Below are positions 1 to 64,000 of a DNA stretch of 64,000 nucleotides, piece after piece. The stretch's first letter is position 1, and each line of letters opens with the position of its first letter. The notes beneath the pieces were generated by a model. The model was given only the letters and a program-made list of their open reading frames with translations, ran no database searches and was not told the origin of the DNA. The translations under genes were made by a program, and so were the position numbers. The stretch covers positions 1-64,000 of the forward strand of contig NZ_JAPDOG010000019.1 in NCBI RefSeq assembly GCF_026013545.1, in the 5' to 3' direction. Source of the DNA: Defluviimonas salinarum (GTDB lineage: Bacteria > Pseudomonadota > Alphaproteobacteria > Rhodobacterales > Rhodobacteraceae).

Positions 1-275
1 ATAGCCCTTGGCGCGTTCGGTCTCGAAGGCGGCGAGCGTCTCCTCCCGGCTGCCGATGCGGATGACCGAGAGCACCGGCAGGCTCTCGGCGACGCGCCCG
101 CCCCAGAGGTCGACCAGGGGCAGCCCGTGCACCTTGGCGCAGAGATCCCAGAGCGCCATCTCGAGCGCCGTCTTGGCGTTGCCGTGACCACGCAGGGCCG
201 CCGCGATGTCGGCGAGGATCGCCGCCACCCGGCGCGGATCGCGGCCGAGGACGACCGGCGCGACGTGGCGGATAG
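1..275 (-). pseudogene. Enolase-superfamily (mandelate racemase/muconate lactonizing type) gene fragment
   Basis: The minus strand reads open from about 282 to the window edge. It gives about 92 residues typical of the N-terminal cap to barrel transition of this superfamily: an IAPxxLGRDP-like segment, then KTALEMALWDLCAKVHGLPL and VDLWGG. Family members abstract a proton alpha to a carboxylate, and some act as racemases or epimerases of amino-acid betaines. The N-terminal capping region is missing because the frame runs straight into the start of an IS6 transposase near 270. The catalytic residues lie beyond the window. The substrate class is unknown; a betaine epimerase would suit the neighbourhood, but that is inference. 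Confidence 0.65.
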
Positions 276-399
276 CATCACCGCCAGGCGGTTGATCTCG
301 GGGCTCGTCTTGAAGTAACGAAATGGGGAACGTTTGCTCATGGCCGAACGCTATCGGCCACCTGTCCGGGCCTCAAGCCAGGTTCTTCTGACAGAGCCA
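268..399 (-). mobile_element. IS6-family remnant, left end only
   Basis: The terminal sequence GGCTCTGTCAGAAGAACC (399 down to 382) is followed by the ATG of an IS6-type transposase at 341, which reads MSKRSPFRYFKTSPEINRLA and then loses similarity near 270. The same left end occurs at 10488 and 10981. Only about 23 codons remain, fused to the enolase-superfamily fragment, so this scar marks where the element removed that gene's 5' part. Confidence 0.75.
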
Positions 400-405
400 G
401 TGCGT

Positions 406-1722
406 CTAGACCGCGTCCGGAAATCCTATCATCGGCGCGGCGCCTTCGCTCCCCCGAAACGCTACCGCAATTATCTGGTCGGCCGCCAGATCAACGCCGT
501 TTTCAGGGACCATGCGGCGGGCGTTTTCCTTCAGCGTCTCGCGCATCAGCGTATCCTCAAGTGCCGATCGCATCACCGCTACCAGTTCCTTCGTCGTCCA
601 ATGCGCACGATGGAGCCACCTGCCTGTCCCGGTTTCAACAGCACGGCGGGCGTTGTCGTGACCGTCCCAGCAATAGGGCATGATGAGCGACGGCACACCG
701 CAATATAGCGCTTCGCAGAAGCTGTTATTGCCGCCGTGGTGGATGAAGAGATCCGCCTTGGCCACGACACTTGGCTGCGGGAACCACTGATCGAGAATGA
801 TATTGTCAGGTACCGCGCGATAGGCGTCCCGGAATGCGCCGACATTGACGAGGAAACGGGCAGGAAACTCGGCGAACACGGCGATCAGTCGCTTAATTAG
901 GTCGGTATCCAATGCACCGAGGCTACCGAAAGAGACATAGACCAGCGGCCCCTCGCCCGCCGCGAACTCCGGAACATTATAAGGCGCCTCCTGCCGGACG
1001 CATCCTTCGAGGAAAGTGAAGCGCGCAGTGTCCAGCGGGACCTGCCGTTCATGACGCAGGATCGAAGGGGCCAGCAGAAGATTGTGCCAGGGCGACGGCT
1101 CGAGGAACCGGCACTCGTCGAGCGGCGGTACGCCATGACGGGTGCGGAAACTGTTGAACCGGGCATGGACCGGCCCGACCGCGGCATTGTAGCGTTCGGC
1201 GAAGGCCCGCCATTGCGCTTGGTCATCCCCCGGAAGACCAGACAAATATGGCGGAACATTCGGATCCGGCAGCTCGGTTTCAGCGCAGGAGATCACCCGC
1301 ACCCAGGGACAGCCCGCACGAAGTATCGCGGGAAACATCACAACGTTGTCGAGAACGACCGTATCGGGTCTGAGCCTTTGCAATAGCGCGAACAGCGGTG
1401 CCTCGGCTTGTTCGGCGGTCTCCACGATCGCGTCCCATGTGGGGGCAACATAGGTTTCGATCTGGTCGTCGGGGTCGAGATCGAAATGAGGCTGGTGGCG
1501 GCTGATGAAATCCTGCCAGTAGGTTTCCGGCGCAGATGCGTCGGCCAGCGGCAGATGGTATTCCTGAAAGCCGTATTCCGCGAAGACGCCGGAAAACCCC
1601 GCGTGGCAGATGAAGACCGGCCTCGCGCCTCGCGCCTTCAAAGCCCGCGCGATGCCGACGCAGTTCAGAGCGGCGCCGAAGCTTGCCTCGGGGAAAAGCG
1701 CAATGGTGGGGCCGACGTTCAT
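406..1722 (-). CDS. GT1/MGT-like glycosyltransferase (paralogue 1)
   Basis: A predicted soluble UDP-glycosyltransferase-like protein of 438 residues, with a two-Rossmann GT-B layout. The N-terminal half begins with TIALFPEASFGAALN; the C-terminal donor half holds VYVSFGSLG and the HHGGNNSFCEALYCGVPSLI donor loop. The DQ pair that usually contacts the donor sugar is replaced by WDGHDNA, as in the paralogue at 6614. The start is taken at 1722: the longer reading upstream lies inside the GntR gene, and GACGGA precedes this ATG. Its start sits 4 nt past the regulator's stop, so the two are probably translationally coupled. The acceptor is unknown; linkage to a small-molecule importer suggests a small molecule rather than a polymer. 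Confidence 0.8.
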   Translation of the reverse strand: MNVGPTIALFPEASFGAALNCVGIARALKARGARPVFICHAGFSGVFAEYGFQEYHLPLADASAPETYWQDFISRHQPHFDLDPDDQIETYVAPTWDAIVETAEQAEAPLFALLQRLRPDTVVLDNVVMFPAILRAGCPWVRVISCAETELPDPNVPPYLSGLPGDDQAQWRAFAERYNAAVGPVHARFNSFRTRHGVPPLDECRFLEPSPWHNLLLAPSILRHERQVPLDTARFTFLEGCVRQEAPYNVPEFAAGEGPLVYVSFGSLGALDTDLIKRLIAVFAEFPARFLVNVGAFRDAYRAVPDNIILDQWFPQPSVVAKADLFIHHGGNNSFCEALYCGVPSLIMPYCWDGHDNARRAVETGTGRWLHRAHWTTKELVAVMRSALEDTLMRETLKENARRMVPENGVDLAADQIIAVAFRGSEGAAPMIGFPDAV

Positions 1723-1726
1723 TCCG

Positions 1727-2743
1727 TCATCGATCGTGCGAAGTGGTGCGGATGGCAAGCGGCGGCACGCCGCGGTTCGCGGCCCTTGGCCGTTGGCTGC
1801 GCGACAGGCGCAGGTGGACGCGCAGCAGGTCGGCCGCGACCATGACTTGACCGCTTTCCAGATGATCGAGGATTTGGAGATGCTCGTGCATAGCCTGCCT
1901 GAGCCGCACGACATTGCTGCTCACCGCTGCGCCAGGCAAGCCGCGTAGGCGGTGATGGGCAACGAGCACCCCGCTGACGTAGCGGTTCGATGCTCCGCGC
2001 GCAATCAGCATGTGAAACTCGAGGTCCAGCCGACGAAAACGGTTGCCATCGAGGCGGTCGTCGGGTTCCGCCAGAAGCGTCACCATTGCGCGGCGCAGCG
2101 CGGCGGCCCGATCCTGATCGAGCGCGAATCCCGGTGTTGTCAAGGCAGCAGGTTCGAGAATCAGCCGGAAATCGAGGCTGTCGGACTGCGACTCAGGACT
2201 GTCGGGAAGTTTGGCGAAGACCCAGGACTGGCCTGGCGCGCGCGAAACGAGACCATCCTCAGCCAGGGTGCCGAGCGCCTTGAGGACTGTCCGGCGATCG
2301 GAAGCATAGCGGCGCATCACCTCGCCCACCGTCACGGTCTCGTCAAGGCGGCGGGCGGCGCGGTCGCGAATGATGCGGGCTGCAAGCTCGGCCTCCTCGG
2401 GGTCGGGCAGCGGCTCGGCAAAGGCGCCGGCGAGGGACACTCCGCTGGCCAGACGGTAGCCCTTATCTGTCTCGTGTTCGACAAGACCCTGTTTCGTCAG
2501 GAGTTTCAGCGCCGCGCGGACGGGCGTGCGCGAGACGTTGCACTGCGTGGCGAGGAACTGTTCTGGAAGGTGCGCGCCGGGCCCCATCCCCCGTTCACGC
2601 GCGACATCGAGAATACGGCGTGCGAGATCCAGATGGTTCTGGCGCGGTCGTGACGAAGCGGTTCTGCTGCCGGTTCTCTGCATCATCCTTCCATCTCGCA
2701 GGGGGGTATCCCCGCCGCCTAGGATATTGACGTATTTTTTCAC
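1727..2743 (-). CDS. GntR/FCD-family regulator with two winged-helix segments
   Basis: A predicted cytoplasmic repressor. Residues about 38-98 form a GntR winged helix (CNVSRTPVRAALKLLTKQGL). A second helix-turn-helix-like stretch follows at about 120-180 (VGEVMRRYASDRRTVLKAL), then an FCD-like ligand domain (about 190-310) with FHMLIARGASNRYV. A GTG at 2743 gives 338 residues; ATGs at 2686 and 2683 behind GGAAGG are alternative starts that keep both DNA-binding parts. It is divergent from the importer operon at 2855 and probably controls it together with the downstream glycosyltransferase. The ligand is unknown. Confidence 0.8.
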   Translation of the reverse strand: MKKYVNILGGGDTPLRDGRMMQRTGSRTASSRPRQNHLDLARRILDVARERGMGPGAHLPEQFLATQCNVSRTPVRAALKLLTKQGLVEHETDKGYRLASGVSLAGAFAEPLPDPEEAELAARIIRDRAARRLDETVTVGEVMRRYASDRRTVLKALGTLAEDGLVSRAPGQSWVFAKLPDSPESQSDSLDFRLILEPAALTTPGFALDQDRAAALRRAMVTLLAEPDDRLDGNRFRRLDLEFHMLIARGASNRYVSGVLVAHHRLRGLPGAAVSSNVVRLRQAMHEHLQILDHLESGQVMVAADLLRVHLRLSRSQRPRAANRGVPPLAIRTTSHDR

Positions 2744-2854
2744 TGAATAATACTATCTGGTCAAGGCGATCAGCCTAAGGTCGTCCAGTATCGGTTCTAA
2801 ATGCAAAAATAATACAGTCGACTTCGGTCAGCACCCAACAGAAGAGGACCTGAA
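2744..2854. promoter_or_regulatory. Divergent control region of the importer/glycosyltransferase block
   Basis: This 111-nt AT-richer gap separates the GntR gene from the binding-protein gene. The octamer AATAATAC occurs as a direct repeat at 2746-2753 and 2808-2815, 62 nt apart (about six helical turns), which would suit paired operator sites. AGAGGA stands before the ATG at 2855. No convincing -35/-10 pair could be fixed on either strand. Confidence 0.4.
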
Positions 2855-3910
2855 ATGACACAGCAGAACTCTCATTTTCGGCAATTGCTGGCCGGCGTGG
2901 CCGCCGCTGGTCTTGCCGCCGCCGGCCCGGCTTCGGCCGAACTGGTGATCTCGAACTGGGACGGCTACATGGCGCCGGACGCGGTCACGGCCTTCACAAG
3001 TGAAACCGGTGAGGCCGCCGAGATGGTCGTCCATGCCACCAACGAGGAAATCATGGGTAAGCTGATCGCGTCGGGCGGCGCGGGTTACGACGTCGTGTTC
3101 GTCTCTTCGCCCTTCGCAGAGGTTCTGCACAACCTTGACCTCTTGGAGCCGATCGATGCGGGCAAGGTGCCGAATATCGTCAATCTCTATCCCGAGGCGG
3201 CCGCCTTGCCGCACGATCCGGGCAACACGTTCTCGGTGCCCTATGCCTGGGGCACGACGGGCCTTTGCTACCGCTCCGACCTCGTATCGCCCGAGCCGAC
3301 GTCGTGGAACGACCTCCTCCATCCGGCCGAAGCTCAGGTGGGCAAGGTCACGCTTCTCGGCACAGACCGCTGGCTTCTGGCCGCCGGGTTCCTTTCACAC
3401 GGCTTTTCCGTCAATGAAACTGACCAGGCCAAGCTCGACGAGGTCGAGGCCGACCTGATCGAGGCCAAGAAGACGATGCTCGCCTTTGACGACACGACGT
3501 TCTATTCGAAGCTGGTTTCCGGCGAGGCGACGCTGGTCCACGCGTGGGACGGCTGGTGCAACTACGGCATCGCCGAGAACCCGGACATCAAGTTCATGAT
3601 CCCGTCAGAAGGATCGGACCTCTGGGTCGACACGATGGTGGTGATGAAGGCTTCCGAGAACAAGGACGGCGCGTTCAAGTTCATCAACTACATCCTCGAC
3701 GCCAAGAACCATGCCTGGGCGGCCGAGAACATCCTTTACAAGGTGCCGAACAAGCCGGCGATGGAGAGCCTTTCAGCGGACATGGCCGCGACCTATCCCA
3801 ATATGGGCATGGCACCCGCTGACCTCGTCGCACTCGAGCAGCTCCGCGACGTGGGCGATGCCAGCCGCGCCTATGCCAAGGCCGTCAGCGCGATCAAGGC
3901 CGCGCAGTGA
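2855..3910 (+). CDS. Periplasmic binding protein, spermidine/putrescine (PotD/PotF) type
   Basis: A 351-residue solute receptor. Residues 1-28 are a signal peptide ending in PASA, and the mature protein opens ELVISNWDGYMAPD, the usual polyamine-binding-protein start. Later landmarks are YDVVFVSSPFAEVL, the hinge-region PYAWGTTGLCYR, and VHAWDGWCNYG. It would deliver ligand to the two permeases and ATPase encoded next. Family members bind polyamines, but relatives also bind opines, betaines and other cationic amines, and the GT/cupin/dehydrogenase company argues for something other than plain putrescine. First gene of the plus-strand operon; the start follows AGAGGACCTGAA. Confidence 0.9.
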   Translation: MTQQNSHFRQLLAGVAAAGLAAAGPASAELVISNWDGYMAPDAVTAFTSETGEAAEMVVHATNEEIMGKLIASGGAGYDVVFVSSPFAEVLHNLDLLEPIDAGKVPNIVNLYPEAAALPHDPGNTFSVPYAWGTTGLCYRSDLVSPEPTSWNDLLHPAEAQVGKVTLLGTDRWLLAAGFLSHGFSVNETDQAKLDEVEADLIEAKKTMLAFDDTTFYSKLVSGEATLVHAWDGWCNYGIAENPDIKFMIPSEGSDLWVDTMVVMKASENKDGAFKFINYILDAKNHAWAAENILYKVPNKPAMESLSADMAATYPNMGMAPADLVALEQLRDVGDASRAYAKAVSAIKAAQ

Positions 3911-3917
3911 CCTGAGA

Positions 3918-3939
3918 TGCGGGGCCATTTAGCCCCGCA
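3918..3939 (+). other. Intercistronic hairpin after the binding-protein gene
   Basis: TGCGGGGC and GCCCCGCA form a perfect 8-bp stem with a 6-nt loop, 8 nt after the stop codon. There is no T-run, so it is better read as a 3' mRNA-stabilising or partial-termination hairpin that keeps the receptor in excess over the permeases, which is common in ABC import operons. Confidence 0.6.
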
Positions 3940-3964
3940 CCGTTTCCCGGAAAAGACCCCTCGC

Positions 3965-4831
3965 GTGCAGAGCCCGAATACCCGCTCGACCCTCCTGATG
4001 GCGCCGGCCCTTCTGTGGCTGACGGCATTGATGGTCGTTCCCTGCGGGCTGATCTTCGCGCTCGGCTTCTTCCGGCGCGGACTTTACGGCGGGATCGAGT
4101 ATACCTTCACGCTGGAAAACTTCGCGCTGATCGTCGATCCGCTCTATGCCGGGATCTTCCTGACCTCGGCGCGGATCGCGGGCCTTGCGACCCTGATCGC
4201 CGTCATCATCGGCTATGCCGCCGCCTATGCCATCGCCGCCGCGCCGCGCCACCGCCAGCCGCTTCTTCTCTTCCTCGCCGTCCTGCCCTTCTGGTCGAAC
4301 TACCTGATCCGCACCTATGCCTGGATCGTTCTGCTGAACCGCGAGGGGCTGATCACGCAAGGCCTGCGCATGCTGGGATACGAGGGCGAGCCGCCGTCGA
4401 TGCTCTATACCGAAGGCGCGGTGATTACCGGGCTCGTCTACAACTACCTGCCCTTCGTGATCCTCGCCTGCTACGCGCCGCTTGCCCGGCTGAACCCGGA
4501 GCTTGCCGAGGCGTCGCGCGACCTCGGCGCCTCGGCCTTCACCACGTTCCGCCGGGTGATCCTGCCGATGACGGTGCCGGGGATCGCCGCCGGCGCGGTC
4601 TTCGTCTTCGTCCTCTCCATCGGCAATTTCATCACCCCCGCCCTGCTCGGCGGCGGCCGCTTCCAGATGATGGGCAACCTGATCTACGCGCAGTTCCTGA
4701 CTGCGAACGACTGGCCCTTCGGCGCGGCGATCTCCATGGTGCTGATCGCGATCATGATGGGGCTTCTGACGCTTCAGGCCATTGCCGCCGAGAAGGGCGC
4801 GGGCGAGAAGCGGGAGGGCGCCGATGGCTGA
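3965..4831 (+). CDS. ABC permease, PotB type
   Basis: Inner-membrane subunit of the importer with about six hydrophobic helices and the cytoplasmic coupling (EAA) loop EASRDLGASAFTTFRRVILP. The GTG at 3965 is chosen as start (288 residues) because an in-frame ATG at 3917 lies within the hairpin at 3918-3939; GGAAAAG precedes the GTG. The last 8 nt overlap the next permease gene, so the pair is co-translated. Confidence 0.85.
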   Translation: MQSPNTRSTLLMAPALLWLTALMVVPCGLIFALGFFRRGLYGGIEYTFTLENFALIVDPLYAGIFLTSARIAGLATLIAVIIGYAAAYAIAAAPRHRQPLLLFLAVLPFWSNYLIRTYAWIVLLNREGLITQGLRMLGYEGEPPSMLYTEGAVITGLVYNYLPFVILACYAPLARLNPELAEASRDLGASAFTTFRRVILPMTVPGIAAGAVFVFVLSIGNFITPALLGGGRFQMMGNLIYAQFLTANDWPFGAAISMVLIAIMMGLLTLQAIAAEKGAGEKREGADG

Positions 4832-5618
4832 CCGTTCGCCCGCCACCCGCCGCAGCCTTGCCGCCGTTCTCGTTGCGGTCTTCGCTTTCCTCTACATCCC
4901 CATCGCGACACTTGTCGCGCTCAGTTTCAACGAGGGTGGCCTGCCCACCGCCTGGACCGGCTTTTCGGTCAAATGGTACGGCGCGCTGATGGCGAACCGC
5001 GACATCCTTTCGGCCGCTCTCAACACGCTGATCGTCGCTGTGATCTCGACCGCCATCGCCGCGGTTCTGGGAACCCTCCTCGCGCTCGGGATCGAAACGC
5101 GCAGACGGAAAGGGCGGGCGCTGGAGGCCCTGGTGTTTGCCCCGATGATCATTCCCGACATCGTACTGGCCATTGCACTCCTGAGCTTCTTCTCGCTCCT
5201 GAAGGTGCCGATGGGGCTGCACACGATCATCCTCTCTCATGTCGTCTTCAACCTTGCCTTCGTCTCCGCCGTCGTCCGGGCCCGGCTGAAAAGTTTCGAC
5301 TGGTCGGTGACCGAGGCTTCGGCCGATCTTGGCGCTTCCGCCCTCACCACCTTCCGCCGGGTGACGCTGCCCCTGATCCTGCCCGCCGTCATCGCGGGCG
5401 CGCTTCTCGCCTTCACCCTGTCGGTCGATGAGTTCATCATCGCCTTCTTCACCGCCGGGGCCGGTCGTGCCTCCACGACGCTTCCGATGCAGATCTTCGC
5501 GATGATCCGCTTCGGCGTGACGCCCGAGATCAATGCGCTGGCGACATTGGTGATGATCGTCTCGGTCACGGCGCTGACCCTGTCGCAACGGCTCAACAAG
5601 GGGGTAATCGCGCCGTGA
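4824..5618 (+). CDS. ABC permease, PotC type
   Basis: Second membrane subunit, 264 residues and about six helices, with the coupling loop EASADLGASALTTFRRVTLP nearly matching that of its partner. The ATG at 4824 follows GGGAGGG and overlaps the previous stop. The end overlaps the ATPase gene by GTGA. It contains SVDEFIIAFFTAG, typical of PotC-type permeases. Confidence 0.88.
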   Translation: MADRSPATRRSLAAVLVAVFAFLYIPIATLVALSFNEGGLPTAWTGFSVKWYGALMANRDILSAALNTLIVAVISTAIAAVLGTLLALGIETRRRKGRALEALVFAPMIIPDIVLAIALLSFFSLLKVPMGLHTIILSHVVFNLAFVSAVVRARLKSFDWSVTEASADLGASALTTFRRVTLPLILPAVIAGALLAFTLSVDEFIIAFFTAGAGRASTTLPMQIFAMIRFGVTPEINALATLVMIVSVTALTLSQRLNKGVIAP

Positions 5619-6598
5619 CAGCACTTCTGTCCATCGACGGCGTGAGCAAACGCTTCGGAGCCGTGACGGCGGTCGACGGGCTGTCGCTCGACATCATGGA
5701 AAACGAGTTCTTCGCGCTTCTTGGCGCGTCCGGGTCGGGAAAGACCACGCTTCTCAGGATGCTCGCGGGGTTTGAGACGCCGGATGCGGGCGCGATCCAC
5801 CTCGACGGCGCCGATATCTCGCGTGTTCCGCCGAACCGGCGGCCGGTGAACCTGATGTTCCAGAGCTATGCGCTCTTCCCGCATATGACTGTCGAGGGGA
5901 ACATCGCCTACGGGCTGGAGATGGAGCGCCTGCCCCGGTCGGAAATCGCTTCGCGCGTGGCTGAGATCATGGAGACCACCGAGCTTGCGCCGATGGCAAA
6001 GCGAAAACCCGACCAGCTGTCGGGCGGCCAAAGGCAACGCGTGGCGCTCGCGCGGGCACTGGTCAAACGGCCGCGTTTGCTGCTCCTCGACGAGCCCCTG
6101 GGCGCGCTCGACAAGAAGCTCCGCGCGGCGATGCAACTCGAACTCAAGCGGCTCCAGCACGACGTCGGCATCACCTTCATCGTCGTGACCCACGACCAGG
6201 AGGAGGCGTTGGTCATGGCGGACCGCGTGGCGATCCTGAAGGACGGGCGGCTTCTGCAATGCGGCACACCGCACGAGGTCTACGAGCACCCAGCGAACCG
6301 CTTCGCCGCCGATTTCATCGGCGTGATGAACTTCATAGAGGAAGGTGGCCGAACGCTCGCCGTCCGGCCTGAGCGCTTACATCTCTTCCCCGACCGGGCT
6401 GATCGCACGGTCGAGGGCCGGGTAACGGCGCGCGCTTATCACGGGCTCGACTTGCAGCTTCACGTCGCAACCCCGTTGTCGCCAAAGCCGCTTCTCGTCC
6501 GCCTGACCGCCAACGCTGCTGACAGGCGTCCGGTGTCCGAGGGCGATACCGTCACGCTCGGCTGGAACGACGCCGATACACGCCAATTCAACGATTAG
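5615..6598 (+). CDS. ABC transporter ATPase, PotA type
   Basis: The cytoplasmic motor of the importer, 327 residues from a GTG. Walker A is GASGSGKTT (about 37-45), the signature is LSGGQRQRVALARAL, Walker B is LLLLDEPLGALD, and the switch His is in VVTHDQEEA. A shortened TOBE-like tail follows (LAVRPERLHLFP), so the protein is smaller than E. coli PotA (378 residues). The gene runs straight into the glycosyltransferase 15 nt later. Confidence 0.92.
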   Translation: MTALLSIDGVSKRFGAVTAVDGLSLDIMENEFFALLGASGSGKTTLLRMLAGFETPDAGAIHLDGADISRVPPNRRPVNLMFQSYALFPHMTVEGNIAYGLEMERLPRSEIASRVAEIMETTELAPMAKRKPDQLSGGQRQRVALARALVKRPRLLLLDEPLGALDKKLRAAMQLELKRLQHDVGITFIVVTHDQEEALVMADRVAILKDGRLLQCGTPHEVYEHPANRFAADFIGVMNFIEEGGRTLAVRPERLHLFPDRADRTVEGRVTARAYHGLDLQLHVATPLSPKPLLVRLTANAADRRPVSEGDTVTLGWNDADTRQFND

Positions 6599-6613
6599 AA
6601 CAGGGAGACACTC

Positions 6614-7891
6614 ATGGCCCAGAAAATCTTCGCCTTCTTCCCCGAAGCCGCCTTTGGCCCGGCACTGAACTCCGTCGGCATCGCGCAAGCGGTCGAGGCG
6701 CTTGGCCACAAGGCGGTGTTCCTGTCCGACCCCGGTTTCGTCGAGGTCTATCAGGGCTACGGGTTCGAGGCGCATCCCGTCGCCTTGTCGGAACCGATGC
6801 CGCCCGAGCAGATGGCGAAGTTCTGGGAGGACTTCATCAACGGCCACATCCCGAATTTCCGCAAGGCACCGATCGACCAGATCGACAACTATGTGAAGGA
6901 TTGCTGGGAGGCCATCGTCGACAGCGCGAAATGGGCGCAGAAGGACCTGCCGGGCGTGCTGGACAAGGTGAAGCCCGACGTGATCGCCGTCGACAATGTC
7001 ATCCTCTTCCCCGCGATCAAGCAATACGGCGTGCCTTGGGTCCGTGTCATCTCCTGCTCGGAAAACGAGATCGAGGACGAAGGGATCCCGCCGCACCTCT
7101 CGGGTTGCGGCGAGAACGACGCGGCCTGCCACAAGGCGTTCCGCGACCGGTTCAACACCGTGATCAAGCCTATCCATGACGACTTCAACGCGTTCCTCGC
7201 CGAATGCGGCGAGGATGCCTATCCGATCGGCCAGTTCTTCGAAGCCTCGCCCTACATGAACCTCCTCCTCTACCCCGAGCCGGTGAAGTTCCAACGCGAC
7301 GTGCCGCTGGACCCCGGGCAGTTCCAGTATCTCGAAGGCTGTGTGCGGAAGGAGGAACCCTATGAGGTGCCGACCTTTGCAAAGAACAATGATGGCCCGC
7401 TGCTCTACGTCTCGTTCGGCTCGCTCGGCGCGGGTGACACCGACCTTCTGAAGCGGATCATCGCGGCCCTGGCGAATTCGCCCTACCGTGCGCTCGTGAA
7501 TATCGGCGACTATGCGGCCGAATATTCCGACCTGCCGGGCAACGTGCAGGTGGCAGGCTGGTTCCCGCAGCCCTCGGTCATTCCGCAAGTCGACGCGGTG
7601 ATCCATCACGGGGGCAACAATTCTTTCACCGAATGCCTCTACTTCGGCAAGCCCGCGATCATCATGCCCTATGTCTGGGACGGCCATGACAACGCCACGC
7701 GGGTCCAGGAAACCGGCCACGGCTTCAAGATGCCGCGCTACGACTGGACCGATGCCGAGCTACTGGCGAAGATCGAGACCTGCCTGACCGACAAGGCGAT
7801 GGCGGCGAAGCTCGCCGCGACATCAAAGCATATGCAATCCCAGAGCGGTCCGGCCAAGGCCGCGAAGCTTCTAGAAGGGCTCGCGAAGTGA
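6614..7891 (+). CDS. GT1/MGT-like glycosyltransferase (paralogue 2)
   Basis: A 425-residue GT-B fold protein, paralogous along its whole length to the product of 406-1722. Landmarks are FFPEAAFGPALNSVGIAQA (N-terminal Rossmann), LLYVSFGSLG (about 264-273), the donor loop HHGGNNSFTE (331-340) and WDGHDNA (355-361) in place of the usual DQ. A good Shine-Dalgarno (AGGGAGA) precedes the ATG. It sits inside the importer operon, between the ATPase and the cupins, so its acceptor is probably the imported compound or a derivative. Sugar donor and product are not predictable here. Confidence 0.82.
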   Translation: MAQKIFAFFPEAAFGPALNSVGIAQAVEALGHKAVFLSDPGFVEVYQGYGFEAHPVALSEPMPPEQMAKFWEDFINGHIPNFRKAPIDQIDNYVKDCWEAIVDSAKWAQKDLPGVLDKVKPDVIAVDNVILFPAIKQYGVPWVRVISCSENEIEDEGIPPHLSGCGENDAACHKAFRDRFNTVIKPIHDDFNAFLAECGEDAYPIGQFFEASPYMNLLLYPEPVKFQRDVPLDPGQFQYLEGCVRKEEPYEVPTFAKNNDGPLLYVSFGSLGAGDTDLLKRIIAALANSPYRALVNIGDYAAEYSDLPGNVQVAGWFPQPSVIPQVDAVIHHGGNNSFTECLYFGKPAIIMPYVWDGHDNATRVQETGHGFKMPRYDWTDAELLAKIETCLTDKAMAAKLAATSKHMQSQSGPAKAAKLLEGLAK

Positions 7892-8253
7892 GCTCGGCAC
7901 CGCATTTTCATGACGCCTCTACCCGGGCAGACCTCGTCGACTGGGGCGCCCAGCCCGACGCGATTTCGGGCGCCTCGCGATCCTCGGGCAAACTCGTCCA
8001 CAAGGGGCCGGGGAACCGGCCCGAAATCGGCATCTGGGTCTGCACGCCGGGGCGCTGGCGGCTCTCCATCCCGCGCGACGAGTTCTGCCATTTCGTCGCC
8101 GGCCGGGCCACCTATCGCTCCGATACGGGCGAGGTGATCGAGGTCACGCCGGGCACCGCCGTGATGTTTCCCGCGGGCTGGACGGGGGAATGCGAGGTGC
8201 ACGCGACCATGCGCAACACCTACTACCTTTCCGATCGCGAGGCCGACAAATGA
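7888..8253 (+). CDS. Small single-domain cupin (cupin_3/DUF861-like), copy 1
   Basis: 121 residues from a GTG overlapping the glycosyltransferase stop. The conserved block IWVCTPGRWRLSIPRDEFCH, followed by VTPGTAVMFPAGWTGECEVH, matches small cupins related to the ureidoglycine-aminohydrolase/EutQ-like group. Such barrels bind a metal or small ligand and may act as isomerases, hydrolases or sensors. It is the first of three tandem paralogues (7888-8946) linked by overlaps or short gaps, which implies co-expression. Confidence 0.75.
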   Translation: MSSAPHFHDASTRADLVDWGAQPDAISGASRSSGKLVHKGPGNRPEIGIWVCTPGRWRLSIPRDEFCHFVAGRATYRSDTGEVIEVTPGTAVMFPAGWTGECEVHATMRNTYYLSDREADK

Positions 8254-8591
8254 CAACCCCCAACTGGCCCGACGCTACCGAAGTCACGCTCGACGACTGG
8301 GGCCCGAGCAATAACGTGATCGAAGGCGCGCCGCATCTCTCGGGCAAGGTGATGCATGCCAACCCTGACGGGTCGAGCGAATGCGGCCTCTGGTCCTGCA
8401 CGCCCGGCAAGCGGCGCGTCACCATCCCCTCGGACGAGTTCTGCTACTTCGTCGCGGGCAAGGGCCGTTATGTCGCCGATGACGGGCAGGAGATCCCCAT
8501 CGCCCCCGGCGCGATGGTCTTCTTCCCCGCCGGCTGGACCGGCCTCTGCATCGTCACCGAAACCGCCACCAAGGCTTTCATGAGCCGCTAG
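8250..8591 (+). CDS. Small single-domain cupin, copy 2
   Basis: 113 residues, with its ATG overlapping the previous stop (ATGA). It repeats the same layout: TLDDWGPSNNVIEG, LWSCTPGKRRVTIPSDEFCY, then APGAMVFFPAGWTG. The short DDW-containing N-terminus is shared with copies 1 and 3. Its function is not recognised beyond the fold. Confidence 0.75.
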   Translation: MTTPNWPDATEVTLDDWGPSNNVIEGAPHLSGKVMHANPDGSSECGLWSCTPGKRRVTIPSDEFCYFVAGKGRYVADDGQEIPIAPGAMVFFPAGWTGLCIVTETATKAFMSR

Positions 8592-8598
8592 GAGTCCC

Positions 8599-8946
8599 AT
8601 GACCACCACACCTTTGATGCGCAAACCGCTGGGCCAGACAGACCTCGTCGACTGGGGCGTCGTCCCGACGATGATCGAGGGAGAATCGCGGGTCTCGGGT
8701 CGGCTCATCTCGCGCAACCCCGACGGATCGAGCGAATGCGGCCTCTGGATCTGCACGCCCGGCACGTGGTTCTGCCATGTCACCCGCGACGAGTTCTGCC
8801 ACTTCCTCGAAGGCCGCAGCACCTATGTCCACGAAAGCGGGGAAGTGATCGAGATCACGCCCGATACCGCCGCCTTCTTCCCGCAGGACTGGAAGGGCAC
8901 ATGCACCGTCCACGAGACCATCAAGAAGGTCTACATGATCCGCTGA
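8599..8946 (+). CDS. Small single-domain cupin, copy 3
   Basis: 115 residues, with TAGGAG before the ATG. It holds TDLVDWGVVPTMIEGES, LWICTPGTWFCHVTRDEFCH and TPDTAAFFPQDWKGTC. The DLVDWG opening is closest to copy 1, while the SSECGLW segment is closest to copy 2, so the three are diverged tandem duplicates. They may form hetero-oligomers or act on successive intermediates; neither can be decided from sequence. Confidence 0.75.
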   Translation: MTTTPLMRKPLGQTDLVDWGVVPTMIEGESRVSGRLISRNPDGSSECGLWICTPGTWFCHVTRDEFCHFLEGRSTYVHESGEVIEITPDTAAFFPQDWKGTCTVHETIKKVYMIR

Positions 8947-8953
8947 GGCCAGA

Positions 8954-10462
8954 ATGGACTTCGATCCCGCCCACCCCGCCTGCTTCGTCACCCCCGGTTT
9001 TCGGCCGATGGCAGGCGCACCACGCGATGTCATCGACCCCGCAACGCTGGACGTCGTGGGCCAGATAACCGAGGCCGACGAGAGCGAGACAGCGGCGGCG
9101 CTCGACGCGGTTTCCGTGGCACAGTCCAAGTGGAAGCGGATGGATGCAAAGTCGCGCGCAAAGGTCCTGCACGATCTGGCCAATGTGATCGAAACAACAG
9201 ACCACAAGCGCGCCGCGATCCTGATGAGCCGCGAGATGGGCAAGCCCTTTCCTGAAGCGATCGGCGAGATCGCGAACTGCGCGCCGATCTTCCGCTATTA
9301 TGCCGAGATGGCGCGGGACGAGGCTGGCAAAGTCGCGGGCACCACTCAGGCGGGATCGTTCCAGTATGCGCGATATGAACCGCTCGGCGTGTCGGTCCAT
9401 ATCATGCCCTTCAACTTCCCGGTCCTTCTCATGTGCTGGACCGTCGCCGCCTCCCTCGCCGCCGGGAACGGCTGCATCGTCAAGCCGGCCCCCGCCACCA
9501 CGCTCTCGACCCTCGAATTCATGAAATGCTTCCGGGGATTGCCGGAGGGCCTTGTCGCCTGCCTGCCGGGCGGCGCGGCGCTGGCCGAAAAGCTCATCGC
9601 CTCGCCCCGTACCCATGCGGTCGCCTTCACCGGCTCCGTCGCGGCGGGCAAAGCGGTTGGCATGGCCGCCGCCGCCGCGATGAAGCCCGCGGTGATCGAG
9701 GCGGGCGGTAGCGATCCGATGATCATCTGCGAAAGCGCGCCGATCGACGTCGCCACCGCCGGCGCGGTCACGGCGGCGTTCCACCTCTCGGGGCAGGTCT
9801 GCACCTCGGCGGAGCGGTTCTATGTGGTCGATGCCGTACATGACGCCTTCGTCGAAGCTTTCGCGGAAAAGACGCGCGCGCTAAGGATTGGCAATGGCCT
9901 CTCGAAGTCCGAAATCGGCCCGCTTGTCTCCGAGGCCGCGCGCGACCGGGTCGCGGGGTTGGTTGCGGATGCGGTCGCGAAGGGCGCGGAGGTCGTCACC
10001 GGCGGACGCGTTCCGCCCGAACTGAGCCGGGGCTGGTTCTACGAGCCGACGATCCTGACGGGCTGCAACGAGGGCATGGCACTTCTGCAGTCGGAATGCT
10101 TTGGTCCGGTTGCCGCCGTCGTCCGCGTGCGTGACTTTGACGAGGCCGTCTCGCGCGCGAACGCCTCCCCCTTCGGGCTTGGCGCATCAGTCTTTACCAC
10201 CAGCCTTGAAGAGGCGATGGAAGCAACCGAACGGCTGGAGGCCGGTATGGTCTGGGTCAACAATCCACTCATCGACAACGACGCACTGCCCTTCGGCGGC
10301 TGGAAGGCTTCGGGACTCGGGCGCGAACTCGGGAGGCAGGGGATTGACGCATTTCGGCGTACGAAGATGGTCATCATCGACCACAAGCCGGCACTCCAGG
10401 ACTGGTGGTATCCTTACTCCGACGACTGGTTTCTGGAGGGAGGCGGCCGCTCGTTAGGTTGA
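8954..10462 (+). CDS. NAD(P)-dependent aldehyde dehydrogenase
   Basis: 502 residues. Catalytic Cys283 lies in SGQVCTSAERF, general base Glu249 in VIEAGGSDP, and Asn154 in MPFNFP; the cofactor contact is in IVKPAPAT and the second glycine motif is FTGSVAAGKAV. It oxidises an aldehyde to the acid, plausibly the last step of the route served by the importer. The end of this gene is also the end of the intact operon: an IS6 left end begins 26 nt later, so further genes may have been lost. Confidence 0.9.
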   Translation: MDFDPAHPACFVTPGFRPMAGAPRDVIDPATLDVVGQITEADESETAAALDAVSVAQSKWKRMDAKSRAKVLHDLANVIETTDHKRAAILMSREMGKPFPEAIGEIANCAPIFRYYAEMARDEAGKVAGTTQAGSFQYARYEPLGVSVHIMPFNFPVLLMCWTVAASLAAGNGCIVKPAPATTLSTLEFMKCFRGLPEGLVACLPGGAALAEKLIASPRTHAVAFTGSVAAGKAVGMAAAAAMKPAVIEAGGSDPMIICESAPIDVATAGAVTAAFHLSGQVCTSAERFYVVDAVHDAFVEAFAEKTRALRIGNGLSKSEIGPLVSEAARDRVAGLVADAVAKGAEVVTGGRVPPELSRGWFYEPTILTGCNEGMALLQSECFGPVAAVVRVRDFDEAVSRANASPFGLGASVFTTSLEEAMEATERLEAGMVWVNNPLIDNDALPFGGWKASGLGRELGRQGIDAFRRTKMVIIDHKPALQDWWYPYSDDWFLEGGGRSLG

Positions 10463-10487
10463 CGCCCTGCCGGCGACTACTTGTGCG

Positions 10488-10823
10488 GGCGCTGTCAGAA
10501 GGAATCTGGTTGAGACGGGCAGGACGGCCTCGTAGCCTCCGGCCATGACGAAACGCGACCCGTTCAAGTATTTCCACAGCAGTCCGGAGATCATCCTCCT
10601 TGCAGTGATGCTCTATGTCCGGTTCCCGCTGTCGCTTCGGAACGTCGAGGACCTGCTTCACGAGCGCGGGATCGAGATCAGCCACGAGTCGGTGCGGTTC
10701 TGGTGGCAACGCTTCGATCCGAAGTTCGCCGCCGAGATACGCAAGAAACGGGCTGAGCGGCTGCGTTCCGGGCCGCAGTGGCAATGGCACCTCGACGAGA
10801 TGTTCGTGAAGATCAAACGGTGA
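10488..10823 (+). mobile_element. IS6-family remnant with truncated transposase
   Basis: The left end GGCGCTGTCAGAAGGAATC at 10488 is followed by a transposase start at 10545 (MTKRDPFKYF...) with the zinc-finger/HTH region RNVEDLLHERGIEISHESVR. It is cut just after the first catalytic Asp region (HLDEMFVKIK) and stops at 10823, 92 codons instead of about 230. No right end was found. The 157 nt between 10824 and 10980 hold nothing recognised. Confidence 0.8.
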
Positions 10824-10980
10824 GCGACACTACTTGTGGTGGGCCGCTGTCGCTCAAGGCGTGGCGACCACTCTGAATGATTGGAATGCGGGACTGAGCG
10901 GACAATCAGGCTGTGCTGGTCAACAGCTCCTTCTGCCCACACCGTCGGTGATGGAGAATCCATTTGATAGCCCGGCGGTG

Positions 10981-11317
10981 GGCGTTGTCAGAAGAACTTG
11001 GGTTGAGGCGGGGCAGGCGGGCGGCTAGCCTCCGACCATGGCACAGCGATCCCCTTTCCGCCACTTCAAGACGTCGCCGGAGATCATCCGCCTTGTGGTG
11101 ATGATGCACATCCGTTTTTACGCTCGCTGCGAAACGTGGAAGATCTGCTCCACGACCGGGGGATCGACATTAGCCACGAAATGGTGCGGTTCTGGTGGCA
11201 TCGGTTCGGCCCGATGTTCGCGGCAGAGATCCGCAAGCGGCGCGTCGAGGGCATGCGCTCGAGCCGCTGGCGCTGGTATCTGGATGAGGTGTTCGTGAGG
11301 ATCAACGGCGAACTTCA
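10981..11317 (+). mobile_element. Second IS6-family remnant, frameshifted and interrupted
   Basis: The left end GGCGTTGTCAGAAGAAC at 10981 is followed by a transposase ATG at 11038 (MAQRSPFRHFKTSPEIIRL). A frameshift near 11115-11130 moves the reading into another frame (MEDLLHDRGIDISHEMVRF). Similarity ends at LDEVFVRING, where an IS3 terminal repeat starts. The break lies only a few codons from the break in the copy at 10488. Confidence 0.78.
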
Positions 11318-11671
11318 TGATCCTCCCCCAGTGAAGTGGTCCGCCGTTATGTTTAGGAGAACGGAGGATCGACATGGCTACGAAGCGGCACAAACCTGAA
11401 GAGATTGTCATGAAGTTGCGGCAGGTTGAGGTGCTTGTCGGGCAAGGCATTGCACGGGTCGATGCGATCCGCGAGGTGCGCATTACCGAGCAGACCTACT
11501 ATCGCTGGCGCATGCAGTATGGCGGGATGGGAACCGCCCAACTGAGGGAGCTCAAGCGGACACACAGCGCCCTCGGCTATAGAGCACCAGCACCCGAGAC
11601 CATCATCCCAGTGGCGCAGAGGCCGCTCATGCACTAACAATCAAACTGGACCAGTCAGGTAAGGCTGCTCA
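11318..11671 (+). mobile_element. Internally deleted IS3-family element
   Basis: A left terminal repeat beginning TGATCCTCCCCCAGTGAAG precedes the orfA start at 11374 (MATKRHKPEEIVMKLRQVEV). After about 50 codons the frame passes directly into the C-terminus of orfB (LKRTHSALGYRAPAPETI), ending at 11637. The catalytic core is gone, so the 87-codon chimera cannot transpose. The 3' tail (CAATCAAACTGGACCAGTCA) recurs at 28941. Confidence 0.75.
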
Positions 11672-11805
11672 TTCGGCCTGATGCAGCACGCCCATGATCT
11701 GGGCTTCGGTGAAACGGCTCTTCTTCATCGGCATCTCCTCGTTCATCCTGCCGAGAGAATTCTAAGTTCGCATCCCATTAACCATGGGGAGGATTACCGT
11801 ATTGC
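11672..11805 (-). mobile_element. IS3-family (IS407-like) orfA start, remnant
   Basis: On the minus strand an ATG at 11728 begins MKKSRFTEAQIMGVLHQAE and then stops, matching the first codons of IS407-group orfA. A terminal-repeat-like TAATCCTCCCCATGG lies upstream near 11797-11783. It abuts the tail of the neighbouring IS3 remnant. Confidence 0.6.
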
Positions 11806-11846
11806 TTCGCCAAAAGGGCGAATTTGGGGCGTTGGGGTTACATCTG

Positions 11847-13604
11847 CTACTCTGGAAATGCGGCTCGCGCATCGGAAAGGCCCGCGAGGACGGCTTCGAC
11901 GAGGACTTGAGGCATATTGTGCCCCTCAAGCCACGCCCTCGGATCTTCAGCGAGCGGCGGATCGAGTTCTGCCATTCGTTCAAATGCCTCAAGAGCGGCT
12001 TGTCCGTTCGACAGTTTAGTGTAAGCAATTGCAAGCATCGCCTGGCCGAACGACCAACCGTCTCTGGACGCTCGTTCCGCGGCCGAGAGCATCGCCGGCC
12101 ACTCTTTCTTCATAAGGTGATCTGCGGCCAGCAGATGAAAGTAGAATGGCGGCGGCGCGATCGATCGGTCTATCGCGCGATGCATTATCGGTACGCCCTC
12201 GGAAAAACGTCCAGCAATACCATAACGGATCGCAAGATTGGCAAGGGCGGCCGGATCGTTGGGGTTAACTTCCACTGCCCGGCGCGCAAATTCAATAGAT
12301 CGCTCAATATCTCCCGCGTACTGCTCGACATGCGACATTGCTTGCAACGCATCAGTATCCAGAGGGTCAAGGTCGATCGCACGGGTAGCGGCTTGCCGCG
12401 CAAGTTCGAATGCATCTTCCCTCGAGAGGACGTTCTCGTGGCCGAAACGTGCCGCATCGTTGCGCAGGTAGGCAAGCATCGCCCACGCCCGCACATAATC
12501 GGGGGTCTCGACAACGGTGGCTTCAAGACACTCCCGTACCGCCTGATACTCATCGCGGTGATACGTCCGGCGGTAAATCTGCGCGCTCGCAACGCAGGCA
12601 AAGCCCCGCAGGCTCGGATCGTTGCTACGGGGCAGTCTTTGGGCGCGGACATCGCGCATCGCATATCCGTATTGCTGGCCGATTGCCGAGGCGATCTCCG
12701 ATGAAATCGAGTCCAGGATGTCGGTGATGCCCTGGCCCTCTGCACCCCCAGCGTAGCGTTCGCTCCATAAGATCTCCAGATCTTTGCTCCTGATGAGTTC
12801 GGCGCGAACGAAAAGATCGCTGTCCTCCCGCCAGACGTCGCCGGTCACCATAAAATCCGTCGTCGGAGATTTGCTTGGGGGTGTTGAGGTCTCGGAGACA
12901 CTTATGAACTGGTCGGGTGCCATATGCACGGCAAGATCCGGAAACCTGATCAGGGCCGAGGCGATCTCATGGGTCAGCCCTGCCGCGACGAGTGATACAA
13001 CCTCCTCATCCGTGCGGGCGTCGAAATCTTCAATGAGTATGGCGACAGTTTCTGCGTCCCTTGCGGCGGGTAACGGCGAGTTGCGGTCCGGTCGCGCGTT
13101 CCATGCAAGAACTGCGGCAACGATCGCCGTGCAAGCGACCGCAATCAGGCCATTGCGCGCGTTGAACCACGTTTGCGACCTCGACGTCCGATAGCCGGCG
13201 TCTGCCGGTTCCGACGCCGGAGGGCTTTCATCGGGCTGTATGACACCTTGCGCGGTAAATCTCGGAATGTAGCGCCCCTTTGGGATGCTGATGCGGATCG
13301 GATCGTCCCTGCCGCTTTCCGCATAGTAGTTGTCGAGATCTCGGCGGAGCTTGCGCGCTTCCAGACGTACGACCGGGTCCGCCTGCTGGTCGAAATCGGA
13401 CCCACGCCCGAAGACCGCCATCGCGATGGTCGTCGCCTTGATCTCATCGTCGCGGCCGGCCAAAGACTCTTCGACAACATACGTCAGCATCTCGCGGCGG
13501 CGGACGCTCGCCTGAAGCTCTTTGTAACTAAGTATCCGATCGAGTTGACGCCTGATGCTCTCTTCCGTCAGTTCCGGAACCTTCGATGTTTGGCGGCGCG
13601 GCAC
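11847..13604 (-). CDS. Membrane-anchored regulator-like protein with TolB-like and TPR domains
   Basis: 585 residues. About 15-115 is a winged-helix-like N-terminal domain seen in many TPR signalling proteins (VFGRGSDFDQQADPVVRLEARKL repeats this family's pattern; the stretch ends IPKGRYIPRF). A single transmembrane helix lies near 152-170, a TolB-like segment at about 185-330 (VAILIEDFDARTDEE), and TPR units at about 350-580, including RAWAMLAYLRNDAA and ALANLAIRYGIAGRFSEG. The cytoplasmic DNA-binding-like part and periplasmic TPR part suggest CadC-like one-component signalling. It is divergent from the small protein at 13756 across a dyad-rich gap. Often labelled adenylate cyclase in related genomes, but no cyclase domain is present. 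Confidence 0.75.
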   Translation of the reverse strand: MPRRQTSKVPELTEESIRRQLDRILSYKELQASVRRREMLTYVVEESLAGRDDEIKATTIAMAVFGRGSDFDQQADPVVRLEARKLRRDLDNYYAESGRDDPIRISIPKGRYIPRFTAQGVIQPDESPPASEPADAGYRTSRSQTWFNARNGLIAVACTAIVAAVLAWNARPDRNSPLPAARDAETVAILIEDFDARTDEEVVSLVAAGLTHEIASALIRFPDLAVHMAPDQFISVSETSTPPSKSPTTDFMVTGDVWREDSDLFVRAELIRSKDLEILWSERYAGGAEGQGITDILDSISSEIASAIGQQYGYAMRDVRAQRLPRSNDPSLRGFACVASAQIYRRTYHRDEYQAVRECLEATVVETPDYVRAWAMLAYLRNDAARFGHENVLSREDAFELARQAATRAIDLDPLDTDALQAMSHVEQYAGDIERSIEFARRAVEVNPNDPAALANLAIRYGIAGRFSEGVPIMHRAIDRSIAPPPFYFHLLAADHLMKKEWPAMLSAAERASRDGWSFGQAMLAIAYTKLSNGQAALEAFERMAELDPPLAEDPRAWLEGHNMPQVLVEAVLAGLSDARAAFPE

Positions 13605-13663
13605 GGCAAGCGTCTCCGATCCTGTGCAAGGCTTTCAATCGGTGACATAGCACACGAGAGAGG

Positions 13664-13731
13664 CTGTGCCACCCAACCTGTGCGGCACAGATGCATAACG
13701 TAAGTTACATGTAGCAACGTTTGAAACGTTG
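13664..13731. promoter_or_regulatory. Dyad-rich divergent control region
   Basis: Within the 151-nt gap between two divergent genes there are three inverted repeats: CTGTGCC (13664-13670) with GGCACAG (13684-13690); GTAAGTTAC (13700-13708); and a 17-bp palindrome with perfect 8-bp arms, CAACGTTT-G-AAACGTTG (13715-13731), 24 nt before the ATG at 13756. These look like operators of a dimeric regulator, possibly the divergent protein itself. Confidence 0.5.
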
Positions 13732-13755
13732 GCTTTTCGGTGTTGGACTAACGCC

Positions 13756-14064
13756 ATGAAGCGGATGCCGAAGAACGATTTTCTATGCAAGCTGGTTGAA
13801 CAGCATCCCGAACAGGGCTCGGAGATCGCCAGCCTCGCGCGGGAAGACCCGGACTTCATGTCGATCTGCGAAGATATCGGCTTGGCCGAGGAAGCACTCG
13901 CGCGTTGGCAGGATCTACCTTGTCGCGCCGTTGAATATGAAGAAATACTGGACGGATTGAAGAAAGAGTTCTGGTCAAAGCTCTCAACTCGAACAGGGTG
14001 CGCGTCGAGTGACGACGTCGACGACACCAGCGATAACACCAGCACAGAAAGCGAAGGCAGATAA
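13756..14064 (+). CDS. Small acidic protein of unknown function
   Basis: 102 residues starting MKRMPKNDFLCKLVEQHPEQ. An alpha-helical, acidic core contains LAREDPDFMSICEDIGLAEE and ALARWQ, followed by a Ser/Thr/Asp-rich tail. No signal peptide or membrane segment. The ATG at 13756 is preferred over an upstream TTG that lies in the palindrome. It stands first in a row with the exported proteins at 14093 and 15067. No function is recognised. Confidence 0.55.
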   Translation: MKRMPKNDFLCKLVEQHPEQGSEIASLAREDPDFMSICEDIGLAEEALARWQDLPCRAVEYEEILDGLKKEFWSKLSTRTGCASSDDVDDTSDNTSTESEGR

Positions 14065-14092
14065 AATGGGAATGTTTCACAGGAGCATCAAG

Positions 14093-14977
14093 ATGGCCGA
14101 ACCGCCGGCGGCGCGGTCGCAAGAGCAGGGCCGCTCTCGCTTTGTCGTCGCGCTTTTTCTGGCTGTTGTCTGCGTTGCTCCGCCGTCACTCGCGCAGGAT
14201 GGGTCGAACCTCCCTGAGTTGCAGCGAGATCTCGAAGAGATCAACAACGGCACCAATCCCACGCTGCTGACGACGCAGGCCGGCATCCAGTACCAGTTCA
14301 ACCAGATCAACCCGGATCTGGACACCGGGTTGCTCGAACTCTTCTACTTGCAGCCATTCGGCGATGGAAGCAAGGCATTCAGACTCACAATTCCCTTCTC
14401 CGACAGTGAGTTCAATTCACATCCTAGGCTTGGCGATGCGGCCCTGGCGTATGCCCAGAACCCCGACATCGGGTCCGAATTCGCACTAGGCGACATCAGC
14501 CTGACCTACATAGACGTCTTCCACCTCACCAAGAGCAACGGAGCGGCGTACACACTCGAATTCTTCCTCGATACGGCCGAAACCGATTTCGCCGGCTACG
14601 GCCAGTTCGCCCTGGAAACGTCCGTCTTTTACGCCTGGTTTCTCGACAACGGATCGATCTTCGCCCCCGCATGGGTCCAGACCTTCGGCCTGGAAGGTGG
14701 AAACGCCAACGGCGAGAACCTCAACGTCACGACGGTCGATTTCTACTACGTTCCGAAGCTGGCGAACCCGAAATACTACCTTACCTTCGACCCCGCCGTG
14801 ATCCACGATTGGGAGACCGATGACACCTTCGGTAGTCTTCAGGTGACCGCAGGCATGCTGACGGGGCCGCTCTTTGGCGGCGACAGCCAGATCTTCATCA
14901 AGCCCGGTGTGCTTTTCGGCGGCGACGCTCCAGCTGACTGGTCTATTCAGGTCGGCTTCAAGGTGCTCAACTTTTGA
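14093..14977 (+). CDS. Exported beta-rich (outer-membrane-like) protein
   Basis: 294 residues. A signal peptide (FVVALFLAVVCVAPPSLAQ) ends near residue 36. The mature part consists of alternating hydrophobic/polar strands rich in aromatic residues (FDPAVIHDWETDD, FIKPGVLFGGDAP) and ends VGFKVLNF with a C-terminal Phe, a usual mark of outer-membrane barrels. The ATG at 14093 follows AGGAG; an in-frame ATG at 14066 is the alternative. It may form a pore or lipid-binding barrel serving the amidohydrolase that follows; inference only. Confidence 0.6.
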   Translation: MAEPPAARSQEQGRSRFVVALFLAVVCVAPPSLAQDGSNLPELQRDLEEINNGTNPTLLTTQAGIQYQFNQINPDLDTGLLELFYLQPFGDGSKAFRLTIPFSDSEFNSHPRLGDAALAYAQNPDIGSEFALGDISLTYIDVFHLTKSNGAAYTLEFFLDTAETDFAGYGQFALETSVFYAWFLDNGSIFAPAWVQTFGLEGGNANGENLNVTTVDFYYVPKLANPKYYLTFDPAVIHDWETDDTFGSLQVTAGMLTGPLFGGDSQIFIKPGVLFGGDAPADWSIQVGFKVLNF

Positions 14978-15066
14978 CGCTGCCATCGCCCATTGATACG
15001 GCCCCAACATAAGCCCGACAGGCATACTGTCGACATCACAACTCCTACCTTTACAGGAAATTGAAC

Positions 15067-16461
15067 ATGAAGAACCGTCCCCTAACATTCCTTCTCTGCA
15101 CCACGATCGCTGCTTCGCCGGTTGGCGCAATCGCCCACGACTCGAACCATGCCGTCGTTCCTGCGGGCGTCGTCGGAGAGATCGAGACGACCAATGTCAA
15201 AATGAAGTTCGACAACGTGGTTATCCGCGGCGCGCAGGTCTTCAACGGCTGCGATGAAGGGCTTGCGGATGTCGATGTTCTGGTCAGCGGACAGTTGATT
15301 TCGACCATCGACGCCAATGTCGAGGCGCCCGAGGGAGCCTTCGAGATAAACGCAGAAGGTTATACGCTGATCCCCGGTCTAATCGACGCGCATTGGCACG
15401 GCATCTTCGCCGAAGCGACGATCGCGCAACTGGCCCTGACCGGCGAGGGCTACTGGAACCTGCTGGCCGCCAAGGCCCAGAACAACGCGCTGTCACGCGG
15501 CTTCACCACCGTGCGCGATACCGCCGGGCCGATGTTCGACATTGCCAAGGCGACTGATCAGGGTCTGATTGACGGGCCGCGAGTGTTTCCCTCGGGTCCG
15601 GCGCTGTCGATCACCGCAGGTCATCAGGATTTCCGCCTGACGCGGGAAGTGCCGCAGGGCGCCGGCGAGTTGCACTCCTTCGAGCGCGGCAACATGTTCT
15701 ACATTACCGACGGTGTGGCGGATGTGCTCAAACGCACGCGCGAAAACCTCATGCAGGGGGCCACGCAGATCAAGCTGATGGCCGGCGGCGGTGTCACCTC
15801 GGCTTATGATCCGATCCACACCATCCAGTTCACCGACGAGGAGTTCAAGGCCGCTGTCGAGGCGACGGAAGCCTGGGGCACCTATGTGACTACCCACGCG
15901 ATCAACGATGAAGCCGTTGTCCACTCCATTGAAAACGGGGCAAAAAGCGTCGAGCACGCGCATATGGCCACGCGCGAAACATTGCAGATGTTCAAGGACA
16001 ACGACGTGTGGCTCAGCATGCAGCCCTTCCTTGATGACGAAGACGCACCGGCCCTCAACGAGTTCCAGAAGTCGAAATACAAATTCGTCACCGACGGAAC
16101 CGATTTTGTCTATCGCACTGCCAAGGAACTGGGCCTCAAGATCGCCTTCGGCACCGATACGCTGTTCAGTGCGGACCTCGCAAAACGGCAGGGCGCCGTG
16201 CTTGCCAAGATGCAGCGCTGGTTCACTCCCTACGAAACGCTGAAGATGGCCACCTGCGACAACGCCGAATTGCTGAAGATGTCGGGACTGCTAACGCCGT
16301 ATCCGCTCGGCCCGCTGGGTGTCATCGAGGAAGGTGCCTATGCAGACATGATCCTCGTGAACGGCAACCCGCTGGAAAACCTCGACCTGATCAGCGATGC
16401 GAAGGCGAACTTCGGCATGATCATGAAGGATGGCATCATCTACAAGTACGATATGGAGTAG
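15067..16461 (+). CDS. Exported metal-dependent amidohydrolase (imidazolonepropionase/Xaa-Pro dipeptidase-like)
   Basis: 464 residues, with a signal peptide ending near ASPVGAIA. Metal-site residues of the amidohydrolase superfamily are present: His109 and His111 in DAHWHG, Lys236 in IKLMAGGG (bridging lysine), His277 in TTHA, His297/His299 in SVEHAHM and Asp364 in FGTD. The C-terminal beta-sandwich contains GVIEEGAYADMILVNGNPLE. This subgroup hydrolyses amide or cyclic amide bonds, some members cleaving Xaa-Pro dipeptides. Export implies the substrate is met in the periplasm. AGGA precedes the ATG at 15067. Confidence 0.85.
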   Translation: MKNRPLTFLLCTTIAASPVGAIAHDSNHAVVPAGVVGEIETTNVKMKFDNVVIRGAQVFNGCDEGLADVDVLVSGQLISTIDANVEAPEGAFEINAEGYTLIPGLIDAHWHGIFAEATIAQLALTGEGYWNLLAAKAQNNALSRGFTTVRDTAGPMFDIAKATDQGLIDGPRVFPSGPALSITAGHQDFRLTREVPQGAGELHSFERGNMFYITDGVADVLKRTRENLMQGATQIKLMAGGGVTSAYDPIHTIQFTDEEFKAAVEATEAWGTYVTTHAINDEAVVHSIENGAKSVEHAHMATRETLQMFKDNDVWLSMQPFLDDEDAPALNEFQKSKYKFVTDGTDFVYRTAKELGLKIAFGTDTLFSADLAKRQGAVLAKMQRWFTPYETLKMATCDNAELLKMSGLLTPYPLGPLGVIEEGAYADMILVNGNPLENLDLISDAKANFGMIMKDGIIYKYDME

Positions 16462-16503
16462 CGCCTGCTTCTTGGGAAAGGCTCAAACATCGTCGGAACG
16501 TTT

Positions 16504-16521
16504 CGGCGACTTCGGTCGCCG
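16504..16521 (+). terminator. Stem-loop downstream of the amidohydrolase gene
   Basis: CGGCGAC-TTCG-GTCGCCG is a perfect 7-bp stem with a stable TTCG tetraloop, 42 nt after the stop. No clear T-run follows, so termination efficiency is uncertain. Confidence 0.5.
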
Positions 16522-16587
16522 GAGCGAAAATGCGCTGATGTGTGGATCGGCATGCAACATTGACCCCCATCTTGGGATGATCGGCAT

Positions 16588-17370
16588 GGCTGTGTTGCGC
16601 AAATCAACGGATGGCCGAGCTTCCCCTATCCCTGAACGGACTTATCCTGCGACCTTTGTGACGGGTATGCCGAGAGCGGTGTAGTCATTCAGGACGGCGA
16701 TGCGGACCTGTAGCCCAGCGACCTGGCGGTCGAAATCCCGCGCCATGAGCCGTTGGCCCAGAAGCTTCAGACAGTGCATCTTCGTTTCGACGCGGCTCCG
16801 GCGAGGATTGCCGCTCCATCGTAACCGGCCGGACTGGGCCGCAGTGGCCGCGATGATCTGTGATAGGCTCGCGGCATGGAGATTGACCGAGACCGGATCG
16901 ACGACGCCGGTTCGCTCGAACCGGTGGCGCTCACCGGCTCGATGTCGATCAGCAGATGGAGCGGGCCCTTGGAGCCGCGGTAGGGGATGTTCACCGGCAA
17001 GGTTTTCTGACGCCGGGATAGCGTGCTGAAGTCTGGCACAGCCCAGTCCAGGCCGACCAGGCGCAGCAGGCTCTCGACGAAGCCGGTCGTCGGTCTGAGC
17101 GCCATGCCGAACAGCACCTTCATCGTCAGGCAGGTTTGGATGGCGGCGTCGCTGCAGGTCTGCTGTCGGCAGCGCTTGCCGTTCGGCACGGCATCCCAGT
17201 TCATCGCGGGGTCGAACCAGATCGTCAGCGACCCACGGCGCTTGAGCGCTTCGTTATAGGCTGGCCAGTTCGAAGTCTTGTAGATCGCGGGTGTCGGTCT
17301 GCTCATGCCACCCATCTACCACGCTGGATTCACGAGATGAATCCCTCTCGGGATTTATGCAACACAGCCC
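16588..17370 (-). mobile_element. IS5-family remnant with internal deletion
   Basis: The ends GGCTGTGTTGCGCAAATC (16588) and, inverted, GGGCTGTGTTGCATAAATCC (17370) bound the element. The transposase starts at 17315 (MGGMSRPTPAIYKTSNWPAY) and is recognisable to GPLHLLID near 16960. About 350 bp of catalytic core is then missing, and the C-terminus resumes as RRSRVETKMHCLKLLGQRLM and runs to about 16670. The junction holds a foreign stretch carrying the CGCCACCGGTTCGAG core found in other IS remnants of this window. Confidence 0.78.
16915..16929 (-). repeat. Dispersed 15-nt core, copy 1 (inside IS5 remnant)
   Basis: Reads CGCCACCGGTTCGAG on the minus strand, flanked by GAGCCGGTGAG and CGAACCGGCG. 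It lies after the codons for GPLHLLID, where an intact IS5 transposase continues differently. Confidence 0.5.
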
Positions 17371-17428
17371 AGTTACACCCTCGTCGGCAAGACCCGCTAT
17401 GGCTGCGCGGTGGCCCGCAACAAGGGCA
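17371..17428 (+). mobile_element. Serine-recombinase scrap
   Basis: Nineteen in-frame codons give SYTLVGKTRYGCAVARNKG, matching the zinc-ribbon region of large serine recombinases (resolvase/integrase type). It is wedged between the IS5 end at 17370 and an IS481 fragment at 17429, and is too short to be functional. Confidence 0.55.
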
Positions 17429-17695
17429 TCGCTTCCTCCTCCTCGCTGAGAACGCTGGAGCGCGGTTCCTTTGGTCCGGTCTTACGATCCTCGACGGTCT
17501 CGCGCTTGCGCCATTTCGCGACGATCTTCGGATTGATCCCGAGTTCTCTGCTCAACGCCGCGGTCGGAGCTTGCGATCGCTGTATTGCTGCTCGGATAGC
17601 GTGTGTGGTCGTGGCGCAGCCGTGACGATCTTGTCCCATAGTGCTTCCTTCCATTCCAGCGAATGGATCGCACCATCAAACCGTGGGATCAAACA
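17429..17695 (-). mobile_element. IS481-family left-end remnant
   Basis: The left end TGTTTGATCCCACGGTTTG begins at 17695. The transposase N-terminus starts near 17640 (MGQDRHGCATTTHAIRAAIQ...) and keeps its HTH (ELGINPKIVAKWRKRETV) until about residue 66. The same end recurs at 63079. The end also supplies the last codons and stop of msrA. Confidence 0.78.
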
Positions 17696-18191
17696 CCTGG
17701 GAGACCCCACCCGCTTCACTCTGCCGTGGGAAGGGCGCCGGACAACCGACCGGAAAGCGCTGGAGGTAGTCCTGGTCCTTGGGTGGGTTCACTAGGAAAC
17801 GGCCGGCTTGGGTCACGCGGGTCACCACCTTGCCGGGCCAGTGGCCGGATGCGTCGACGTCGCAGATGGTTTCCTCGGCGATCACCCGCTGCGCCTCGCT
17901 CGTATGGAAGATCTCCGAACGGTAGATGGTCTCTACGACGTCTGAGCCGAGGTCGGGCCGGTGGACGATGAAGAAATATTCGAGCAACTCCCGGTAGGAC
18001 AGGCGATCCGGATCGTAGATGACCTCGACCACCTCCGCGTGACCGCCGTTGGTCATCTCGGTGGGGTTGTCGCCTTCTCCGCCCATCCAGCCCACGCGCG
18101 TGGAGATGACCCCGTCACGGTGGCGAAGCAACTGCTGCATGATCCAGGAGCAGCCCCCCGCGAGAACGGCGCGTTCATTGTCTTTGCTCAT
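17676..18191 (-). CDS. msrA: Peptide methionine sulfoxide reductase MsrA-like, C-terminus replaced by IS sequence
   Basis: 171 residues. Family features are GVISTRVGWMGG, the substrate-site segment GGHAEVVEVIYDPDRLSYRE, IYRSEIF and the DVDASGHWPGKVVT block. The usual GCFWG active-site motif reads GCSWI (Cys14), so the conserved Phe is lost. The final residues (SQVFDPTV) are encoded by the IS481 end and replace the native tail, which often carries recycling cysteines. A very good ribosome site (GGGAGGAG) precedes the ATG at 18191. The enzyme would reduce Met-S-oxide if still active. It is the last gene of a minus-strand group with the acetyltransferase relic upstream. Confidence 0.7.
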   Translation of the reverse strand: MSKDNERAVLAGGCSWIMQQLLRHRDGVISTRVGWMGGEGDNPTEMTNGGHAEVVEVIYDPDRLSYRELLEYFFIVHRPDLGSDVVETIYRSEIFHTSEAQRVIAEETICDVDASGHWPGKVVTRVTQAGRFLVNPPKDQDYLQRFPVGCPAPFPRQSEAGGVSQVFDPTV

Positions 18192-18215
18192 ATCGTGCTC
18201 CTCCCTTCGAAATCA

Positions 18216-18869
18216 TCAAAAAGACCAGAGACTTGCGCGGGGGGCGCGTAACCGGGGCTCGCGCTGCATCGGGAACATCGGCGGTGAATCGCCCGATCGG
18301 ATCTCGCCCAGCACCCGGAAGCCATGACGCTCATAGAACTGCCGGTTGTTGAGGCTGGTTGCCTCCAGATAGACCAGCTGCCGATCGCGATCGCAGGCCG
18401 CGAGCCCGTGCCGCGTCAATCTAGATCCGTACCCTCGCCCTTGCAACGCCGGGTCGACCCCGATCAGCGGGATGTACCAGTGCGGCTCCCGCGGATAAAA
18501 TCCGGCCATCTGTTCGAAAAGAAACAGCAACTCGCCGAGCTTCGGCCCGGACATGTGCTGCTCGAAGAGTGCGCCGATCGACCCGTCGTCGGGAAGAACC
18601 CCGGGCGGCAACCATTGTGCAACGCCGAGGTAGTCCCCGATGACGAAGGCGGAGCCATGGTCAAAGGACTTGCCGCCGAACAGCGTGACCAGCGGCAGGA
18701 ATACCGTCAGGAACTAAAGCGGGTCGGGCCAGGCCCAGCGCGCCGCGGGATCGGCGCTGAAGGCCATTGCCATCGCCGCTTCGAACCGGGCCCGCTCCGC
18801 ACTCGGAACGGCGCGAATCCGGAGCGCCTGGTCTCGATGCACGGCAGGGGATTTAGACAGATGGTTCAT
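18216..18869 (-). pseudogene. GNAT acetyltransferase gene with an in-frame amber stop
   Basis: The frame opens at 18869 (MNHLSKSPAVHRDQALRIRA) behind GGAGGACGCC. It meets TAG at about 18716 after RWAWPDPL and then continues open in the same frame (FLTVFLPLVTLFGGKSFDHG) through the acetyl-CoA site VDPALQGRGYGSRL to a TGA at 18216. One substitution (for example CAG to TAG) would explain it. Total length without the stop is about 217 codons, normal for this family. The stop lies 25 nt before the msrA start. Confidence 0.75.
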
Positions 18870-18942
18870 GGCGTCCTCCGGTGCATGTTGACATGGCGTC
18901 GAGCGGCGGCACGGCGCGTGGCAAGCCTGCCGGAAGGTCCTG

Positions 18943-19161
18943 TCACCAGGACGGGTCGCGGCCTTCGAGATCCTCGTCGCTGACGACCGGCGGCCGGAGC
19001 CGGTGACCGCTGAACGGCGCCGCATAGACCGAGCTGTAAGCGTCGCTCAGGCCTGCGAAGAGGGTTTCCAGGGCCGCGGCGAAGCCGAGATGCGGGATCC
19101 GCAGGTGCGGGATGCTGATGCGGCGGGTGGTGATCGGGGCGGTGGTGATGATGTCGGTCAT
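18943..19161 (-). CDS. Small protein of unknown function
   Basis: 72 residues (MTDIITTAPITTRRISIPHL...), ending DEDLEGRDPSW. The perfect ribosome site AGGAGG and leader GGAGGACGCCATGA are almost the same as those of the acetyltransferase gene 73 nt downstream, which supports real translation and a shared origin of the two leaders. No known domain. It is divergent from the regulator fusion at 19298. Confidence 0.6.
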   Translation of the reverse strand: MTDIITTAPITTRRISIPHLRIPHLGFAAALETLFAGLSDAYSSVYAAPFSGHRLRPPVVSDEDLEGRDPSW

Positions 19162-19297
19162 GGCGTCCTCCTATGAGATTAGAATGACAGGGCGCGGTGC
19201 ACAGGTCCTTGGCGGCGGGCTGAAGAAACCTGATCGTTCCTGAAGTTCGCATTCGCCAGAGATTCGGCTATCTTCCGATCCGTGGAGGGTACGCGCG

Positions 19298-20131
19298 ATG
19301 GACCTGCATTTCGGGCAATACCGACTGAAGCTCGCGGAACGGCAGCTCACTGGTCCGGAAGGACCCGTTGAGCTTTCGGCGCGAGGTTTCGACATCCTCG
19401 CCCTGCTGCTTCGCAGACCGGATGATGTGATCCGCAAGGCCGAGATTCTCGAAGCGGTCTGGCCGGGCATTGTGGTCGAGGACAACACGCTCCAGGTGCA
19501 CATGTCGGCGCTGCGAAAGGCGCTTGGAGCTGGAATGATCATGACTGTGCATGGGCATGGCTACAAGTTCACCGGTCCAAGGCCGGTCGCAATCCCCCCG
19601 GAACAGGACGCCTTAGAACCGGCCGACCACGAAAAGCCGCACCCGATGTTCAATTTTGCCGGGAGGACGAAGCCTCCGGTCACCGGCGGCTGTTTTTGTG
19701 GAGAAATCCGCTGCCGGATAACGGCGCCCGCGCTCGATACCGTAATCTGCCATTGCCGCATGTGTCAGAGGTTCAGCGGTTCGGCGTTCTCGATAGGGTC
19801 CGTATACCCATCCGCGTCCGTCACATTCACCAAGGGGCAGCCCAAGTATTTCAAATCCTCCCCGTTCGCTGAACGCGGTTTCTGCGCCACCTGCGGCTCA
19901 AGCTTGGCCTTCAGGCCCTCGTTTCCGCCGGTCACTCCGGAGTGGGATGGATGGATCCTGATTGATACCGGATCTCTCGACAATCCGTTTTCAATCGTCC
20001 CGCTCTGGCAACTTGGGATCGAAAGCCAGATGCCCTGGCTCGACCTGCAGGTCGGCAGCAAGCGGGTGCGATGTCAAGACTCGCCGGATGTTGTCGAGGC
20101 ATGGGCTGCGTTTGGTTTGCCTGTTCCCTAG
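19298..20131 (+). CDS. Winged-helix (OmpR/PhoB-type) DNA-binding domain fused to a GFA/CENP-V zinc domain
   Basis: 277 residues in one uninterrupted frame. Residues 1-95 are a complete PhoB-type winged helix (LSARGFDILALLLRRPDDVI, VHMSALRKALG, GHGYKFTGPRPVA), closely paralogous to the start of the next gene. Residues 128-277 are a glutathione-dependent formaldehyde-activating-type domain with its metal cysteines: Cys132/134/139 (GGCFCGEIRC), Cys151/153/156 (CHCRMCQRF) and Cys196/199 (CATCGSS). A thiol, zinc or aldehyde signal read directly by a DNA-binding protein is a reasonable inference, as is control of the divergent msrA group. The start follows GGAGGGT. Confidence 0.82.
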   Translation: MDLHFGQYRLKLAERQLTGPEGPVELSARGFDILALLLRRPDDVIRKAEILEAVWPGIVVEDNTLQVHMSALRKALGAGMIMTVHGHGYKFTGPRPVAIPPEQDALEPADHEKPHPMFNFAGRTKPPVTGGCFCGEIRCRITAPALDTVICHCRMCQRFSGSAFSIGSVYPSASVTFTKGQPKYFKSSPFAERGFCATCGSSLAFRPSFPPVTPEWDGWILIDTGSLDNPFSIVPLWQLGIESQMPWLDLQVGSKRVRCQDSPDVVEAWAAFGLPVP

Positions 20132-20285
20132 GTGCCACGTTTTATTGACATGCGCTTTCGATGAGGCTTTGCGTCGGCTCGCGGCCAAGGGCGTGCCCGT
20201 CAAAGTTTCCGTTTGCGCCAGACGTTCCCGATGTTCGCTTTCGAACGCGTTTCAGCTATCGTTCGGTCGGGAGGGGACGCGCGCG

Positions 20286-21812
20286 ATGGACCGGCAATTC
20301 GGGCCGTACCGATTGAAGCTTGCGGCACGGCAACTCGTCGGGCCGGAAGGACCGGTCGTGCTTTCGGCGCGCGCGTTCGACATCCTCGCCCTGCTGCTCG
20401 ACACGCCCGACGAGGTCGTTGGCAAGTCCACCCTTCTTGATGCCGTCTGGCCGGGCCTGATGGTCGAGGAAAACACGCTTCAGGTTCATATGTCGGCACT
20501 CCGAAAGGCACTCGACGACGGCATGATCGCGACCGTGCACGGAAGGGGTTACAAATACTCGGGGCCAAGACCCGTGGCGGTTGAAGCCACCGACGACCAG
20601 TTTCCGAACGGTTCGGCTGAAGGCGGGGCGGCGTCGCAGCCCAAGCCCTCAATCGCGGTCCTGCCCTTCGACAACATGAGCGGCGATCCGGAGCAATCCT
20701 ATTTCAGCGACGGGATCACCGAAGACATCATCGCGGAGCTTGGCAGGTTCAAGGAATTCCTCGTCATCGCGCGGAACTCCTCCTTCCAGTTCCGTGGGGC
20801 GGTGCGCGACGTGACCGACGTGGCGAAAACGCTTGGCGTTCAATATGTCGTTGAGGGCAGCGTGCGAAAGACCGGCAACCGGGTGCGGGTGTCAGTACAG
20901 CTGATTGATGCGGCGCGGTCGATCCATGTCTGGGGCGAGCACTACGACCGCGACCTGACCGACATCTTCGCCATCCAGGACGAAATCACCCAGATGATCG
21001 CGACTCGCCTAGCCCGGCAGGCCCGAACCGCGATTGCGTCGCGCGCCAGGGCTCGCCCGACCGACAATATGTCTGCCTACGAATGTTACCTGCGGGCGCT
21101 GCAACTGTCGGCCAACTATGACTATGACTCGGTCTGCAAGGCCGAACCCGTTCTGCGCCAGGCAATCGAACTCGATCCGAAGTTCGCCGCAGCCTACGCC
21201 ATGCTCGGCTTTGTCGAAACGCTCAAGTTCTTCTGGAATACGAAGCAGGACGACCTGCAGTCAGGATTGACGATCGCACGAACCGCCCTGCAACTCGACC
21301 CGGACGAGGCCTACGGTCACCTCGCCGCGGGCTTTGCTCTCGTGTACCTTCATCGCTTCAGGCAGGCCGAAGCCAGTCTGGACCGCGCCGTGTCATTGAA
21401 CCCAAACGACCCCTTCATCCTTACCGTCCACGCCGTTCTCCTACATTTCACCTCCAAGGCGGAAATGGCGCTTGAAAGACTAGACGATGCCCAACGTCGC
21501 GATCCGTTCGCCGTGGAATGGTACGGGGATTTCCGCGGGATCGCCTTGACGACGGCAGGGAGGTATCGCGAGGCGGTTGCCTGCTACGAGAAATTGGACA
21601 ACGTAACGCCGTGGTCGCTCGCCTATCTCACTGTCTGCTATGCCGAGCTGGGCGAGACTGCGCTTGCCAAGGGCTCGCTGGCAAAGCTCAGATCGCATTG
21701 GCCCGAAGAGAGCATCGATGAAATCATAGATCATGAGATGGATTACTTCGAGGACCCGGCGGTCTGTAGCCTATTCCGCTCGGTTCTAAGGTGCGTCGAC
21801 AACGGGCAATGA
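20286..21812 (+). CDS. Winged-helix/TolB-like/TPR regulator
   Basis: 508 residues from the ATG at 20286, after GGGAGGGGA. About 1-95 is a PhoB-type winged helix like that of 19298. About 118-250 is a TolB-like domain (SIAVLPFDNMSGDPEQSYFS, DGITEDIIAELGRF, VVEGSVRKTGNRVRVSVQLI). TPR repeats follow to about 480 (AIELDPKFAAAYAMLG, ALQLDPDEAYGHLAAG, AVSLNPNDPFILTVHA). Unlike the protein at 11847 there is no obvious membrane helix. Probably a transcription regulator; its ligand or partner is unknown. The first 95 codons and the leader are a tandem duplicate of the preceding gene. Confidence 0.8.
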   Translation: MDRQFGPYRLKLAARQLVGPEGPVVLSARAFDILALLLDTPDEVVGKSTLLDAVWPGLMVEENTLQVHMSALRKALDDGMIATVHGRGYKYSGPRPVAVEATDDQFPNGSAEGGAASQPKPSIAVLPFDNMSGDPEQSYFSDGITEDIIAELGRFKEFLVIARNSSFQFRGAVRDVTDVAKTLGVQYVVEGSVRKTGNRVRVSVQLIDAARSIHVWGEHYDRDLTDIFAIQDEITQMIATRLARQARTAIASRARARPTDNMSAYECYLRALQLSANYDYDSVCKAEPVLRQAIELDPKFAAAYAMLGFVETLKFFWNTKQDDLQSGLTIARTALQLDPDEAYGHLAAGFALVYLHRFRQAEASLDRAVSLNPNDPFILTVHAVLLHFTSKAEMALERLDDAQRRDPFAVEWYGDFRGIALTTAGRYREAVACYEKLDNVTPWSLAYLTVCYAELGETALAKGSLAKLRSHWPEESIDEIIDHEMDYFEDPAVCSLFRSVLRCVDNGQ

Positions 21813-21823
21813 ATTTGTCATTG
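21807..21823 (+). terminator. Weak stem-loop at the regulator's 3' end
   Basis: CAATGA-attTg-TCATTG has a 6-bp stem and starts within the last codons of the TPR regulator. A short T/A context but no T-run follows, so the call is tentative. Confidence 0.3.
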
Positions 21824-22113
21824 GCCGTAACCTGCGAATGCCGGCAGGTGTCTCTCGCCCCCGATTGTCCCTGGAATCGCAATGGTACGAGCGCATCGCT
21901 CCGCTTTCCCTCCCGACGGCCGACGTGTCGAAACGACGGTAAGGCCTGATCTCACAACGATCGATGCTGCCCGGACTGGCCTCTGGCCAGTGCGCCTTAC
22001 CGAGCGTCAGCTTTGTGGAGAGCACATGCGCCAAGGCGCGTGACACTCCCTACCGGCGGGGACCATTCCGCCGCTACGCCGACCAGCTTTGCGACGGGAT
22101 TATCAAGTTCGGT

Positions 22114-22354
22114 TGTCGGCCACGCTTGCCGGTCGGTGGTGGTCGCCATGTCATCTCTGGATCAAACCAGATCGAAAGCGATCCGCGCCGTTTCAACGCG
22201 TTCGCGGGTTCACTCGAACCGGTGGCGTGAACCGTTCACTGTAAGACGACCAGTTCGTGGTCTTGTACTTCGTAGGGGCCCAACTTCTTATACCATCCAG
22301 CTATTCTACTGGATTCATGCAGTGAATCTCTCAGCCGGTTTTTGCACCAAGGCC
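22114..22354 (-). mobile_element. IS5-type end fragment, copy A
   Basis: 241 bp starting from an outer end GGCCTTGGTGCAAAAACC at 22354. It encodes broken transposase N-terminal pieces (KYKTTNWSSYSE, then ALKRRGSLSIWFDPEMTW and PTGKRGRQP) split by a 30-nt insertion with GGTTCAC/GTGAACC arms. It aligns without gaps and with about 93% identity by eye to 28642-28882. The remaining sequence of 21824-22590 shows no gene. Confidence 0.7.
22213..22227 (-). repeat. Dispersed 15-nt core, copy 2
   Basis: CGCCACCGGTTCGAG on the minus strand, inside a 27-nt segment bounded by GGTTCAC and GTGAACC, between the SYSE and ALKRRG codons of an IS5-type transposase relic. Confidence 0.5.
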
Positions 22355-22367
22355 TATGCGCGGGATA

Positions 22368-22388
22368 AAGGGCAGTCATCCTGCCCTT
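22368..22388. terminator. Perfect 8-bp stem-loop
   Basis: AAGGGCAG-tcatc-CTGCCCTT. On the minus strand it is followed by TATCCC and lies 200 nt beyond the winged-helix gene stop at 22591, so it may end that transcript; no strong T-run. Confidence 0.35.
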
Positions 22389-22590
22389 GGCGAGACGCGT
22401 TCGATTTGGCCTGACACCTCCTTCCCTGATGTTTGTGGCTGGCTCGCACAGACCGCGCATTACCATCAGTTCGAGACGCAGCACCTACAGGAGACCGAGG
22501 CTAGAGGTGGGGCTCAAGCCGAATACCCCATCTAACCCAAACCATGTAAACGCCATGCGCTTCGGTGCATCGCTTCTTGAGATGAGTGGA

Positions 22591-23247
22591 TCACGCGGGA
22601 TCGTAGACGTACCCGATGCCGCGCACCGTGCGGATGGCCTCGGGTCTCTGCGGGTTGCGCTCGATCTTCTTGCGGATGCGCGAGATACGGATGTCGATCG
22701 ACCTGTCGAACGGATCCCACGATCTGTCGTGCGCGCCTTCGAGGATCTGATCGCGGTTCAGGACCCGGCCGCGATTCTCGGCGAAGAGCTTGAGCAGCCG
22801 ATACTCCATCGCCGTCAGCGGCACTTCGTTGCCCTCGGAATCGACCAGCTTCGCGGCCTCGACATTCAGCCAGGTTTTGCCGAAGGGGTAGATCCGCGTA
22901 TTCGTGGGTGATCTGAGTGGAACGATGTCGGCACCCCCGCTGCCGGTTGTCGGGGCGAGCGCGTCGATCAGCATGTTGACCAGCGACACTTCGGGTACAT
23001 GCCGGACACCTCCTTGCGAGGCCGTCGCCGGGCGGAAAGGCGACCGGTCACTGGCGGCTTCGCCCGTCAACGCCGTCAGGTGTTCGTTGGCCGAGGCTCG
23101 GGCCTTCGAGGTCTGTTCATGCAGCGGCGCCAGCTCGGCGTGCTTGGCAACCAGGCTAATGAGCGCGATGAAGGATTCGACGTCGATCTGAACGGACAGC
23201 GCCTGGCCGGCGTTGGGCTGTTCACATGCCACGGAAGCGGCAGCCAT
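22591..23247 (-). CDS. OmpR/PhoB-type winged-helix protein without a receiver domain
   Basis: 218 residues. The C-terminal ~95 residues are a clear trans_reg_C winged helix (VPLTAMEYRLLKLFAENRGR, then IDIRISRIRKKIERNP and IRTVRGIGYVYDP). The N-terminal ~120 residues show no response-regulator receiver (no phospho-acceptor Asp pattern) and instead carry a helical stretch (ESFIALISLVAKHAELAPLH) and a variable linker. The start at 23247 follows GAGAGGAAAACAAC. It probably forms an operon with the DUF1127 gene 62 nt upstream, whose product could be its partner or target. Confidence 0.75.
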   Translation of the reverse strand: MAAASVACEQPNAGQALSVQIDVESFIALISLVAKHAELAPLHEQTSKARASANEHLTALTGEAASDRSPFRPATASQGGVRHVPEVSLVNMLIDALAPTTGSGGADIVPLRSPTNTRIYPFGKTWLNVEAAKLVDSEGNEVPLTAMEYRLLKLFAENRGRVLNRDQILEGAHDRSWDPFDRSIDIRISRIRKKIERNPQRPEAIRTVRGIGYVYDPA

Positions 23248-23309
23248 GTTGTTTTCCTCTCAATCGTTCGGAAGCGGGGTTATCGCGGCGCTTCCCGCGT
23301 TTCCGGTGA

Positions 23310-23726
23310 TCAGACGCGCGGTCCGCGCAGGGTGGTGTCGAACGGAGCGATGTCAGTCCGACCTTGGGCGAGCCCGATATCCCTGAGGATATGGTTGCTC
23401 AGATGGGTCATCTCGGTGGCGGCGATCCGCCGGGTCCGGGTTCCGGCGCGAGCCTTCCTCGCGGCCAGGAACCTCGTGACGGCGGCTTGTATCGCGTCGA
23501 CGCACGTGGCGGCGAATCCGATGCGGCTCTGTCGTGTGGAGGGAAGATCCTCCGTCGCGGAGGCGGCGGCGAGGACGCCGGCTGTTCCGTCCACAGGCCT
23601 GACCGATGCCGCGCCCGTCGGCAGGATAGACCGGTTCGCGCGCTCCACCGAAGGCCGGGGCAGGCCAGAATCTAGGTACACGGTATCGCGCCGCGAAAAT
23701 GCGGTGGTCGCATTTGCGTTAAGCAT
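23310..23726 (-). CDS. DUF1127-containing protein
   Basis: 138 residues. The C-terminal arginine-rich helical DUF1127 motif is visible as ARKARAGTRTRRIAA followed by MTHLSNHILRDIGLAQGR. The N-terminal ~85 residues are low complexity and not recognised. Small DUF1127 proteins in related bacteria bind RNA and take part in phosphate or stress responses. The ATG at 23726 is preceded by AGAGGAAATGTC. A long palindrome lies in its 5' leader. Confidence 0.7.
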   Translation of the reverse strand: MLNANATTAFSRRDTVYLDSGLPRPSVERANRSILPTGAASVRPVDGTAGVLAAASATEDLPSTRQSRIGFAATCVDAIQAAVTRFLAARKARAGTRTRRIAATEMTHLSNHILRDIGLAQGRTDIAPFDTTLRGPRV

Positions 23727-23743
23727 GACATTTCCTCTTTTCA

Positions 23744-23764
23744 GGTCACGCATCGAGCGTGACC
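23744..23764. promoter_or_regulatory. Perfect dyad in the DUF1127 leader
   Basis: GGTCACGC-atcga-GCGTGACC, 8-bp arms with a 5-nt centre, 18 nt upstream of the start codon at 23726. It could be an operator or, in the transcript, a stem-loop that masks the ribosome site. Confidence 0.45.
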
Positions 23765-24091
23765 GCCGGGTGAGAGCGGAGCCGTCCACGGTCAGATCGG
23801 GTCCGCATCCAGGATTGGTCGGGGGCGCGGCCGACTAGGATCGGCAGGAGTTCAAATCTCGCGGGCCACCGGAACTATAGGCACCGAAAATCATTCATAC
23901 TCATGACGTTATAAGCAAAGAAATTACTTAGAGCTGAAAAGCTCTTTCGTGTTATGTATTCGGTCAGATCGTCCTCTGTTGGTTCTGTCGCTTCGCTCCG
24001 ACCGTAATTTCGGGAGCTCGACTTGTTACACTGTGACTGGCTTCTGATCGGAACGTGGGCAATTTTTTGTTGATCGGCGCGTCAATTTCAA

Positions 24092-24104
24092 ACGAATTGT
24101 TCGT
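24092..24104. promoter_or_regulatory. Possible LysR autoregulatory site
   Basis: ACGAA-ttg-TTCGT, 22 nt before the LysR ATG at 24127, in an AT-rich stretch. The rest of the 400-nt gap (23727-24126) shows no gene. Confidence 0.35.
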
Positions 24105-24126
24105 ATGCATTCGATAAGGAACGCTT

Positions 24127-24993
24127 ATGGACCTGGAGCTCTACCGCACGTTCCTCGCCATCGCCGATTCCGGCGGCTTCACCTCTGCAGCCGAGATTGT
24201 CGGTCGAACCCAATCGGCGGTAAGCCAGCAGGTCAAGCGGCTCGAGGACGCATTCGGACAGCCACTTGTCGACCGGACGGCAACGCCGGTCAGCCTCACG
24301 GAATATGGAAAGTCGCTGCTGCGTCCGGCGCGAGAGATCGTGGATATGCACGACGAGGCAATGGCCATGTTCCGGCGCACGACCTTCGAGGGGGTCGTCG
24401 TCGTTGGGGTGGCGGATGCCTATGTGAACCGGATTCTCAAAGATGTTCTGACGGAGTTCAGGAGCCTCCTGCCGCAGGGCACGATAAGCATCGTGATCGA
24501 CGGTTCGCTCGATCTTTCCCGGCGGATCGCCAACGGGTCGGTGGATCTGGCCTTCGTGACCGAGGGCAACTGCCCGACGCGCGGACCCGTGGCCTTCACA
24601 GACCGGCTTGTGGTGGTCGGGCCTTCCGCGATCAATTTGAGCAAGGTCGATCCGCTGCCGGTCGCTGTCTGGGATGAGCGCAACCAGGACGAACTGCCGC
24701 TCGTCGCGGCGCTTGAAGCCATGGGCCGGCACTATCGACCAGTCTGCATGTGCCGCAGCGTCCACGCCCAGCACCAGGCCGTCACCGCCAATCTCTGCGT
24801 CGCCGTCCTGGTCGAGGGCAGCATGGTTGAGGGCGAGCGCGCCTATCTGGAGGAGGACGGTTTTCCGGTGATGAAACATCTGAACATCCGGCTAGAGCGG
24901 TCCTATGCGAAGCGCTCGCCCGTCATCGACCGGCTGGGGAAACACTATCTCGACTTCTTCGCGCGGCAGAGCGCCGACGCAGCGGGAAAGTAG
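24127..24993 (+). CDS. LysR-family transcriptional regulator
   Basis: 288 residues. The N-terminal winged helix is MDLELYRTFLAIADSGGFTS with helix-turn-helix RTQSAVSQQVKRLEDAFG; the substrate-binding domain starts with VVVVGVADAYVNRILKD. AAGGA precedes the ATG. It stands directly upstream of and parallel to the OsmC/flavoprotein genes and is the obvious candidate to bind the repeated elements at 25066 and 26078. The inducer is not predictable; the targets suggest an oxidant or electrophile. Confidence 0.88.
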   Translation: MDLELYRTFLAIADSGGFTSAAEIVGRTQSAVSQQVKRLEDAFGQPLVDRTATPVSLTEYGKSLLRPAREIVDMHDEAMAMFRRTTFEGVVVVGVADAYVNRILKDVLTEFRSLLPQGTISIVIDGSLDLSRRIANGSVDLAFVTEGNCPTRGPVAFTDRLVVVGPSAINLSKVDPLPVAVWDERNQDELPLVAALEAMGRHYRPVCMCRSVHAQHQAVTANLCVAVLVEGSMVEGERAYLEEDGFPVMKHLNIRLERSYAKRSPVIDRLGKHYLDFFARQSADAAGK

Positions 24994-25065
24994 CAACGCG
25001 CTGGCCCGCGGCGACGCGGGCCTGCACCCGTGTGACCTAGGTAGCTTCGGCGCAATCGTCCACAC

Positions 25066-25105
25066 CCGAAACCATTGAAACACGCCACGCAATTCGCCTG
25101 AAACA
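25066..25105 (+). promoter_or_regulatory. Two-part promoter element, copy 1 (upstream of OsmC gene)
   Basis: Block 1 is CCGAAACCATTGAAAC (25066-25081) and block 2 is CGCAATTCGCCTGAAACA (25088-25105), separated by 6 nt. Both blocks recur upstream of the flavoprotein gene at 26170 with a 16-nt spacer. GAAAC occurs three times. Likely a shared activator site. Confidence 0.6.
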
Positions 25106-25181
25106 TGGCGATCTTAGGTCTTTTGTCCATCGGGCGAAGGGTTCGTCCGCGCAGCCAGTATGCATGACAGGAGACCAGACC

Positions 25182-25763
25182 ATGACAACTGCAACAGTCA
25201 ACAAGCCCGCCAAGGTCGCGATCAACGGCGTCGACGTACCCACCTTCGTCGCCACGCTCGGAGTCGTCGGCCAATCGCCCGACATCGCGAAGTTCACCTT
25301 CCGCGCGAATGGCGAATGGCTCTCGGGGACTCATTCTCGCACCAGCTTCTCGGGCTTCTTCGGCGCGATGTCCGAAATGGAGCACAAGGACACGTACAGC
25401 ATCGACGGCGATCATCCGCAGGTGCTCTGCGGCGGCGACAATGGCGCGACGCCGGTCGAGATGCTGCTCGCGGGCCTGTCTGCCTGCATCACCGCAGGCA
25501 TCGGCAATATAGCCTCGATCCGGCAGGTGAAGCTTCACTCGGTCGAGACCTCAATCGAGGGCGACATCAACCTCAACGGCATCCTCGGCCTCGACAAGAC
25601 CGTGCGGAACGGCTTCTCGGGGGTCCGTGCCACTTTCAAGATCAAGGGGGACGCGTCCGACGAGGTGCTTGAGCAGATCGTGCATCAGTCGGTCGCCCGT
25701 TCGGCCGTCTTCGACGTGCTGACGAACGGCGTGCCGGTCACCGTTGCCGCCATCGCGAACTGA
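25182..25763 (+). CDS. OsmC-family thiol peroxidase-like protein
   Basis: 193 residues. The two reactive cysteines expected of the OsmC/Ohr fold are Cys83 (VLCGGDNGATPVEMLLAGLS) and Cys102 (LSACITAGI); the C-terminal helix-strand part is SVARSAVFDVLTNGVPV. Family members reduce organic hydroperoxides using cysteine chemistry. The ATG at 25182, placed behind AGGAG, is preferred over one at 25164. It lies in the LysR-led group with two FAD oxidoreductases, which suggests handling of oxidised or electrophilic metabolites. Confidence 0.8.
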   Translation: MTTATVNKPAKVAINGVDVPTFVATLGVVGQSPDIAKFTFRANGEWLSGTHSRTSFSGFFGAMSEMEHKDTYSIDGDHPQVLCGGDNGATPVEMLLAGLSACITAGIGNIASIRQVKLHSVETSIEGDINLNGILGLDKTVRNGFSGVRATFKIKGDASDEVLEQIVHQSVARSAVFDVLTNGVPVTVAAIAN

Positions 25764-25831
25764 AGACGGGTTGGCCAGCACCTGGGGTGCTGGCCTCTCT
25801 GATCCGCTCCCCTAATCGGAGAACAGGAACC

Positions 25832-25996
25832 ATGCGTGAGACGCGCCAGATGAGAGGCCACGAGAACGGCTTCGACCACATGGACAGCAAGGAGGCGGTC
25901 CGAGCCTTCATCGCCTGGTGGAACGAAAAGAGCGACTTTCCATTCGATGACGGCGTGGACGAAGCCGAGGCCTCGACCCATGGCATGGCCGCCTGA
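25832..25996 (+). CDS. Small acidic protein of unknown function
   Basis: 54 residues, MRETRQMRGHENGFDHMDSK... with the central helix EAVRAFIAWWNEKSDFPF. ACAGGAACC precedes the ATG. It lies 68 nt behind the OsmC gene and before a hairpin, so it is probably the last gene of that short transcript. No domain recognised. Confidence 0.5.
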   Translation: MRETRQMRGHENGFDHMDSKEAVRAFIAWWNEKSDFPFDDGVDEAEASTHGMAA

Positions 25997-26039
25997 GCTC
26001 GGACCAGCCACCTCACGCGGACGCCTGCTGGCTGCCTCC

Positions 26040-26058
26040 CGCGGGCGTTTCGCCCGCG
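26040..26058 (+). terminator. GC-rich stem-loop between the OsmC and flavoprotein genes
   Basis: CGCGGGCG-ttt-CGCCCGCG, a perfect 8-bp stem. It separates the first transcript from the second copy of the promoter element; no T-run follows. Confidence 0.5.
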
Positions 26059-26077
26059 CTGCAGGAACTTCGCGTCG

Positions 26078-26127
26078 CCGAAACAAATGAAACCCTTTCC
26101 TCCGCGGCGCGCAACTCGCCTGAAACA
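26078..26127 (+). promoter_or_regulatory. Two-part promoter element, copy 2 (upstream of flavoprotein genes)
   Basis: CCGAAACAAATGAAAC (26078-26093) and CGCAACTCGCCTGAAACA (26110-26127), separated by 16 nt. The arrangement matches copy 1 at 25066 with a spacer exactly 10 nt longer, keeping both blocks on the same helix face. Confidence 0.6.
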
Positions 26128-26169
26128 CGCGCGCAGCAAGGAGGGCTGGCAAAACCATGGAAACACGAC

Positions 26170-27417
26170 ATGCCACTTCGCGTGGATACGATCATCATGG
26201 GTGCAGGGCATGCCGGACTGGCGCTAAGCCATTGCCTGACCGAAAAGCGTATCGACCACGTCGTACTCGAACGCGGCCGCGTTGGTGAACGCTGGTTCTC
26301 TGAACGCTGGCCGGGGCTGAGGCTACTGTCGCCGAACTCCATGACCCGACTGCCCGGCCTCGGAAGGCTGTCCGAGCCGGATGGCTTCATGCGGGCGAGC
26401 GATTTCGCCGGGTTGCTGGATCGCTACGGGCACGGGTTCGGTGCGCCGGTCCAGACCGGGTGCGAGGTGCTATCGGTCACGCGCGTGGAGGGACACTTTC
26501 TCGTCCAAACCACGACAGGCGACTTTTCGACCCGCGCGGTCGTCGTCGCGACCGGCGCCTGCGATCAACCGGCAGTCCCGGCCTGGGCCCACGGGCTGCC
26601 AGGCAGCATCCGCCAGATCAGCGCCCGCGACTATACCGGACCTGACACGCTCGATGAGGGCGGCGTTCTGGTCGTCGGTGCGTCCGCCTCGGGCGTCCAG
26701 CTTGCGGGGGAGATACACGCGTCCGGCCGGCCGGTCACAATCGCGGTCGGACGTCATGTCCGCGCGCCGCGCCGCTATCGGGGGCGGGACTTCGTAGACT
26801 GGCTCGACCGAACCGGTTTCCTCTACGAGCCGCGCGATCCTGCGATCTCGAACAAACGTCTTCAGGGGCTGCCGTCGTTCCAGTTGACCGGCAGCGAGGA
26901 CGGGAAGGAGGTCGGCCTTGATCGGCTGAGCGCGCAAGGCGTGACCATCGCCGGTCGTGCGCTCGGCGTGTCGTCAGGAAAGGTTCGTTTTGCCGGCTCT
27001 CTTCGGGAAACTGTCGACGAAGCAGAGGCGCGGCTGCACCGGCTTTTGTCCATGATCGACCAGTTCATCTCCGAGATGGGCTTCCTCGCCCCGCAAAGTC
27101 CGGAGGCCTGGTTGCGGCCAGCGGTCTTGGGCGATGGCCCGTCCCAGACGGACTTGCAGGCCGCCGGTATCAGAACCGTCGTCTGGGCCACCGGTTTCCG
27201 CCGGGCCTATCCGTGGTTGCGACTGCCCGTCCTCAGTTCTCAGGGGGAAATCCTGCACGCCGGCGGCGTCACGCCAGAACCGGGCCTCTTCGCGCTCGGT
27301 CTGCCGTTCATGCGGCACCGCAGTTCGGCCTTCATCTACGGCGCTGGCCGCGACGCCGAGGCCATAGCAGAGGCCGTCGCGACACATTTGAGCAACTCGA
27401 AACGTATTGCAGCATGA
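26170..27417 (+). CDS. FAD/NAD(P)-dependent oxidoreductase, flavin-monooxygenase-like
   Basis: 415 residues. The FAD dinucleotide site is TIIMGAGHAGLALSHCL near the N-terminus, a second glycine-rich (NADPH) site is VLVVGASASGVQLAGEI, and there is an ATG-type motif in VVVATGACDQPAVP. The layout resembles CzcO/flavin-containing monooxygenases that oxygenate N, S or ketone groups. It is followed 9 nt later by another FAD enzyme. Substrate unknown. Confidence 0.8.
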   Translation: MPLRVDTIIMGAGHAGLALSHCLTEKRIDHVVLERGRVGERWFSERWPGLRLLSPNSMTRLPGLGRLSEPDGFMRASDFAGLLDRYGHGFGAPVQTGCEVLSVTRVEGHFLVQTTTGDFSTRAVVVATGACDQPAVPAWAHGLPGSIRQISARDYTGPDTLDEGGVLVVGASASGVQLAGEIHASGRPVTIAVGRHVRAPRRYRGRDFVDWLDRTGFLYEPRDPAISNKRLQGLPSFQLTGSEDGKEVGLDRLSAQGVTIAGRALGVSSGKVRFAGSLRETVDEAEARLHRLLSMIDQFISEMGFLAPQSPEAWLRPAVLGDGPSQTDLQAAGIRTVVWATGFRRAYPWLRLPVLSSQGEILHAGGVTPEPGLFALGLPFMRHRSSAFIYGAGRDAEAIAEAVATHLSNSKRIAA

Positions 27418-27426
27418 GAGGTTACC

Positions 27427-28584
27427 ATGACCCGCGATTTCGGAAACACCGCGTATGATGCCATCATTGTCGGCGCCCGTTGCGCCGGAGCTTCGACAGC
27501 CATGCTTCTGGCGCGACGGGGCGCCAAGGTGCTTGTCGTCGATCATGATCAGCCTGGAACCGACACGATGTCGACCCATGCGCTCATGCGCGCGGGCGTG
27601 TTCCAGCTGCGCAAATGGGGGCTCCTCCACGCGATCGTCGGCGCGGGAACGCCCGCGGTGCGGCGGACGAGTTTCATCTACGACGGCGAGGCGCTCGACA
27701 TCGACCTGAAGGACGAGGAAGGGATCGCTGCGCTCTACGCGCCGCGCCGCACGCTGCTGGACGTGACGCTTGCCGAGGCAGCCGCGGTCGCCGGGGCCGA
27801 ACTGCGATACGGAACCGGATTCACGGGCTTCGTCACCGACGATCAGGGCCGTGTGATCGGTGCGAAGGTCCGGACGCCCTCAGGTATAATCAGGGAGGTG
27901 CGCGCGCCTCTCGTGATCGGGGCGGACGGTCGCCGGTCGTCGGTTGCGCGGGCCGCGGGGGCGCAGGTGACGCGGACGGCGCAGAATACCATTTCCTGCC
28001 TCTACCAGTATGTGCGCGGCCTGCCCAATCGCGGCTACCGTTGGCATTTCGCGCCCGGCGCCGCAGGCGGGGTGATACCGACGAACGACGGGCTTTCCTG
28101 CGTTTTTGTCGGCTTGCCGCCCGAGCTGCAGGCCGAAGTGCGAAAGGCGGGCCCGCGGAACCTGGAAAAGATCGCCAGCCGCTTCGTGCCCGCACTGGCC
28201 GACGATCTTGCGGGCGCGGATGCGACAAGCGTTCCCGTCCTCTTCTCCGGCCTTCCCGGTTTCTTCCGCCAATCGGCGGGACCGGGCTGGGCGCTCGTTG
28301 GCGATGCCGGCTATTTCCGCGATCCGATCAGCGCGCACGGCATAAGCGACGCTCTCCGCGACGCCGAGATCCTGGCGGATGCGGTCACCGCAGGCACGTT
28401 GGTCGACTATCCGGCGCTACGGGATTCGCTGTCGTCAGAGTTCTTCGCACTGACCGACCGGCTGGCGGGACTCGACTGGACGATGGGGGAGGTGCAGAAC
28501 ATCCACCTCGACCTCAACCGATCGATGAAGGCGAACCAGCGCTGGGTTGCAGGGTTCAAACGGGAACTGCCTACGGCGGCGTGA
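27427..28584 (+). CDS. FAD-dependent monooxygenase/geranylgeranyl-reductase-like oxidoreductase
   Basis: 385 residues. FAD motifs: DAIIVGARCAGASTAMLLAR (first glycine loop), VIGADGRRSSVARAAG (DG motif) and ALVGDAGYFRDPISAHGISD (GD motif). This is the p-hydroxybenzoate-hydroxylase fold, in which members hydroxylate or reduce cyclic or lipid-like substrates. It is co-transcribed with the preceding flavoprotein and followed by a terminator. Confidence 0.8.
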   Translation: MTRDFGNTAYDAIIVGARCAGASTAMLLARRGAKVLVVDHDQPGTDTMSTHALMRAGVFQLRKWGLLHAIVGAGTPAVRRTSFIYDGEALDIDLKDEEGIAALYAPRRTLLDVTLAEAAAVAGAELRYGTGFTGFVTDDQGRVIGAKVRTPSGIIREVRAPLVIGADGRRSSVARAAGAQVTRTAQNTISCLYQYVRGLPNRGYRWHFAPGAAGGVIPTNDGLSCVFVGLPPELQAEVRKAGPRNLEKIASRFVPALADDLAGADATSVPVLFSGLPGFFRQSAGPGWALVGDAGYFRDPISAHGISDALRDAEILADAVTAGTLVDYPALRDSLSSEFFALTDRLAGLDWTMGEVQNIHLDLNRSMKANQRWVAGFKRELPTAA

Positions 28585-28600
28585 CCGGCGCCTCGCAATG

Positions 28601-28630
28601 GAAACCCGCCTTCGGGCGTGTTTCTTTCTA
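28601..28630 (+). terminator. Rho-independent terminator of the flavoprotein operon
   Basis: GAAACCCGCC-TTCG-GGCGTGTTTC, a 10-bp stem with one mismatch and a TTCG loop, followed by TTTCTA, 16 nt after the stop at 28584. Confidence 0.7.
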
Positions 28631-28641
28631 TCCTCCCGCAC

Positions 28642-28882
28642 GGCCTTGTTGCACAGATCGGCTGAGGAATTCACCGCATGGATCCAGTAGGATAGCTGGA
28701 TGGTATGAGCAGTTGGGCCCCTACGAAGTACAAGACCACGAACTGGTCGGCTTACAGTGAGCGGTTCACGCTACCGGTTCGAGTGAACCCGCGAACGCGT
28801 TGAAGCGGCGCGGATCGCCTTCGATCTGGTTTGATCCAGAGATGACATGGCGACCACCACCGACCGGCAAGCGTGGCCGACA
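28642..28882 (+). mobile_element. IS5-type end fragment, copy B
   Basis: 241 bp, opposite in orientation to 22114-22354 but gap-free and about 93% identical by eye. It starts with the end GGCCTTGTTGCACAGATC and carries the same split transposase start with the same 30-nt insertion, so both derive from one already-damaged parent. Confidence 0.7.
28769..28783 (+). repeat. Dispersed 15-nt core, copy 3
   Basis: CGCTACCGGTTCGAG inside GGTTCAC...GTGAACC arms, at the same place in the IS5-type fragment as copy 2. Confidence 0.5.
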
Positions 28883-28924
28883 TCGCCCGCCGACTCCCGA
28901 GACGATCGTGACGATGGAAACCAG

Positions 28925-28961
28925 GCCTATGATGCACTAACAATCAAACTGGATCAGTCAG
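28925..28961 (+). mobile_element. IS3 right-tail scrap
   Basis: ATGCACTAACAATCAAACTG plus GATCAGTCAG matches the tail of the IS3 remnant at 11630-11658. Only the last codons of orfB and a few bases of the end are left. Confidence 0.6.
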
Positions 28962-29355
28962 TGCAGGCTACCCGTGCCCATGCCGTCTTGTTGCCGGCGT
29001 TTGACAGCATCCCAAATCTGGTATGATGTCACGAAATCAACTAGCCGTATCCGTCCTTCGAGCCGTCCAAACAGCCCGCCATTTTGATGCCCCGCGCTCA
29101 ACTCAAATGACGACAGGTCCCGCATGATCGGCAGCGAGGCGGCCTGGCAGATTTTGGTTACGGACCTTATCCCCGGATACTACCGTTGAAATTTCTGGCG
29201 GAGAGCTCCGTCGAGTGCTCGGGTGCAGGTTTGCAGCATGAGGTGAGCGCCGCGTATTGGCCAGCGCATCTGCCGACATTTGCCACAGCGCTTGCCGACG
29301 ACGGTGTTTACGGTGCTTTCGACAAGCCGGTTCAGACGCGTTCCCCATAAACGGC
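28962..29355. other. Intergenic stretch without an identified gene
   Basis: No gene recognised. On the minus strand about 29115-28970 reads open (HQNGGLFGRLEGRIRLVDFV) without a start and may be a gene scrap. The rest shows neither ribosome sites nor known motifs. Confidence 0.3.
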
Positions 29356-29893
29356 TCAATCGGTTTGGGGACCGACGAAGCCATACGAGTCCAGCGCTTC
29401 GAGGATGTCTCGCTCGACGGGTGCGGCGTCGCGGAGAACTCGCTCTACAAGAAAGCGGACCGGAAAATTAGGCCATGTTGCGCTGAGTTCGTCGATCAGG
29501 TTAGGCGCCTTTTCGTATTCTCCGAGCCGATGATGTGCGACAGCCTGGAAGAGTAGCGATGGCGGGCTGACCGATGAGCCGGCGGCGACGGCGCCTGAGA
29601 AGGCCGTGATCACTGTTCGATCATCGCCGAGCATCAACTGCGAGACACCCCAGATGCTGCGCGCGCCGAATCGGCCGACGCCATGCCGCTCGCGAGTTGG
29701 GTCTGACACGTCCGCGGCCAAGTCGGGTGCTCCGGCCAGTATGGCGATCATTCCGGCAAGATCGAGGACATGCCCATCGACTGGTGCCAGGGATACGGCA
29801 AGCCGCGCCCGTTCAAGCGCATCCGCGTCGCGACCGGAAATTGCCAGGGCCAGCCCCTTCGCTTGTCCGCCGTCAGCGCCTGTGGGCCATTTT
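29356..29893 (-). pseudogene. C-terminal fragment of a TPR regulator
   Basis: About 175 codons of TPR-like sequence (ALERARLAVSLAPVDGHVLD, LLFQAVAHHRLGEYEKAPNL, then WPNFPVRFLVERVL) end at a stop at 29356. They resemble the C-terminal half of winged-helix/TolB/TPR proteins such as 20286-21812. The upstream part is cut by an IS3-type element beginning near 29881, leaving no proper start. Confidence 0.65.
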
Positions 29894-30170
29894 GACGTGA
29901 TTGCGCAACGGAGGATTTCTGGCTCATCGTAACCGCCAAGGAGTGGAGATGAGACAGAAATCCGGAACACCGAAGCTTCCGGCCGAACAGGTCGTGAAGG
30001 ACATCCGCCGCGAGACCCGGAAGCACCATTCAGCTGAGGAGAAGATCAGGGTCGTGCTGGAGGGTCTGCGCGGCGAGGAGAGCATCGCCGAGCTCTGCCG
30101 GCGCGAGGGGATTGCCCAGAGCCTGTCCTACTCGTGGTCGAAGGAGTTCCTGGAGCCCGGCGCGCAGGAT
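29881..30170 (+). mobile_element. IS3-family orfA remnant
   Basis: orfA starts at 29949 behind GGAGTGGAG (MRQKSGTPKLPAEQVVKDIR) and keeps the HTH part (HHSAEEKIRVVLEGLRGEES, AELCRREGIAQSL) before losing similarity near 30165 (KEFLEPGAQDK). No orfB core follows. This IS type differs from the element at 11318. Confidence 0.7.
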
Positions 30171-30221
30171 AAAACGCTGCGAGATCAGCACTTGACCAAG
30201 GCGATTAGAGAACCCTGGGAC

Positions 30222-30310
30222 ACTGCCGCCCGGTTTGTGTGTTGGTGCATGATCGGCCTCTGGTCCATCGGGGCGATGGCTTCGGGGGGGGCGGCGAGCG
30301 GTAACCCACT
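30222..30310 (-). mobile_element. IS3 orfB C-terminal scrap
   Basis: The minus strand encodes PEAIAPMDQRPIMHQHTNR, the C-terminus of the IS3-type orfB also seen near 47500. It abuts the orfA remnant in opposite orientation. Confidence 0.6.
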
Positions 30311-30402
30311 CATGGCCGAGGAACACCGACCACAGGACAGGGGACCGGCAATGCGCGGGTGTTGGCGCCACTCGGCAGCCAGGGTGACCGGGCCTGCCGC
30401 GT

Positions 30403-31008
30403 TCAAAAGTCGCCGAGATGCGGCTCAAGGAACAATCGGCAGGCCGCCTTCGCGTCTTTTGCAGGCATGGACGCGGGTTCGATGCAGTGCTGGATACCGA
30501 GCCCATCGACAAGGCAGACGAACGATCGGGCGAGGGCGTTGGCATCCGTGTTGCGCCCCCTGGTCCTGGCGACTTCGCGGATCGCCTCGGCGACGTCTCC
30601 GACATAGCGGGCATATTGCACCCGATGCTCGGCGCCGAGATCCGGGTTGAGCGAGATCTGCCCCCAGAGCGTGAGCCAGATGTTGAACGCTTCCCGGTTG
30701 AAGACCTCGGGTGCGAAGAAGGCATCAAGCAGGGCCGAAAGCCGCGTCTCGCCCGGTGCTGGGTCCCGGGTGAGCCTGGTGGAGCCGTCGTACATGGTCG
30801 CGTAGACCGCCGCCAGCAGCGCGTTCATCGAGCCGAAGTGGTGGCTGATCAGGCCGCGGGACACGCCCGCCTCGGCACAGATCTTGTCAACCGTGAACTC
30901 CTGGATGCCGCCACGCGCCATGCAGGCGAGGCCCGCCTCGATCAGCGCGGCGCGGCGCTCCTCGCTGGTCATGCGGACGTATCTCGGTGCTGGCGACTTC
31001 TGCTTCAT
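30403..31008 (-). CDS. TetR-family regulator (BetI-like C-terminal domain)
   Basis: 201 residues from the ATG at 31008 (AAGGA upstream). The HTH is TVDKICAEAGVSRGLISHHF. The C-terminal part (FNIWLTLWGQISLNPDLGAE) resembles the ligand domain of BetI-type regulators, which answer choline or betaine-like ligands in other bacteria. It is the last gene downstream of the amine-catabolic operon 41984-31062 and probably represses it from the dyad at 41990. Confidence 0.8.
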   Translation of the reverse strand: MKQKSPAPRYVRMTSEERRAALIEAGLACMARGGIQEFTVDKICAEAGVSRGLISHHFGSMNALLAAVYATMYDGSTRLTRDPAPGETRLSALLDAFFAPEVFNREAFNIWLTLWGQISLNPDLGAEHRVQYARYVGDVAEAIREVARTRGRNTDANALARSFVCLVDGLGIQHCIEPASMPAKDAKAACRLFLEPHLGDF

Positions 31009-31061
31009 CGGGGATCCTTGGCAGGGGTGGCGCCCATCGCTGGACGCCACCGCACGGGATG

Positions 31062-32612
31062 TCAGATCTTCGTGAACCTTACCGGATCGGGATGCCCGTC
31101 CGAAAGTATGACCGGGCTGAGGTTCGCGTCGTGGATCGCCACCAGGGGTTCGAAGCAGATGAAGACGAAGTCGCCGGATTCCTCCATCAGGTCCTCCATC
31201 CGGTTGAACATCGCCCTGCGCTTGTCGGTGTCCTGTTCGATCAGCGACTTCTGGTAGAGCTCCTCGTATTCGGCGCTGTCGAAGAAGGTCCAGTTGTAGA
31301 CGCCGATCTGGTCCGGGCGGAACCAGACGAGGTTCTCGGTCGGGTCGACGCCGCCTGCAAAGCTCTGCAGCACCAGTTCCAGCGAGAGGTAGTCGTCTCC
31401 TGCGGTCTTGTCGCCCAAGGCCCAGTAAGCGGCATCCTCGGTCGGCTGGATGACGATGGTGATCCCTGCCTCGGCAAGGCTTGCCTGAATGATCTGGGCG
31501 ATCGTCTGAGAGGTCGAGTCGGTCTGCGTCACGAGGTTCAGCGTCAGCCCCTCCGCGCCGGCCTCGGCCAGAAGCGCCTTGGCCTTCTCGACATCGCGCG
31601 TGTCGATGATGTTCTTTTCGCGCGCGAAGGCGGTGCCGGGCTGGACCACCCCGGCCGAGCGTCCGACAAGCCCGTCATAGGCGCCCTGAAGCACCGCGTC
31701 GCTGTCATAGGCGTACTGGATCGCCTGCCTCACGCGGATGTCCTTCAGGGGTTCGGCGTTCTGGTTGATGGTCAGCCAGACGTACCGCGTCGATTCCGCC
31801 TCGATCAGCGCCGCGCCTTCGGGCATCGCCTCCTTCAGCTGCTTGACCGCGGCGGGCGCGAGCCGGGTGTAGTCGAAGGCATCGGCCTCGTAGGCAAGCT
31901 GAGCCGCCTGGTCATCGGTGACGATGTAGATTTCGACCGTCGAGAAGTCAGGTTTCTCTCCGGCCCAGGCCGGGTTCGGCACCAATGTTACCTTTTGCTG
32001 CTGCTCCCAGCTGTCCAACAGGTACGGTCCGCACTGTGCCGGGATCTCCGTCGTGTACTGGCCGCCCACGGCTTCGACCGCTGCCTTGCAGACGATATGA
32101 CCGCCGTAATAGGGCATGGCGATGACGATGAAGGGCGCAAACGCCTCGGTCAGGTGGATGACGCCGTTCCGGTCGTCGATGACCTCGACCTCCTTCAGCT
32201 TCTCGAACTGATAGGCCCAGGCGCTGTCGGACCCGGCGATTCGCTCATAGGAGAACTTGACGTCATGGGCAGTCACGGGCCCGTGGTCGCCAGTCCAGAC
32301 CAGCCCCTCCCGCAGCGTGAAGGCGAGCCGCGTGCCGTCGAGCCATTCGAGCTTTTCCGCGGCGTAGAGTTCCCACTGGTTGCCCGCGCGCATGTCGCCC
32401 ATCCGCACAAGCGATACCTGCGTGCAGCGCGGGATGATCTCGTCCAGTTCACCGATGATGCCCCACGGGTCGAGTACCTGGAAATCGGAGGTCACGCGGA
32501 TGCGGAGCGTGTCGCCCTCGGCCGCCCAGGCGAAATGCGGCGAGGCGGCGGCGGCGACCAGGCCGGCACCGGCAAGCTTCAGGAATTTCCGTCTATCTGT
32601 GTTCCAGTTCAT
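31062..32612 (-). CDS. Tat-exported solute-binding protein, dipeptide/oligopeptide type
   Basis: 516 residues of the SBP_bac_5 (DppA/OppA) type. A twin-arginine signal (DRRKFLKLAG, Arg7-Arg8) and hydrophobic stretch end in HFAWA. Family landmarks are LEWLDGTRLAFTLREGLVWT, AHDVKFSYERI and IRVRQAIQYAYDSDAVLQGA. Tat export implies folding before export, occasionally because of a bound cofactor or ligand. GGGAGGAAGAC precedes the ATG, which overlaps the ATPase gene by 20 nt. The ligand may be a peptide or a larger betaine conjugate. Confidence 0.9.
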   Translation of the reverse strand: MNWNTDRRKFLKLAGAGLVAAAASPHFAWAAEGDTLRIRVTSDFQVLDPWGIIGELDEIIPRCTQVSLVRMGDMRAGNQWELYAAEKLEWLDGTRLAFTLREGLVWTGDHGPVTAHDVKFSYERIAGSDSAWAYQFEKLKEVEVIDDRNGVIHLTEAFAPFIVIAMPYYGGHIVCKAAVEAVGGQYTTEIPAQCGPYLLDSWEQQQKVTLVPNPAWAGEKPDFSTVEIYIVTDDQAAQLAYEADAFDYTRLAPAAVKQLKEAMPEGAALIEAESTRYVWLTINQNAEPLKDIRVRQAIQYAYDSDAVLQGAYDGLVGRSAGVVQPGTAFAREKNIIDTRDVEKAKALLAEAGAEGLTLNLVTQTDSTSQTIAQIIQASLAEAGITIVIQPTEDAAYWALGDKTAGDDYLSLELVLQSFAGGVDPTENLVWFRPDQIGVYNWTFFDSAEYEELYQKSLIEQDTDKRRAMFNRMEDLMEESGDFVFICFEPLVAIHDANLSPVILSDGHPDPVRFTKI

Positions 32613-33582
32613 GTCTTCCTCCCTCTGTCATCGTTTCGGCAAAATGGCAGCGCGCAGAGCGGCCCCGGCCGATGTCGCCGAGCGCGGGCGGCTCGACGCG
32701 GCAGATCTCCCGGGCGAGCGGGCAGCGGGTGTGGAACTCGCAGCCCGCCGGGCGGCGCAGTATGCTCGGGATCTCGCCCCGGATCGCCAGATCGGCACGG
32801 CGCTTGCGGGGATCAGGCTTCGGCTCAGCCGCGATCAGGCTTCGCGTGTAGGGGTGGCGCGGATCGGCGAAGATCGCGCGGGTCGGCCCCGTCTCGACCA
32901 GGCGCCCGAGATAGAGGACGGCGATACGGTCGGCGACATGGCGGACGAGCGCGAGGTTGTGGGTGATGATCAGATAACTCAGCCCGTGCCGTTCCTTGAG
33001 GTCGGCCATGAGGTTGAGGATATCCGCCTGCACCGAGACATCGAGCCCCGCTGTGGGCTCATCCGCGATCACCAGCGCCGGCTTCAGCGCCAGCGCGCGG
33101 GCCACGCCCACCCGCCGCGCCTGACCGCCGGACAGTTCGTGCGGATACCGCGCGGCCATCTCTGGCGGCAGGCCGACTTCGGCCAGAAGCTCCGCGGCCT
33201 TGTCGTGGCGGTTCCTCACCGCGATACGGTGGATCGCGAAGGGCTCGGTCACCGCCTCGCCCACGGTCATGCGCGGTGAAAGCGAGGCCGTCGCGTCCTG
33301 GAACATCAGCGCCGCCCTTCGCCGTATGGCGCGGAAATCGGCGGGCCGGGTCAGTTCGGCCCCGTCGAACCAGAGCCTCCCGCCGCTCACCGGCTGTAAC
33401 CCCAGGACCGCGCGGGCAAGCGTCGTCTTGCCCGATCCGCTTTCGCCGACCAGGCCCAGCGTCTCGCCCGGCATGAGGTCGAGCGACACGCCCGAAAGGA
33501 TGTTGAGCGGCGCCGCGTCTGCGAACCAGCCGCCTCGCCCCAGGTCCACGTCAAGGTCGCGGATCGACAGCAGCACCGTCAT
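32593..33582 (-). CDS. ABC transporter ATPase, DppF/OppF type
   Basis: 329 residues. Walker A GESGSGKTTLARAVLG, Q-loop in LMFQDATASLSPR, signature LSGGQARRVGVARAL, Walker B ALVIADEPTAGLD. A C-terminal oligopeptide-ABC extension has clustered cysteines (GCEFHTRCPLAREICRVEPP), as in enzymes with an Fe-S or disulfide site. It overlaps the neighbouring ATPase gene by ATGA. Confidence 0.92.
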   Translation of the reverse strand: MTVLLSIRDLDVDLGRGGWFADAAPLNILSGVSLDLMPGETLGLVGESGSGKTTLARAVLGLQPVSGGRLWFDGAELTRPADFRAIRRRAALMFQDATASLSPRMTVGEAVTEPFAIHRIAVRNRHDKAAELLAEVGLPPEMAARYPHELSGGQARRVGVARALALKPALVIADEPTAGLDVSVQADILNLMADLKERHGLSYLIITHNLALVRHVADRIAVLYLGRLVETGPTRAIFADPRHPYTRSLIAAEPKPDPRKRRADLAIRGEIPSILRRPAGCEFHTRCPLAREICRVEPPALGDIGRGRSARCHFAETMTEGGRHELEHR

Positions 33583-34553
33583 GGCGCCACCTCATGGCAC
33601 AGCGCGTTGCGGTCCGGACCGAGCCCTACGCGTGGCGGCGGTGCCGCCCGGCAGCGGTCCGTCGCGATCCCGCAGCGGTCGGCGAAGCTGCAACCGGTGG
33701 GCGGGCTGGACAGATCCGGCAGCCGCCCGCCGATCGCGGGAAGCCGGCCCGTCGCCGCCTCGATCCGTGCCGGGTCGCAGGCGAGGAGCGCGCGGGTATA
33801 GGGGTGGCGGGGATCGTGAAAGAGGGCGTCGACCGGTGCTTCCTCGACGACCTCGCCGGCATACATCACCGCCACCCGGTCGCATAGCTCCGCGATCACG
33901 CCAAGATGATGGGTGACGATGACGATGGCGCAGCGATAGTCGGCCTGCAACTGGCGCAGCAGATGAACGATCTGCGCTTCCATCGTGACGTCGAGCGCGG
34001 TCGTCGGCTCGTCCGCGATCAGCACCGACGGCCGCATCAGAAGCGCCGCCGCGATGGCCGCCCGCTGTCGCATTCCGCCCGAGAGTTCATGGGGAAACCG
34101 GCCCATCGCATGGTCGGGGTCGGAAAGCCCCACCCGCGCCAGCATGTCGCGCGCGCGGCGCCATTTCTCGCGGCCCGCCAAGCCGTCGAGGTTGAACTGG
34201 AAGTCGACAAGCTGCGCGCCGACGGTCAGGACCGGGCTGAATGCGGTCATCGGGTCCTGGAAGACCATCGCGATCTCGCGGCCGCGAAGCCGTCTCCGGT
34301 CCACCGGTGACAGGGCGAGGATGTCGCGCCCGTTCAGGCGAACGACCCCGGATGTCACTTCCGCATTCGTTCCCACAAGGTCGATCATCGCCGCCGCAAG
34401 CGTCGACTTGCCGCAGCCGCTTTCGCCGGCAATCCCCAGAACCTCGCCCTGCCGGACAGCGATACTCACGTTCCTCAGGGCCGCAATGGCGCCGCCCGGC
34501 ACCCGGTAGCGAAGCGACAGGTTCTCGACCGAGAGGACCGGTTCGCTCATCAT
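33579..34553 (-). CDS. ABC transporter ATPase, DppD/OppD type
   Basis: 324 residues. Walker A GESGCGKSTLAAAMIDL, FQDPMTAFSPVLTVG, signature ELSGGMRQRAAIAAALL, Walker B VLIADEPTTALD. The C-terminal Cys-rich region is TGCSFADRCGIATDRCRAAP. It pairs with the preceding ATPase as the heterodimeric motor of the importer. Confidence 0.92.
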   Translation of the reverse strand: MMSEPVLSVENLSLRYRVPGGAIAALRNVSIAVRQGEVLGIAGESGCGKSTLAAAMIDLVGTNAEVTSGVVRLNGRDILALSPVDRRRLRGREIAMVFQDPMTAFSPVLTVGAQLVDFQFNLDGLAGREKWRRARDMLARVGLSDPDHAMGRFPHELSGGMRQRAAIAAALLMRPSVLIADEPTTALDVTMEAQIVHLLRQLQADYRCAIVIVTHHLGVIAELCDRVAVMYAGEVVEEAPVDALFHDPRHPYTRALLACDPARIEAATGRLPAIGGRLPDLSSPPTGCSFADRCGIATDRCRAAPPPRVGLGPDRNALCHEVAP

Positions 34554-35404
34554 TGCTCACCCCGCTTGAGCTTGGGGTCGAGCGCGTCGCGCAGACCCTC
34601 GCCGAGGAAGGTGAAGCCGAGCGCGGAAAGCACCAGCGGCAGGCCTGCGATCAGGACCATGTAGGGCGCCGAGCGGATCGAGGTGTAGCCGTCGTAGAGG
34701 ATGTTGCCCCAGGACGGCGTCGGCGGCCGCACGCCGAGGTTGAGGTAGGACAGCCCCGCCTCAAGCATGATGACCACGGGCACGTCCATCGACAGGAGGA
34801 TGACGAGCGGGCCGATGACATTCGGCAGGAGGTGGCGGAACAGGATGCGCGCCGAAGATGCCCCCATCGCGCGTTCGGCCACGATGAAGTCCGCCCCCAC
34901 GAGGCTCAGCGTCTGCGCCCGTATGAGCCGCGCATAGGCCGGGATCGAGACGAGGACGACGACGAGGATCAGCGTCCCGGTACCGGGGCCGACGATGGTG
35001 ATGACGGCGAGCGCGAACATGATCATCGGCAGCGACGACATCGAGTCGAACATCAGGACCAGCACGGCGTCGAGCCAACGCGGCCCGAAGCCCGCGATCA
35101 TGCCGAGGATCAGCCCGCCGAGCCCGGCGAGCCCGACCGAGGTCAGCGCGATCGACAAGGCCGTTCGCGCCCCGAAGATGATCCGCGACAGGAGGTCCCG
35201 GCCGAGTTGATCGGTGCCCGCGAGATGCGCGAGCGACGGCGGCTGGAACTTCTCGACCACGTTCAGCCTGATGGGGTCGGCGGGCGCGACCCAGGGCGCG
35301 AACAGCGCCATCGCGACGAAGAGCAGGACAAGGCCAAGACCGAGTGCCCCCATAGGGTCGGCAAGAAGGGCGCGAAGCACCCGGAATCTACTGCCGGAAG
35401 ACAT
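34550..35404 (-). CDS. ABC permease, DppC/OppC type
   Basis: 284 residues with about six helices. It has the DppC-type N-terminal motif (HLAGTDQLGRDLLSRIIFGA) and the coupling loop AERAMGASSARILFRHLLPN. Overlaps with both neighbours show a tightly coupled operon. Confidence 0.9.
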   Translation of the reverse strand: MSSGSRFRVLRALLADPMGALGLGLVLLFVAMALFAPWVAPADPIRLNVVEKFQPPSLAHLAGTDQLGRDLLSRIIFGARTALSIALTSVGLAGLGGLILGMIAGFGPRWLDAVLVLMFDSMSSLPMIMFALAVITIVGPGTGTLILVVVLVSIPAYARLIRAQTLSLVGADFIVAERAMGASSARILFRHLLPNVIGPLVILLSMDVPVVIMLEAGLSYLNLGVRPPTPSWGNILYDGYTSIRSAPYMVLIAGLPLVLSALGFTFLGEGLRDALDPKLKRGEQ

Positions 35405-36338
35405 CGCGCACCCTCGGATCGAGCCGCGCGATCAGGAGATCGGCGGCGGTGACGATGAAGAGGTAGAAGGCGGTCATGAAGAGGACCGTACCCATGACGA
35501 CGGGATAGTTCCGCTTCTGTACCGCGCCGGTGATGAGCGTCCCGATTCCGGGCCGGCCAAAGACCGTTTCGACGAAGACCGCGCTCGACAGGATCGAGCC
35601 GAGACCGACGGCGAGAAGCGCGATCGTCGGGATGATCGCGACACGCAGCGCATAGCGGAAGACGACCTTGCGTTCGGGCAGCCCGAAGGCGCGGGCGGTG
35701 CGGATGTAGTTCTCGCCCATCACCTCGAGGAGCGAGGCGCGCACGAGCCGTGCGAGGTAGCCGACCCAGCCGATGCCGAGCGCGAAGGCCGGCAGGACCA
35801 GCGCGCGCAGCTGGCTGCCGATATCACCCGGCGTGCCCGCGCCGATCGCGGGCAGCCAGCGCAGCCAGACGGCAAAGATCAGGATCGCGTAGATCGCGAC
35901 GACGAAAGCGGGGACCGAGATCAGCCCCACCGACAGGATGCCGAGAAGCCGGTCGGTCACAGTGCCGCGCCAGACGACTGCTGCGCAGCCAAGCGCGATG
36001 CCGAGCACCACTGCCCAGCCGAGTGCGGTGACACCGAGAACGAGCGTGTTGGGGAAGAATTCGAGGATCTGGTCGAGGACCGGGCGCTTCGACCAGACGT
36101 CATAGCCGAGATCGCCGGTCGCGGCGTTGTGGAAGAAGTGCCAGACCTGCATCAGCACCGGCTCATCGAGCCCCATCCGTTCGCGCAGCAGTGCCTTCAG
36201 CTCCGGCGTCGCCCGCGGCCCGAGGGCAAGGGCCGCCGGATCGCCCGGCACGAGGAACACCATCGCGTACATCGCCAGCATCACCGTGAACAGGATCACG
36301 ATAGCGAGGGCGACGCGCTTGACGGCGTATCTCAGCAT
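35388..36338 (-). CDS. ABC permease, DppB/OppB type
   Basis: 316 residues, starting MLRYAVKRVALAIVILFTVM. A periplasmic loop before the second helix contains ERMGLDEPVLMQVWHFFHN; the coupling loop is EVMGENYIRTARAFGLPERK. It overlaps the DppC-type gene by 17 nt and lies 21 nt after the hydrolase gene. Confidence 0.9.
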   Translation of the reverse strand: MLRYAVKRVALAIVILFTVMLAMYAMVFLVPGDPAALALGPRATPELKALLRERMGLDEPVLMQVWHFFHNAATGDLGYDVWSKRPVLDQILEFFPNTLVLGVTALGWAVVLGIALGCAAVVWRGTVTDRLLGILSVGLISVPAFVVAIYAILIFAVWLRWLPAIGAGTPGDIGSQLRALVLPAFALGIGWVGYLARLVRASLLEVMGENYIRTARAFGLPERKVVFRYALRVAIIPTIALLAVGLGSILSSAVFVETVFGRPGIGTLITGAVQKRNYPVVMGTVLFMTAFYLFIVTAADLLIARLDPRVRDVFRQ

Positions 36339-36359
36339 GTCCCGGCTTGTTGCCCCCTC

Positions 36360-38378
36360 TTACACATGGTCGCGCGGGATCCTCTCGTCCCATTGGCGCT
36401 CGAAAAGTGTCGCGCCGTTTTCGGTGATCCGAAGCGAGGTCTCGACCCGGAAATGGGTGGCATCGCAGGTGAGCCGGCCCGTCGAGTGATGACCAAAGGC
36501 GCCATCCTTGCGCTGGATGACAACGTTGGCCCCGGTCTCGCAACTGGCCGAGAGCGGATCGCCGTCGGCGATGCGGTAACGGGCGAAAGCGTCGGAGGTG
36601 ACGGTCTGGCCGATATCCGGCATCTCGCGCGCGTAGGTCCATCGCGGAAAGTCGACGACCATCTCTCCGCTAAGGAGATCGCGGGTGACGGATCGGCGGG
36701 CGGCGGACCCGGCATTTAGGTCGACAGAGGGCGTCGGCGCGGCCATCTCGGGCTGGGCGAAGGATCGCAAGGCGGCATCGGCGGGATCGGTTGGGCGGAC
36801 GGGCAGATCAAGCCAGGTCTCTCCGGTCCGAACGGTCAGCGTGGCCAGTTCGGGCGACGGCCAGCAGATCGGCCAGTAGGTTGTCGAAAGCGAAACCGCG
36901 ATCCGGTGACCCTCCGGGAAGGCATGGGCGATGTCGTCAAGGTTGATGACCGCATCGTAGATCCGCCCGGGCTCCAGAGCCGCAGCGTGCTCGTGGCTGT
37001 CGCGATGGGTCAGGTTCAGGCAGCCGAGCGTCACACGGGTGGACCGACCGTCAGGCCAGACGTCGTTCAACCGAACCGCGACCAGCGCCATCGGCTTGTC
37101 GCAGGAGAACCGCAGGTGAAGCTGTGGCGCGCCGAGGATCTCGGTGCGCTCGGGCAGCGGCTCGGTCGCGAAGACGAGCGAGCCGCCATCGTCCTCGCGC
37201 TGGTCGGTCGGCCACTCGGCGTCCTCGCCGTATCGCCCGACCTCTCCGGCAGCGAGCCCGACCCAGAGCGGCGAGCAGACCGGCATTTCGTCCACCCCCT
37301 CGGCGGTGGCCGCGAGCCGACCGTCCGGGTTGAGGTGCAGCGTCTGGTGCATGATACGCGGCGAGGGCCATTCCGCCTCGGCAACCCAGCGGCCGGGGCG
37401 TTCGAGATAGCAGGTCGAGGGCGGCACGCTCTCCTGCATCCAGACCCGGTACATGGGGTCGTCCACCATCCCGCCCGGCGCGCCCTTCATCCAGTGATCG
37501 CACCAGCGCCGGACTTCCTGCAGCCAGCCGATGGCGGGCTCGACCGTGACATCATGCGGGAAGGAATGTGCCCAGGGGCCGATCAACCCGCGCCGGGGTC
37601 CGGACAGGCCGGCGAGGAGCCGGGGCACGCTTTCGGAGTAGTTGTCGGCCCAGCCCGAGACGGCAAGAACCGGGATGGTGATCGCCGAGAAATCCTCGCA
37701 GACCGAGCCGTGCTGCCAGTAGGCGTCGCGGCGCTGATGCGACAGCCAGTGCAGGATCCACGGCGAGTTGGCCCTCATCCGTGCTTGCCACATGTCGCGC
37801 CAGGCGGGGCCCACGATCTCAGGGTCCGGCGGCAGGTCGTTATGGGCCAGCATCGTCGCGGACCAGTCGAAATTGTCCTTGCTGAGGCAGCCGCCGACAT
37901 AGTGGACGTCCGTCGCGTAACGGTCGTCGGTCGAGCCCACGGTGATGATCGTCTTCAGGGCGGGCGGGCGCCGCGCCGCGATCTGGAGGCCGTTGAAGCC
38001 GCCCCAGGAGATGCCGTACATCGCGACCTGGCCGTCGCACCAATCCTGCCCGGCAATCCAGCCGATGGCGTCGCAGCCATCGAGGATCTCGCATTCGGTG
38101 TACTCGTCCTCGATCAGCCCCTCGCTATCCCCGGTGCCGCGAATGTCCAGCCTGAGGCAGGCATAGCCGTGACCGGCAAGCCAGGCGTGCATCTTCTGGT
38201 CGCGGCCGCGCGTTCCCTCGCGCTTGCGGTAGGGCAGGTATTCGAGGATCGCGGGCACCGGCCCCACGCCCTTCGGCCGCCAGAGCTTCGCAGCAAGGCG
38301 CGTGCCGTCGGGCATCGGCACGAAGATGTTCTCGACGATCTCGACCTCGTGGGGAAATGTGTGTCGGATCGTCGTCAT
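36360..38378 (-). CDS. CocE/NonD-type serine hydrolase (peptidase S15 family)
   Basis: 672 residues. The alpha/beta-hydrolase part carries LPYRKREGTRGRDQKMHAWL, the oxyanion-side RLDIRGTGDSEG and nucleophile Ser124 in GISWGG. The C-terminal jelly-roll domain (about 330-560) has LRFSCDKPMALVAVRLNDVW. Family members cleave esters, amides or X-Pro bonds (cocaine esterase, glutaryl-7-ACA acylase, X-Pro dipeptidyl peptidase). No signal peptide, so it acts after uptake, possibly freeing an N-methylated amine or amino acid from a conjugate. TGAGGGAACC precedes the ATG. Confidence 0.85.
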   Translation of the reverse strand: MTTIRHTFPHEVEIVENIFVPMPDGTRLAAKLWRPKGVGPVPAILEYLPYRKREGTRGRDQKMHAWLAGHGYACLRLDIRGTGDSEGLIEDEYTECEILDGCDAIGWIAGQDWCDGQVAMYGISWGGFNGLQIAARRPPALKTIITVGSTDDRYATDVHYVGGCLSKDNFDWSATMLAHNDLPPDPEIVGPAWRDMWQARMRANSPWILHWLSHQRRDAYWQHGSVCEDFSAITIPVLAVSGWADNYSESVPRLLAGLSGPRRGLIGPWAHSFPHDVTVEPAIGWLQEVRRWCDHWMKGAPGGMVDDPMYRVWMQESVPPSTCYLERPGRWVAEAEWPSPRIMHQTLHLNPDGRLAATAEGVDEMPVCSPLWVGLAAGEVGRYGEDAEWPTDQREDDGGSLVFATEPLPERTEILGAPQLHLRFSCDKPMALVAVRLNDVWPDGRSTRVTLGCLNLTHRDSHEHAAALEPGRIYDAVINLDDIAHAFPEGHRIAVSLSTTYWPICWPSPELATLTVRTGETWLDLPVRPTDPADAALRSFAQPEMAAPTPSVDLNAGSAARRSVTRDLLSGEMVVDFPRWTYAREMPDIGQTVTSDAFARYRIADGDPLSASCETGANVVIQRKDGAFGHHSTGRLTCDATHFRVETSLRITENGATLFERQWDERIPRDHV

Positions 38379-38385
38379 GGTTCCC

Positions 38386-39903
38386 TCAGTTCATCGGTGC
38401 GCCGCCGGCTTCCTTGCGCCGGGAGACATAGGCGTCGAGCGCTTCGGCCACGGCGGGGTCGAGCGCGGGTTCCTCGTATTCGGACAGAAGCGCCTTCCAG
38501 ACCGCATTCGCGCGGGTCCGCGCGTCGATGCCGCCGCGTTCGAGCCAGGTCGGGTAGCTGTCCCAGTTCGACAGAAGGGGCGCATGAAACGCGGTCTCGT
38601 AGCGTTCCATCGTGTGTGCGGTGCCGAAGAAATGGCCTCCCGGCCCCGCCTCGCGGATCGCGTCCAGCGCGAGGGCCTCGGGCGAGGTGTCGATGGGCGA
38701 GAAATAGGCGTCCATCATCATCAAAAGCTCGGCGTCGAGGATCAGCTTCTCGAAACTGGCCGTCAGCCCGCCATGCAGCCAGCCCGCGCCATGCTCCAGA
38801 AGATGCGCCCCGCCCATGAGCGCGCCCCAGAGCGCCATCTGACTCTCATAGGTCGCCTGCGCGTCGACCTCGTTCGCGGCCGTCACATTCGAAGACCGGA
38901 ACGGCACGCCGACATGGCGGGCCAGCTGGCCCGAGGCCTGTGCGGCCTTGACATACTCGGGCGTTCCGAAGGCCGGGCTGCCGGAGCGCATGTCGACATT
39001 CGACGTGAAACCGCCGTAAAGGACCGGCGCGCCGGGGCGGACGATCTGGGTGAGCACGATCCCCGCCAGCGCCTCGGCATGCTGCTGCGCCAGCGCGCCC
39101 GCGAGCGTCACGGGCGCCATCGCGCCTGCCAATGTGAAGGGCGTGATCGCCAGCGCCTGCCCGTGCTCGGCCATCGCGATCAGCCCCTCGGCCATCGGCA
39201 CGTCGAGTTGCAGCGGCGAGTTGGTATTGATGACTCCGACGAGCGCTGGGCGTTCCGCCAGCCCCTCCGGCGTCGTGCCGAGCGCGATCGCCGCCATCTC
39301 GATCCCGTCCATCGTGCGCGCGCGGCCGAGCGTCTGGCCCTGCCAGGTCTTGTCGAGCAGCCCGATCTGGGCGCGGTAGATGTCCAGGTGCCGGGTATGC
39401 GCGGGCAGGTCCATCGGCTCGAAGGGCCCGCCGCCCTCCTGGTGGATCACGTTCAGGACCTGGACGAGCCGCATGTAATCGCACATCTCGGCGAAAGTCC
39501 CGTCGCGCCGCCCCCGGTCGTTGTCCATCACATAGGCCGGCCCGCCGACCGAGGTGTAGACGCAGACATCGCCGCCAACGGTCACATCATGCGCAGGATT
39601 GCGGGCATGGAGCGTGAAGCGTTTCGGCACGGTGCACAGGTGTTCGGCGACCAGCCCCGGATCGAGCCGCACCACGTCATCGGCAACCTCGCCGCCTGCG
39701 TCGCGATAAAGCGCGCGAGCCGCACCGTCGAGCACGCGCATGCCGAAGCGGGCGAGGATGTCGAGCCCGGCCTGGTGTATCGCCGCGACCTGATCGGCGC
39801 TCAGCACCTCGACGGGTACATATGGACGCCGCCGCTGGCCAAATCCCGGCTGCGGCATGCGAGCCGCGCCATTCCGGCTCCTGCGGCGGGTGCGGGCGGT
39901 CAC
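38386..39903 (-). CDS. MttB-family (trimethylamine methyltransferase-like) protein, non-pyrrolysine
   Basis: 505 residues from a GTG overlapping the flavoprotein stop. Family features: LSADQVAAIHQAGLDILARF near the N-terminus, FTLHARNPAHDVTVGGD, VYTSVGGPAYVMD, and the glycine-rich GLTASFEKLILDAELLMMMD near the end. The frame has no amber codon, so it belongs to the non-pyrrolysine branch, whose studied members move a methyl group from betaines such as glycine betaine or proline betaine to a corrinoid protein. No corrinoid protein gene is visible in this operon. Confidence 0.85.
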   Translation of the reverse strand: MTARTRRRSRNGAARMPQPGFGQRRRPYVPVEVLSADQVAAIHQAGLDILARFGMRVLDGAARALYRDAGGEVADDVVRLDPGLVAEHLCTVPKRFTLHARNPAHDVTVGGDVCVYTSVGGPAYVMDNDRGRRDGTFAEMCDYMRLVQVLNVIHQEGGGPFEPMDLPAHTRHLDIYRAQIGLLDKTWQGQTLGRARTMDGIEMAAIALGTTPEGLAERPALVGVINTNSPLQLDVPMAEGLIAMAEHGQALAITPFTLAGAMAPVTLAGALAQQHAEALAGIVLTQIVRPGAPVLYGGFTSNVDMRSGSPAFGTPEYVKAAQASGQLARHVGVPFRSSNVTAANEVDAQATYESQMALWGALMGGAHLLEHGAGWLHGGLTASFEKLILDAELLMMMDAYFSPIDTSPEALALDAIREAGPGGHFFGTAHTMERYETAFHAPLLSNWDSYPTWLERGGIDARTRANAVWKALLSEYEEPALDPAVAEALDAYVSRRKEAGGAPMN

Positions 39904-41984
39904 TGCGCGGCCTCCCCGCAGGCGTCGAGATCGCGCATTGCGAAAGGCGCATCGCGGCGGATCCGTGGTGCTGCCGCGGCAAGTTCACGCGCCGCGCGGT
40001 GGGCCTGATAGACCGCATGCGCGATGGCGCCGGGCGCGTTGGCATCGCCCGTGAGGACCAGCGATTTCGGCTCCCCGGTCCCGGCCAGCGCATCGTAGAG
40101 CGCCGAGCCCCCTGCGCGCTGGCCGACCACGACGAGGGCGCGCGCGGCGATCTGCCGCCGTTCACCCGTGAATATCTGGGCGAGCGACAGCGTCTCCCCG
40201 TCGAAAGCCTCGACGATCTCAAGGGTCCGGTACGCGATCCCGGCCTTGAGGAATGCCTGATGCACGAGCGGCTGTTCGTTCGTCATGACGCCCCAGGATT
40301 GGGCGCTTCCGGCGCTTGTGACATAGGTCGTGTCGAGGCCCCGCGCCGCCAGATGCTCGGCGACGGCCGACCCCATGTAGTAGTTGTCGAAGTCGAAGAC
40401 CGCGACGGGGCCTTCGATCTCTGCGCCGGCCGCGATGTCGTCCGGGGTGTAGACACGGGGGCCGACGAGGGATCCCGCCGGAATCTCATTCGCGCCGCAG
40501 AGGTTCGCAGTCCAGCGCGCGCCGGTGGCTATGACCACGTGATCGGCGCCGAAGTCCCGCACGTCGGCGGCCTCCATACGGCTTTCGACATGAAGCGCCA
40601 CTCCCGGCAGCTTCCGAAGCTGGCCAAGACGGTAGTCGACGACCCTGAACCATTGCCGCAAACCCGGGAGCCGGCTTTCCCACAAGAGCCTGCCGCCGAA
40701 GTCGCGCTGTGCCTCCGCGACCGTCACGCGAAAGCCTCGGCGGCCAAGCGTCAGCGCCGCCTCGAGCCCGGCGGGGCCGCCGCCGACGATCAGGACCGAC
40801 CCCCCGGCGTCCCTTCGGACAATCTCCGGATGCCAGCCGCGCCGCCATTCCTCTCCCGCCGTCGGGTTCTGGGTGCAGCGGACCCATACCCCGTCATGCC
40901 AGGACGAGATGCAGATGTTGCATCCGATACATTCGCGGATGTCGTCCTCGCGCCCCTCCTCGATCTTCCTGGGCAGGAACGGATCGGCGATCGACGGCCG
41001 CGCCGCGCCGATGAAGTCGAGGACGCCGCGCCGGACCATCGAGACCATCGTGTCGGGCGAGGTGAAACGCCCGACGCCGACGACGGGCTTGGCGGTCAGG
41101 GTCTTGACGAAATCGACCATGGGCTCGTGACTGCCCTCGGGCGTGAACCGCGAGGGCGAGCAATCCGTGGCCGAATAGTCCATCTTGACGTCAAAGAGGT
41201 CGGGCGCGTCGCTGAGATGCGTTATCACCTCGTGTGCTTCCGATGGCGCGACTTCGGACGGACGCGAGCGAAGTTCCTGGAGCGAAACCCGCAAGGCAAC
41301 CGCGCAACGCCCGCCGGTCGCCTCGCGCACCGCGTCGATCAGCTCCTCGGTCAGGCGGACGCGGTTCCGGACCGAGCCGCCGTAGGCGTCGGTGCGATGG
41401 TTGTAGTCCGAAAGCAGGAACTGGTAGGGCAGATAGCCCATCCCGGCATAGACGTAGAGGATGTCGAAGCCAGCACGTTCGGCCCGTTTTGCCGCTTCGG
41501 CATGCCATCGGATCAGGTTGCGGATATCGCCCGCGTCCATGACCCTGGGGCGGGCGGATGACATGAAACCCACATGCGTGGCCATCCAGGGCACGCCTGA
41601 GGGCGAGAGCGGTGCGTGCCGCGTTGTTCGGTTCACCGCGGCCGCGCCACCGTGCCAGAGCTCCACCGCCGCGAGCGCGCCGTGGGCGTGGACCGCATCG
41701 GTCATCACACGGTGCGCGCGGATGTCGGCCTCGTCCCAGAGCGAGGCGAAGGGGAACGGGCTGTCGTCGGACGACGGATGGACCGAACAAGCTCCGGTCG
41801 AGACGACGGCCCAGCCGCCCTCGGCCTTCATGCCACGGAAAGCGGCGCGGACATGGGGATTCGCGTTGGTCATGCCAGAGGCATGCGGCACCTGGAAAAA
41901 CCGGTTCCTTGCGGTTTTCGGACCGATCCGTACAGGGCCGAACAGCAAGTCGAAGCGAGGGGGGCGGGCCATTGAAGACACCAT
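39900..41984 (-). CDS. TMADH-like iron-sulfur flavoprotein (possible N-methyl amine demethylase)
   Basis: 694 residues; an ATG at 41972 is an alternative start. The FMN-binding barrel (about 10-340) is followed by 4Fe-4S cysteines 352, 355, 358 and 370 (ECIGCNICISSW, VRCTQNPTAGEEW) and a nucleotide domain (VLIVGGGPAGLEAALTLG). The order and TAGEE(W)RRGWHPE text follow trimethylamine dehydrogenase. Two TMADH active-site residues differ: the flavin-linking Cys30 is Ala35 (VPHASG) and His172 is Met182 (YVYAGMGYLP). That points to non-covalent FMN and another substrate, such as N-methylproline or another methylated amino acid. First gene of the operon. Confidence 0.87.
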   Translation of the reverse strand: MVSSMARPPRFDLLFGPVRIGPKTARNRFFQVPHASGMTNANPHVRAAFRGMKAEGGWAVVSTGACSVHPSSDDSPFPFASLWDEADIRAHRVMTDAVHAHGALAAVELWHGGAAAVNRTTRHAPLSPSGVPWMATHVGFMSSARPRVMDAGDIRNLIRWHAEAAKRAERAGFDILYVYAGMGYLPYQFLLSDYNHRTDAYGGSVRNRVRLTEELIDAVREATGGRCAVALRVSLQELRSRPSEVAPSEAHEVITHLSDAPDLFDVKMDYSATDCSPSRFTPEGSHEPMVDFVKTLTAKPVVGVGRFTSPDTMVSMVRRGVLDFIGAARPSIADPFLPRKIEEGREDDIRECIGCNICISSWHDGVWVRCTQNPTAGEEWRRGWHPEIVRRDAGGSVLIVGGGPAGLEAALTLGRRGFRVTVAEAQRDFGGRLLWESRLPGLRQWFRVVDYRLGQLRKLPGVALHVESRMEAADVRDFGADHVVIATGARWTANLCGANEIPAGSLVGPRVYTPDDIAAGAEIEGPVAVFDFDNYYMGSAVAEHLAARGLDTTYVTSAGSAQSWGVMTNEQPLVHQAFLKAGIAYRTLEIVEAFDGETLSLAQIFTGERRQIAARALVVVGQRAGGSALYDALAGTGEPKSLVLTGDANAPGAIAHAVYQAHRAARELAAAAPRIRRDAPFAMRDLDACGEAAQ

Positions 41985-41989
41985 TGCTG

Positions 41990-42027
41990 AACTACTGTAT
42001 AGTTATCCGGCCGGTTAAGCCTGTCAA
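41990..42027 (-). promoter_or_regulatory. Promoter and operator of the amine-catabolic operon
   Basis: On the minus strand a perfect -35 TTGACA (42027-42022) and TAACTA (42005-42000) are spaced by 16 nt. The -10 box overlaps an inverted repeat AACTA-ctgta-TAGTT (41990-42004), a likely repressor site for the operon's own TetR protein. The start codon at 41984 follows within 6-18 nt. Confidence 0.6.
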
Positions 42028-42044
42028 GCACGACTGAGCGCCGG

Positions 42045-42709
42045 CAAGAGGTGCGGACTGCCGAGGGGAAGCCATCCTTCTTCGTCGCCATCGACCGCAC
42101 CGGCAAGTTGGGCCCCGCCCGACTTTTCGAAGGGGTCGACCGGCGAACGGCGTGGAAGTTCCTGGAGCACCTGCTCGATGCGGGTTCCCTTCCGGATCTA
42201 CACGCTCCTGACTGATCGAGCCATCTCGGCGCCATCGGTTCGTGCCCGACGGCGAGGGGGATCCAGGTCGCCGACCGGCCCCGGAACCGCTACACCATCC
42301 ATTAACGGCAGATGCTCTTCGACATGATCTGCGAGGCAAACGGGACCGAGCGCCGGCTGACCAAGCCGAACCATCCGTAGAGTTTCAAGGATCCGGATTT
42401 GATCCAGTGGATCAAGTCCCCTGAGAACGGCCAGGTCGAGCGGATGAGCCGCACGATCAACAAAGTGAGGCGGATCAGGAATCGATCCGGGGGGCCGTTT
42501 CCCCGCTGAACGTCAAACGCTACCGCGACGAGAGCCACCACCAGTTGCGCGGCCATCGCGCCGACTTCATGGCCGCCTACACCTTCGCCCGCAAGCTCAA
42601 GACCCTCAGCGGCCTGGCCGCCTACCAATGCAATTGCAGGGTCTGGATTTCAGACCCAGACGGATTCATCGTCGACCCGATCCACCAGGTACCGGGACTG
42701 GATACCTGA
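42045..42709 (+). pseudogene. IS481-family transposase relic (core and C-terminus)
   Basis: Reading across frames gives EVRTAEGKPSFFVAIDRTGK, RRTAWKFLEHLLDAG, LTKPNHP, ENGQVERMSRTINKVRR, YRDESHHQLRGHRADFMAAY, RKLKTLSGLAAYQ and ends DPIHQVPGLDT at 42709. Several stops and frameshifts break it, and a 40-nt cassette (42217-42256) sits where LTDNGIQFAD would be encoded. It begins immediately behind the promoter at 41990-42027. Confidence 0.8.
42217..42256 (+). repeat. 40-nt cassette with dispersed core, copy 4 (inside IS481 relic)
   Basis: Starts CGAGCCATCTCGG, contains the core CGCCATCGGTTCGTG (42230-42244) and ends GGCGAG. Same length and same termini as the copy at 63167-63206, but at a different place in the IS. 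Confidence 0.55.
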
Positions 42710-42745
42710 ACATAACGGCGGACCGCTTCACTGGGGAGGATCATT
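42710..42745 (-). mobile_element. IS3 left-end scrap
   Basis: The minus strand gives TGATCCTCCCCAGTGAAGCG and then GTCCGCCGTTATGT, the terminal repeat of the IS3 type at 11318. Nothing else of the element remains. Confidence 0.65.
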
Positions 42746-42848
42746 CCGGCGCCGTATCGGCGGAGGCGACCGGTTCTTGTGCTTGTCGGTCTTTCGAATC
42801 TGTTGAACGATGCGGTTGGTGTCCGATGACGTGATAGGTGGGGGGGGT

Positions 42849-43604
42849 ATGGCTATTCTCTGGAGGCTTTGGGCGACCGCTGCCGGCGTGATGCTCGCGG
42901 TCCTTCTGGTGTTCCTCGCTCTGTCCACCTTCCAGTTCAGCCGCGTCCATTCCGACCTCGTCGGTGAGCGCCTCATCGTGCTGGCCGACCGAACCGCCGC
43001 TCCCTTTCAGGCCGCCGTGCGGCTCGGTTTGCCGATCGCCAGCGTTCGCAACGCTGTCGGAATCCTGGAGCGGGCGCGGCGGTCGGACGACAGGATCTCG
43101 GCGATCTACGTCTTCGACCGGGAGGGCGGAATCGTCCACGCGACTCTCGGCGAAGCCGGCGACGGGCCCGAGGTCGCGGCCGTGCGCGCGCGGATGATCG
43201 GCGCGCAGGAATGGCATGGCGAGATCGCGTCCGGATTCATCGCCGGCGTGAACATCGCGGGGCCGTCCAGCGACTGGGCCGGCGGGATCGCGGTTCTGTA
43301 TCCGCGCGGCGGCAGCACGACGAGGGTGTGGGCGATGGCGGCAGAGCTTTCCGTCGCGGTGCTCGGCATCTTCGTGCTCGGCGCTCTGACCGCCGGACTG
43401 CTGCTGAGGATCGGCCTGCGGCGGATCATCTCGGCCTTCGATCGCGTCGACGCCGCGATCGCGGATTTCGAACGCGACACCTGGCGCCGGGAGGACGAAG
43501 CTGCGCCCGCGAGCGGATTGCGGGCCGATCTCGACGAGTCCTACGATCAATACCGTTCCGCGGTTGCCGAACTCCGGCACCTCGAGGCCGGGCGGCCGAC
43601 ATGA
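42849..43604 (+). CDS. Sensor-like membrane protein without output domain
   Basis: 251 residues from the ATG at 42849. Transmembrane helix about 7-27, a periplasmic domain about 28-159 with the Cache-like ERLIVLADRTAAPFQAAVRL and ISAIYVFDREGGIVHATLGE, a second helix about 162-190, then a HAMP/coiled-coil-like cytoplasmic tail (RRIISAFDRVDAAIADFERD) that ends without kinase, cyclase or methyl-accepting region. Its periplasmic domain resembles that at the start of the next gene, so the two may pair. It overlaps the next gene by ATGA. Function unknown. Confidence 0.7.
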   Translation: MAILWRLWATAAGVMLAVLLVFLALSTFQFSRVHSDLVGERLIVLADRTAAPFQAAVRLGLPIASVRNAVGILERARRSDDRISAIYVFDREGGIVHATLGEAGDGPEVAAVRARMIGAQEWHGEIASGFIAGVNIAGPSSDWAGGIAVLYPRGGSTTRVWAMAAELSVAVLGIFVLGALTAGLLLRIGLRRIISAFDRVDAAIADFERDTWRREDEAAPASGLRADLDESYDQYRSAVAELRHLEAGRPT

Positions 43605-45598
43605 GCGCGAGCACGGCCCTGCCGGAGCCAGGCCTGCTGCGCGCCCGGCTGATCGCGATCCTCACCGCGATCATGGTGGCCGTCGTCGCGATGTTCGGCA
43701 TGGCGACGCTGGCCGCGTTCGACCGGGCGATCGCGCCGGAACTCGAAAACCGCACCCGTCTCATCGGCTCGATCCTGAGCAGCGAAATCCAGCGTACGCT
43801 CGACCTCGGGGTTCCGTTCCGGGCGCTCGGCGGGCTCGAAGCCTACATCGGCGAAACGATAAACGAGTTCGACGAAATCAGCCGGATCACGATCGTTCAG
43901 GGTGGCGACAACGTCATCGCGGAAATAACCCGCGACGAGGCCCCGACTCTCCTGCAACGCTCGGGCCTGGCGGACGTCGCCGGGATCCGGTCCGTCCAGT
44001 TCGCGTTTCCGGTGTTGATCGGCAACGAACTGGTCGGCCGGATTGAGGTGGTGGGCAGCCCGCAATTCGTCGAAACCCGGTTGCGCGACGTGTTCATGGA
44101 CGTCTCGGTCCTCGCCGTCGTCGCGCTGCTCCTGGGCGTCGAGCTGGCGCTGGTTGTCGCCGCCGCCTCGGTGTGGAAGCCATACGGGCGGGTTCTGAGG
44201 TTGCTGGCCGGACAGATGGCGGGGGATTTCTCACAGACGATCCGCGCGACGGGCGTCTCCGGTGTCCGGCGCGCGGCCGTGCGCCTGAACGAGCAGGCCG
44301 AGGATCTGGCGCGCCGCGCGCAAGCGCTGCCGCCGGCTCTCCGGCAGTCCTTGGGCGACGGCGCAGCCGGTGTCGCGTCGGCCATGCGCCTTCAGCGCAT
44401 GCGGTACTCGGATTTCAATGACGTGCGGCTGGCGCTGTTTCTCTTTGCCACGGCAACTGAAATCACCGCGTCCTTCCTTCCGATCTATGCCCGCGACGCG
44501 GCGCGCCCGGCATGGCTGTCAGGCGAGCTGTCGGCAGCAGCTCCGCTTGGCGTCTACCTGATCGCGGTCGCCGCCCTTTCGCCCTTCGGCGGCGCCTTGT
44601 CACGGCGCTTCGGAGCCCGCCGGGCCTTCGTCGCCTCGGCGGTTCCGACGGCGGTGGCGCTGGCGTCGATGGCGATCGCCGACTCGCTGGTCGCGGTGAC
44701 GCTGTGGCGCGGGGTCATCGGGATATTCTATGCGCTGGCGACCATCGCCTGCCAGGAATACACGATCCGCGCCGGCAGCACCCGAGAGGCGTCGCAATCC
44801 TCCAGTGCCTTCGTCGGCATGATCTTCGGCGGCGCTTTCTGTGGATCTGTCCTCGGCGGCGTGATCGGCGGGCGGTTTGGTTTCCCTGCCGCGCTTTTTT
44901 TGGGGGCGCTCATGGCACTGACCGCCGGCGGTGTCGCCTATTCGGCCATGCGCGGCCGGGCAGGGGAGCCGGCCGCGCCCCAAAGCCCGGTGCCGCAGCC
45001 CGATGCCCCTGCGGTACGGGGGAACGGACTCGCCTTCTGGTCGCTGACGCTTTGCGTCTCCATCCCGACGAGCGCGACGACGGCGATCTTCATCTGGTAC
45101 TTGGCGCCGCTTGGCCTGGCGGCACGCGGCTACCCGCCGGCCGACGTCGCGCGCATCATCATGCTCTATTATCTGGCGTCGACGCTGATCGGCCCTCTGG
45201 CGAACGGGCTGGCGAAGGGCCGCGGCGGGACGGCGGTTCCCGTCGTGACCGGGGCGGCCTTCGCCGGGGTGATTCTGCTGTACTTCCGGTCGGCGAGTGA
45301 TATCTGGGCCGTCCTTGCGCTGGTGTCCGGCTGCGGAATCGGCCACGCGCTGATCCGCGCGCCGATGACCGCGCTCGCGGTCGAACTGGCGGGCAAGTCC
45401 AGACGCATGATGAGCGCGCTGCGTTTCAGCGAGCGTGCCGGGGCGCTGGCCGGCCTGTCCGCGAGCGCACTGCTGCTGGGCGGTTCCGACCCTTCCTCGA
45501 CGCTCGGTCTCCTCGGCGGGGTGTCTTTGGCAGGCGGTCTCGGGTTTGCTATAGTGTTAGGGCTTTCCAGAGATCGGGACCGGGGCGCGCCAGTATGA
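43601..45598 (+). CDS. Sensor domain fused to a major facilitator transporter
   Basis: 665 residues. About 16-39 is a membrane helix; 40-165 a Cache-like periplasmic domain (LDLGVPFRALGGLEAYIGE, FDEISRITIVQGGDNVIAEI); 167-191 a second helix; 192-245 a HAMP-like linker (KPYGRVLRLLAGQMAGDFSQ). About 270-660 is a 12-helix MFS transporter with motif A (GGALSRRFGARRAF) and a middle loop near residue 455-485. Direct fusion of a ligand-sensing module to an MFS permease is unusual. It overlaps both neighbours by ATGA. The MFS part probably exports or imports the ligand bound by the periplasmic protein encoded next; inference. Confidence 0.75.
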   Translation: MSASTALPEPGLLRARLIAILTAIMVAVVAMFGMATLAAFDRAIAPELENRTRLIGSILSSEIQRTLDLGVPFRALGGLEAYIGETINEFDEISRITIVQGGDNVIAEITRDEAPTLLQRSGLADVAGIRSVQFAFPVLIGNELVGRIEVVGSPQFVETRLRDVFMDVSVLAVVALLLGVELALVVAAASVWKPYGRVLRLLAGQMAGDFSQTIRATGVSGVRRAAVRLNEQAEDLARRAQALPPALRQSLGDGAAGVASAMRLQRMRYSDFNDVRLALFLFATATEITASFLPIYARDAARPAWLSGELSAAAPLGVYLIAVAALSPFGGALSRRFGARRAFVASAVPTAVALASMAIADSLVAVTLWRGVIGIFYALATIACQEYTIRAGSTREASQSSSAFVGMIFGGAFCGSVLGGVIGGRFGFPAALFLGALMALTAGGVAYSAMRGRAGEPAAPQSPVPQPDAPAVRGNGLAFWSLTLCVSIPTSATTAIFIWYLAPLGLAARGYPPADVARIIMLYYLASTLIGPLANGLAKGRGGTAVPVVTGAAFAGVILLYFRSASDIWAVLALVSGCGIGHALIRAPMTALAVELAGKSRRMMSALRFSERAGALAGLSASALLLGGSDPSSTLGLLGGVSLAGGLGFAIVLGLSRDRDRGAPV

Positions 45599-46596
45599 AA
45601 GAGCTATGCCGTCGGATTGTCGTGGGGCTCGGCGCCGCACTCATACTGCCGGTCGCTGCCGCCGCGTCCGATTACACCGTCTTCATCGCGACCTGGCGGG
45701 GATGCGAAGAAGCCTGCCAGGGATTCCAGGATTACCTGACCGAAGCCGGGATCGACGTGGCGTTCGTCCTGCGCGACGCCAAGACCGAGGCCGCGGCCCT
45801 GCCCGCCATATTCGAAGAGGCACGGTCGCTCGACCCCGACCTGATCGTGTCCTGGGGAACCACGGTCACGCGCGAAATCGCGGGAACCCTCGATGACCTG
45901 GATGACCCGGCCTTCAACCATGATATCCCGCAAATCTTCATGATCGTTGCCGATCCGGTCGGGTCCGGGATCGTGGCGTCGCTCGACGCGACCGGCCGTC
46001 CGAACCTGACCGGCACCTACAACCGCATGCCTGAAACCGTGGCTCTGGAGACGATACGGGGCTACCTGCCGGATTTCGACCACCTCGGATTGCTCTACAA
46101 CACCGACGAGAAAAACTCGGTCCTCAAGCGCGACGAACTGGAGGCGCTGACCCGGGAACTGGGGATCGGGTTCACCGCGCTCGAAATCGCGGCGGGGGCC
46201 GACAACGCGCCGATGGCCGAAGACCTCGCTCCGAAGATGGCAGAGTTGAAGGCCGCGGGCGTCGATTTCGTCCATGTCGGCAGCTCGTCTTTCCTGCGCG
46301 ACAATTCAGCCCTACTGCGCAAGGCCGCACTCGAACAGGCGCTTCCCGTGCTCAGCCCCTACGAAGCGATGGTCGTCAGCGGCGACGCGCTGGTGTCCGT
46401 GGCATCCCGCTACTACGAAGTGGGCCGTCTGGCGGGGGCGCAGGCCGAACGCATCCTGGTCGAGGGGGTTACGCCCGGAGACCTTCCGGTCGCCCGGATG
46501 ACCAACTTCGCGGTGACCATCAATCTCGGAATGGCAAAGCAGCTCAAACTATACCCGCCGATCGGCCTGCTTCAGATTGCCGAGACCGTCAATTAG
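45595..46596 (+). CDS. Periplasmic substrate-binding protein (ABC_sub_bind family)
   Basis: 333 residues. A signal peptide ends near AAAAS and the mature protein begins DYTVFIATWRGCEEACQGFQ. PF04392-type features are LDPDLIVSWGTTVTREIAGT, FMIVADPVGSGIVASLDATG, NLTGTYNRMPETVALETIRG and the C-terminal TNFAVTINLGMAKQL. Members normally feed ABC importers, but no ABC permease or ATPase is present here; the gene is instead the last of the sensor/MFS unit. That suggests it presents a ligand to the periplasmic sensor domains. Confidence 0.8.
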   Translation: MKELCRRIVVGLGAALILPVAAAASDYTVFIATWRGCEEACQGFQDYLTEAGIDVAFVLRDAKTEAAALPAIFEEARSLDPDLIVSWGTTVTREIAGTLDDLDDPAFNHDIPQIFMIVADPVGSGIVASLDATGRPNLTGTYNRMPETVALETIRGYLPDFDHLGLLYNTDEKNSVLKRDELEALTRELGIGFTALEIAAGADNAPMAEDLAPKMAELKAAGVDFVHVGSSSFLRDNSALLRKAALEQALPVLSPYEAMVVSGDALVSVASRYYEVGRLAGAQAERILVEGVTPGDLPVARMTNFAVTINLGMAKQLKLYPPIGLLQIAETVN

Positions 46597-46990
46597 CTCT
46601 TGCCAGCGGCTCGGACACGCCCTCCGACGGCGTCATGTGCGGCGCCATGATGCGGAAGAAGCAACATCTTGTGTTTTGACGCTCGCCCCCGGTGGCGGAG
46701 GTGCCGGTGACACGCGTTCGCCGAGGGTATTATGGCGGGCTTGTCCGGCCGGGCTTGCTGATGATGCCTAAGGTCGAGCGGTCAACGCGGCGGCCGAATC
46801 CTGCGGACAGGCGTTGACGCTTCGGGCGGGACAGATCGGCAAACTGACCTTGGACGGATAGTACGAGCCGCAGCTGACCGGGGATCTGATGCGGCCCATG
46901 ATCTTCGTGCGCCTTCGTATTTGTCGGCGGGAGGCCTTGCTTCTGTTGTTCAACCATTGCGCTGGATGCTAGGGCCGGGCTGGTTCTTGG
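46597..46990. other. Intergenic stretch without an identified gene
   Basis: Nothing recognised between the binding-protein gene and the IS5-type relic. Short open stretches on both strands lack starts with ribosome sites and show no known motifs. Confidence 0.3.
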
Positions 46991-47440
46991 TCATAGCCGG
47001 AACAAGGTGGTTGCGGCGAAAACGACGGCGGACAGAAAGACCTTCGGGCATCCGTCGTAGCGTGTCGCCGCGCGCGTCCACTCCTTGAGGCGGCCGAACA
47101 TGATCTCGATCCGGTTGCGACGTCTGTACAGGCGCTTGCTGTTGTTGACGCACTTTCCCCGAGACTTCCTCCGGGGATACAGGGTTTGATACCCTTGTTT
47201 GTCAGGGCCTCCCGGAAGCAGTTAGCGTCCTATCCCCTGTCGGCCAGAAGCCATTCCGCATCGGGAAAGCTGCTCGGAAGAGCCGCCGCACTTGTGCAGT
47301 CGCTTCTTTGGTTGTCGCCCGTGACGCAAGTACTTTTTGCCTTCATTGGCGTGTGATCAAGTGCGAACCAGGTTCAGATCTCGATTTGCGGCCCTTCAGA
47401 CGCCGCGGGCCGGCATGGCGATCGGCGGATCATGTCCAAG
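46991..47440 (-). mobile_element. IS5-family (DDE_Tnp_1) transposase relic
   Basis: Broken minus-strand pieces read SFPDAEWLLADRG and then KRLYRRRNRIEIMFGRLKEW, TRAATRYDGCPKVFLSAVVF and end AATTLFRL at a TGA (46993-46991). The catalytic Glu region (RNRIEIMFGRLK) is visible but frames are interrupted and the N-terminus is absent. Confidence 0.7.
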
Positions 47441-47479
47441 CCTGACTTTCGAGCTTCATCTGACCAGCTCCGCCTGAGT

Positions 47480-47642
47480 GGTCCGGTTTGAGTGTTGGTG
47501 CATGATCGGCCTCTGGTTCATCGGGACGATGGCTTCGGGGGCCGGCGGGCGGTCATTCAGCGCACTGTGCGTCGCTTCGTAGCCATCTCGATCCTCCGTT
47601 TCCTAAACTTAACGGCGGACCATTTCGATTGGGGGAGGCTCA
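47480..47642 (-). mobile_element. Miniature IS3 derivative
   Basis: From the end at 47642 (TGAGCCTCCCCCAATCG, then GGTCCGCCGTTAAG) the element goes to the orfA start codons (MATKRR) and directly to the orfB C-terminus (PEAIVPMNQRPIMHQHSN). Almost the whole coding region is deleted, leaving about 165 bp. This is the same deletion plan as the longer remnant at 11318. Confidence 0.7.
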
Positions 47643-47718
47643 GTTCGGCGCCGAACTCAATATCCATCTGGCCGCCTGACCGGCCGCGGACTGACCGCGG
47701 CCGGTGCCGGCTCGCCGC

Positions 47719-49305
47719 TCAACCCCGGTTGCGCGGCCAGTCCGCGTTCGGGCGCATCCGTTCGCGCGGCAAGCGGACCGGGTATTTCGCGCGGATCTGT
47801 TCATCGATCGCACGCGGAACATACTCCGGGTAATGCGCGCCGAGCGTCGAATCGACATAGTCGATGGCGCGGTCGAGCGCGGTTCGGTTGCCCTTCTCGG
47901 CCCATTCGCTCGGGCTCATGCGGTCGCCAAGCTTCGGGTAGACGTAGTCGCGCTCCATCAGGCTCATGGTCTGGCCATGCGCGAGGAAGTGGCCGGGGCC
48001 GCCCATGCAGACCTCGCGGATGACATCGACCGAGACGGTGTCCTCGTTCACGTCGATGCCGCGCACCGTGCGCAGGGCCGCGCCGACCGAGTCGTTGTCC
48101 ATCGCGAGGCTTTCGAGCGAGAAGCCCATGAGCGAGGCGACCATGCCGCCCGCCTCGTACATCAGGTTGGCGCCGGAATTGGCAGTGACGACATGGTTGA
48201 TGGCCTTCTCGTAGCCCGATTGCGCATCCGGCATCTTGCTGTCTGCGATGCCCGAGGGGATCCCGGAGATCAGCCCGTAGTACCGGCTCATCTGGCCGCA
48301 GGCCGATGTCAGGAGCGCCTGTTCGCCGCTGCCGCAACACATCGCCCCGGTCCTGAGGTCCGACACGAAGGGCCAGAAGCCGAGGATCACCGGATTGCCC
48401 GGCGCGACCGCATCGACATAGATCATGCCGGCAAGCAGTTCGGCGAGGATCATCACGACGTTGCCGGCGAGCGCGGCGGGGCCGGTGGCACCGGCCTGGC
48501 CGAGCGAGACGAGCATGATCGGCATTCCCGCCTTCGCGCCGGTCTCGAGGCACAGGCAGCTGTCGGCCGCCCATTTCAGCGGCGAGACGGTGAAGCAGCA
48601 GGACATCGAGACGAAGGGGCGCTCGCGCCACTGCTTCTCGCCGCCCGCGAGCAGATGCATCACCTCGAGCGAGGCTTCGAGCTGGCGCACGCCGCCCCAG
48701 CTGGTGCCGACATGCTTTTGGGTACCCGCGAGGCTCGCGTAGCAGGTGTTGAAATCCATCTCGAAGAAGTCTTCGATCTCGCGCGGGACCACGGTGCGCT
48801 GGAAGAAGTGGATGTTGTCGAGCGTGTCGACGAGGCGCGAGCAGTCGTAAAGATCGTTGAGCGTGGTGCCGCGATAGGCGCCGGTGCGCGGGTTGACCAT
48901 GTTCACCGTCGCACCGGCGGTACCACAGTAAAAGCGGCTGCCCTGCATGTGCATGTCGTGCCGGGGATCACGCCCGGCGAGCAGAAAGTCGCGATTGATG
49001 CGAGGGATGTAATCCTCGACCAGGGCGCGGGGGAAGGTGATGCGGCCGTCGCGGTAGATGCAGCCGAGCCGGGTCAGATAATCGACCGTCGAGGGCAGGC
49101 AGTCGCCGATCCCGACGGTTTCGAGCACGTCGAGCGCGGCCTCGTGGATCCGCGCCATGTCGGTCTCGCTCAGCGGGCGGAAATGGCGCGGGTTCTCCAT
49201 CCCGCCGCGCACCGGCCGATGGTCCGGTCCGCCCGGTGCCGCCCGTAGCGCCTTTCGCGCCTCGCGCCCGCCGCGTCTTGAACTCGTCGCCTGCATCTGG
49301 TTCAT
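47719..49305 (-). CDS. Second MttB-family methyltransferase-like protein, non-pyrrolysine
   Basis: 528 residues from the ATG at 49305. Family text: LSETDMARIHEAALDVLETV, YCGTAGATVNMVNPRTGAYR, GTSWGGVRQLEASLEVMHLL, CGSGEQALLTSACGQMSRYY and MGGPGHFLAHGQTMSLMERD. Only distantly similar to the copy at 38386, so not a recent duplication. No amber codon in frame. Divergent from a LysR gene 152 nt away and near an aldehyde dehydrogenase and a dimethylglycine-dehydrogenase-like gene, which supports a demethylation role on a quaternary or tertiary amine. Confidence 0.83.
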   Translation of the reverse strand: MNQMQATSSRRGGREARKALRAAPGGPDHRPVRGGMENPRHFRPLSETDMARIHEAALDVLETVGIGDCLPSTVDYLTRLGCIYRDGRITFPRALVEDYIPRINRDFLLAGRDPRHDMHMQGSRFYCGTAGATVNMVNPRTGAYRGTTLNDLYDCSRLVDTLDNIHFFQRTVVPREIEDFFEMDFNTCYASLAGTQKHVGTSWGGVRQLEASLEVMHLLAGGEKQWRERPFVSMSCCFTVSPLKWAADSCLCLETGAKAGMPIMLVSLGQAGATGPAALAGNVVMILAELLAGMIYVDAVAPGNPVILGFWPFVSDLRTGAMCCGSGEQALLTSACGQMSRYYGLISGIPSGIADSKMPDAQSGYEKAINHVVTANSGANLMYEAGGMVASLMGFSLESLAMDNDSVGAALRTVRGIDVNEDTVSVDVIREVCMGGPGHFLAHGQTMSLMERDYVYPKLGDRMSPSEWAEKGNRTALDRAIDYVDSTLGAHYPEYVPRAIDEQIRAKYPVRLPRERMRPNADWPRNRG

Positions 49306-49392
49306 CGCGGCGCCCTTTCCCGCTGTGGTTTCGTGTCGCATCCGCATTGTGTGGCTGGCGCAGTTCCAGACAATTGATAGTTTTTAGGCGAT

Positions 49393-49435
49393 CGGTAAGC
49401 ACAGGTTACCGGTCCTGGTGCCCGCATTCGCGGGC
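49393..49435. promoter_or_regulatory. Operator-like dyad and hairpin in the MttB/LysR divergent region
   Basis: CGGTAA-gcacagg-TTACCG (49393-49411) fits a LysR-type dyad. It is followed by the hairpin GCCCGC-attc-GCGGGC (49420-49435), just upstream of the LysR start. Probably the control site for both genes. Confidence 0.5.
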
Positions 49436-49456
49436 CGCTCAAGGGGGGCTCGGGAG

Positions 49457-50398
49457 TTGACTGGACGGCTGTCTTTCCGGTCGTTGCCACCGCTCAACGC
49501 GCTGAAGGGCTTCGAGGCGGCGGCGCGGCTCCTGAGCTTCCGCAAGGCCGCGGATGAGCTCAACGTGACACATGTCGCAATCAGCCATCAGGTCCGCCAG
49601 CTCGAGGACGATCTCGGCTGCGCGCTCTTCCTGCGCGAGGGGCGCACGGTGGCGCTGACCGAGGAGGGGCGGGTCTTCTACGACTACGCGCGGCAGGCGC
49701 TGGAGACACTGGTGACCGGGGCCGGGATCATAAGGCGGCACGGCCCGGACGCCGATCTCAGGATCGAGACCTACATTACCGTGGCGATCCGCTGGCTGTC
49801 GCCGCGCCTGTCGCGGTTCCATGCCGCCCATCCCGAGATCAACTTCTCACTCAACACGCGGCGGACAGAATGGTGGTTCGACGAGACGAACACCGATGTC
49901 GCCATCATGTATCTCGACCGCGATTTGCCGGGGAGCTTGCGCGCGCGAACGCTTTTCGAAGGTACGCTCTACCCGGTCTGCAGCCCGTCGATCCTCGGTG
50001 ACCTGAGCCCGGTCGTCACGCCTGCTGACCTCTTCGGCCTGCCGCTGATCGAGGTTTCCTCGGCGCCCAACGATTGGCGCGACTGGTTCCGCGCGGCGGG
50101 CGTCGAGAACGTGCCTGCGCTGCGCTACACGAAGGTCGACACCTATGCGCTGGCGCTCGAGATGGCGATCACCGGGGCCGGGGTCGCGATGCTCAACGGC
50201 CCCTTCGCGGAAGAGGAGCTCAGGCGGCGCGAACTCGTGCTGCCGGTCGATCTGGTGGCGCGGTCGCGCGGCGAATGGGCCGTTCTCTACCGGGCGGACC
50301 GCGAACGCGACCGCAAGATCCGGGCGTTCACGGACTGGCTGGTCGCCGATGTCGCCAACGAGCACAGCCACGCCGGGCCGGCCGCACGTGGTACCTGA
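49457..50398 (+). CDS. LysR-family regulator (GcvA-like)
   Basis: 313 residues from a TTG at 49457 behind a G-rich ribosome site; a GTG at 49418 is an alternative. N-terminus LPPLNALKGFEAAARLLSFR with HTH ELNVTHVAISHQVRQLEDDL; the effector domain includes RIETYITVAIRWLSPRLSRF. Divergent from the second MttB gene, which it probably controls. Confidence 0.85.
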   Translation: MTGRLSFRSLPPLNALKGFEAAARLLSFRKAADELNVTHVAISHQVRQLEDDLGCALFLREGRTVALTEEGRVFYDYARQALETLVTGAGIIRRHGPDADLRIETYITVAIRWLSPRLSRFHAAHPEINFSLNTRRTEWWFDETNTDVAIMYLDRDLPGSLRARTLFEGTLYPVCSPSILGDLSPVVTPADLFGLPLIEVSSAPNDWRDWFRAAGVENVPALRYTKVDTYALALEMAITGAGVAMLNGPFAEEELRRRELVLPVDLVARSRGEWAVLYRADRERDRKIRAFTDWLVADVANEHSHAGPAARGT

Positions 50399-50482
50399 GG
50401 CGGCCGCGACGATACCGGACCGGGCTGCGGAAACGCTTGATCCGCGGGAGGAACCGGGCGCCTTGGACGCCCGGCGGGGTGT

Positions 50483-51937
50483 TCAGAACGACTGCAGGCG
50501 CTTCATGCCAACGTTCTTCGACTGGTAATAACTCGCCAGTGCCTCGACGCCCTTCTCGCGGCCGATACCGGATTTCTTGAAGCCGCCGAACGGGGTTTCG
50601 ACACCGCCGACACCCCATTCGTTGACATGCACCTGCCCGGCATCGAGCCGCTCGGTCGTCCAGATCGCGCGGTCGAGGTCGTTGGTGAAGACAACCGCCG
50701 CGAGCCCGTATTCGGTGCCGTTGGCGATCTCGAGCGCCTCGCGCGGGTCGGAGAACTTCAGGACGGAGAGGACCGGGCCGAAGATCTCCTCCTTGTTCAC
50801 GCGGTCGTCCGGCGACACGTCGGCCAGGATCGTCGGCGCCATGAAGTTGCCCTCGCGATCGAGCTTGCCGCCGCCGGCCACCGCCCGCGCGCCCTGATGC
50901 ACGCCGATCTGGGCGTAGTTGTCGACCTTGGCGAGTTGCTCGGCCGAAATGAGCGGCGTGATGTCGGGATCCTCGATCCCGGCGCCGATGGTCAGGCCGC
51001 TCACCATCGCGGCGAGCCGCTCCACCGTCACGTCGTAGACGCTTTCATGGACGACGAGACGGGACATGGTATCGCAGCACTGGCCAGTGTTGAAGAAGAT
51101 GCCCGCCTGGGTCTGGGCCACCACATTGTCCATGTCGGCATCGGCATAAACGATGCCCGGCGTCTTGCCGCCAAGCTCCAGCACCGCCGGGATCAGGCTT
51201 TCGGCGGCGGCATGAGCGACCTTGCGACCGGTGACGACGGAGCCGGTGAAGACGATCTGGTCGATGCCGGAATGGCTGGCAAGCGCCGCCCCCGCCTCGT
51301 GGCCGTAGCCGCAGATCAGGTTGACGGCACCTTCGGGCAGGCCGACCTCCTCGGCTAGTTCGGCGAGCACATAGCCCGCCGTCGGGTCGAGTTCGGGCAG
51401 CTTCACGACGCAGGCATTGCCCGCCGCGAGTGCAGCCGACAGAGAGCGCGCGATCATGTTCAGCGGGAAGTTCCACGCAATGATGTGGGCGCTGACGCCG
51501 TAAGGGCATGGGACCACATAGTCGACATAGCCGTCTCCGAGCGGGATGTATCTTCCCTCGATCTGTGCCGCGAGCCCGCCGTAATACTCGAAATACTTGG
51601 CCGAGCCCTCGACCTCGCCCCGCGCCTCCGAGATGCGCTTGCCCGCGTCGAGCGAGATCAGCGTGGCAATTTCCTCAGACCTTTCGCGCAGCTTGCGGCC
51701 GATCTCGGCCACCATGCGGCCACGCGCCATCGGCCGCATGTCGACGAGCGCGCGCGAGGCCACGCAGCGGCGCGCGGCGGCGACGGCGCTGTCGACATCG
51801 GCCGCGGTCGCCCGCGCCACTTCCGAGAGCGGCCGCCCCGTCGCGGGGTTCAGGAGCAAGATCCGCCCGCCATCCGATCCGTCGACCCATTTGCCGCCGA
51901 TATAGTTGCGCCAGTAGTCCTTCATCGCTGCGCTCAT
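50483..51937 (-). CDS. NAD-dependent aldehyde dehydrogenase (betaine-aldehyde-dehydrogenase-like)
   Basis: 484 residues. Catalytic Cys288 lies in NTGQCCDTMSRL, Glu254 in VLELGGKTP and Asn155 in AWNFP; the NAD-site lysine is in ACVVKLPELD, where Leu precedes the usual Pro-Ser-Glu. C-terminal PFGGFKKSGIGREKG is typical of this class. Its start overlaps the stop of the flavoprotein gene, so the two act in one pathway, oxidising an aldehyde released by demethylation or deamination. Confidence 0.9.
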   Translation of the reverse strand: MSAAMKDYWRNYIGGKWVDGSDGGRILLLNPATGRPLSEVARATAADVDSAVAAARRCVASRALVDMRPMARGRMVAEIGRKLRERSEEIATLISLDAGKRISEARGEVEGSAKYFEYYGGLAAQIEGRYIPLGDGYVDYVVPCPYGVSAHIIAWNFPLNMIARSLSAALAAGNACVVKLPELDPTAGYVLAELAEEVGLPEGAVNLICGYGHEAGAALASHSGIDQIVFTGSVVTGRKVAHAAAESLIPAVLELGGKTPGIVYADADMDNVVAQTQAGIFFNTGQCCDTMSRLVVHESVYDVTVERLAAMVSGLTIGAGIEDPDITPLISAEQLAKVDNYAQIGVHQGARAVAGGGKLDREGNFMAPTILADVSPDDRVNKEEIFGPVLSVLKFSDPREALEIANGTEYGLAAVVFTNDLDRAIWTTERLDAGQVHVNEWGVGGVETPFGGFKKSGIGREKGVEALASYYQSKNVGMKRLQSF

Positions 51938-54297
51938 GCCAGTGTCCTTTCCATGATCTCATCTTCCGTCCCGGCGGTTCCCTTCGTCGGTGCCGCCGGA
52001 TGCCAGGCACCCATGACGCGGACTTCGAGCCCGCCCGCCCAGGGATCGAGCAGCGCGAAGGCCAGTGCCTTGTTCCCGAGGTGCCCCCATCCGCCCGAGG
52101 TCGTGCGGCCGACGATGCGCCCGGTCTCGTCGCGAACCGGCTCCGTCCCGTGCGGCATCGTGTCCGCGCCCTCGATCTGCAGATGGATGAGCTGTCGTGT
52201 CGTGCCGGGGGCGCCCTCGGCCATCGCGGGCGTCACCTCGACATTCAGTTCTTCCGGCCAGGCAGCTTCCGCGGCCTCCAGCCGGAGCGACTCGAGCGCC
52301 CGCGCCCCGATCAGCGCCGCGCCCTCTTCGAGAGCAAGGAAGACGTGGCGCAGCATGTCCGCGCGGACGTGGAGCCGGTAACCGGACCGCCCGAATGGAT
52401 CCGCGTGATGGACGCGGACTGGCGCATGGCCGATGGTGATCGTTCGCACGGCACCGCGCGGAAACGCCTCGTCGTCCAATGCCGCCGACGTTGCCTTCTG
52501 CAAATGTTGCCGCGCCGCCGGTCCCAACAGGAGCAGCGCCCCCTCTGCGGCAGTCAGGTTTTCGATCCACAGGTCGTTCCCGGATGGCGCGGACCGGTGA
52601 AGAGCGTCGAGAACCCGGCGCTCCGCCACCGCGGTCGCGTTCAGGACGAAGCCTTCATCGCCATCGCGGGCAACCGCGACCTCCGCCTCGATACCGCCAT
52701 TGGGAGCCAGCAAATAGCCCGATGACGCCTTGCCGGGCGCGGGCGGAGCGACAGACAGAACCCGGCCGAGAAGCGCCGCCGCCCCGGCGCCGGACACTCG
52801 GATTGCCGCGCCGTGGCTGACATCGGCCAGCGCCACGCCGGCTGTCGCGGCCCGGCACTCTGCGCCGACCGCGCTGTGCCAGTTCGGACGGTAGAAGGAA
52901 GGCTCGTCGACGGCGCCCTCCGGCGCGAACCAGTTCGGCCGCTCCCATCCGGCGACGGCGCCGAACCGCGCCCCGCGCGCGGCAAGGAGGTCGTGGATCG
53001 GCGAGGTGCGCAAATCGCGCGCCGCCGGCAGCTCCTCGCCGGGCTTCGGCAGGAGATAGGTGTGCTCATAGGCCTCCTCGACCTTGCGCGCGGACCATTC
53101 GCGCGTCGCCCATTCGCCGAAGCGGCGGGTGTCGCAGCAAGCCATGTCGACCGACGGCGCGCCTTCGAGGATCCACTCCGCCATCTGCCAGCCGATGCCC
53201 CCGGCGAGCGTGATGCCAAAGGGATTGCCTTCCGCCAGCCAGAGGTTCCTCGTCCCGAAGGCCGGGCCGACCGTCGGCAGGTCGTCGGGCGTGTAGGGCA
53301 TCGCGTAGTTGACGACACGGCGAACGCCCGCCGTGCCGAGCATCGGGACCCGTTCCACCGCGCGTTCGAGGTAGGGCAGGAGCTTTTCCATCTCGTCCGG
53401 GAAGGGCTCGGCCATGCCGGCAGGCGGCTCCGAGACGAACCGGGCCTCGCCGCGTCCGTCATAGGCGCCGACCAGAAGCGCGTCGCCCTCCTGCCGGCAG
53501 TAGAAGACATCCTCGGGGTCGCGCATCACCGGCATCTCCGGCAGACCCGCGCGCCGCCGTTCGGCAAGCTCCGTCAAAGGCTCGGTGACGAAGTACTGGT
53601 GCCGCACCGGCACGCATTGCGCTGTCAGCCCCAGCATCCCGGCGACGCTCTGGGCATGGTTGCCCGAGGCCGCCACGACATGGCGGGCGATGATCGTGCC
53701 CCGCGAGGTCTCCACCCGCCAGAAGCCGCCCGCCATCCGCGACAGCGCCGTCACCTCGCAGCCGCGCTGGATCCGGGCACCGCCCTGACGTGCCCCGGCG
53801 GCGAGACTCTGCGTCAGGTCGGCCGGGGCGATGTGGCCGTCCTGCGGATTGTAGAGCCCGCCGAGAACACCGTCGGTCGACATGAACGGCCAGAGCGTGC
53901 CGATCTCCTCCGGCGTCAGCAGGCGGGCCTCGGCACCAGTGGCCTCCGCCACACCCAAGTAACGCCTGAACTCGTCGAGCCGGCGGGAATGGGTGGCGAT
54001 CCGAAGGTTGCCGCAGGCATGGAAGCCCGGTGACATGCCGGTCTCGGCCTCGAGCCGGCCGTAGAGATCGACGCTGTACCGATTGAGCCGGCTGATGGTG
54101 GGGTTGAGCGCGTAGAGGATGACATGACCCGCCGCGAAGGCCGTCGCACCTGAGGCGAGTTCGTGCTTCTCGCACAGGACGACGTCGCGGCAGCCCTTCC
54201 GCGTCAGGTGAAAGGCGATGGAGCAGCCGACCGCGCCGCCGCCGATGATGAGAACCTCCGCCCTGTCCTGCACGATCCTACTCCGCATTCGCTTCAC
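51934..54297 (-). CDS. FAD oxidoreductase-GcvT fusion, dimethylglycine/sarcosine dehydrogenase-like
   Basis: 787 residues. The N-terminal D-amino-acid-oxidase-fold domain (about 12-380) carries VLIIGGGAVGCSIAFHLTRK; the linker and C-terminal aminomethyltransferase-like domain (about 430-775) holds VALADVSHGAAIRVSGAGAA and FGRSGYRLHV. Enzymes of this build oxidise N-methyl groups and pass the carbon to tetrahydrofolate. The histidine that anchors FAD in dimethylglycine dehydrogenase (TWHAAG) is Phe here (ATAFAAG), so the cofactor is probably non-covalent. Divergent from the LysR gene at 54382. Confidence 0.85.
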   Translation of the reverse strand: MKRMRSRIVQDRAEVLIIGGGAVGCSIAFHLTRKGCRDVVLCEKHELASGATAFAAGHVILYALNPTISRLNRYSVDLYGRLEAETGMSPGFHACGNLRIATHSRRLDEFRRYLGVAEATGAEARLLTPEEIGTLWPFMSTDGVLGGLYNPQDGHIAPADLTQSLAAGARQGGARIQRGCEVTALSRMAGGFWRVETSRGTIIARHVVAASGNHAQSVAGMLGLTAQCVPVRHQYFVTEPLTELAERRRAGLPEMPVMRDPEDVFYCRQEGDALLVGAYDGRGEARFVSEPPAGMAEPFPDEMEKLLPYLERAVERVPMLGTAGVRRVVNYAMPYTPDDLPTVGPAFGTRNLWLAEGNPFGITLAGGIGWQMAEWILEGAPSVDMACCDTRRFGEWATREWSARKVEEAYEHTYLLPKPGEELPAARDLRTSPIHDLLAARGARFGAVAGWERPNWFAPEGAVDEPSFYRPNWHSAVGAECRAATAGVALADVSHGAAIRVSGAGAAALLGRVLSVAPPAPGKASSGYLLAPNGGIEAEVAVARDGDEGFVLNATAVAERRVLDALHRSAPSGNDLWIENLTAAEGALLLLGPAARQHLQKATSAALDDEAFPRGAVRTITIGHAPVRVHHADPFGRSGYRLHVRADMLRHVFLALEEGAALIGARALESLRLEAAEAAWPEELNVEVTPAMAEGAPGTTRQLIHLQIEGADTMPHGTEPVRDETGRIVGRTTSGGWGHLGNKALAFALLDPWAGGLEVRVMGAWHPAAPTKGTAGTEDEIMERTLA

Positions 54298-54340
54298 GGC
54301 GGCAGGTTAGGAGCCTTCCCCGGCCGACGGATAACGGATA

Positions 54341-54357
54341 ATGCTCATGTTGGGCAT
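54341..54357. promoter_or_regulatory. LysR-type dyad in the divergent promoter
   Basis: ATGC-N9-GCAT within the 84-nt gap between the dehydrogenase gene (start 54297) and LysR (54382), next to a short direct repeat GGATAACGGATAA (54329-54341). Fits the T-N11-A pattern of LysR operators. Confidence 0.5.
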
Positions 54358-54381
54358 GAACCTGATTCATGGGGGATCTGA

Positions 54382-55299
54382 TTGACCCGTCGCCTTCCTC
54401 CGCTTTATCCGCTGCGCGCGTTCGAGGCCGCCGCGCGGCTGGGCAGCATCTCGGCGGCCGGGCGGGAACTGTCGCTCACCCAGAGCGCGGTCAGCCACGA
54501 GGTCAAGGCGCTCGAAACCTATTTCGGCACGGCACTGTTCCGGCGAACCCGTTCCGGCCTGGTGCTAACCCGGCACGGACAACGGGTCTTCGCGGTCGCG
54601 CAAAGCGCGTTTGCCGATCTCTCCGGCCTCGGCTGGGAAAGCGAGGGCCGGGATGTCGCCGGCACCGTGACAATCGCGGCGCCGCCGCTTTTCTGCGCGC
54701 ATTGGCTCCTGCCGCGGCTCGATCGGGTCGCCTGGGCGAATCCCGACGTCGCGTTTAGGATCCTGAACGTGACGGTAGACCGGCCGGAACTGCTCCGCGA
54801 GGTCGACATCGCAGTCGTTTGGGGCGAGCGCATGCCGACAGGTTGCGATGGCGTGACGCTCATGTCGGCGACCCAGATGCCGGTCGCGAGCCCGGCGTTG
54901 ATCGCGGGGGCCGGCGACGCGGAGCCGGAGGAGCTTCTCCGGCAGCATCGTATCCTGCACGAAGGCACCACGGACATGTGGCGGGGGTGGTGCGAGCGGG
55001 CGGGAGTGGACCTTGCGGGTACTCCGAGCGAATGGGTCTTCGATGATCCGGCATTGATGATCGAGGCTTGCACACGCGGCCACGGGATCGCGCTCGGCAC
55101 GCTGCCCCTGATCGAGGGCCTGCTTTCCGAGGGACGGCTCGTCGCGCTCTTCCGTCAAGCACTCCCCGCTCCGTTCCAGTATTTCCTGACGCGCCCGGAT
55201 CCGCCGCCCGCCGGCCGTGCCGCCAGCATCGTGTTCGATTGGCTGAAAACGTACGCACGCAGCGGCAAAGGTGGCCCGGCGCCCAACGGACGCACATAA
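54382..55299 (+). CDS. LysR-family regulator
   Basis: 305 residues from a TTG after GGGGGATC. N-terminus RLPPLYPLRAFEAAARLGSI; HTH ELSLTQSAVSHEVKALETYF; effector domain with TVTIAAPPLFCAHWLLPRLD. Divergent from the dehydrogenase/aldehyde dehydrogenase pair, the expected target. Downstream, 55300-55489 holds no gene. Confidence 0.87.
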   Translation: MTRRLPPLYPLRAFEAAARLGSISAAGRELSLTQSAVSHEVKALETYFGTALFRRTRSGLVLTRHGQRVFAVAQSAFADLSGLGWESEGRDVAGTVTIAAPPLFCAHWLLPRLDRVAWANPDVAFRILNVTVDRPELLREVDIAVVWGERMPTGCDGVTLMSATQMPVASPALIAGAGDAEPEELLRQHRILHEGTTDMWRGWCERAGVDLAGTPSEWVFDDPALMIEACTRGHGIALGTLPLIEGLLSEGRLVALFRQALPAPFQYFLTRPDPPPAGRAASIVFDWLKTYARSGKGGPAPNGRT

Positions 55300-55489
55300 T
55301 ATGCTGGCTGGCTGCCGAAAATGTCAGGAACGAAGAACGGTTTACCTGCCTACCGGGCTTGACGCCTCGATAGACTGCTGCGCCATTCCGCCCACGGTCG
55401 TGGCCTAGACGAAGGTTCCATCGATCTGCTTGCGGAGACATTGTTGCAGAACGCGTCGTCGGGATGAGCCGCACCCCTTCCCCGAGACC

Positions 55490-55790
55490 TTAGGCTACTC
55501 GTTCGACCTCGGCAGTGCCGAGTGCGTTGAAGCGGTTCATGAGGGTAATGCGGATGTGGAGTTCGGCGGTCTGGCGGTCGGGATATCGTGATGCGATCCT
55601 CTCGCCGAAGGATTTGAGACCACGCATCTTCGCCTCGATCCGACTTGGCTTGTGGTGACCGGCCCACCGCTTCCAGACCGCTCGCCTAACGCGTCGGGTA
55701 GCGCGCAGGATGTCGTTGCGCGCCTTTACGGCAGGTCAGTCCTCCTTCCGGAGGCGACCATTCCTGCGAATGGGGATGATGGAAGCGCGG
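55490..55790 (-). mobile_element. IS5-family transposase 3' relic
   Basis: The minus strand reads SIIPIRRNGRLRKED, a TGA, then AVKARNDILRATRR, AVWKRWAGHHKPSRIEAKMR, GLKSFGERIASRYPDRQTAE and ends MNRFNALGTAEVERVA at 55490. It is the catalytic C-terminal third of an IS5-type transposase with one in-frame stop and no 5' part. Confidence 0.75.
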
Positions 55791-55896
55791 TCGCGTTTCT
55801 AAGGCCATTGCGCTGCTTGCTTGGGACACAGTCCGAGTGGCGACCGGTGTTCGCGACGGCTATCATTGCTGGATATCTCACGGAAGGGGGCGCGTG

Positions 55897-57750
55897 ATGG
55901 GAGATGTCGCGGAAAGCTATCGCCAGGCGTTTAGGTTCTTGGCTCCGTTTCTTCTGACCCATATCGCCCTGCGTCTTGTGTCGGCCGCGATTGTCCTGCC
56001 GCTGATCGGGGTGCTCTTGGCGCTCACGCTGAAGTTCTCGGATCAAACAGCGCTGACCGATCAAGACATTGCCAGGTTTATCTTCACCCCTGCCGGAGCG
56101 GTCGGGGCGCTTCTGATCGGAAGCGCCGTCATCGCCGCGATGACACTCGACGTCGCGGTGATGACGGCCACGATCCGAAGCGGCGATCGGCGGCCGGCGG
56201 CGGCGCTGAGCGCCGGTGTCGCGTTCGCGGTCCGCTCCGCACCTGTACTCTTGGCTGTTGCCGCAGGGCTGTTGCTTCGGATCGTCGCGATGGCCATGCC
56301 GTTTCTCGCCGTCTGCGGTGTGCTCTACGTTAGATGGCTTTCCACCTACGACATCAACTATTACCTGACCTACCGGCCGCCCGAGTTCCTGACGGCAGTG
56401 GGGCTCATTGCGCTGGTCTTGGCGGCATTGACATTGGTGCTGCTCGACCGCCTGACCGGGTGGGCGCTGGTGCTGCAGAGGGTGCTTTTCGAAAGGAGCG
56501 GAACGAACGCGGCGTTCCGCGAGAGCCGCGCCTTGATGAAGGGGCGGCGGATCAAGCTGATCAAGATACTCGTGCTTTGGCTTGCCGTGCGCTTGACGGC
56601 GGGCGCGGCGATATCGGCTGCGACGGCATTCGCGCTTGCTTACGCACCGGCCCTCGGCCGCCAGAGCCTTGCCTCGGCGGCGATCGCTGTCCTGGTCTTT
56701 CTCGCGGCATCGCTTGCCGCTACCACTACGCTGAGCGCGTGGTCGAACGGGGCGCTGGCCAAGCTCCTGTTCGATCTCTACCGTCGCGTCAGCGACGGCC
56801 GGGCCTTCGACCGGGGTGAGAATGGCCCCTCGAGCGGAACCGGGCGATCGGCGGCATTGATGGTGGGCGGCTTCGCCACTATCGGCGTCCTTTCCCTTGG
56901 AAGCATCGGAACTGTTGTAGCTTTTTCCGAACGCATCAAGGCCGATGCAGACGTCGTCGTCATCGGCCATCGAGGGGCGGCGGCCTCACGGCCGGAAAAC
57001 AGCATGGCCTCGGTCCGGAAAGCGATCGAGGATGGCGCGGACTGGGTGGAGATCGACGTCCAGGAAAGCGCTGACGGCGAAGTCGTCGTCGCCCATGACA
57101 GCGATTTCATGAAGTCCGCCGGCAATCCGCTCAAAGTATGGGACGCGACGCTAAGGGATCTGGATCGGATCGACATCGGCAGCTGGTTCGACCCGGCCTA
57201 CTCAGACGAACGCACGCCTCTGCTGCGCGACGTTCTTCTGGCAGCGAAGGGTCGCTCGCGCGTCATCATCGAGCTCAAGTATTACGGGTATGACGTCGAC
57301 CTCGAGAACCGTGTGATCGCGGTGGTCGAGGAAACCGGCATGGCCGACAGCATCGCGACCATGTCGCTCAAATACCCCGCAGTGCAGAAGATGCGGGCTC
57401 TGCGCCCGGAATGGCGGACCGGCGTCCTCGCTGCGACCGCCATCGGCGACCTTTCCGGTCTCGACGGCGATTTCCTGGCCGTGAGCCTGACAATGGTCTC
57501 GCCATACCTGGTCCGGAGGGCTGAGAGCGCGGGCAAGGACGTATATGCATGGACCGTGAACGATGCCGCCACGATGTCGCGGATGATTTCCATGGGCGTC
57601 GGCGGGCTCATCACGGACGAACCGGAACTCGCGCGGCGCGTCATCGTCGAAAGGAACGCGTTGCCAACGATTGCCAGGCTGGCGCTCTGGATCAGCGACA
57701 GCTTCGGCGTGACTTTCGACCGCCTCGCCAACGAGGTGGTGGAGCAATGA
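55897..57750 (+). CDS. Membrane glycerophosphodiester phosphodiesterase
   Basis: 617 residues. About 15-350 is a multi-helix membrane domain of the kind fused to GDPD enzymes (hydrophobic runs with SAAIVLPLIGVLLALTLKFS, RVLFERSGTNAAFRESRALM). About 365-590 is the GDPD barrel with the catalytic pair and metal residues in VIGHRGAAASRPENS, EIDVQESADGEVVVAHDSDF and VIIELKYYG. It cleaves glycerophosphodiesters to glycerol-3-phosphate and an alcohol. AAGGGGG precedes the ATG at 55897. It overlaps the phospholipase-like gene by ATGA, so both probably act in one phospholipid-degrading route. Confidence 0.87.
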   Translation: MGDVAESYRQAFRFLAPFLLTHIALRLVSAAIVLPLIGVLLALTLKFSDQTALTDQDIARFIFTPAGAVGALLIGSAVIAAMTLDVAVMTATIRSGDRRPAAALSAGVAFAVRSAPVLLAVAAGLLLRIVAMAMPFLAVCGVLYVRWLSTYDINYYLTYRPPEFLTAVGLIALVLAALTLVLLDRLTGWALVLQRVLFERSGTNAAFRESRALMKGRRIKLIKILVLWLAVRLTAGAAISAATAFALAYAPALGRQSLASAAIAVLVFLAASLAATTTLSAWSNGALAKLLFDLYRRVSDGRAFDRGENGPSSGTGRSAALMVGGFATIGVLSLGSIGTVVAFSERIKADADVVVIGHRGAAASRPENSMASVRKAIEDGADWVEIDVQESADGEVVVAHDSDFMKSAGNPLKVWDATLRDLDRIDIGSWFDPAYSDERTPLLRDVLLAAKGRSRVIIELKYYGYDVDLENRVIAVVEETGMADSIATMSLKYPAVQKMRALRPEWRTGVLAATAIGDLSGLDGDFLAVSLTMVSPYLVRRAESAGKDVYAWTVNDAATMSRMISMGVGGLITDEPELARRVIVERNALPTIARLALWISDSFGVTFDRLANEVVEQ

Positions 57751-58292
57751 GGGCGACAGCATTGGCCGTCGCGCTGTTGGCCTTACCTGTCGCTGCCCAG
57801 GACGAGCCATCCACCTTTCTGCGCGCGCTCGAACTTCCGGCGCATCGTTCGCTCATGGCGAAAATCCGCGGCGCGAACCTCGCACCCTTCGAATCCGACG
57901 GCTGCAGCGGCGGCCTTTCGACATCGTGGCGGGTGGTGGCGGACCTCTTTCCGGACTTCGCCGACATGCACGACGACGCTCCGCCTTGGGAGGACTGTTG
58001 CGTCATTCACGACCGCGCCTACCACGATGCCGGCGGCGCGGCAGATGCCGAGGCAAGCTTCGAGGCGCGACTAGGCGCCGACGCGGCCCTGCGCGCCTGC
58101 GTGATCGCCAAGGGGCAGACGCGACGCGAGGAACTGGCCGAACGGTACAATGTTGCTCCGGACACGATCGACCGCGCCTACCTTGCGGTCGCCGAGGCGA
58201 TGTACAATGCGGTTCGCTTCGGTGGCCAGCCTTGTCTCAACTTGCCCTGGCGGTGGGGATTTGGCTACCCGAAATGCGTGGCTGGCTTCTAA
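57747..58292 (+). CDS. Secreted phospholipase A2-like protein
   Basis: 181 residues. The signal peptide is MRATALAVALLALPVAAQ. The mature protein carries a calcium-loop-like DGCSGG (51-56) and the catalytic-helix motif WEDCCVIHDRAYHDAGG with Cys84, Cys85, His88 and Asp89, as in phospholipase A2 (CCxxHDxxY). Additional cysteines near 119, 165 and 176 could form disulfides. It would release fatty acids from phospholipids in the periplasm or outside. Translation is coupled to the phosphodiesterase gene. Confidence 0.78.
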   Translation: MRATALAVALLALPVAAQDEPSTFLRALELPAHRSLMAKIRGANLAPFESDGCSGGLSTSWRVVADLFPDFADMHDDAPPWEDCCVIHDRAYHDAGGAADAEASFEARLGADAALRACVIAKGQTRREELAERYNVAPDTIDRAYLAVAEAMYNAVRFGGQPCLNLPWRWGFGYPKCVAGF

Positions 58293-58319
58293 TCCGCCAA
58301 GCCGGGCGGCGCGGCGGAT
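58292..58319 (+). terminator. Stem-loop at the phospholipase gene end
   Basis: ATCCGCC (58292-58298) pairs with GGCGGAT (58313-58319) around a 14-nt loop. The left arm begins in the stop codon. No clear T-run. Confidence 0.4.
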
Positions 58320-58324
58320 GCTTA

Positions 58325-58500
58325 CGCTGGACCCGATCTGGCGAAGCTGTGTTGCAGGTTCACGAGACCGATGTCTCGGGCCGCGCGGGCCGCGCAAGAA
58401 GCTGACAAGGGACCAGGCGCTGGCCTTCTTCGGCCAGCTTCCACGTCGGTTGTCGCCATGAAAGCCAGGGGTGACGTGCATTCATGAGGCCGCGTATATG
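58325..58500 (+). mobile_element. IS110-family scrap
   Basis: Frame-broken text LDPIWRSCV... / VLQVHETDVSGRAGRA then KKLTRDQALAFFGQLP and VAMKARGDVHS matches the N-terminal region of IS110 transposases (FQVHxVDxxGR, LxFFxxLPP). It lies between the convergent phospholipase and efflux genes. Confidence 0.55.
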
Positions 58501-58571
58501 GGCGCCAAACGGGGGTGACCTGTCGAAGGAAGATCGTACAGACCGAATATCAATTGGCCGGAAGATGGAAG

Positions 58572-58595
58572 GGCGCAAGCGCAGGCCCTTGCGCC
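58572..58595 (-). terminator. Terminator of the efflux operon
   Basis: GGCGCAAG and CTTGCGCC form a perfect 8-bp stem with an 8-nt loop, 15 nt past the RND gene stop at 58611; on the minus strand it is followed by the pyrimidine-rich CTTCCATCTTCC. Confidence 0.55.
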
Positions 58596-58610
58596 TTTCG
58601 CCCAGGTTGA

Positions 58611-61600
58611 TCACCCTGCGGCCTTGCTGGATCGCAACCGCGCTATCCGTTCCCGCAAGCTTTGGAACACCACGTAGAGCGCTGGAATCACGAATATTCC
58701 AACCACAGCCGCAGCGAGCATCCCGCCCGCCACGCCGGTTCCGACCGACCGGCGCGAGATCATCGAAGCCCCTGTCGCTGTCACCAGCGGGATGAGTCCG
58801 GCGATGAAGGCGAGGCTGGTCATCATCACCGCCCGGAAGCGTTCCCTCGCGCCTTCGATGGCGGCATCTGTCACCGCCATCCCCTCCTCGCGCCGCGCCT
58901 TGGAAAACTCCACGATCAGGATGGCGTTCTTGGCCGCCAGAGCGACCAGAACGACAAGGCCGATCTGGGCGTAGATGTTGAAAGGCAGGCCGACAAGCCA
59001 GACTGACCCCATTGTGCCCGCCACGCCGAAGGCGACGGAAAGCATCACCGGCACCGGTATCGTCCAGCTTTCATAAAGTGCCACCAGGAAGAGATACGCA
59101 AACAGAAGCGCGAGCATCAGGATCTGGGCGGTCTGGCCAGAGGCTTCCTTTTCCTGAAGCGCCGTGCCCGTCCATTCGTAGCCGTAGCCGTCGGGCAGCG
59201 TCGTTGCCGCCACCTCCTCCATCGAAGCGATCGCCTGTCCCGAGGATTTGCCCTCTGCCGGGTTGCCCATGACGGTTGCGGATCGCGTGTTGTTGTAGCG
59301 TTGAAGAAGCGATGGACCGACTGTGAATTCCGGTGTCGCAACCGCGCCCATGGCGACCATCTCGCCACTGCGCGAACGGACATGGATTCGCGCGATGTTG
59401 TCGACGGAACTGCGGTCGACCTCGCGCCCCGTGAGCTGGACCTGCCAGGCCCGCCCGAACAGGTTGAAGTCGTTGATATAGGCCGAGCCCAGGATCGATT
59501 GGAGCGTGCCGAACACGTCCGAAAGCGAGACGCCGAGCGCATAGAGCCGGTCGCGGTCGACGTTAAGGAAGACCTGCGGCGTCGAGGTCGAGAAGGTCGT
59601 GTTGACCCCGCCCAAGCCTTCGTTCTGGTTCGCCGCGACGGTCAGCCCGCGCGCGGTTTCGGCAAGTTCCACCGGGTCGCGGCCCTGCCGGTCCAGAAGC
59701 TGGAACTCGAAGCCGGATCCGGTTCCAAGGCCGGAGATCGGCGGCAGGTTGAAGGGCAGGACCTGCGCCTCCCTCAGCGCGGTACCACTGATGAAAGTCT
59801 GCCGGATCGCGGCGAAGACGGATTTCGTCAGCGCCTCGCGCTCGGCGAAGGGTTCCATCGTCACCAGGGTAAAGCCAGCGTTGGATTTCGCCAGCCCGTC
59901 GATGATCGAGAAGCCCGAAAGGCTCGTCACGCTCTGGACACCGGGAAGGTCCTTGACGATCTCGTAGACCTGACGCTGCGCCTCGACCGTCCGGTTGACC
60001 GAGGCGGCATCCGGCAGGCGCGTCTCGATCATGAAGTAGCCCTGATCTTCCGCCGGCAGGAAACCCGTCGGAACGACCTTGAACAGGAACCCTGTCAGGG
60101 CAACGGCCCCGGCGAGAAGCAGGACGCCAAGCACGGCGCGCCGCGCGATGGCGCCTGCAACGCGGCCGTAACCGTCGCGCGCCTTGTCGATCCCGCGTGA
60201 AATCATGCCCATCACGCCCTTCTTCGGCCCGTGGTGCGGCGACAGGATGATGGCGCAAAGCGCGGGCGACAGCGTCAGCGCATTGATCGCAGAAATCACC
60301 ATGGAGACCGAAACGGTCACCGCGAACTGCTGGTAGAGCTGGCCCGAGATGCCCGGAATGAACGCGACGGGCACGAAGACCGACAGAAGGACGAGCGTGA
60401 TCGCTACGATGGCGCCGGTGATTTCGCCCATCGCGGCCCGCGCGGCTTCGGTAGGGGACATGCCCGGATTGGCGGCCATCTTGGCCTCCACCGCCTCCAC
60501 CACGACAATGGCGTCGTCCACCACGATCCCGATCGCAAGAACCATGGCCAGCAGCGAGATCGTGTTGATCGTGAAGCCGAACGCCTGCAGCGCCGCGAAG
60601 GTGCCCACGAGCGCGACCGGGACCGCAACGATGGGAATAATCGTCGCGCGCAGGCTGCCGAGGAAGACGAAGACCACGATGACCACGAGCACGAAGGCTT
60701 CGATCAGCGTGTGCTCGACCTCCGCGATGCTCTCCTCGACGAAGACCGAGTTGTCGCCGACGACTTCAAAGCTCACGCCCTGCGGGAAGGTCGCGCTCAA
60801 CTCCTCCATGACGTGTTTTGCGCCTTCGGCCGCGGCAAGGGAGTTCGAGCCGGGCGCGAGGTAGAGCCCGATCAGCGTGGCGGGCGCGCCGTTGAACGTG
60901 GTCTGCACGTCGGAATTGCGTTCGCCCAGCCGAACCTCCGCGACGTCGCCAATCGTCACGACCGAGCCATCGGGGTTGGACCGGACGATGATGCGGGCGA
61001 ACTCCTCTGGATCGGAGAGCCGCCCCTGCGTCTCGATATTGAGTTGCAGGCCGGGGTCGTCAACCATAGGCTGCGCGCCGATCCGGCCCAGCGCCGCTTG
61101 CAGGTTCTGCGCCTTCAGCGCCGCCGACACGTCGGACGGCGTCATCCCCAGCGCGGTCAGACGGTTGGCGTCAAGGATGACCCGCATCGCGAATTCGTTC
61201 GAAGAAAAGATGCTGGCGTCACCGATGCCCGGAACACGCTTCAGCGCGTCCAGGAGGTATATCCGGGCGAAGTTGGTCTGCGTCGCCGCGTCGACCGATG
61301 CGTCGGGCGAATAGAGCGCGAAAGCGACAAGCAGTGCGGTCGACTTCTTGGCGACCTTGACGCCGGTCTGGCGCACCTCCTGCGGCAGCAGGGGTTCGGC
61401 CAGCGCCACGCGGTTCTGGACGTTGACCGTGGCGATGTCGGGATCTGTTCCGACCGCGAAGGTGACACTCAGCGAATAACTTCCATCCGCGCCGGATGTC
61501 GACTTCATGTAGATCGAGTCTTCGACGCCGATGACCTTGTCCTCGATCACCTGGGCGACGGTCTGCTCTGTCACCGCGGCCCCGGCGCCGGGGTAGACCG

Positions 61601-61742
61601 CGGTGACCGACACCTGGGGCGGCACGATGTCGGGAAACTGTTCGACCGGCATGGACCGCATCGCGATCAGGCCAGCCAGGAAAAGCACGATGGAAATGAC
61701 GGCCGCGAGCCGCGGGCGGGAAATAAAGACGTCGGAGATCAT
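58611..61742 (-). CDS. RND-family multidrug efflux pump (inner-membrane subunit)
   Basis: 1043 residues, the AcrB/MexF size. The N-terminus is [20 protein letters not shown]. The proton-relay aspartates lie in the fourth helix ([20 protein letters not shown]), duplicated halves are visible, and the docking-domain text is [20 protein letters not shown]. It expels drugs or other amphiphiles with proton influx, with the adaptor encoded 3 nt upstream and an outer-membrane channel encoded elsewhere. No regulator is adjacent. Confidence 0.93.
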
Positions 61743-61745
61743 AGC

Positions 61746-62900
61746 TCAGTTGTCCCCTGCGGGCGCGGCGTCCACGGTGGCGCCGGGGCGGGCCTTGTTC
61801 ACACCTTCGGTGATGACCATCTCGCCGGCATCAAGCCCGGAGACGACAATCGTTCGTCCCGCAGTCGTCGCCCCGGCATCGATGCGGCGCTGTTCGACAA
61901 CGGACTCGGCATCGACGACCAGCACATAGGCGCCGGTCAGGTCGCGCAGCACCGCCTGCTGCGGTACCGTCAGCGCCATTTCCGGTTCGGCACCGCGAAC
62001 AGTGACCGTCACCAGAGCGCCGTCCCGCAGGACGCCTTCAGTGTTGGCAAAGTTCGCACGGATAAGCACGGTATCGGTGGACTGACTGACCGACACGTCG
62101 GCGAAATCCACGGTGCCCGGCACCGGATAGACCGACCCGTTGCCCAAGATCAGCTCGACCGAGAAAACCTCGCTTTCGCCGCTCGCGGACGCCCTCTCGC
62201 GCAGGTCGAGTAGATCGCGCTCCGGAACCGGGAACTGCACGCTCATCGGGTCGGTTCGGACGAGTGGGACGAGTGTACCTGTGTCGGGACCTATCAGCGC
62301 ACCGACATCGACACCTGACAGACCGACACGACCGGCGAAGGGTGCATTTATCTCGGTATAAGACAGGTTCAGCGCGGCCAGGTCTCGCTGCGCGCCGGCT
62401 CTCTGGACTTCGGCGGTCGCCCGCTGCGCCTCGGCGGTGGCCCGGTCGAGCTGCGACTGCGCGGACACCTGACGCGCGACCAGTTCCTCCTGCCGGTCAC
62501 GTTCGATGAACGCGAGCCGCTCGCTTGCCCGCGCGCTATCCAGCACCGCTTCGGCCTGCGCGAGCGACGCCTGGTATTCCTCAGGCTCGATGCGGTAGAG
62601 GACCGAACCTTCCTCGACCGTTCCGCCCTCCGAGAAGCCAATTTCTTTCACGAAGCCGCTGACGCGCGCACGGATGTCGACTTTCTGCACGGCCACGACG
62701 CGGCCATTGAACGAGGCGCTTTGCGCGACCGCCGTCACCTCGGCGGGGGCGGCTGTAACGGCCGGCACGACCGACGGCGTGGATTGAGCATGGGCGGGTT
62801 GCAGCGTGCAAAGAATGACTGTCATTGCAATGGGAAGGCCGTGCTGCCGGATCTTCGACGCCATGATCCGAGACACATCTTTCCGAGAGATCAACTGCAT
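61746..62900 (-). CDS. RND efflux periplasmic adaptor (membrane fusion protein)
   Basis: 384 residues; an ATG at 62864 is an alternative start. The signal region ends QPAHAQ. The barrel-sandwich part is VVAVQKVDIRARVSGFVKEI and YTEINAPFAGRVGLSG, with a long helical hairpin between (AEAVLDSARASERLAFIERD, QLDRATAEAQRATAEVQRAG). It links the pump at 58611 to an outer-membrane factor. The 180 nt upstream (62901-63078) show no gene. Confidence 0.92.
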   Translation of the reverse strand: MQLISRKDVSRIMASKIRQHGLPIAMTVILCTLQPAHAQSTPSVVPAVTAAPAEVTAVAQSASFNGRVVAVQKVDIRARVSGFVKEIGFSEGGTVEEGSVLYRIEPEEYQASLAQAEAVLDSARASERLAFIERDRQEELVARQVSAQSQLDRATAEAQRATAEVQRAGAQRDLAALNLSYTEINAPFAGRVGLSGVDVGALIGPDTGTLVPLVRTDPMSVQFPVPERDLLDLRERASASGESEVFSVELILGNGSVYPVPGTVDFADVSVSQSTDTVLIRANFANTEGVLRDGALVTVTVRGAEPEMALTVPQQAVLRDLTGAYVLVVDAESVVEQRRIDAGATTAGRTIVVSGLDAGEMVITEGVNKARPGATVDAAPAGDN

Positions 62901-63078
62901 CCTGCCCCCAAATCGAAATACGCAATTGGGGCCATTCTAGCGAGAACAATCCGTTTGTCATCTTCGACACGTTTCAGCGCTGGTCCTCGCCGCGCATCGT
63001 CTCGGCTACACTTCCTTGAAGGGTCGCTGGAGAGGCCTGCGGCGAACCTGATTGCGACCTCTTCATAGCGGTCCAAGG

Positions 63079-63260
63079 TGTTTGATCCCACGGTTTGATG
63101 GTGCGATCCATTCTTCGGAATGGAAGGAAGCACGGTGGGACAAGTTCGTCACGGCGGCGCCACGATCGAGCCAGCGCGGCGCCATCGGTTCGAGCCCGCC
63201 GGCGAGGGCACGCTGTCCGAGCTGCAATACAGCGATCGCAAGCTTTGACCGCGGCGCTGA
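63079..63260 (+). mobile_element. IS481-family left-end remnant carrying a 40-nt cassette
   Basis: The left end TGTTTGATCCCACGGTTTG at 63079 is the same as at 17695. The transposase start (GTGGGACAAGTTCGTCACGG) runs to GCCACGA, is interrupted by the cassette at 63167-63206, then resumes as CACGCTGTCCGAG and CAATACAGCGATCGCAAGC, losing the frame. Confidence 0.72.
63167..63206 (+). repeat. 40-nt cassette with dispersed core, copy 5
   Basis: Starts CGAGCCAGCGCGG, contains CGCCATCGGTTCGAG (63180-63194) and ends GGCGAG. It has the same termini and length as 42217-42256. Confidence 0.55.
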
Positions 63261-63510
63261 GGGCAAGCCAGTCCGCGAGGCGCGCGGGTCTTCCTTTCAC
63301 GGCGAGGTCTGTGACAAAGGAGGCGTCGATGCTGCGGATGAGCGTGACAAAACGCAATGAACTGTAGGCGTTCCGGAGGGCATATATCGAGAGCTGGCGG
63401 GACAGCCCGTTGAACCAGAGGGAATATTGCGAGGCGCATGGGCCGCCGCTGAAGCGGTTCGGGAACAGGTGGGCGAGGTTGTGTTGTCAGACGGACTTGA
63501 ACTGGTCTCC
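63240..63510 (-). pseudogene. Unrecognised coding remnant
   Basis: An open minus-strand stretch of about 85 codons (NLAHLFPNRFSGGPCASQ, WFNGLSRQLSIYALRNAYSS, LRFVTLIRSIDASFVTDLAV) starts right after a stop near 63512 and runs into IS481 sequence. Its composition looks coding, but there is no start codon with a ribosome site and no family was recognised. Confidence 0.35.
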
Positions 63511-63722
63511 ACAAGGACAGCGACGCTGTCCCTTATGCCGCGCAGAGGCCGCGCAACTAGGGCAGGTCCATCAACGAACTTTACGAGACCGGCGGCGAGT
63601 TGGCGCCAGTTTTGCGATATGCGCGATATGACGAAATGCACGGAAGCAACCGGTTCCGCCGGGCGATCGGCGCTCGCGGCAACCAGTTCGTCCGACGCCG
63701 GCAACATTCGATCCGGCCGTCG

Positions 63723-64000
63723 TCAGATCCATGCCAGATCGCGGTATCGGCCCATCCCGTCGAGATGGATCCCGTTCCAAGGAGCATCTTTTCGGATCGC
63801 TCCGAAACCTCGCGCGTCCCGCAGAACGGATGCCGGCGCCGACGTCGCCATCGCAAGGGCGGTCCCGACGGCGACGCCGACCCGCTCGACGAGAACCAAG
63901 ATCGCGGTGGGAAAATCGAGATCCGCCCCCGCGAGTGTGCCATCAGCCAGAGTCAGCCGACCGTCGCGCCGGATGACGCGACGCCCGTTCAGCGTGAACT
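63723..64000 (-). CDS. nagA: N-acetylglucosamine-6-phosphate deacetylase, C-terminal part
   Basis: The last ~92 codons, running off the window. Typical NagA C-terminal text: VIRRDGRLTLADGTLAGADL, LVERVGVAVGTALAMATSAP and ASVLRDARGFGAIRKDAPW, ending YRDLAWI. NagA removes acetate from GlcNAc-6-phosphate in amino-sugar use and wall recycling. The usual final segment is slightly altered, and the region downstream is IS debris, so the gene end may be damaged. Confidence 0.65.
   Translation of the reverse strand, partial: FTLNGRRVIRRDGRLTLADGTLAGADLDFPTAILVLVERVGVAVGTALAMATSAPASVLRDARGFGAIRKDAPWNGIHLDGMGRYRDLAWI

Follow-up and report, generated by a model that had tools for sequence, protein, structure and literature searches.

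What does a periplasmic receptor of the ABC_sub_bind family do beside a permease of the major facilitator superfamily (MFS) that carries a sensor module of its own? The question is raised by a three-gene unit of Defluviimonas salinarum, found in a stretch of 64,000 nucleotides that is referred to here as the window. As the first-pass annotation had reported, the three genes are chained by ATGA overlaps, and all three reading frames and both four-base overlaps were confirmed at the following positions:

42849..43604, + strand: orf1, sensor 1 (S1), 251 aa; TM helix, extracytoplasmic PAS/Cache domain, TM helix and cytoplasmic helical tail
43601..43604, + strand: ATGA overlap of S1 and S2-MFS, 4 bases
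43601..45598, + strand: orf2, sensor 2 (S2) fused to an MFS permease, 665 aa
43736..44074, + strand: periplasmic sensor domain of orf2, aa 46–158, boundaries set by us
44078..44182, + strand: second TM helix of S2 (TM2), aa 160–194, containing E181 (44141–44143)
44183..44410, + strand: HAMP-like linker of orf2, aa 195–270, the least conserved part of orf2
44411..45580, + strand: MFS core of orf2, aa 271–660, with conserved R276, R370, Q385, R608, E611 and R612
45595..45598, + strand: ATGA overlap of S2-MFS and receptor, 4 bases
45595..46596, + strand: orf3, ABC_sub_bind (PF04392) periplasmic receptor, 333 aa

The domain content had been described correctly: in Pfam, orf3 matches ABC_sub_bind (PF04392; E 5.2e-26, 92 bits against a cut-off of 25.9) and orf2 matches MFS_1 (PF07690) over aa 277–618 (E 3.7e-21, 75.8 bits against a cut-off of 33.4), and by hydropathy orf1 has two helices, as has a module preceding the MFS part of orf2. 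The Pfam search of orf1 returned no match at all; its predicted model (pLDDT 92.1) has the fold of the extracytoplasmic PAS/Cache domains of WalK, KinD, CitA and DcuS. The Pfam Cache profile gave nothing over its cut-off in orf1 or orf2, and some relatives have Cache matches, all of them sub-threshold. The “HAMP-like” tail is a description from position and from reading the sequence by eye, the Pfam HAMP profile matching neither orf1 nor orf2, and the corresponding linker of orf2 is missing in some relatives. An output domain was looked for in orf1 and none was found, nor is there a kinase or other transmitter output domain in any of the three proteins.

The unit is conserved. In 80 named loci, retrieved using the MFS protein family alone, S1, S2-MFS and the receptor occur together in 78; among genome-sample loci the trio is found in 22 of 29, or 18 of 25 after removing four used for model building (a single window protein as query of the genome contigs retrieved nothing, while an alignment query succeeded). 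The 4-base ATGA-type overlap between S1 and S2-MFS recurs in 28 of the 48 unfused pairs of the named loci. Furthermore, of the 91 sensor-MFS proteins collected, 35 have S1, S2 and MFS in one polypeptide, among them a second copy from the genome to which the window belongs, and the distribution of fused and unfused forms over the MFS tree requires a minimum of four changes. These natural fusions support the view that sensors and MFS form one complex. The annotation had allowed for a coincidental unit, should MFS homologues never bear the sensor part or the trio not be conserved elsewhere; homologues do bear it, the trio does recur, and 78/80 loci together with repeated fusion rule out coincidental neighbours.

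It had also proposed testing whether sensor-MFS fusions form a coherent clade: with 73 trio MFS rows set against five others, a single clade was rejected (p-AU 0.024) on a tree with long branches, which shows no more than that such relatives do not lie cleanly outside. Two of the five comparison rows (L138, L165) bear sensors themselves, and two more retain S2 TM2; the test left out 18 of the 91 rows, namely L110_split_3833, five near-duplicates and the alternate Vibrio/Motilimonas fusions. The parts of the trio can be separated, as four loci demonstrate: in L137 a sensorless MFS relative has a divergently transcribed receptor and no sensors, in L138 (a divergent S1-S2-MFS fusion) and L131 no receptor is present within about 1.4–1.5 kb, and in L086 two S1/S2-MFS pairs stand without a receptor. 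The open-access library that was searched yielded no account of the trio.

The receptor would ordinarily call an ABC importer to mind. The earlier statement that no ABC genes lie nearby holds for the unit itself, which contains no ABC permease or ATPase, and has to be qualified for the window, where the nearest ABC-ATPase-like ORFs (found with one ABC-ATPase query) lie about 8 kb off at 32593–34553, beside an SBP_bac_5 gene at 31065–32612. Across loci, such ORFs were seen in 9 of 89 and never between the trio genes (one query, E 1e-8); the receptor gene of L020 and L038 is followed within ~0.35 kb by an ABC-exporter-like ORF. No DctQM-type or TctAB-type membrane subunits, as in TRAP and TTT systems, were found in the unit, the sole permease match of which is MFS_1. 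An ordinary ABC operon minus its permease is unlikely, because receptor and MFS stay paired in Alpha- and Gammaproteobacteria and in one betaproteobacterial locus (L038). In the window's own genome, both PF04392 genes are trio partners. Against the tryptophan receptor TrpX (NF041285), orf3 falls below the equivalog cut-off (86.8 of the 390 bits required), and its CxxxC pair (C37, C41) is common to 37 of 52 aligned trio receptors.

Turning to the permease, R608, E611 and R612 of the MFS core are present in 77/77 rows and R276, R370 and Q385 in 99%, the pattern expected of a still functional MFS. A confident model of a fused S1-S2-MFS homologue (pLDDT 88.4, pTM 0.89) shows a pair of sensor modules joined to an MFS of DHA1-like fold. 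The predicted MFS part matches solved MFS structures, the closest among the matches listed being the efflux or vesicular drug:proton antiporters VMAT2, NorA, MdfA and SotB, at 13–19% identity in the best 50 rows. This exporter-like fold makes simple import less likely.

The second TM helix of S2 looks, from its sequence conservation, like a part of the transporter, since E181 is invariant (77/77 aligned rows) and the helix outlasts the rest of its sensor, being retained in relatives that lack the remainder; from the same conservation we infer a contact between TM2 and the MFS. The divergence of TM2 tracks that of the MFS closely (r 0.93), the receptor–MFS correlation is almost equal (0.91), and common ancestry accounts for a large part of either.

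The explanation that we prefer, and to which we give about an even chance, is a binding-protein-linked MFS transporter gated by its sensors, in which a receptor-loaded Cache pair would gate the MFS. What is observed is the conserved unit, the natural fusions, the Cache and MFS folds and the invariant TM2 glutamate. On this basis, the PF04392 receptor would capture a small periplasmic ligand and, once loaded, dock onto the Cache domains of the S1/S2 pair, a putative heterodimer acting in the manner of a receptor dimer. The signal of the pair would be routed via TM2 of S2, which may pack against the MFS through its buried glutamate and serve as an extra MFS helix, so that its movement would shift the MFS between states and switch substrate flux. 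As to direction, the modelled DHA1-like fold leans toward proton-coupled efflux. The annotation's proposal, that the loaded receptor engages the sensor domains and gates or regulates the MFS, would be compatible with the conserved trio and its fusions. What looks new is the architecture of the unit; the mechanism is the part that we infer.

The genomic neighborhoods point to signalling as much as to transport. Type VI secretion (T6SS) genes lie near the trio in 41 of the 80 named loci, a SpoIIE phosphatase in 19 further ones, and neither in the remaining 20; a DUF3369-HD response regulator is near the trio in five of the 80. The trio may thus be an overlooked sensory input of T6SS machines. 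L083, a fused trio between the TssH and FHA genes, agrees in contig name and position with Vibrio proteolyticus vpr01s_08_01820-01800, T6SS2 genes between clpV and fha that the part of PMC5666596 available to us mentions as differing between clusters, with no function given there. A T6SS-specific part as the general role was rejected, as no sheath gene showed up in 16 of the 37 searched genomes that have the trio away from T6SS genes, and a sheath search of the window's genome was likewise without a match. PADLOC returned no match for a defence system.

These contexts bear most directly on the main rival, which we consider unlikely: that the MFS is no longer important as a transporter and acts within the receptor–sensor complex as its signal transducer in the membrane, in the way of UhpC with UhpB, reporting to T6SS, SpoIIE or two-component neighbors. 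The T6SS and SpoIIE associations speak for it, as do one more locus with a DUF3369-HD regulator plus histidine kinase, and L023, where an S1-like gene precedes a protein with an adenylate-cyclase domain. However, the 20 loci without either context and the genomes without a sheath gene do not fit, the window's MFS has neither a kinase nor a cyclase fused to it or encoded within its unit, and the charged MFS residues remain conserved. Alternatively, the receptor could pass its ligand straight to the MFS, which would then be a secondary importer dependent on a binding protein, with the sensors as a mere docking platform. Conservation is indeed highest in receptor and MFS (median pairwise identity 0.33 and 0.32), and the receptor adjoins a sensorless MFS in L137; we nevertheless hold this to be improbable, given the drug:proton antiporters among the closest solved folds, two signal-type sensor domains that delivery does not require, and neighbor clustering that yielded no catabolic gene family widely shared over the loci. 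The window's own neighbors (MTTB twice, Oxidored_FMN, DAO/GCV_T, aldehyde dehydrogenase) are a weak hint to substrate, because such families were not seen shared over other loci.

The least probable of the readings weighed takes the unit as a regulated exporter for a small molecule that the neighboring genes would produce, with receptor and sensors responding to a cue from outside. The DHA1-like fold would suit it, as would an ATP-grasp gene downstream of the trio in Azospirillum brasilense Sp7 (a laboratory strain in which the trio is complete), a 274-aa gene placed between the MFS and receptor genes of Skermanella (L070; formyltransferase-like by eye) and an annotated alpha/beta hydrolase downstream in Azospirillum relatives, but such neighbors were noticed in Azospirillaceae loci only. 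This reading overlaps with the preferred one, which leaves direction open. The trio looks like an undescribed transporter controlled by a receptor and sensors, often situated among T6SS genes in other bacteria. A broader proposal, which we put forward tentatively and somewhat doubt, is that receptor and Cache pair allosterically gate the MFS with the sensor TM as a thirteenth helix, that T6SS clusters of Vibrio and others adopted the unit as an environmental input, and that it stands as a further kind beside ABC, TRAP and TTT systems.

To our knowledge, an MFS permease works by itself or with one partner, and the systems for which uptake through a binding protein has been described are, as far as we know, ABC, TRAP and TTT. 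In LuxP-LuxQ-type systems, a binding protein works with a periplasmic-PAS receptor; the trio likewise combines a periplasmic binding protein with membrane-anchored PAS/Cache sensor domains, but its output is an MFS permease and not a kinase, its sensor chains are two and distinct, and its receptor is of the PF04392 family. UhpC is a separate MFS protein signalling to the kinase UhpB, so an MFS protein cooperates with a sensor there too, whereas in the trio the sensor is fused to the MFS and the kinase is absent from the unit. TrpX-type ABC importers share the receptor family (a weak TrpX match, 86.8 bits), yet the window's unit has an MFS in place of ABC permease and ATPase. The DHA1 antiporters and VMAT (NorA, MdfA, SotB, VMAT2) have the fold that was modelled for the MFS core of a fused homologue; unlike them, the trio MFS is fused to Cache sensors and linked to a receptor, with identity as low as given above for the 50 best rows. 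TRAP and TTT systems are secondary transporters that need a binding protein (see the review PMC8276074). The trio shares with them the pairing of binding protein and secondary transporter and differs in its MFS_1 permease, its PF04392 receptor and its additional Cache sensor pair; if our reading is true, this conserved unit of receptor, Cache pair and MFS would be a new way in which control over a secondary transporter is exerted from outside the membrane.

The three-gene unit of the first-pass annotation, with its ATGA overlaps, permease and receptor, is borne out by ORF calls and Pfam, the overlap being present at both junctions (orf1/orf2 and orf2/orf3):

42849-43604, forward strand: orf1, sensor 1 (S1), no Pfam match
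43601-45598, forward strand: orf2, sensor 2 fused to a permease (S2-MFS), Pfam MFS_1 at residues 277-618
45595-46596, forward strand: orf3, receptor, Pfam PF04392

The description of orf1 and orf2 as sensors also stands, the orf1 model (pLDDT 92.1, pTM 0.73, alignment of 45 rows) matching the extracytoplasmic PAS/Cache domains of WalK, KinD, CitA and DcuS; the one exception is that no Pfam profile for HAMP or Cache matched either protein. Searched by sequence against the PDB, orf3 hit three receptors (6hni, 3lkv and 3lft, best E 1.7e-14); orf2, at E up to 0.01, and orf1, at E up to 1, drew no match. A CxxxC pair lies close to the receptor N-terminus (C37 and C41 of orf3, window 45703-45717); an alignment of 52 trio receptors has it in 37 and in none of its seven Vibrio/Motilimonas fused-trio receptors.

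Co-occurrence of the three families, which that annotation had proposed to look for, is conserved. An orf2-type alignment as sole query, with neighbours not required and one genome per species in the collection, matched 111 stretches, of which 93 encode a relative; the best 80 of these 93 form the named loci and hold 82 sensor-MFS genes. In an automated count, S1 and receptor both lie within 1.2 kb of 77 of the 82 (S1 separate in 45, fused in 32), the other five being that of locus L048, whose contig stops after the MFS gene, two copies in L086 without a receptor, the second copy in L110, with a receptor immediately upstream and S1 accompanying the first copy, and that of L036, whose S1 at 6219-6965 the count overlooked. 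By locus, the trio is complete in 78/80, the exceptions being L048 and L086; one of its frames is broken in L057 and L076, and about 0.8 kb separates the MFS and receptor genes in L070 and L100. S1 and S2-MFS overlap by four bases in 28 of 48 unfused pairs of the named loci. Sampling of genomes yielded 29 loci, 23 in the class sample and six new in the phylum sample, possibly overlapping the named set; 22 of them have all three parts within 1.5-kb flanks, or 18 of 25 once L116-L119, the source of genes for model building, are set aside. Loci L127, L134 and L136, incomplete in this count, are cut by contig ends; no receptor was seen in the last 726 bases of L130 or within about 1.5 kb in L131, L137 has a sensorless MFS and a divergent receptor, and L138 a divergent S1-S2-MFS fusion without a receptor. 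The receptor is the first gene in L129 and L136. Two tandem PF04392 receptors follow a single fused sensor-MFS in L019 (10347-12492) and L044 (8869-11149).

Matches occur in 8/148 relatives (E <= 1e-20), 23/385 genomes of the class and 9/398 of the phylum (both E <= 1e-60), own genome counted. The latter has two trios, the second (contig G000:C26) being a fusion of 933 aa with a 341-aa receptor behind it. Across that genome PF04392 gave three matches, two sharing a frame; they mark just two genes, both trio receptors.

Leaving out the window, 35 fused S1-S2-MFS and 56 unfused S2-MFS proteins were collected (91, with identical pairs L016/L037, L019/L043, L022/L064 and L035/L069). On the MFS tree (35 fused and 56 unfused rows, window included), which has several long branches, four fused/unfused changes are needed, each forced by well-supported branches; some may be splits rather than fusions. 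The fused groups are Vibrio/Motilimonas, Roseobacter/Mesorhizobium (all fused but L040), and L017, adjoining the window's unfused protein. On the 23 Vibrio/Motilimonas fusions, the S1 model match is mostly limited to its first ~100 positions. That these two genes were joined more than once is good evidence for a joint function of the S1 and S2-MFS products. The predicted structure of the L017 fusion (919 aa; mean pLDDT 88.4, pTM 0.89, 86 rows) runs from two sensor modules flanked by helices into the MFS helices; among its 709 Foldseek matches in the PDB, the best 50 are headed by VMAT2, NorA (TM-score to target 0.86), MdfA and SotB.

The second TM helix of sensor 2 (S2 TM2) carries E181 at its middle, which all 77 aligned sensor-MFS rows share; the MFS residues R608, E611 and R612 are likewise invariant, and R276, R370, Y377 and Q385 are kept in 99% of the 77. 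In two Azospirillum relatives (L162, L164) the periplasmic domain is no longer recognisable and the HAMP-like linker is gone; S2 TM2, with a D...E pattern, is still there before the MFS. L138 retains the S2 TM2 glutamate and lacks the linker; the 459-aa protein of L137 lacks S2 TM2. Across 80 units (excluding eight loci that were duplicates, were broken or badly parsed, or carried double sets), pairwise identity to the MFS correlates at r 0.93 for S2 TM2, 0.91 for the receptor and 0.80 for the S2 periplasmic domain, the last correlating at 0.87 with the receptor and 0.86 with S1; shared descent explains much of this. Median identities are 0.33 for the receptor, 0.32 for the MFS and 0.29 for S2 TM2, then 0.22 (S2 periplasmic), 0.21 (S1 periplasmic), 0.17 (linker) and 0.13 (S1 TM2 and tail). 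From the sequences we infer that S2 TM2 is probably an extra helix of the permease.

Neighbours were scored with Pfam-identified seeds from the same loci, the exceptions being a TssB recognised by eye in L072 and a Pfam-less family found next to TssA. At least two T6SS-associated gene types flank 41/80 named loci (40/80 without DUF6931 and the Pfam-less family); in 23 of the 41 (22 Vibrio, one Motilimonas) the fused trio has a clpV-type tssH on one side and an SBP_bac_3-like/FHA pair on the other, and in 18 the trio lies near genes for VgrG, TssA, Hcp or TssB. A SpoIIE phosphatase is present in a further 19/80, together with an anti-sigma-type HATPase_c_2 in 11 of these, and 20/80, including the window's closest named relatives, have neither. 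A DUF3369-HD response regulator with a histidine kinase occurs in L064 (no T6SS/SpoIIE) and four T6SS loci. Among genomes whose trio is away from T6SS genes (38 of 39 loci, L037 excluded; 37 genomes searchable), VipB was found in 21 and is missing from 16, and the window's own genome gave no VipB match; the trio thus often accompanies T6SS genes and does not depend on them.

Other neighbours were also seen. After the PF04392 receptor, L093 (9783-10505) and 22 other Vibrio/Motilimonas loci encode a second periplasmic binding protein, SBP_bac_3-like slightly below the Pfam cut-off, between tssH and the FHA gene of T6SS clusters. A formyltransferase-like gene (by eye) stands between MFS and receptor in Skermanella (L070, 9088-9912) and an ATP-grasp gene behind the trio of A. 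brasilense Sp7 (L166, 10319-12298), possibly small-molecule synthesis. In L023 (G096:C92, 1289-4212) an S1-like gene precedes a Guanylate_cyc-domain protein, in which S2-MFS similarity was looked for and not found; by eye, the ORF ahead resembles the end of the sensor-MFS on contig C55 (L136, G096:C55), and the two may form one operon with receptor, sensor-MFS, S1 and adenylate cyclase. S1-like genes precede 404-626 aa proteins without a Pfam match in L045 (2254-6214; SpoIIE phosphatase next), L021 (7797-10078; with an S2-like part) and L024 (7400-10155). S1/S2-type pairs may serve outputs besides MFS.

The best-supported model is that the ligand-loaded PF04392 receptor would act on the Cache pair, which would gate the MFS through S2 TM2. 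The MFS's conserved charged residues argue that it still moves something, and its DHA1-like fold leads us to lean, on the model, to proton-coupled export. The signalling neighbourhoods of the trio keep alive the alternative of a transceptor, with the MFS as membrane signal transducer of the receptor-sensor complex. Genes of methylated-amine catabolism around the window's trio, all on the opposite strand to it, give a local hint only of substrate or ligand:

38389-39903, opposite strand: MTTB-family methyltransferase
39903-41984, opposite strand: Oxidored_FMN
47722-49347, opposite strand: MTTB-family methyltransferase
51937-54297, opposite strand: DAO/GCV_T

No description of the trio was found in one open-access library, among the best matches listed, judged by title and abstract start, and a word search found no "MFS" in PMC9545535 or the Cache survey PMC4822843. 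One instance lies in a known system: in the V. proteolyticus T6SS2, vpr01s_08_01820-01800, between clpV and fha, correspond by contig name and position to our locus L083, and an extract of PMC5666596 gives these genes as a difference from the T6SS3 cluster.
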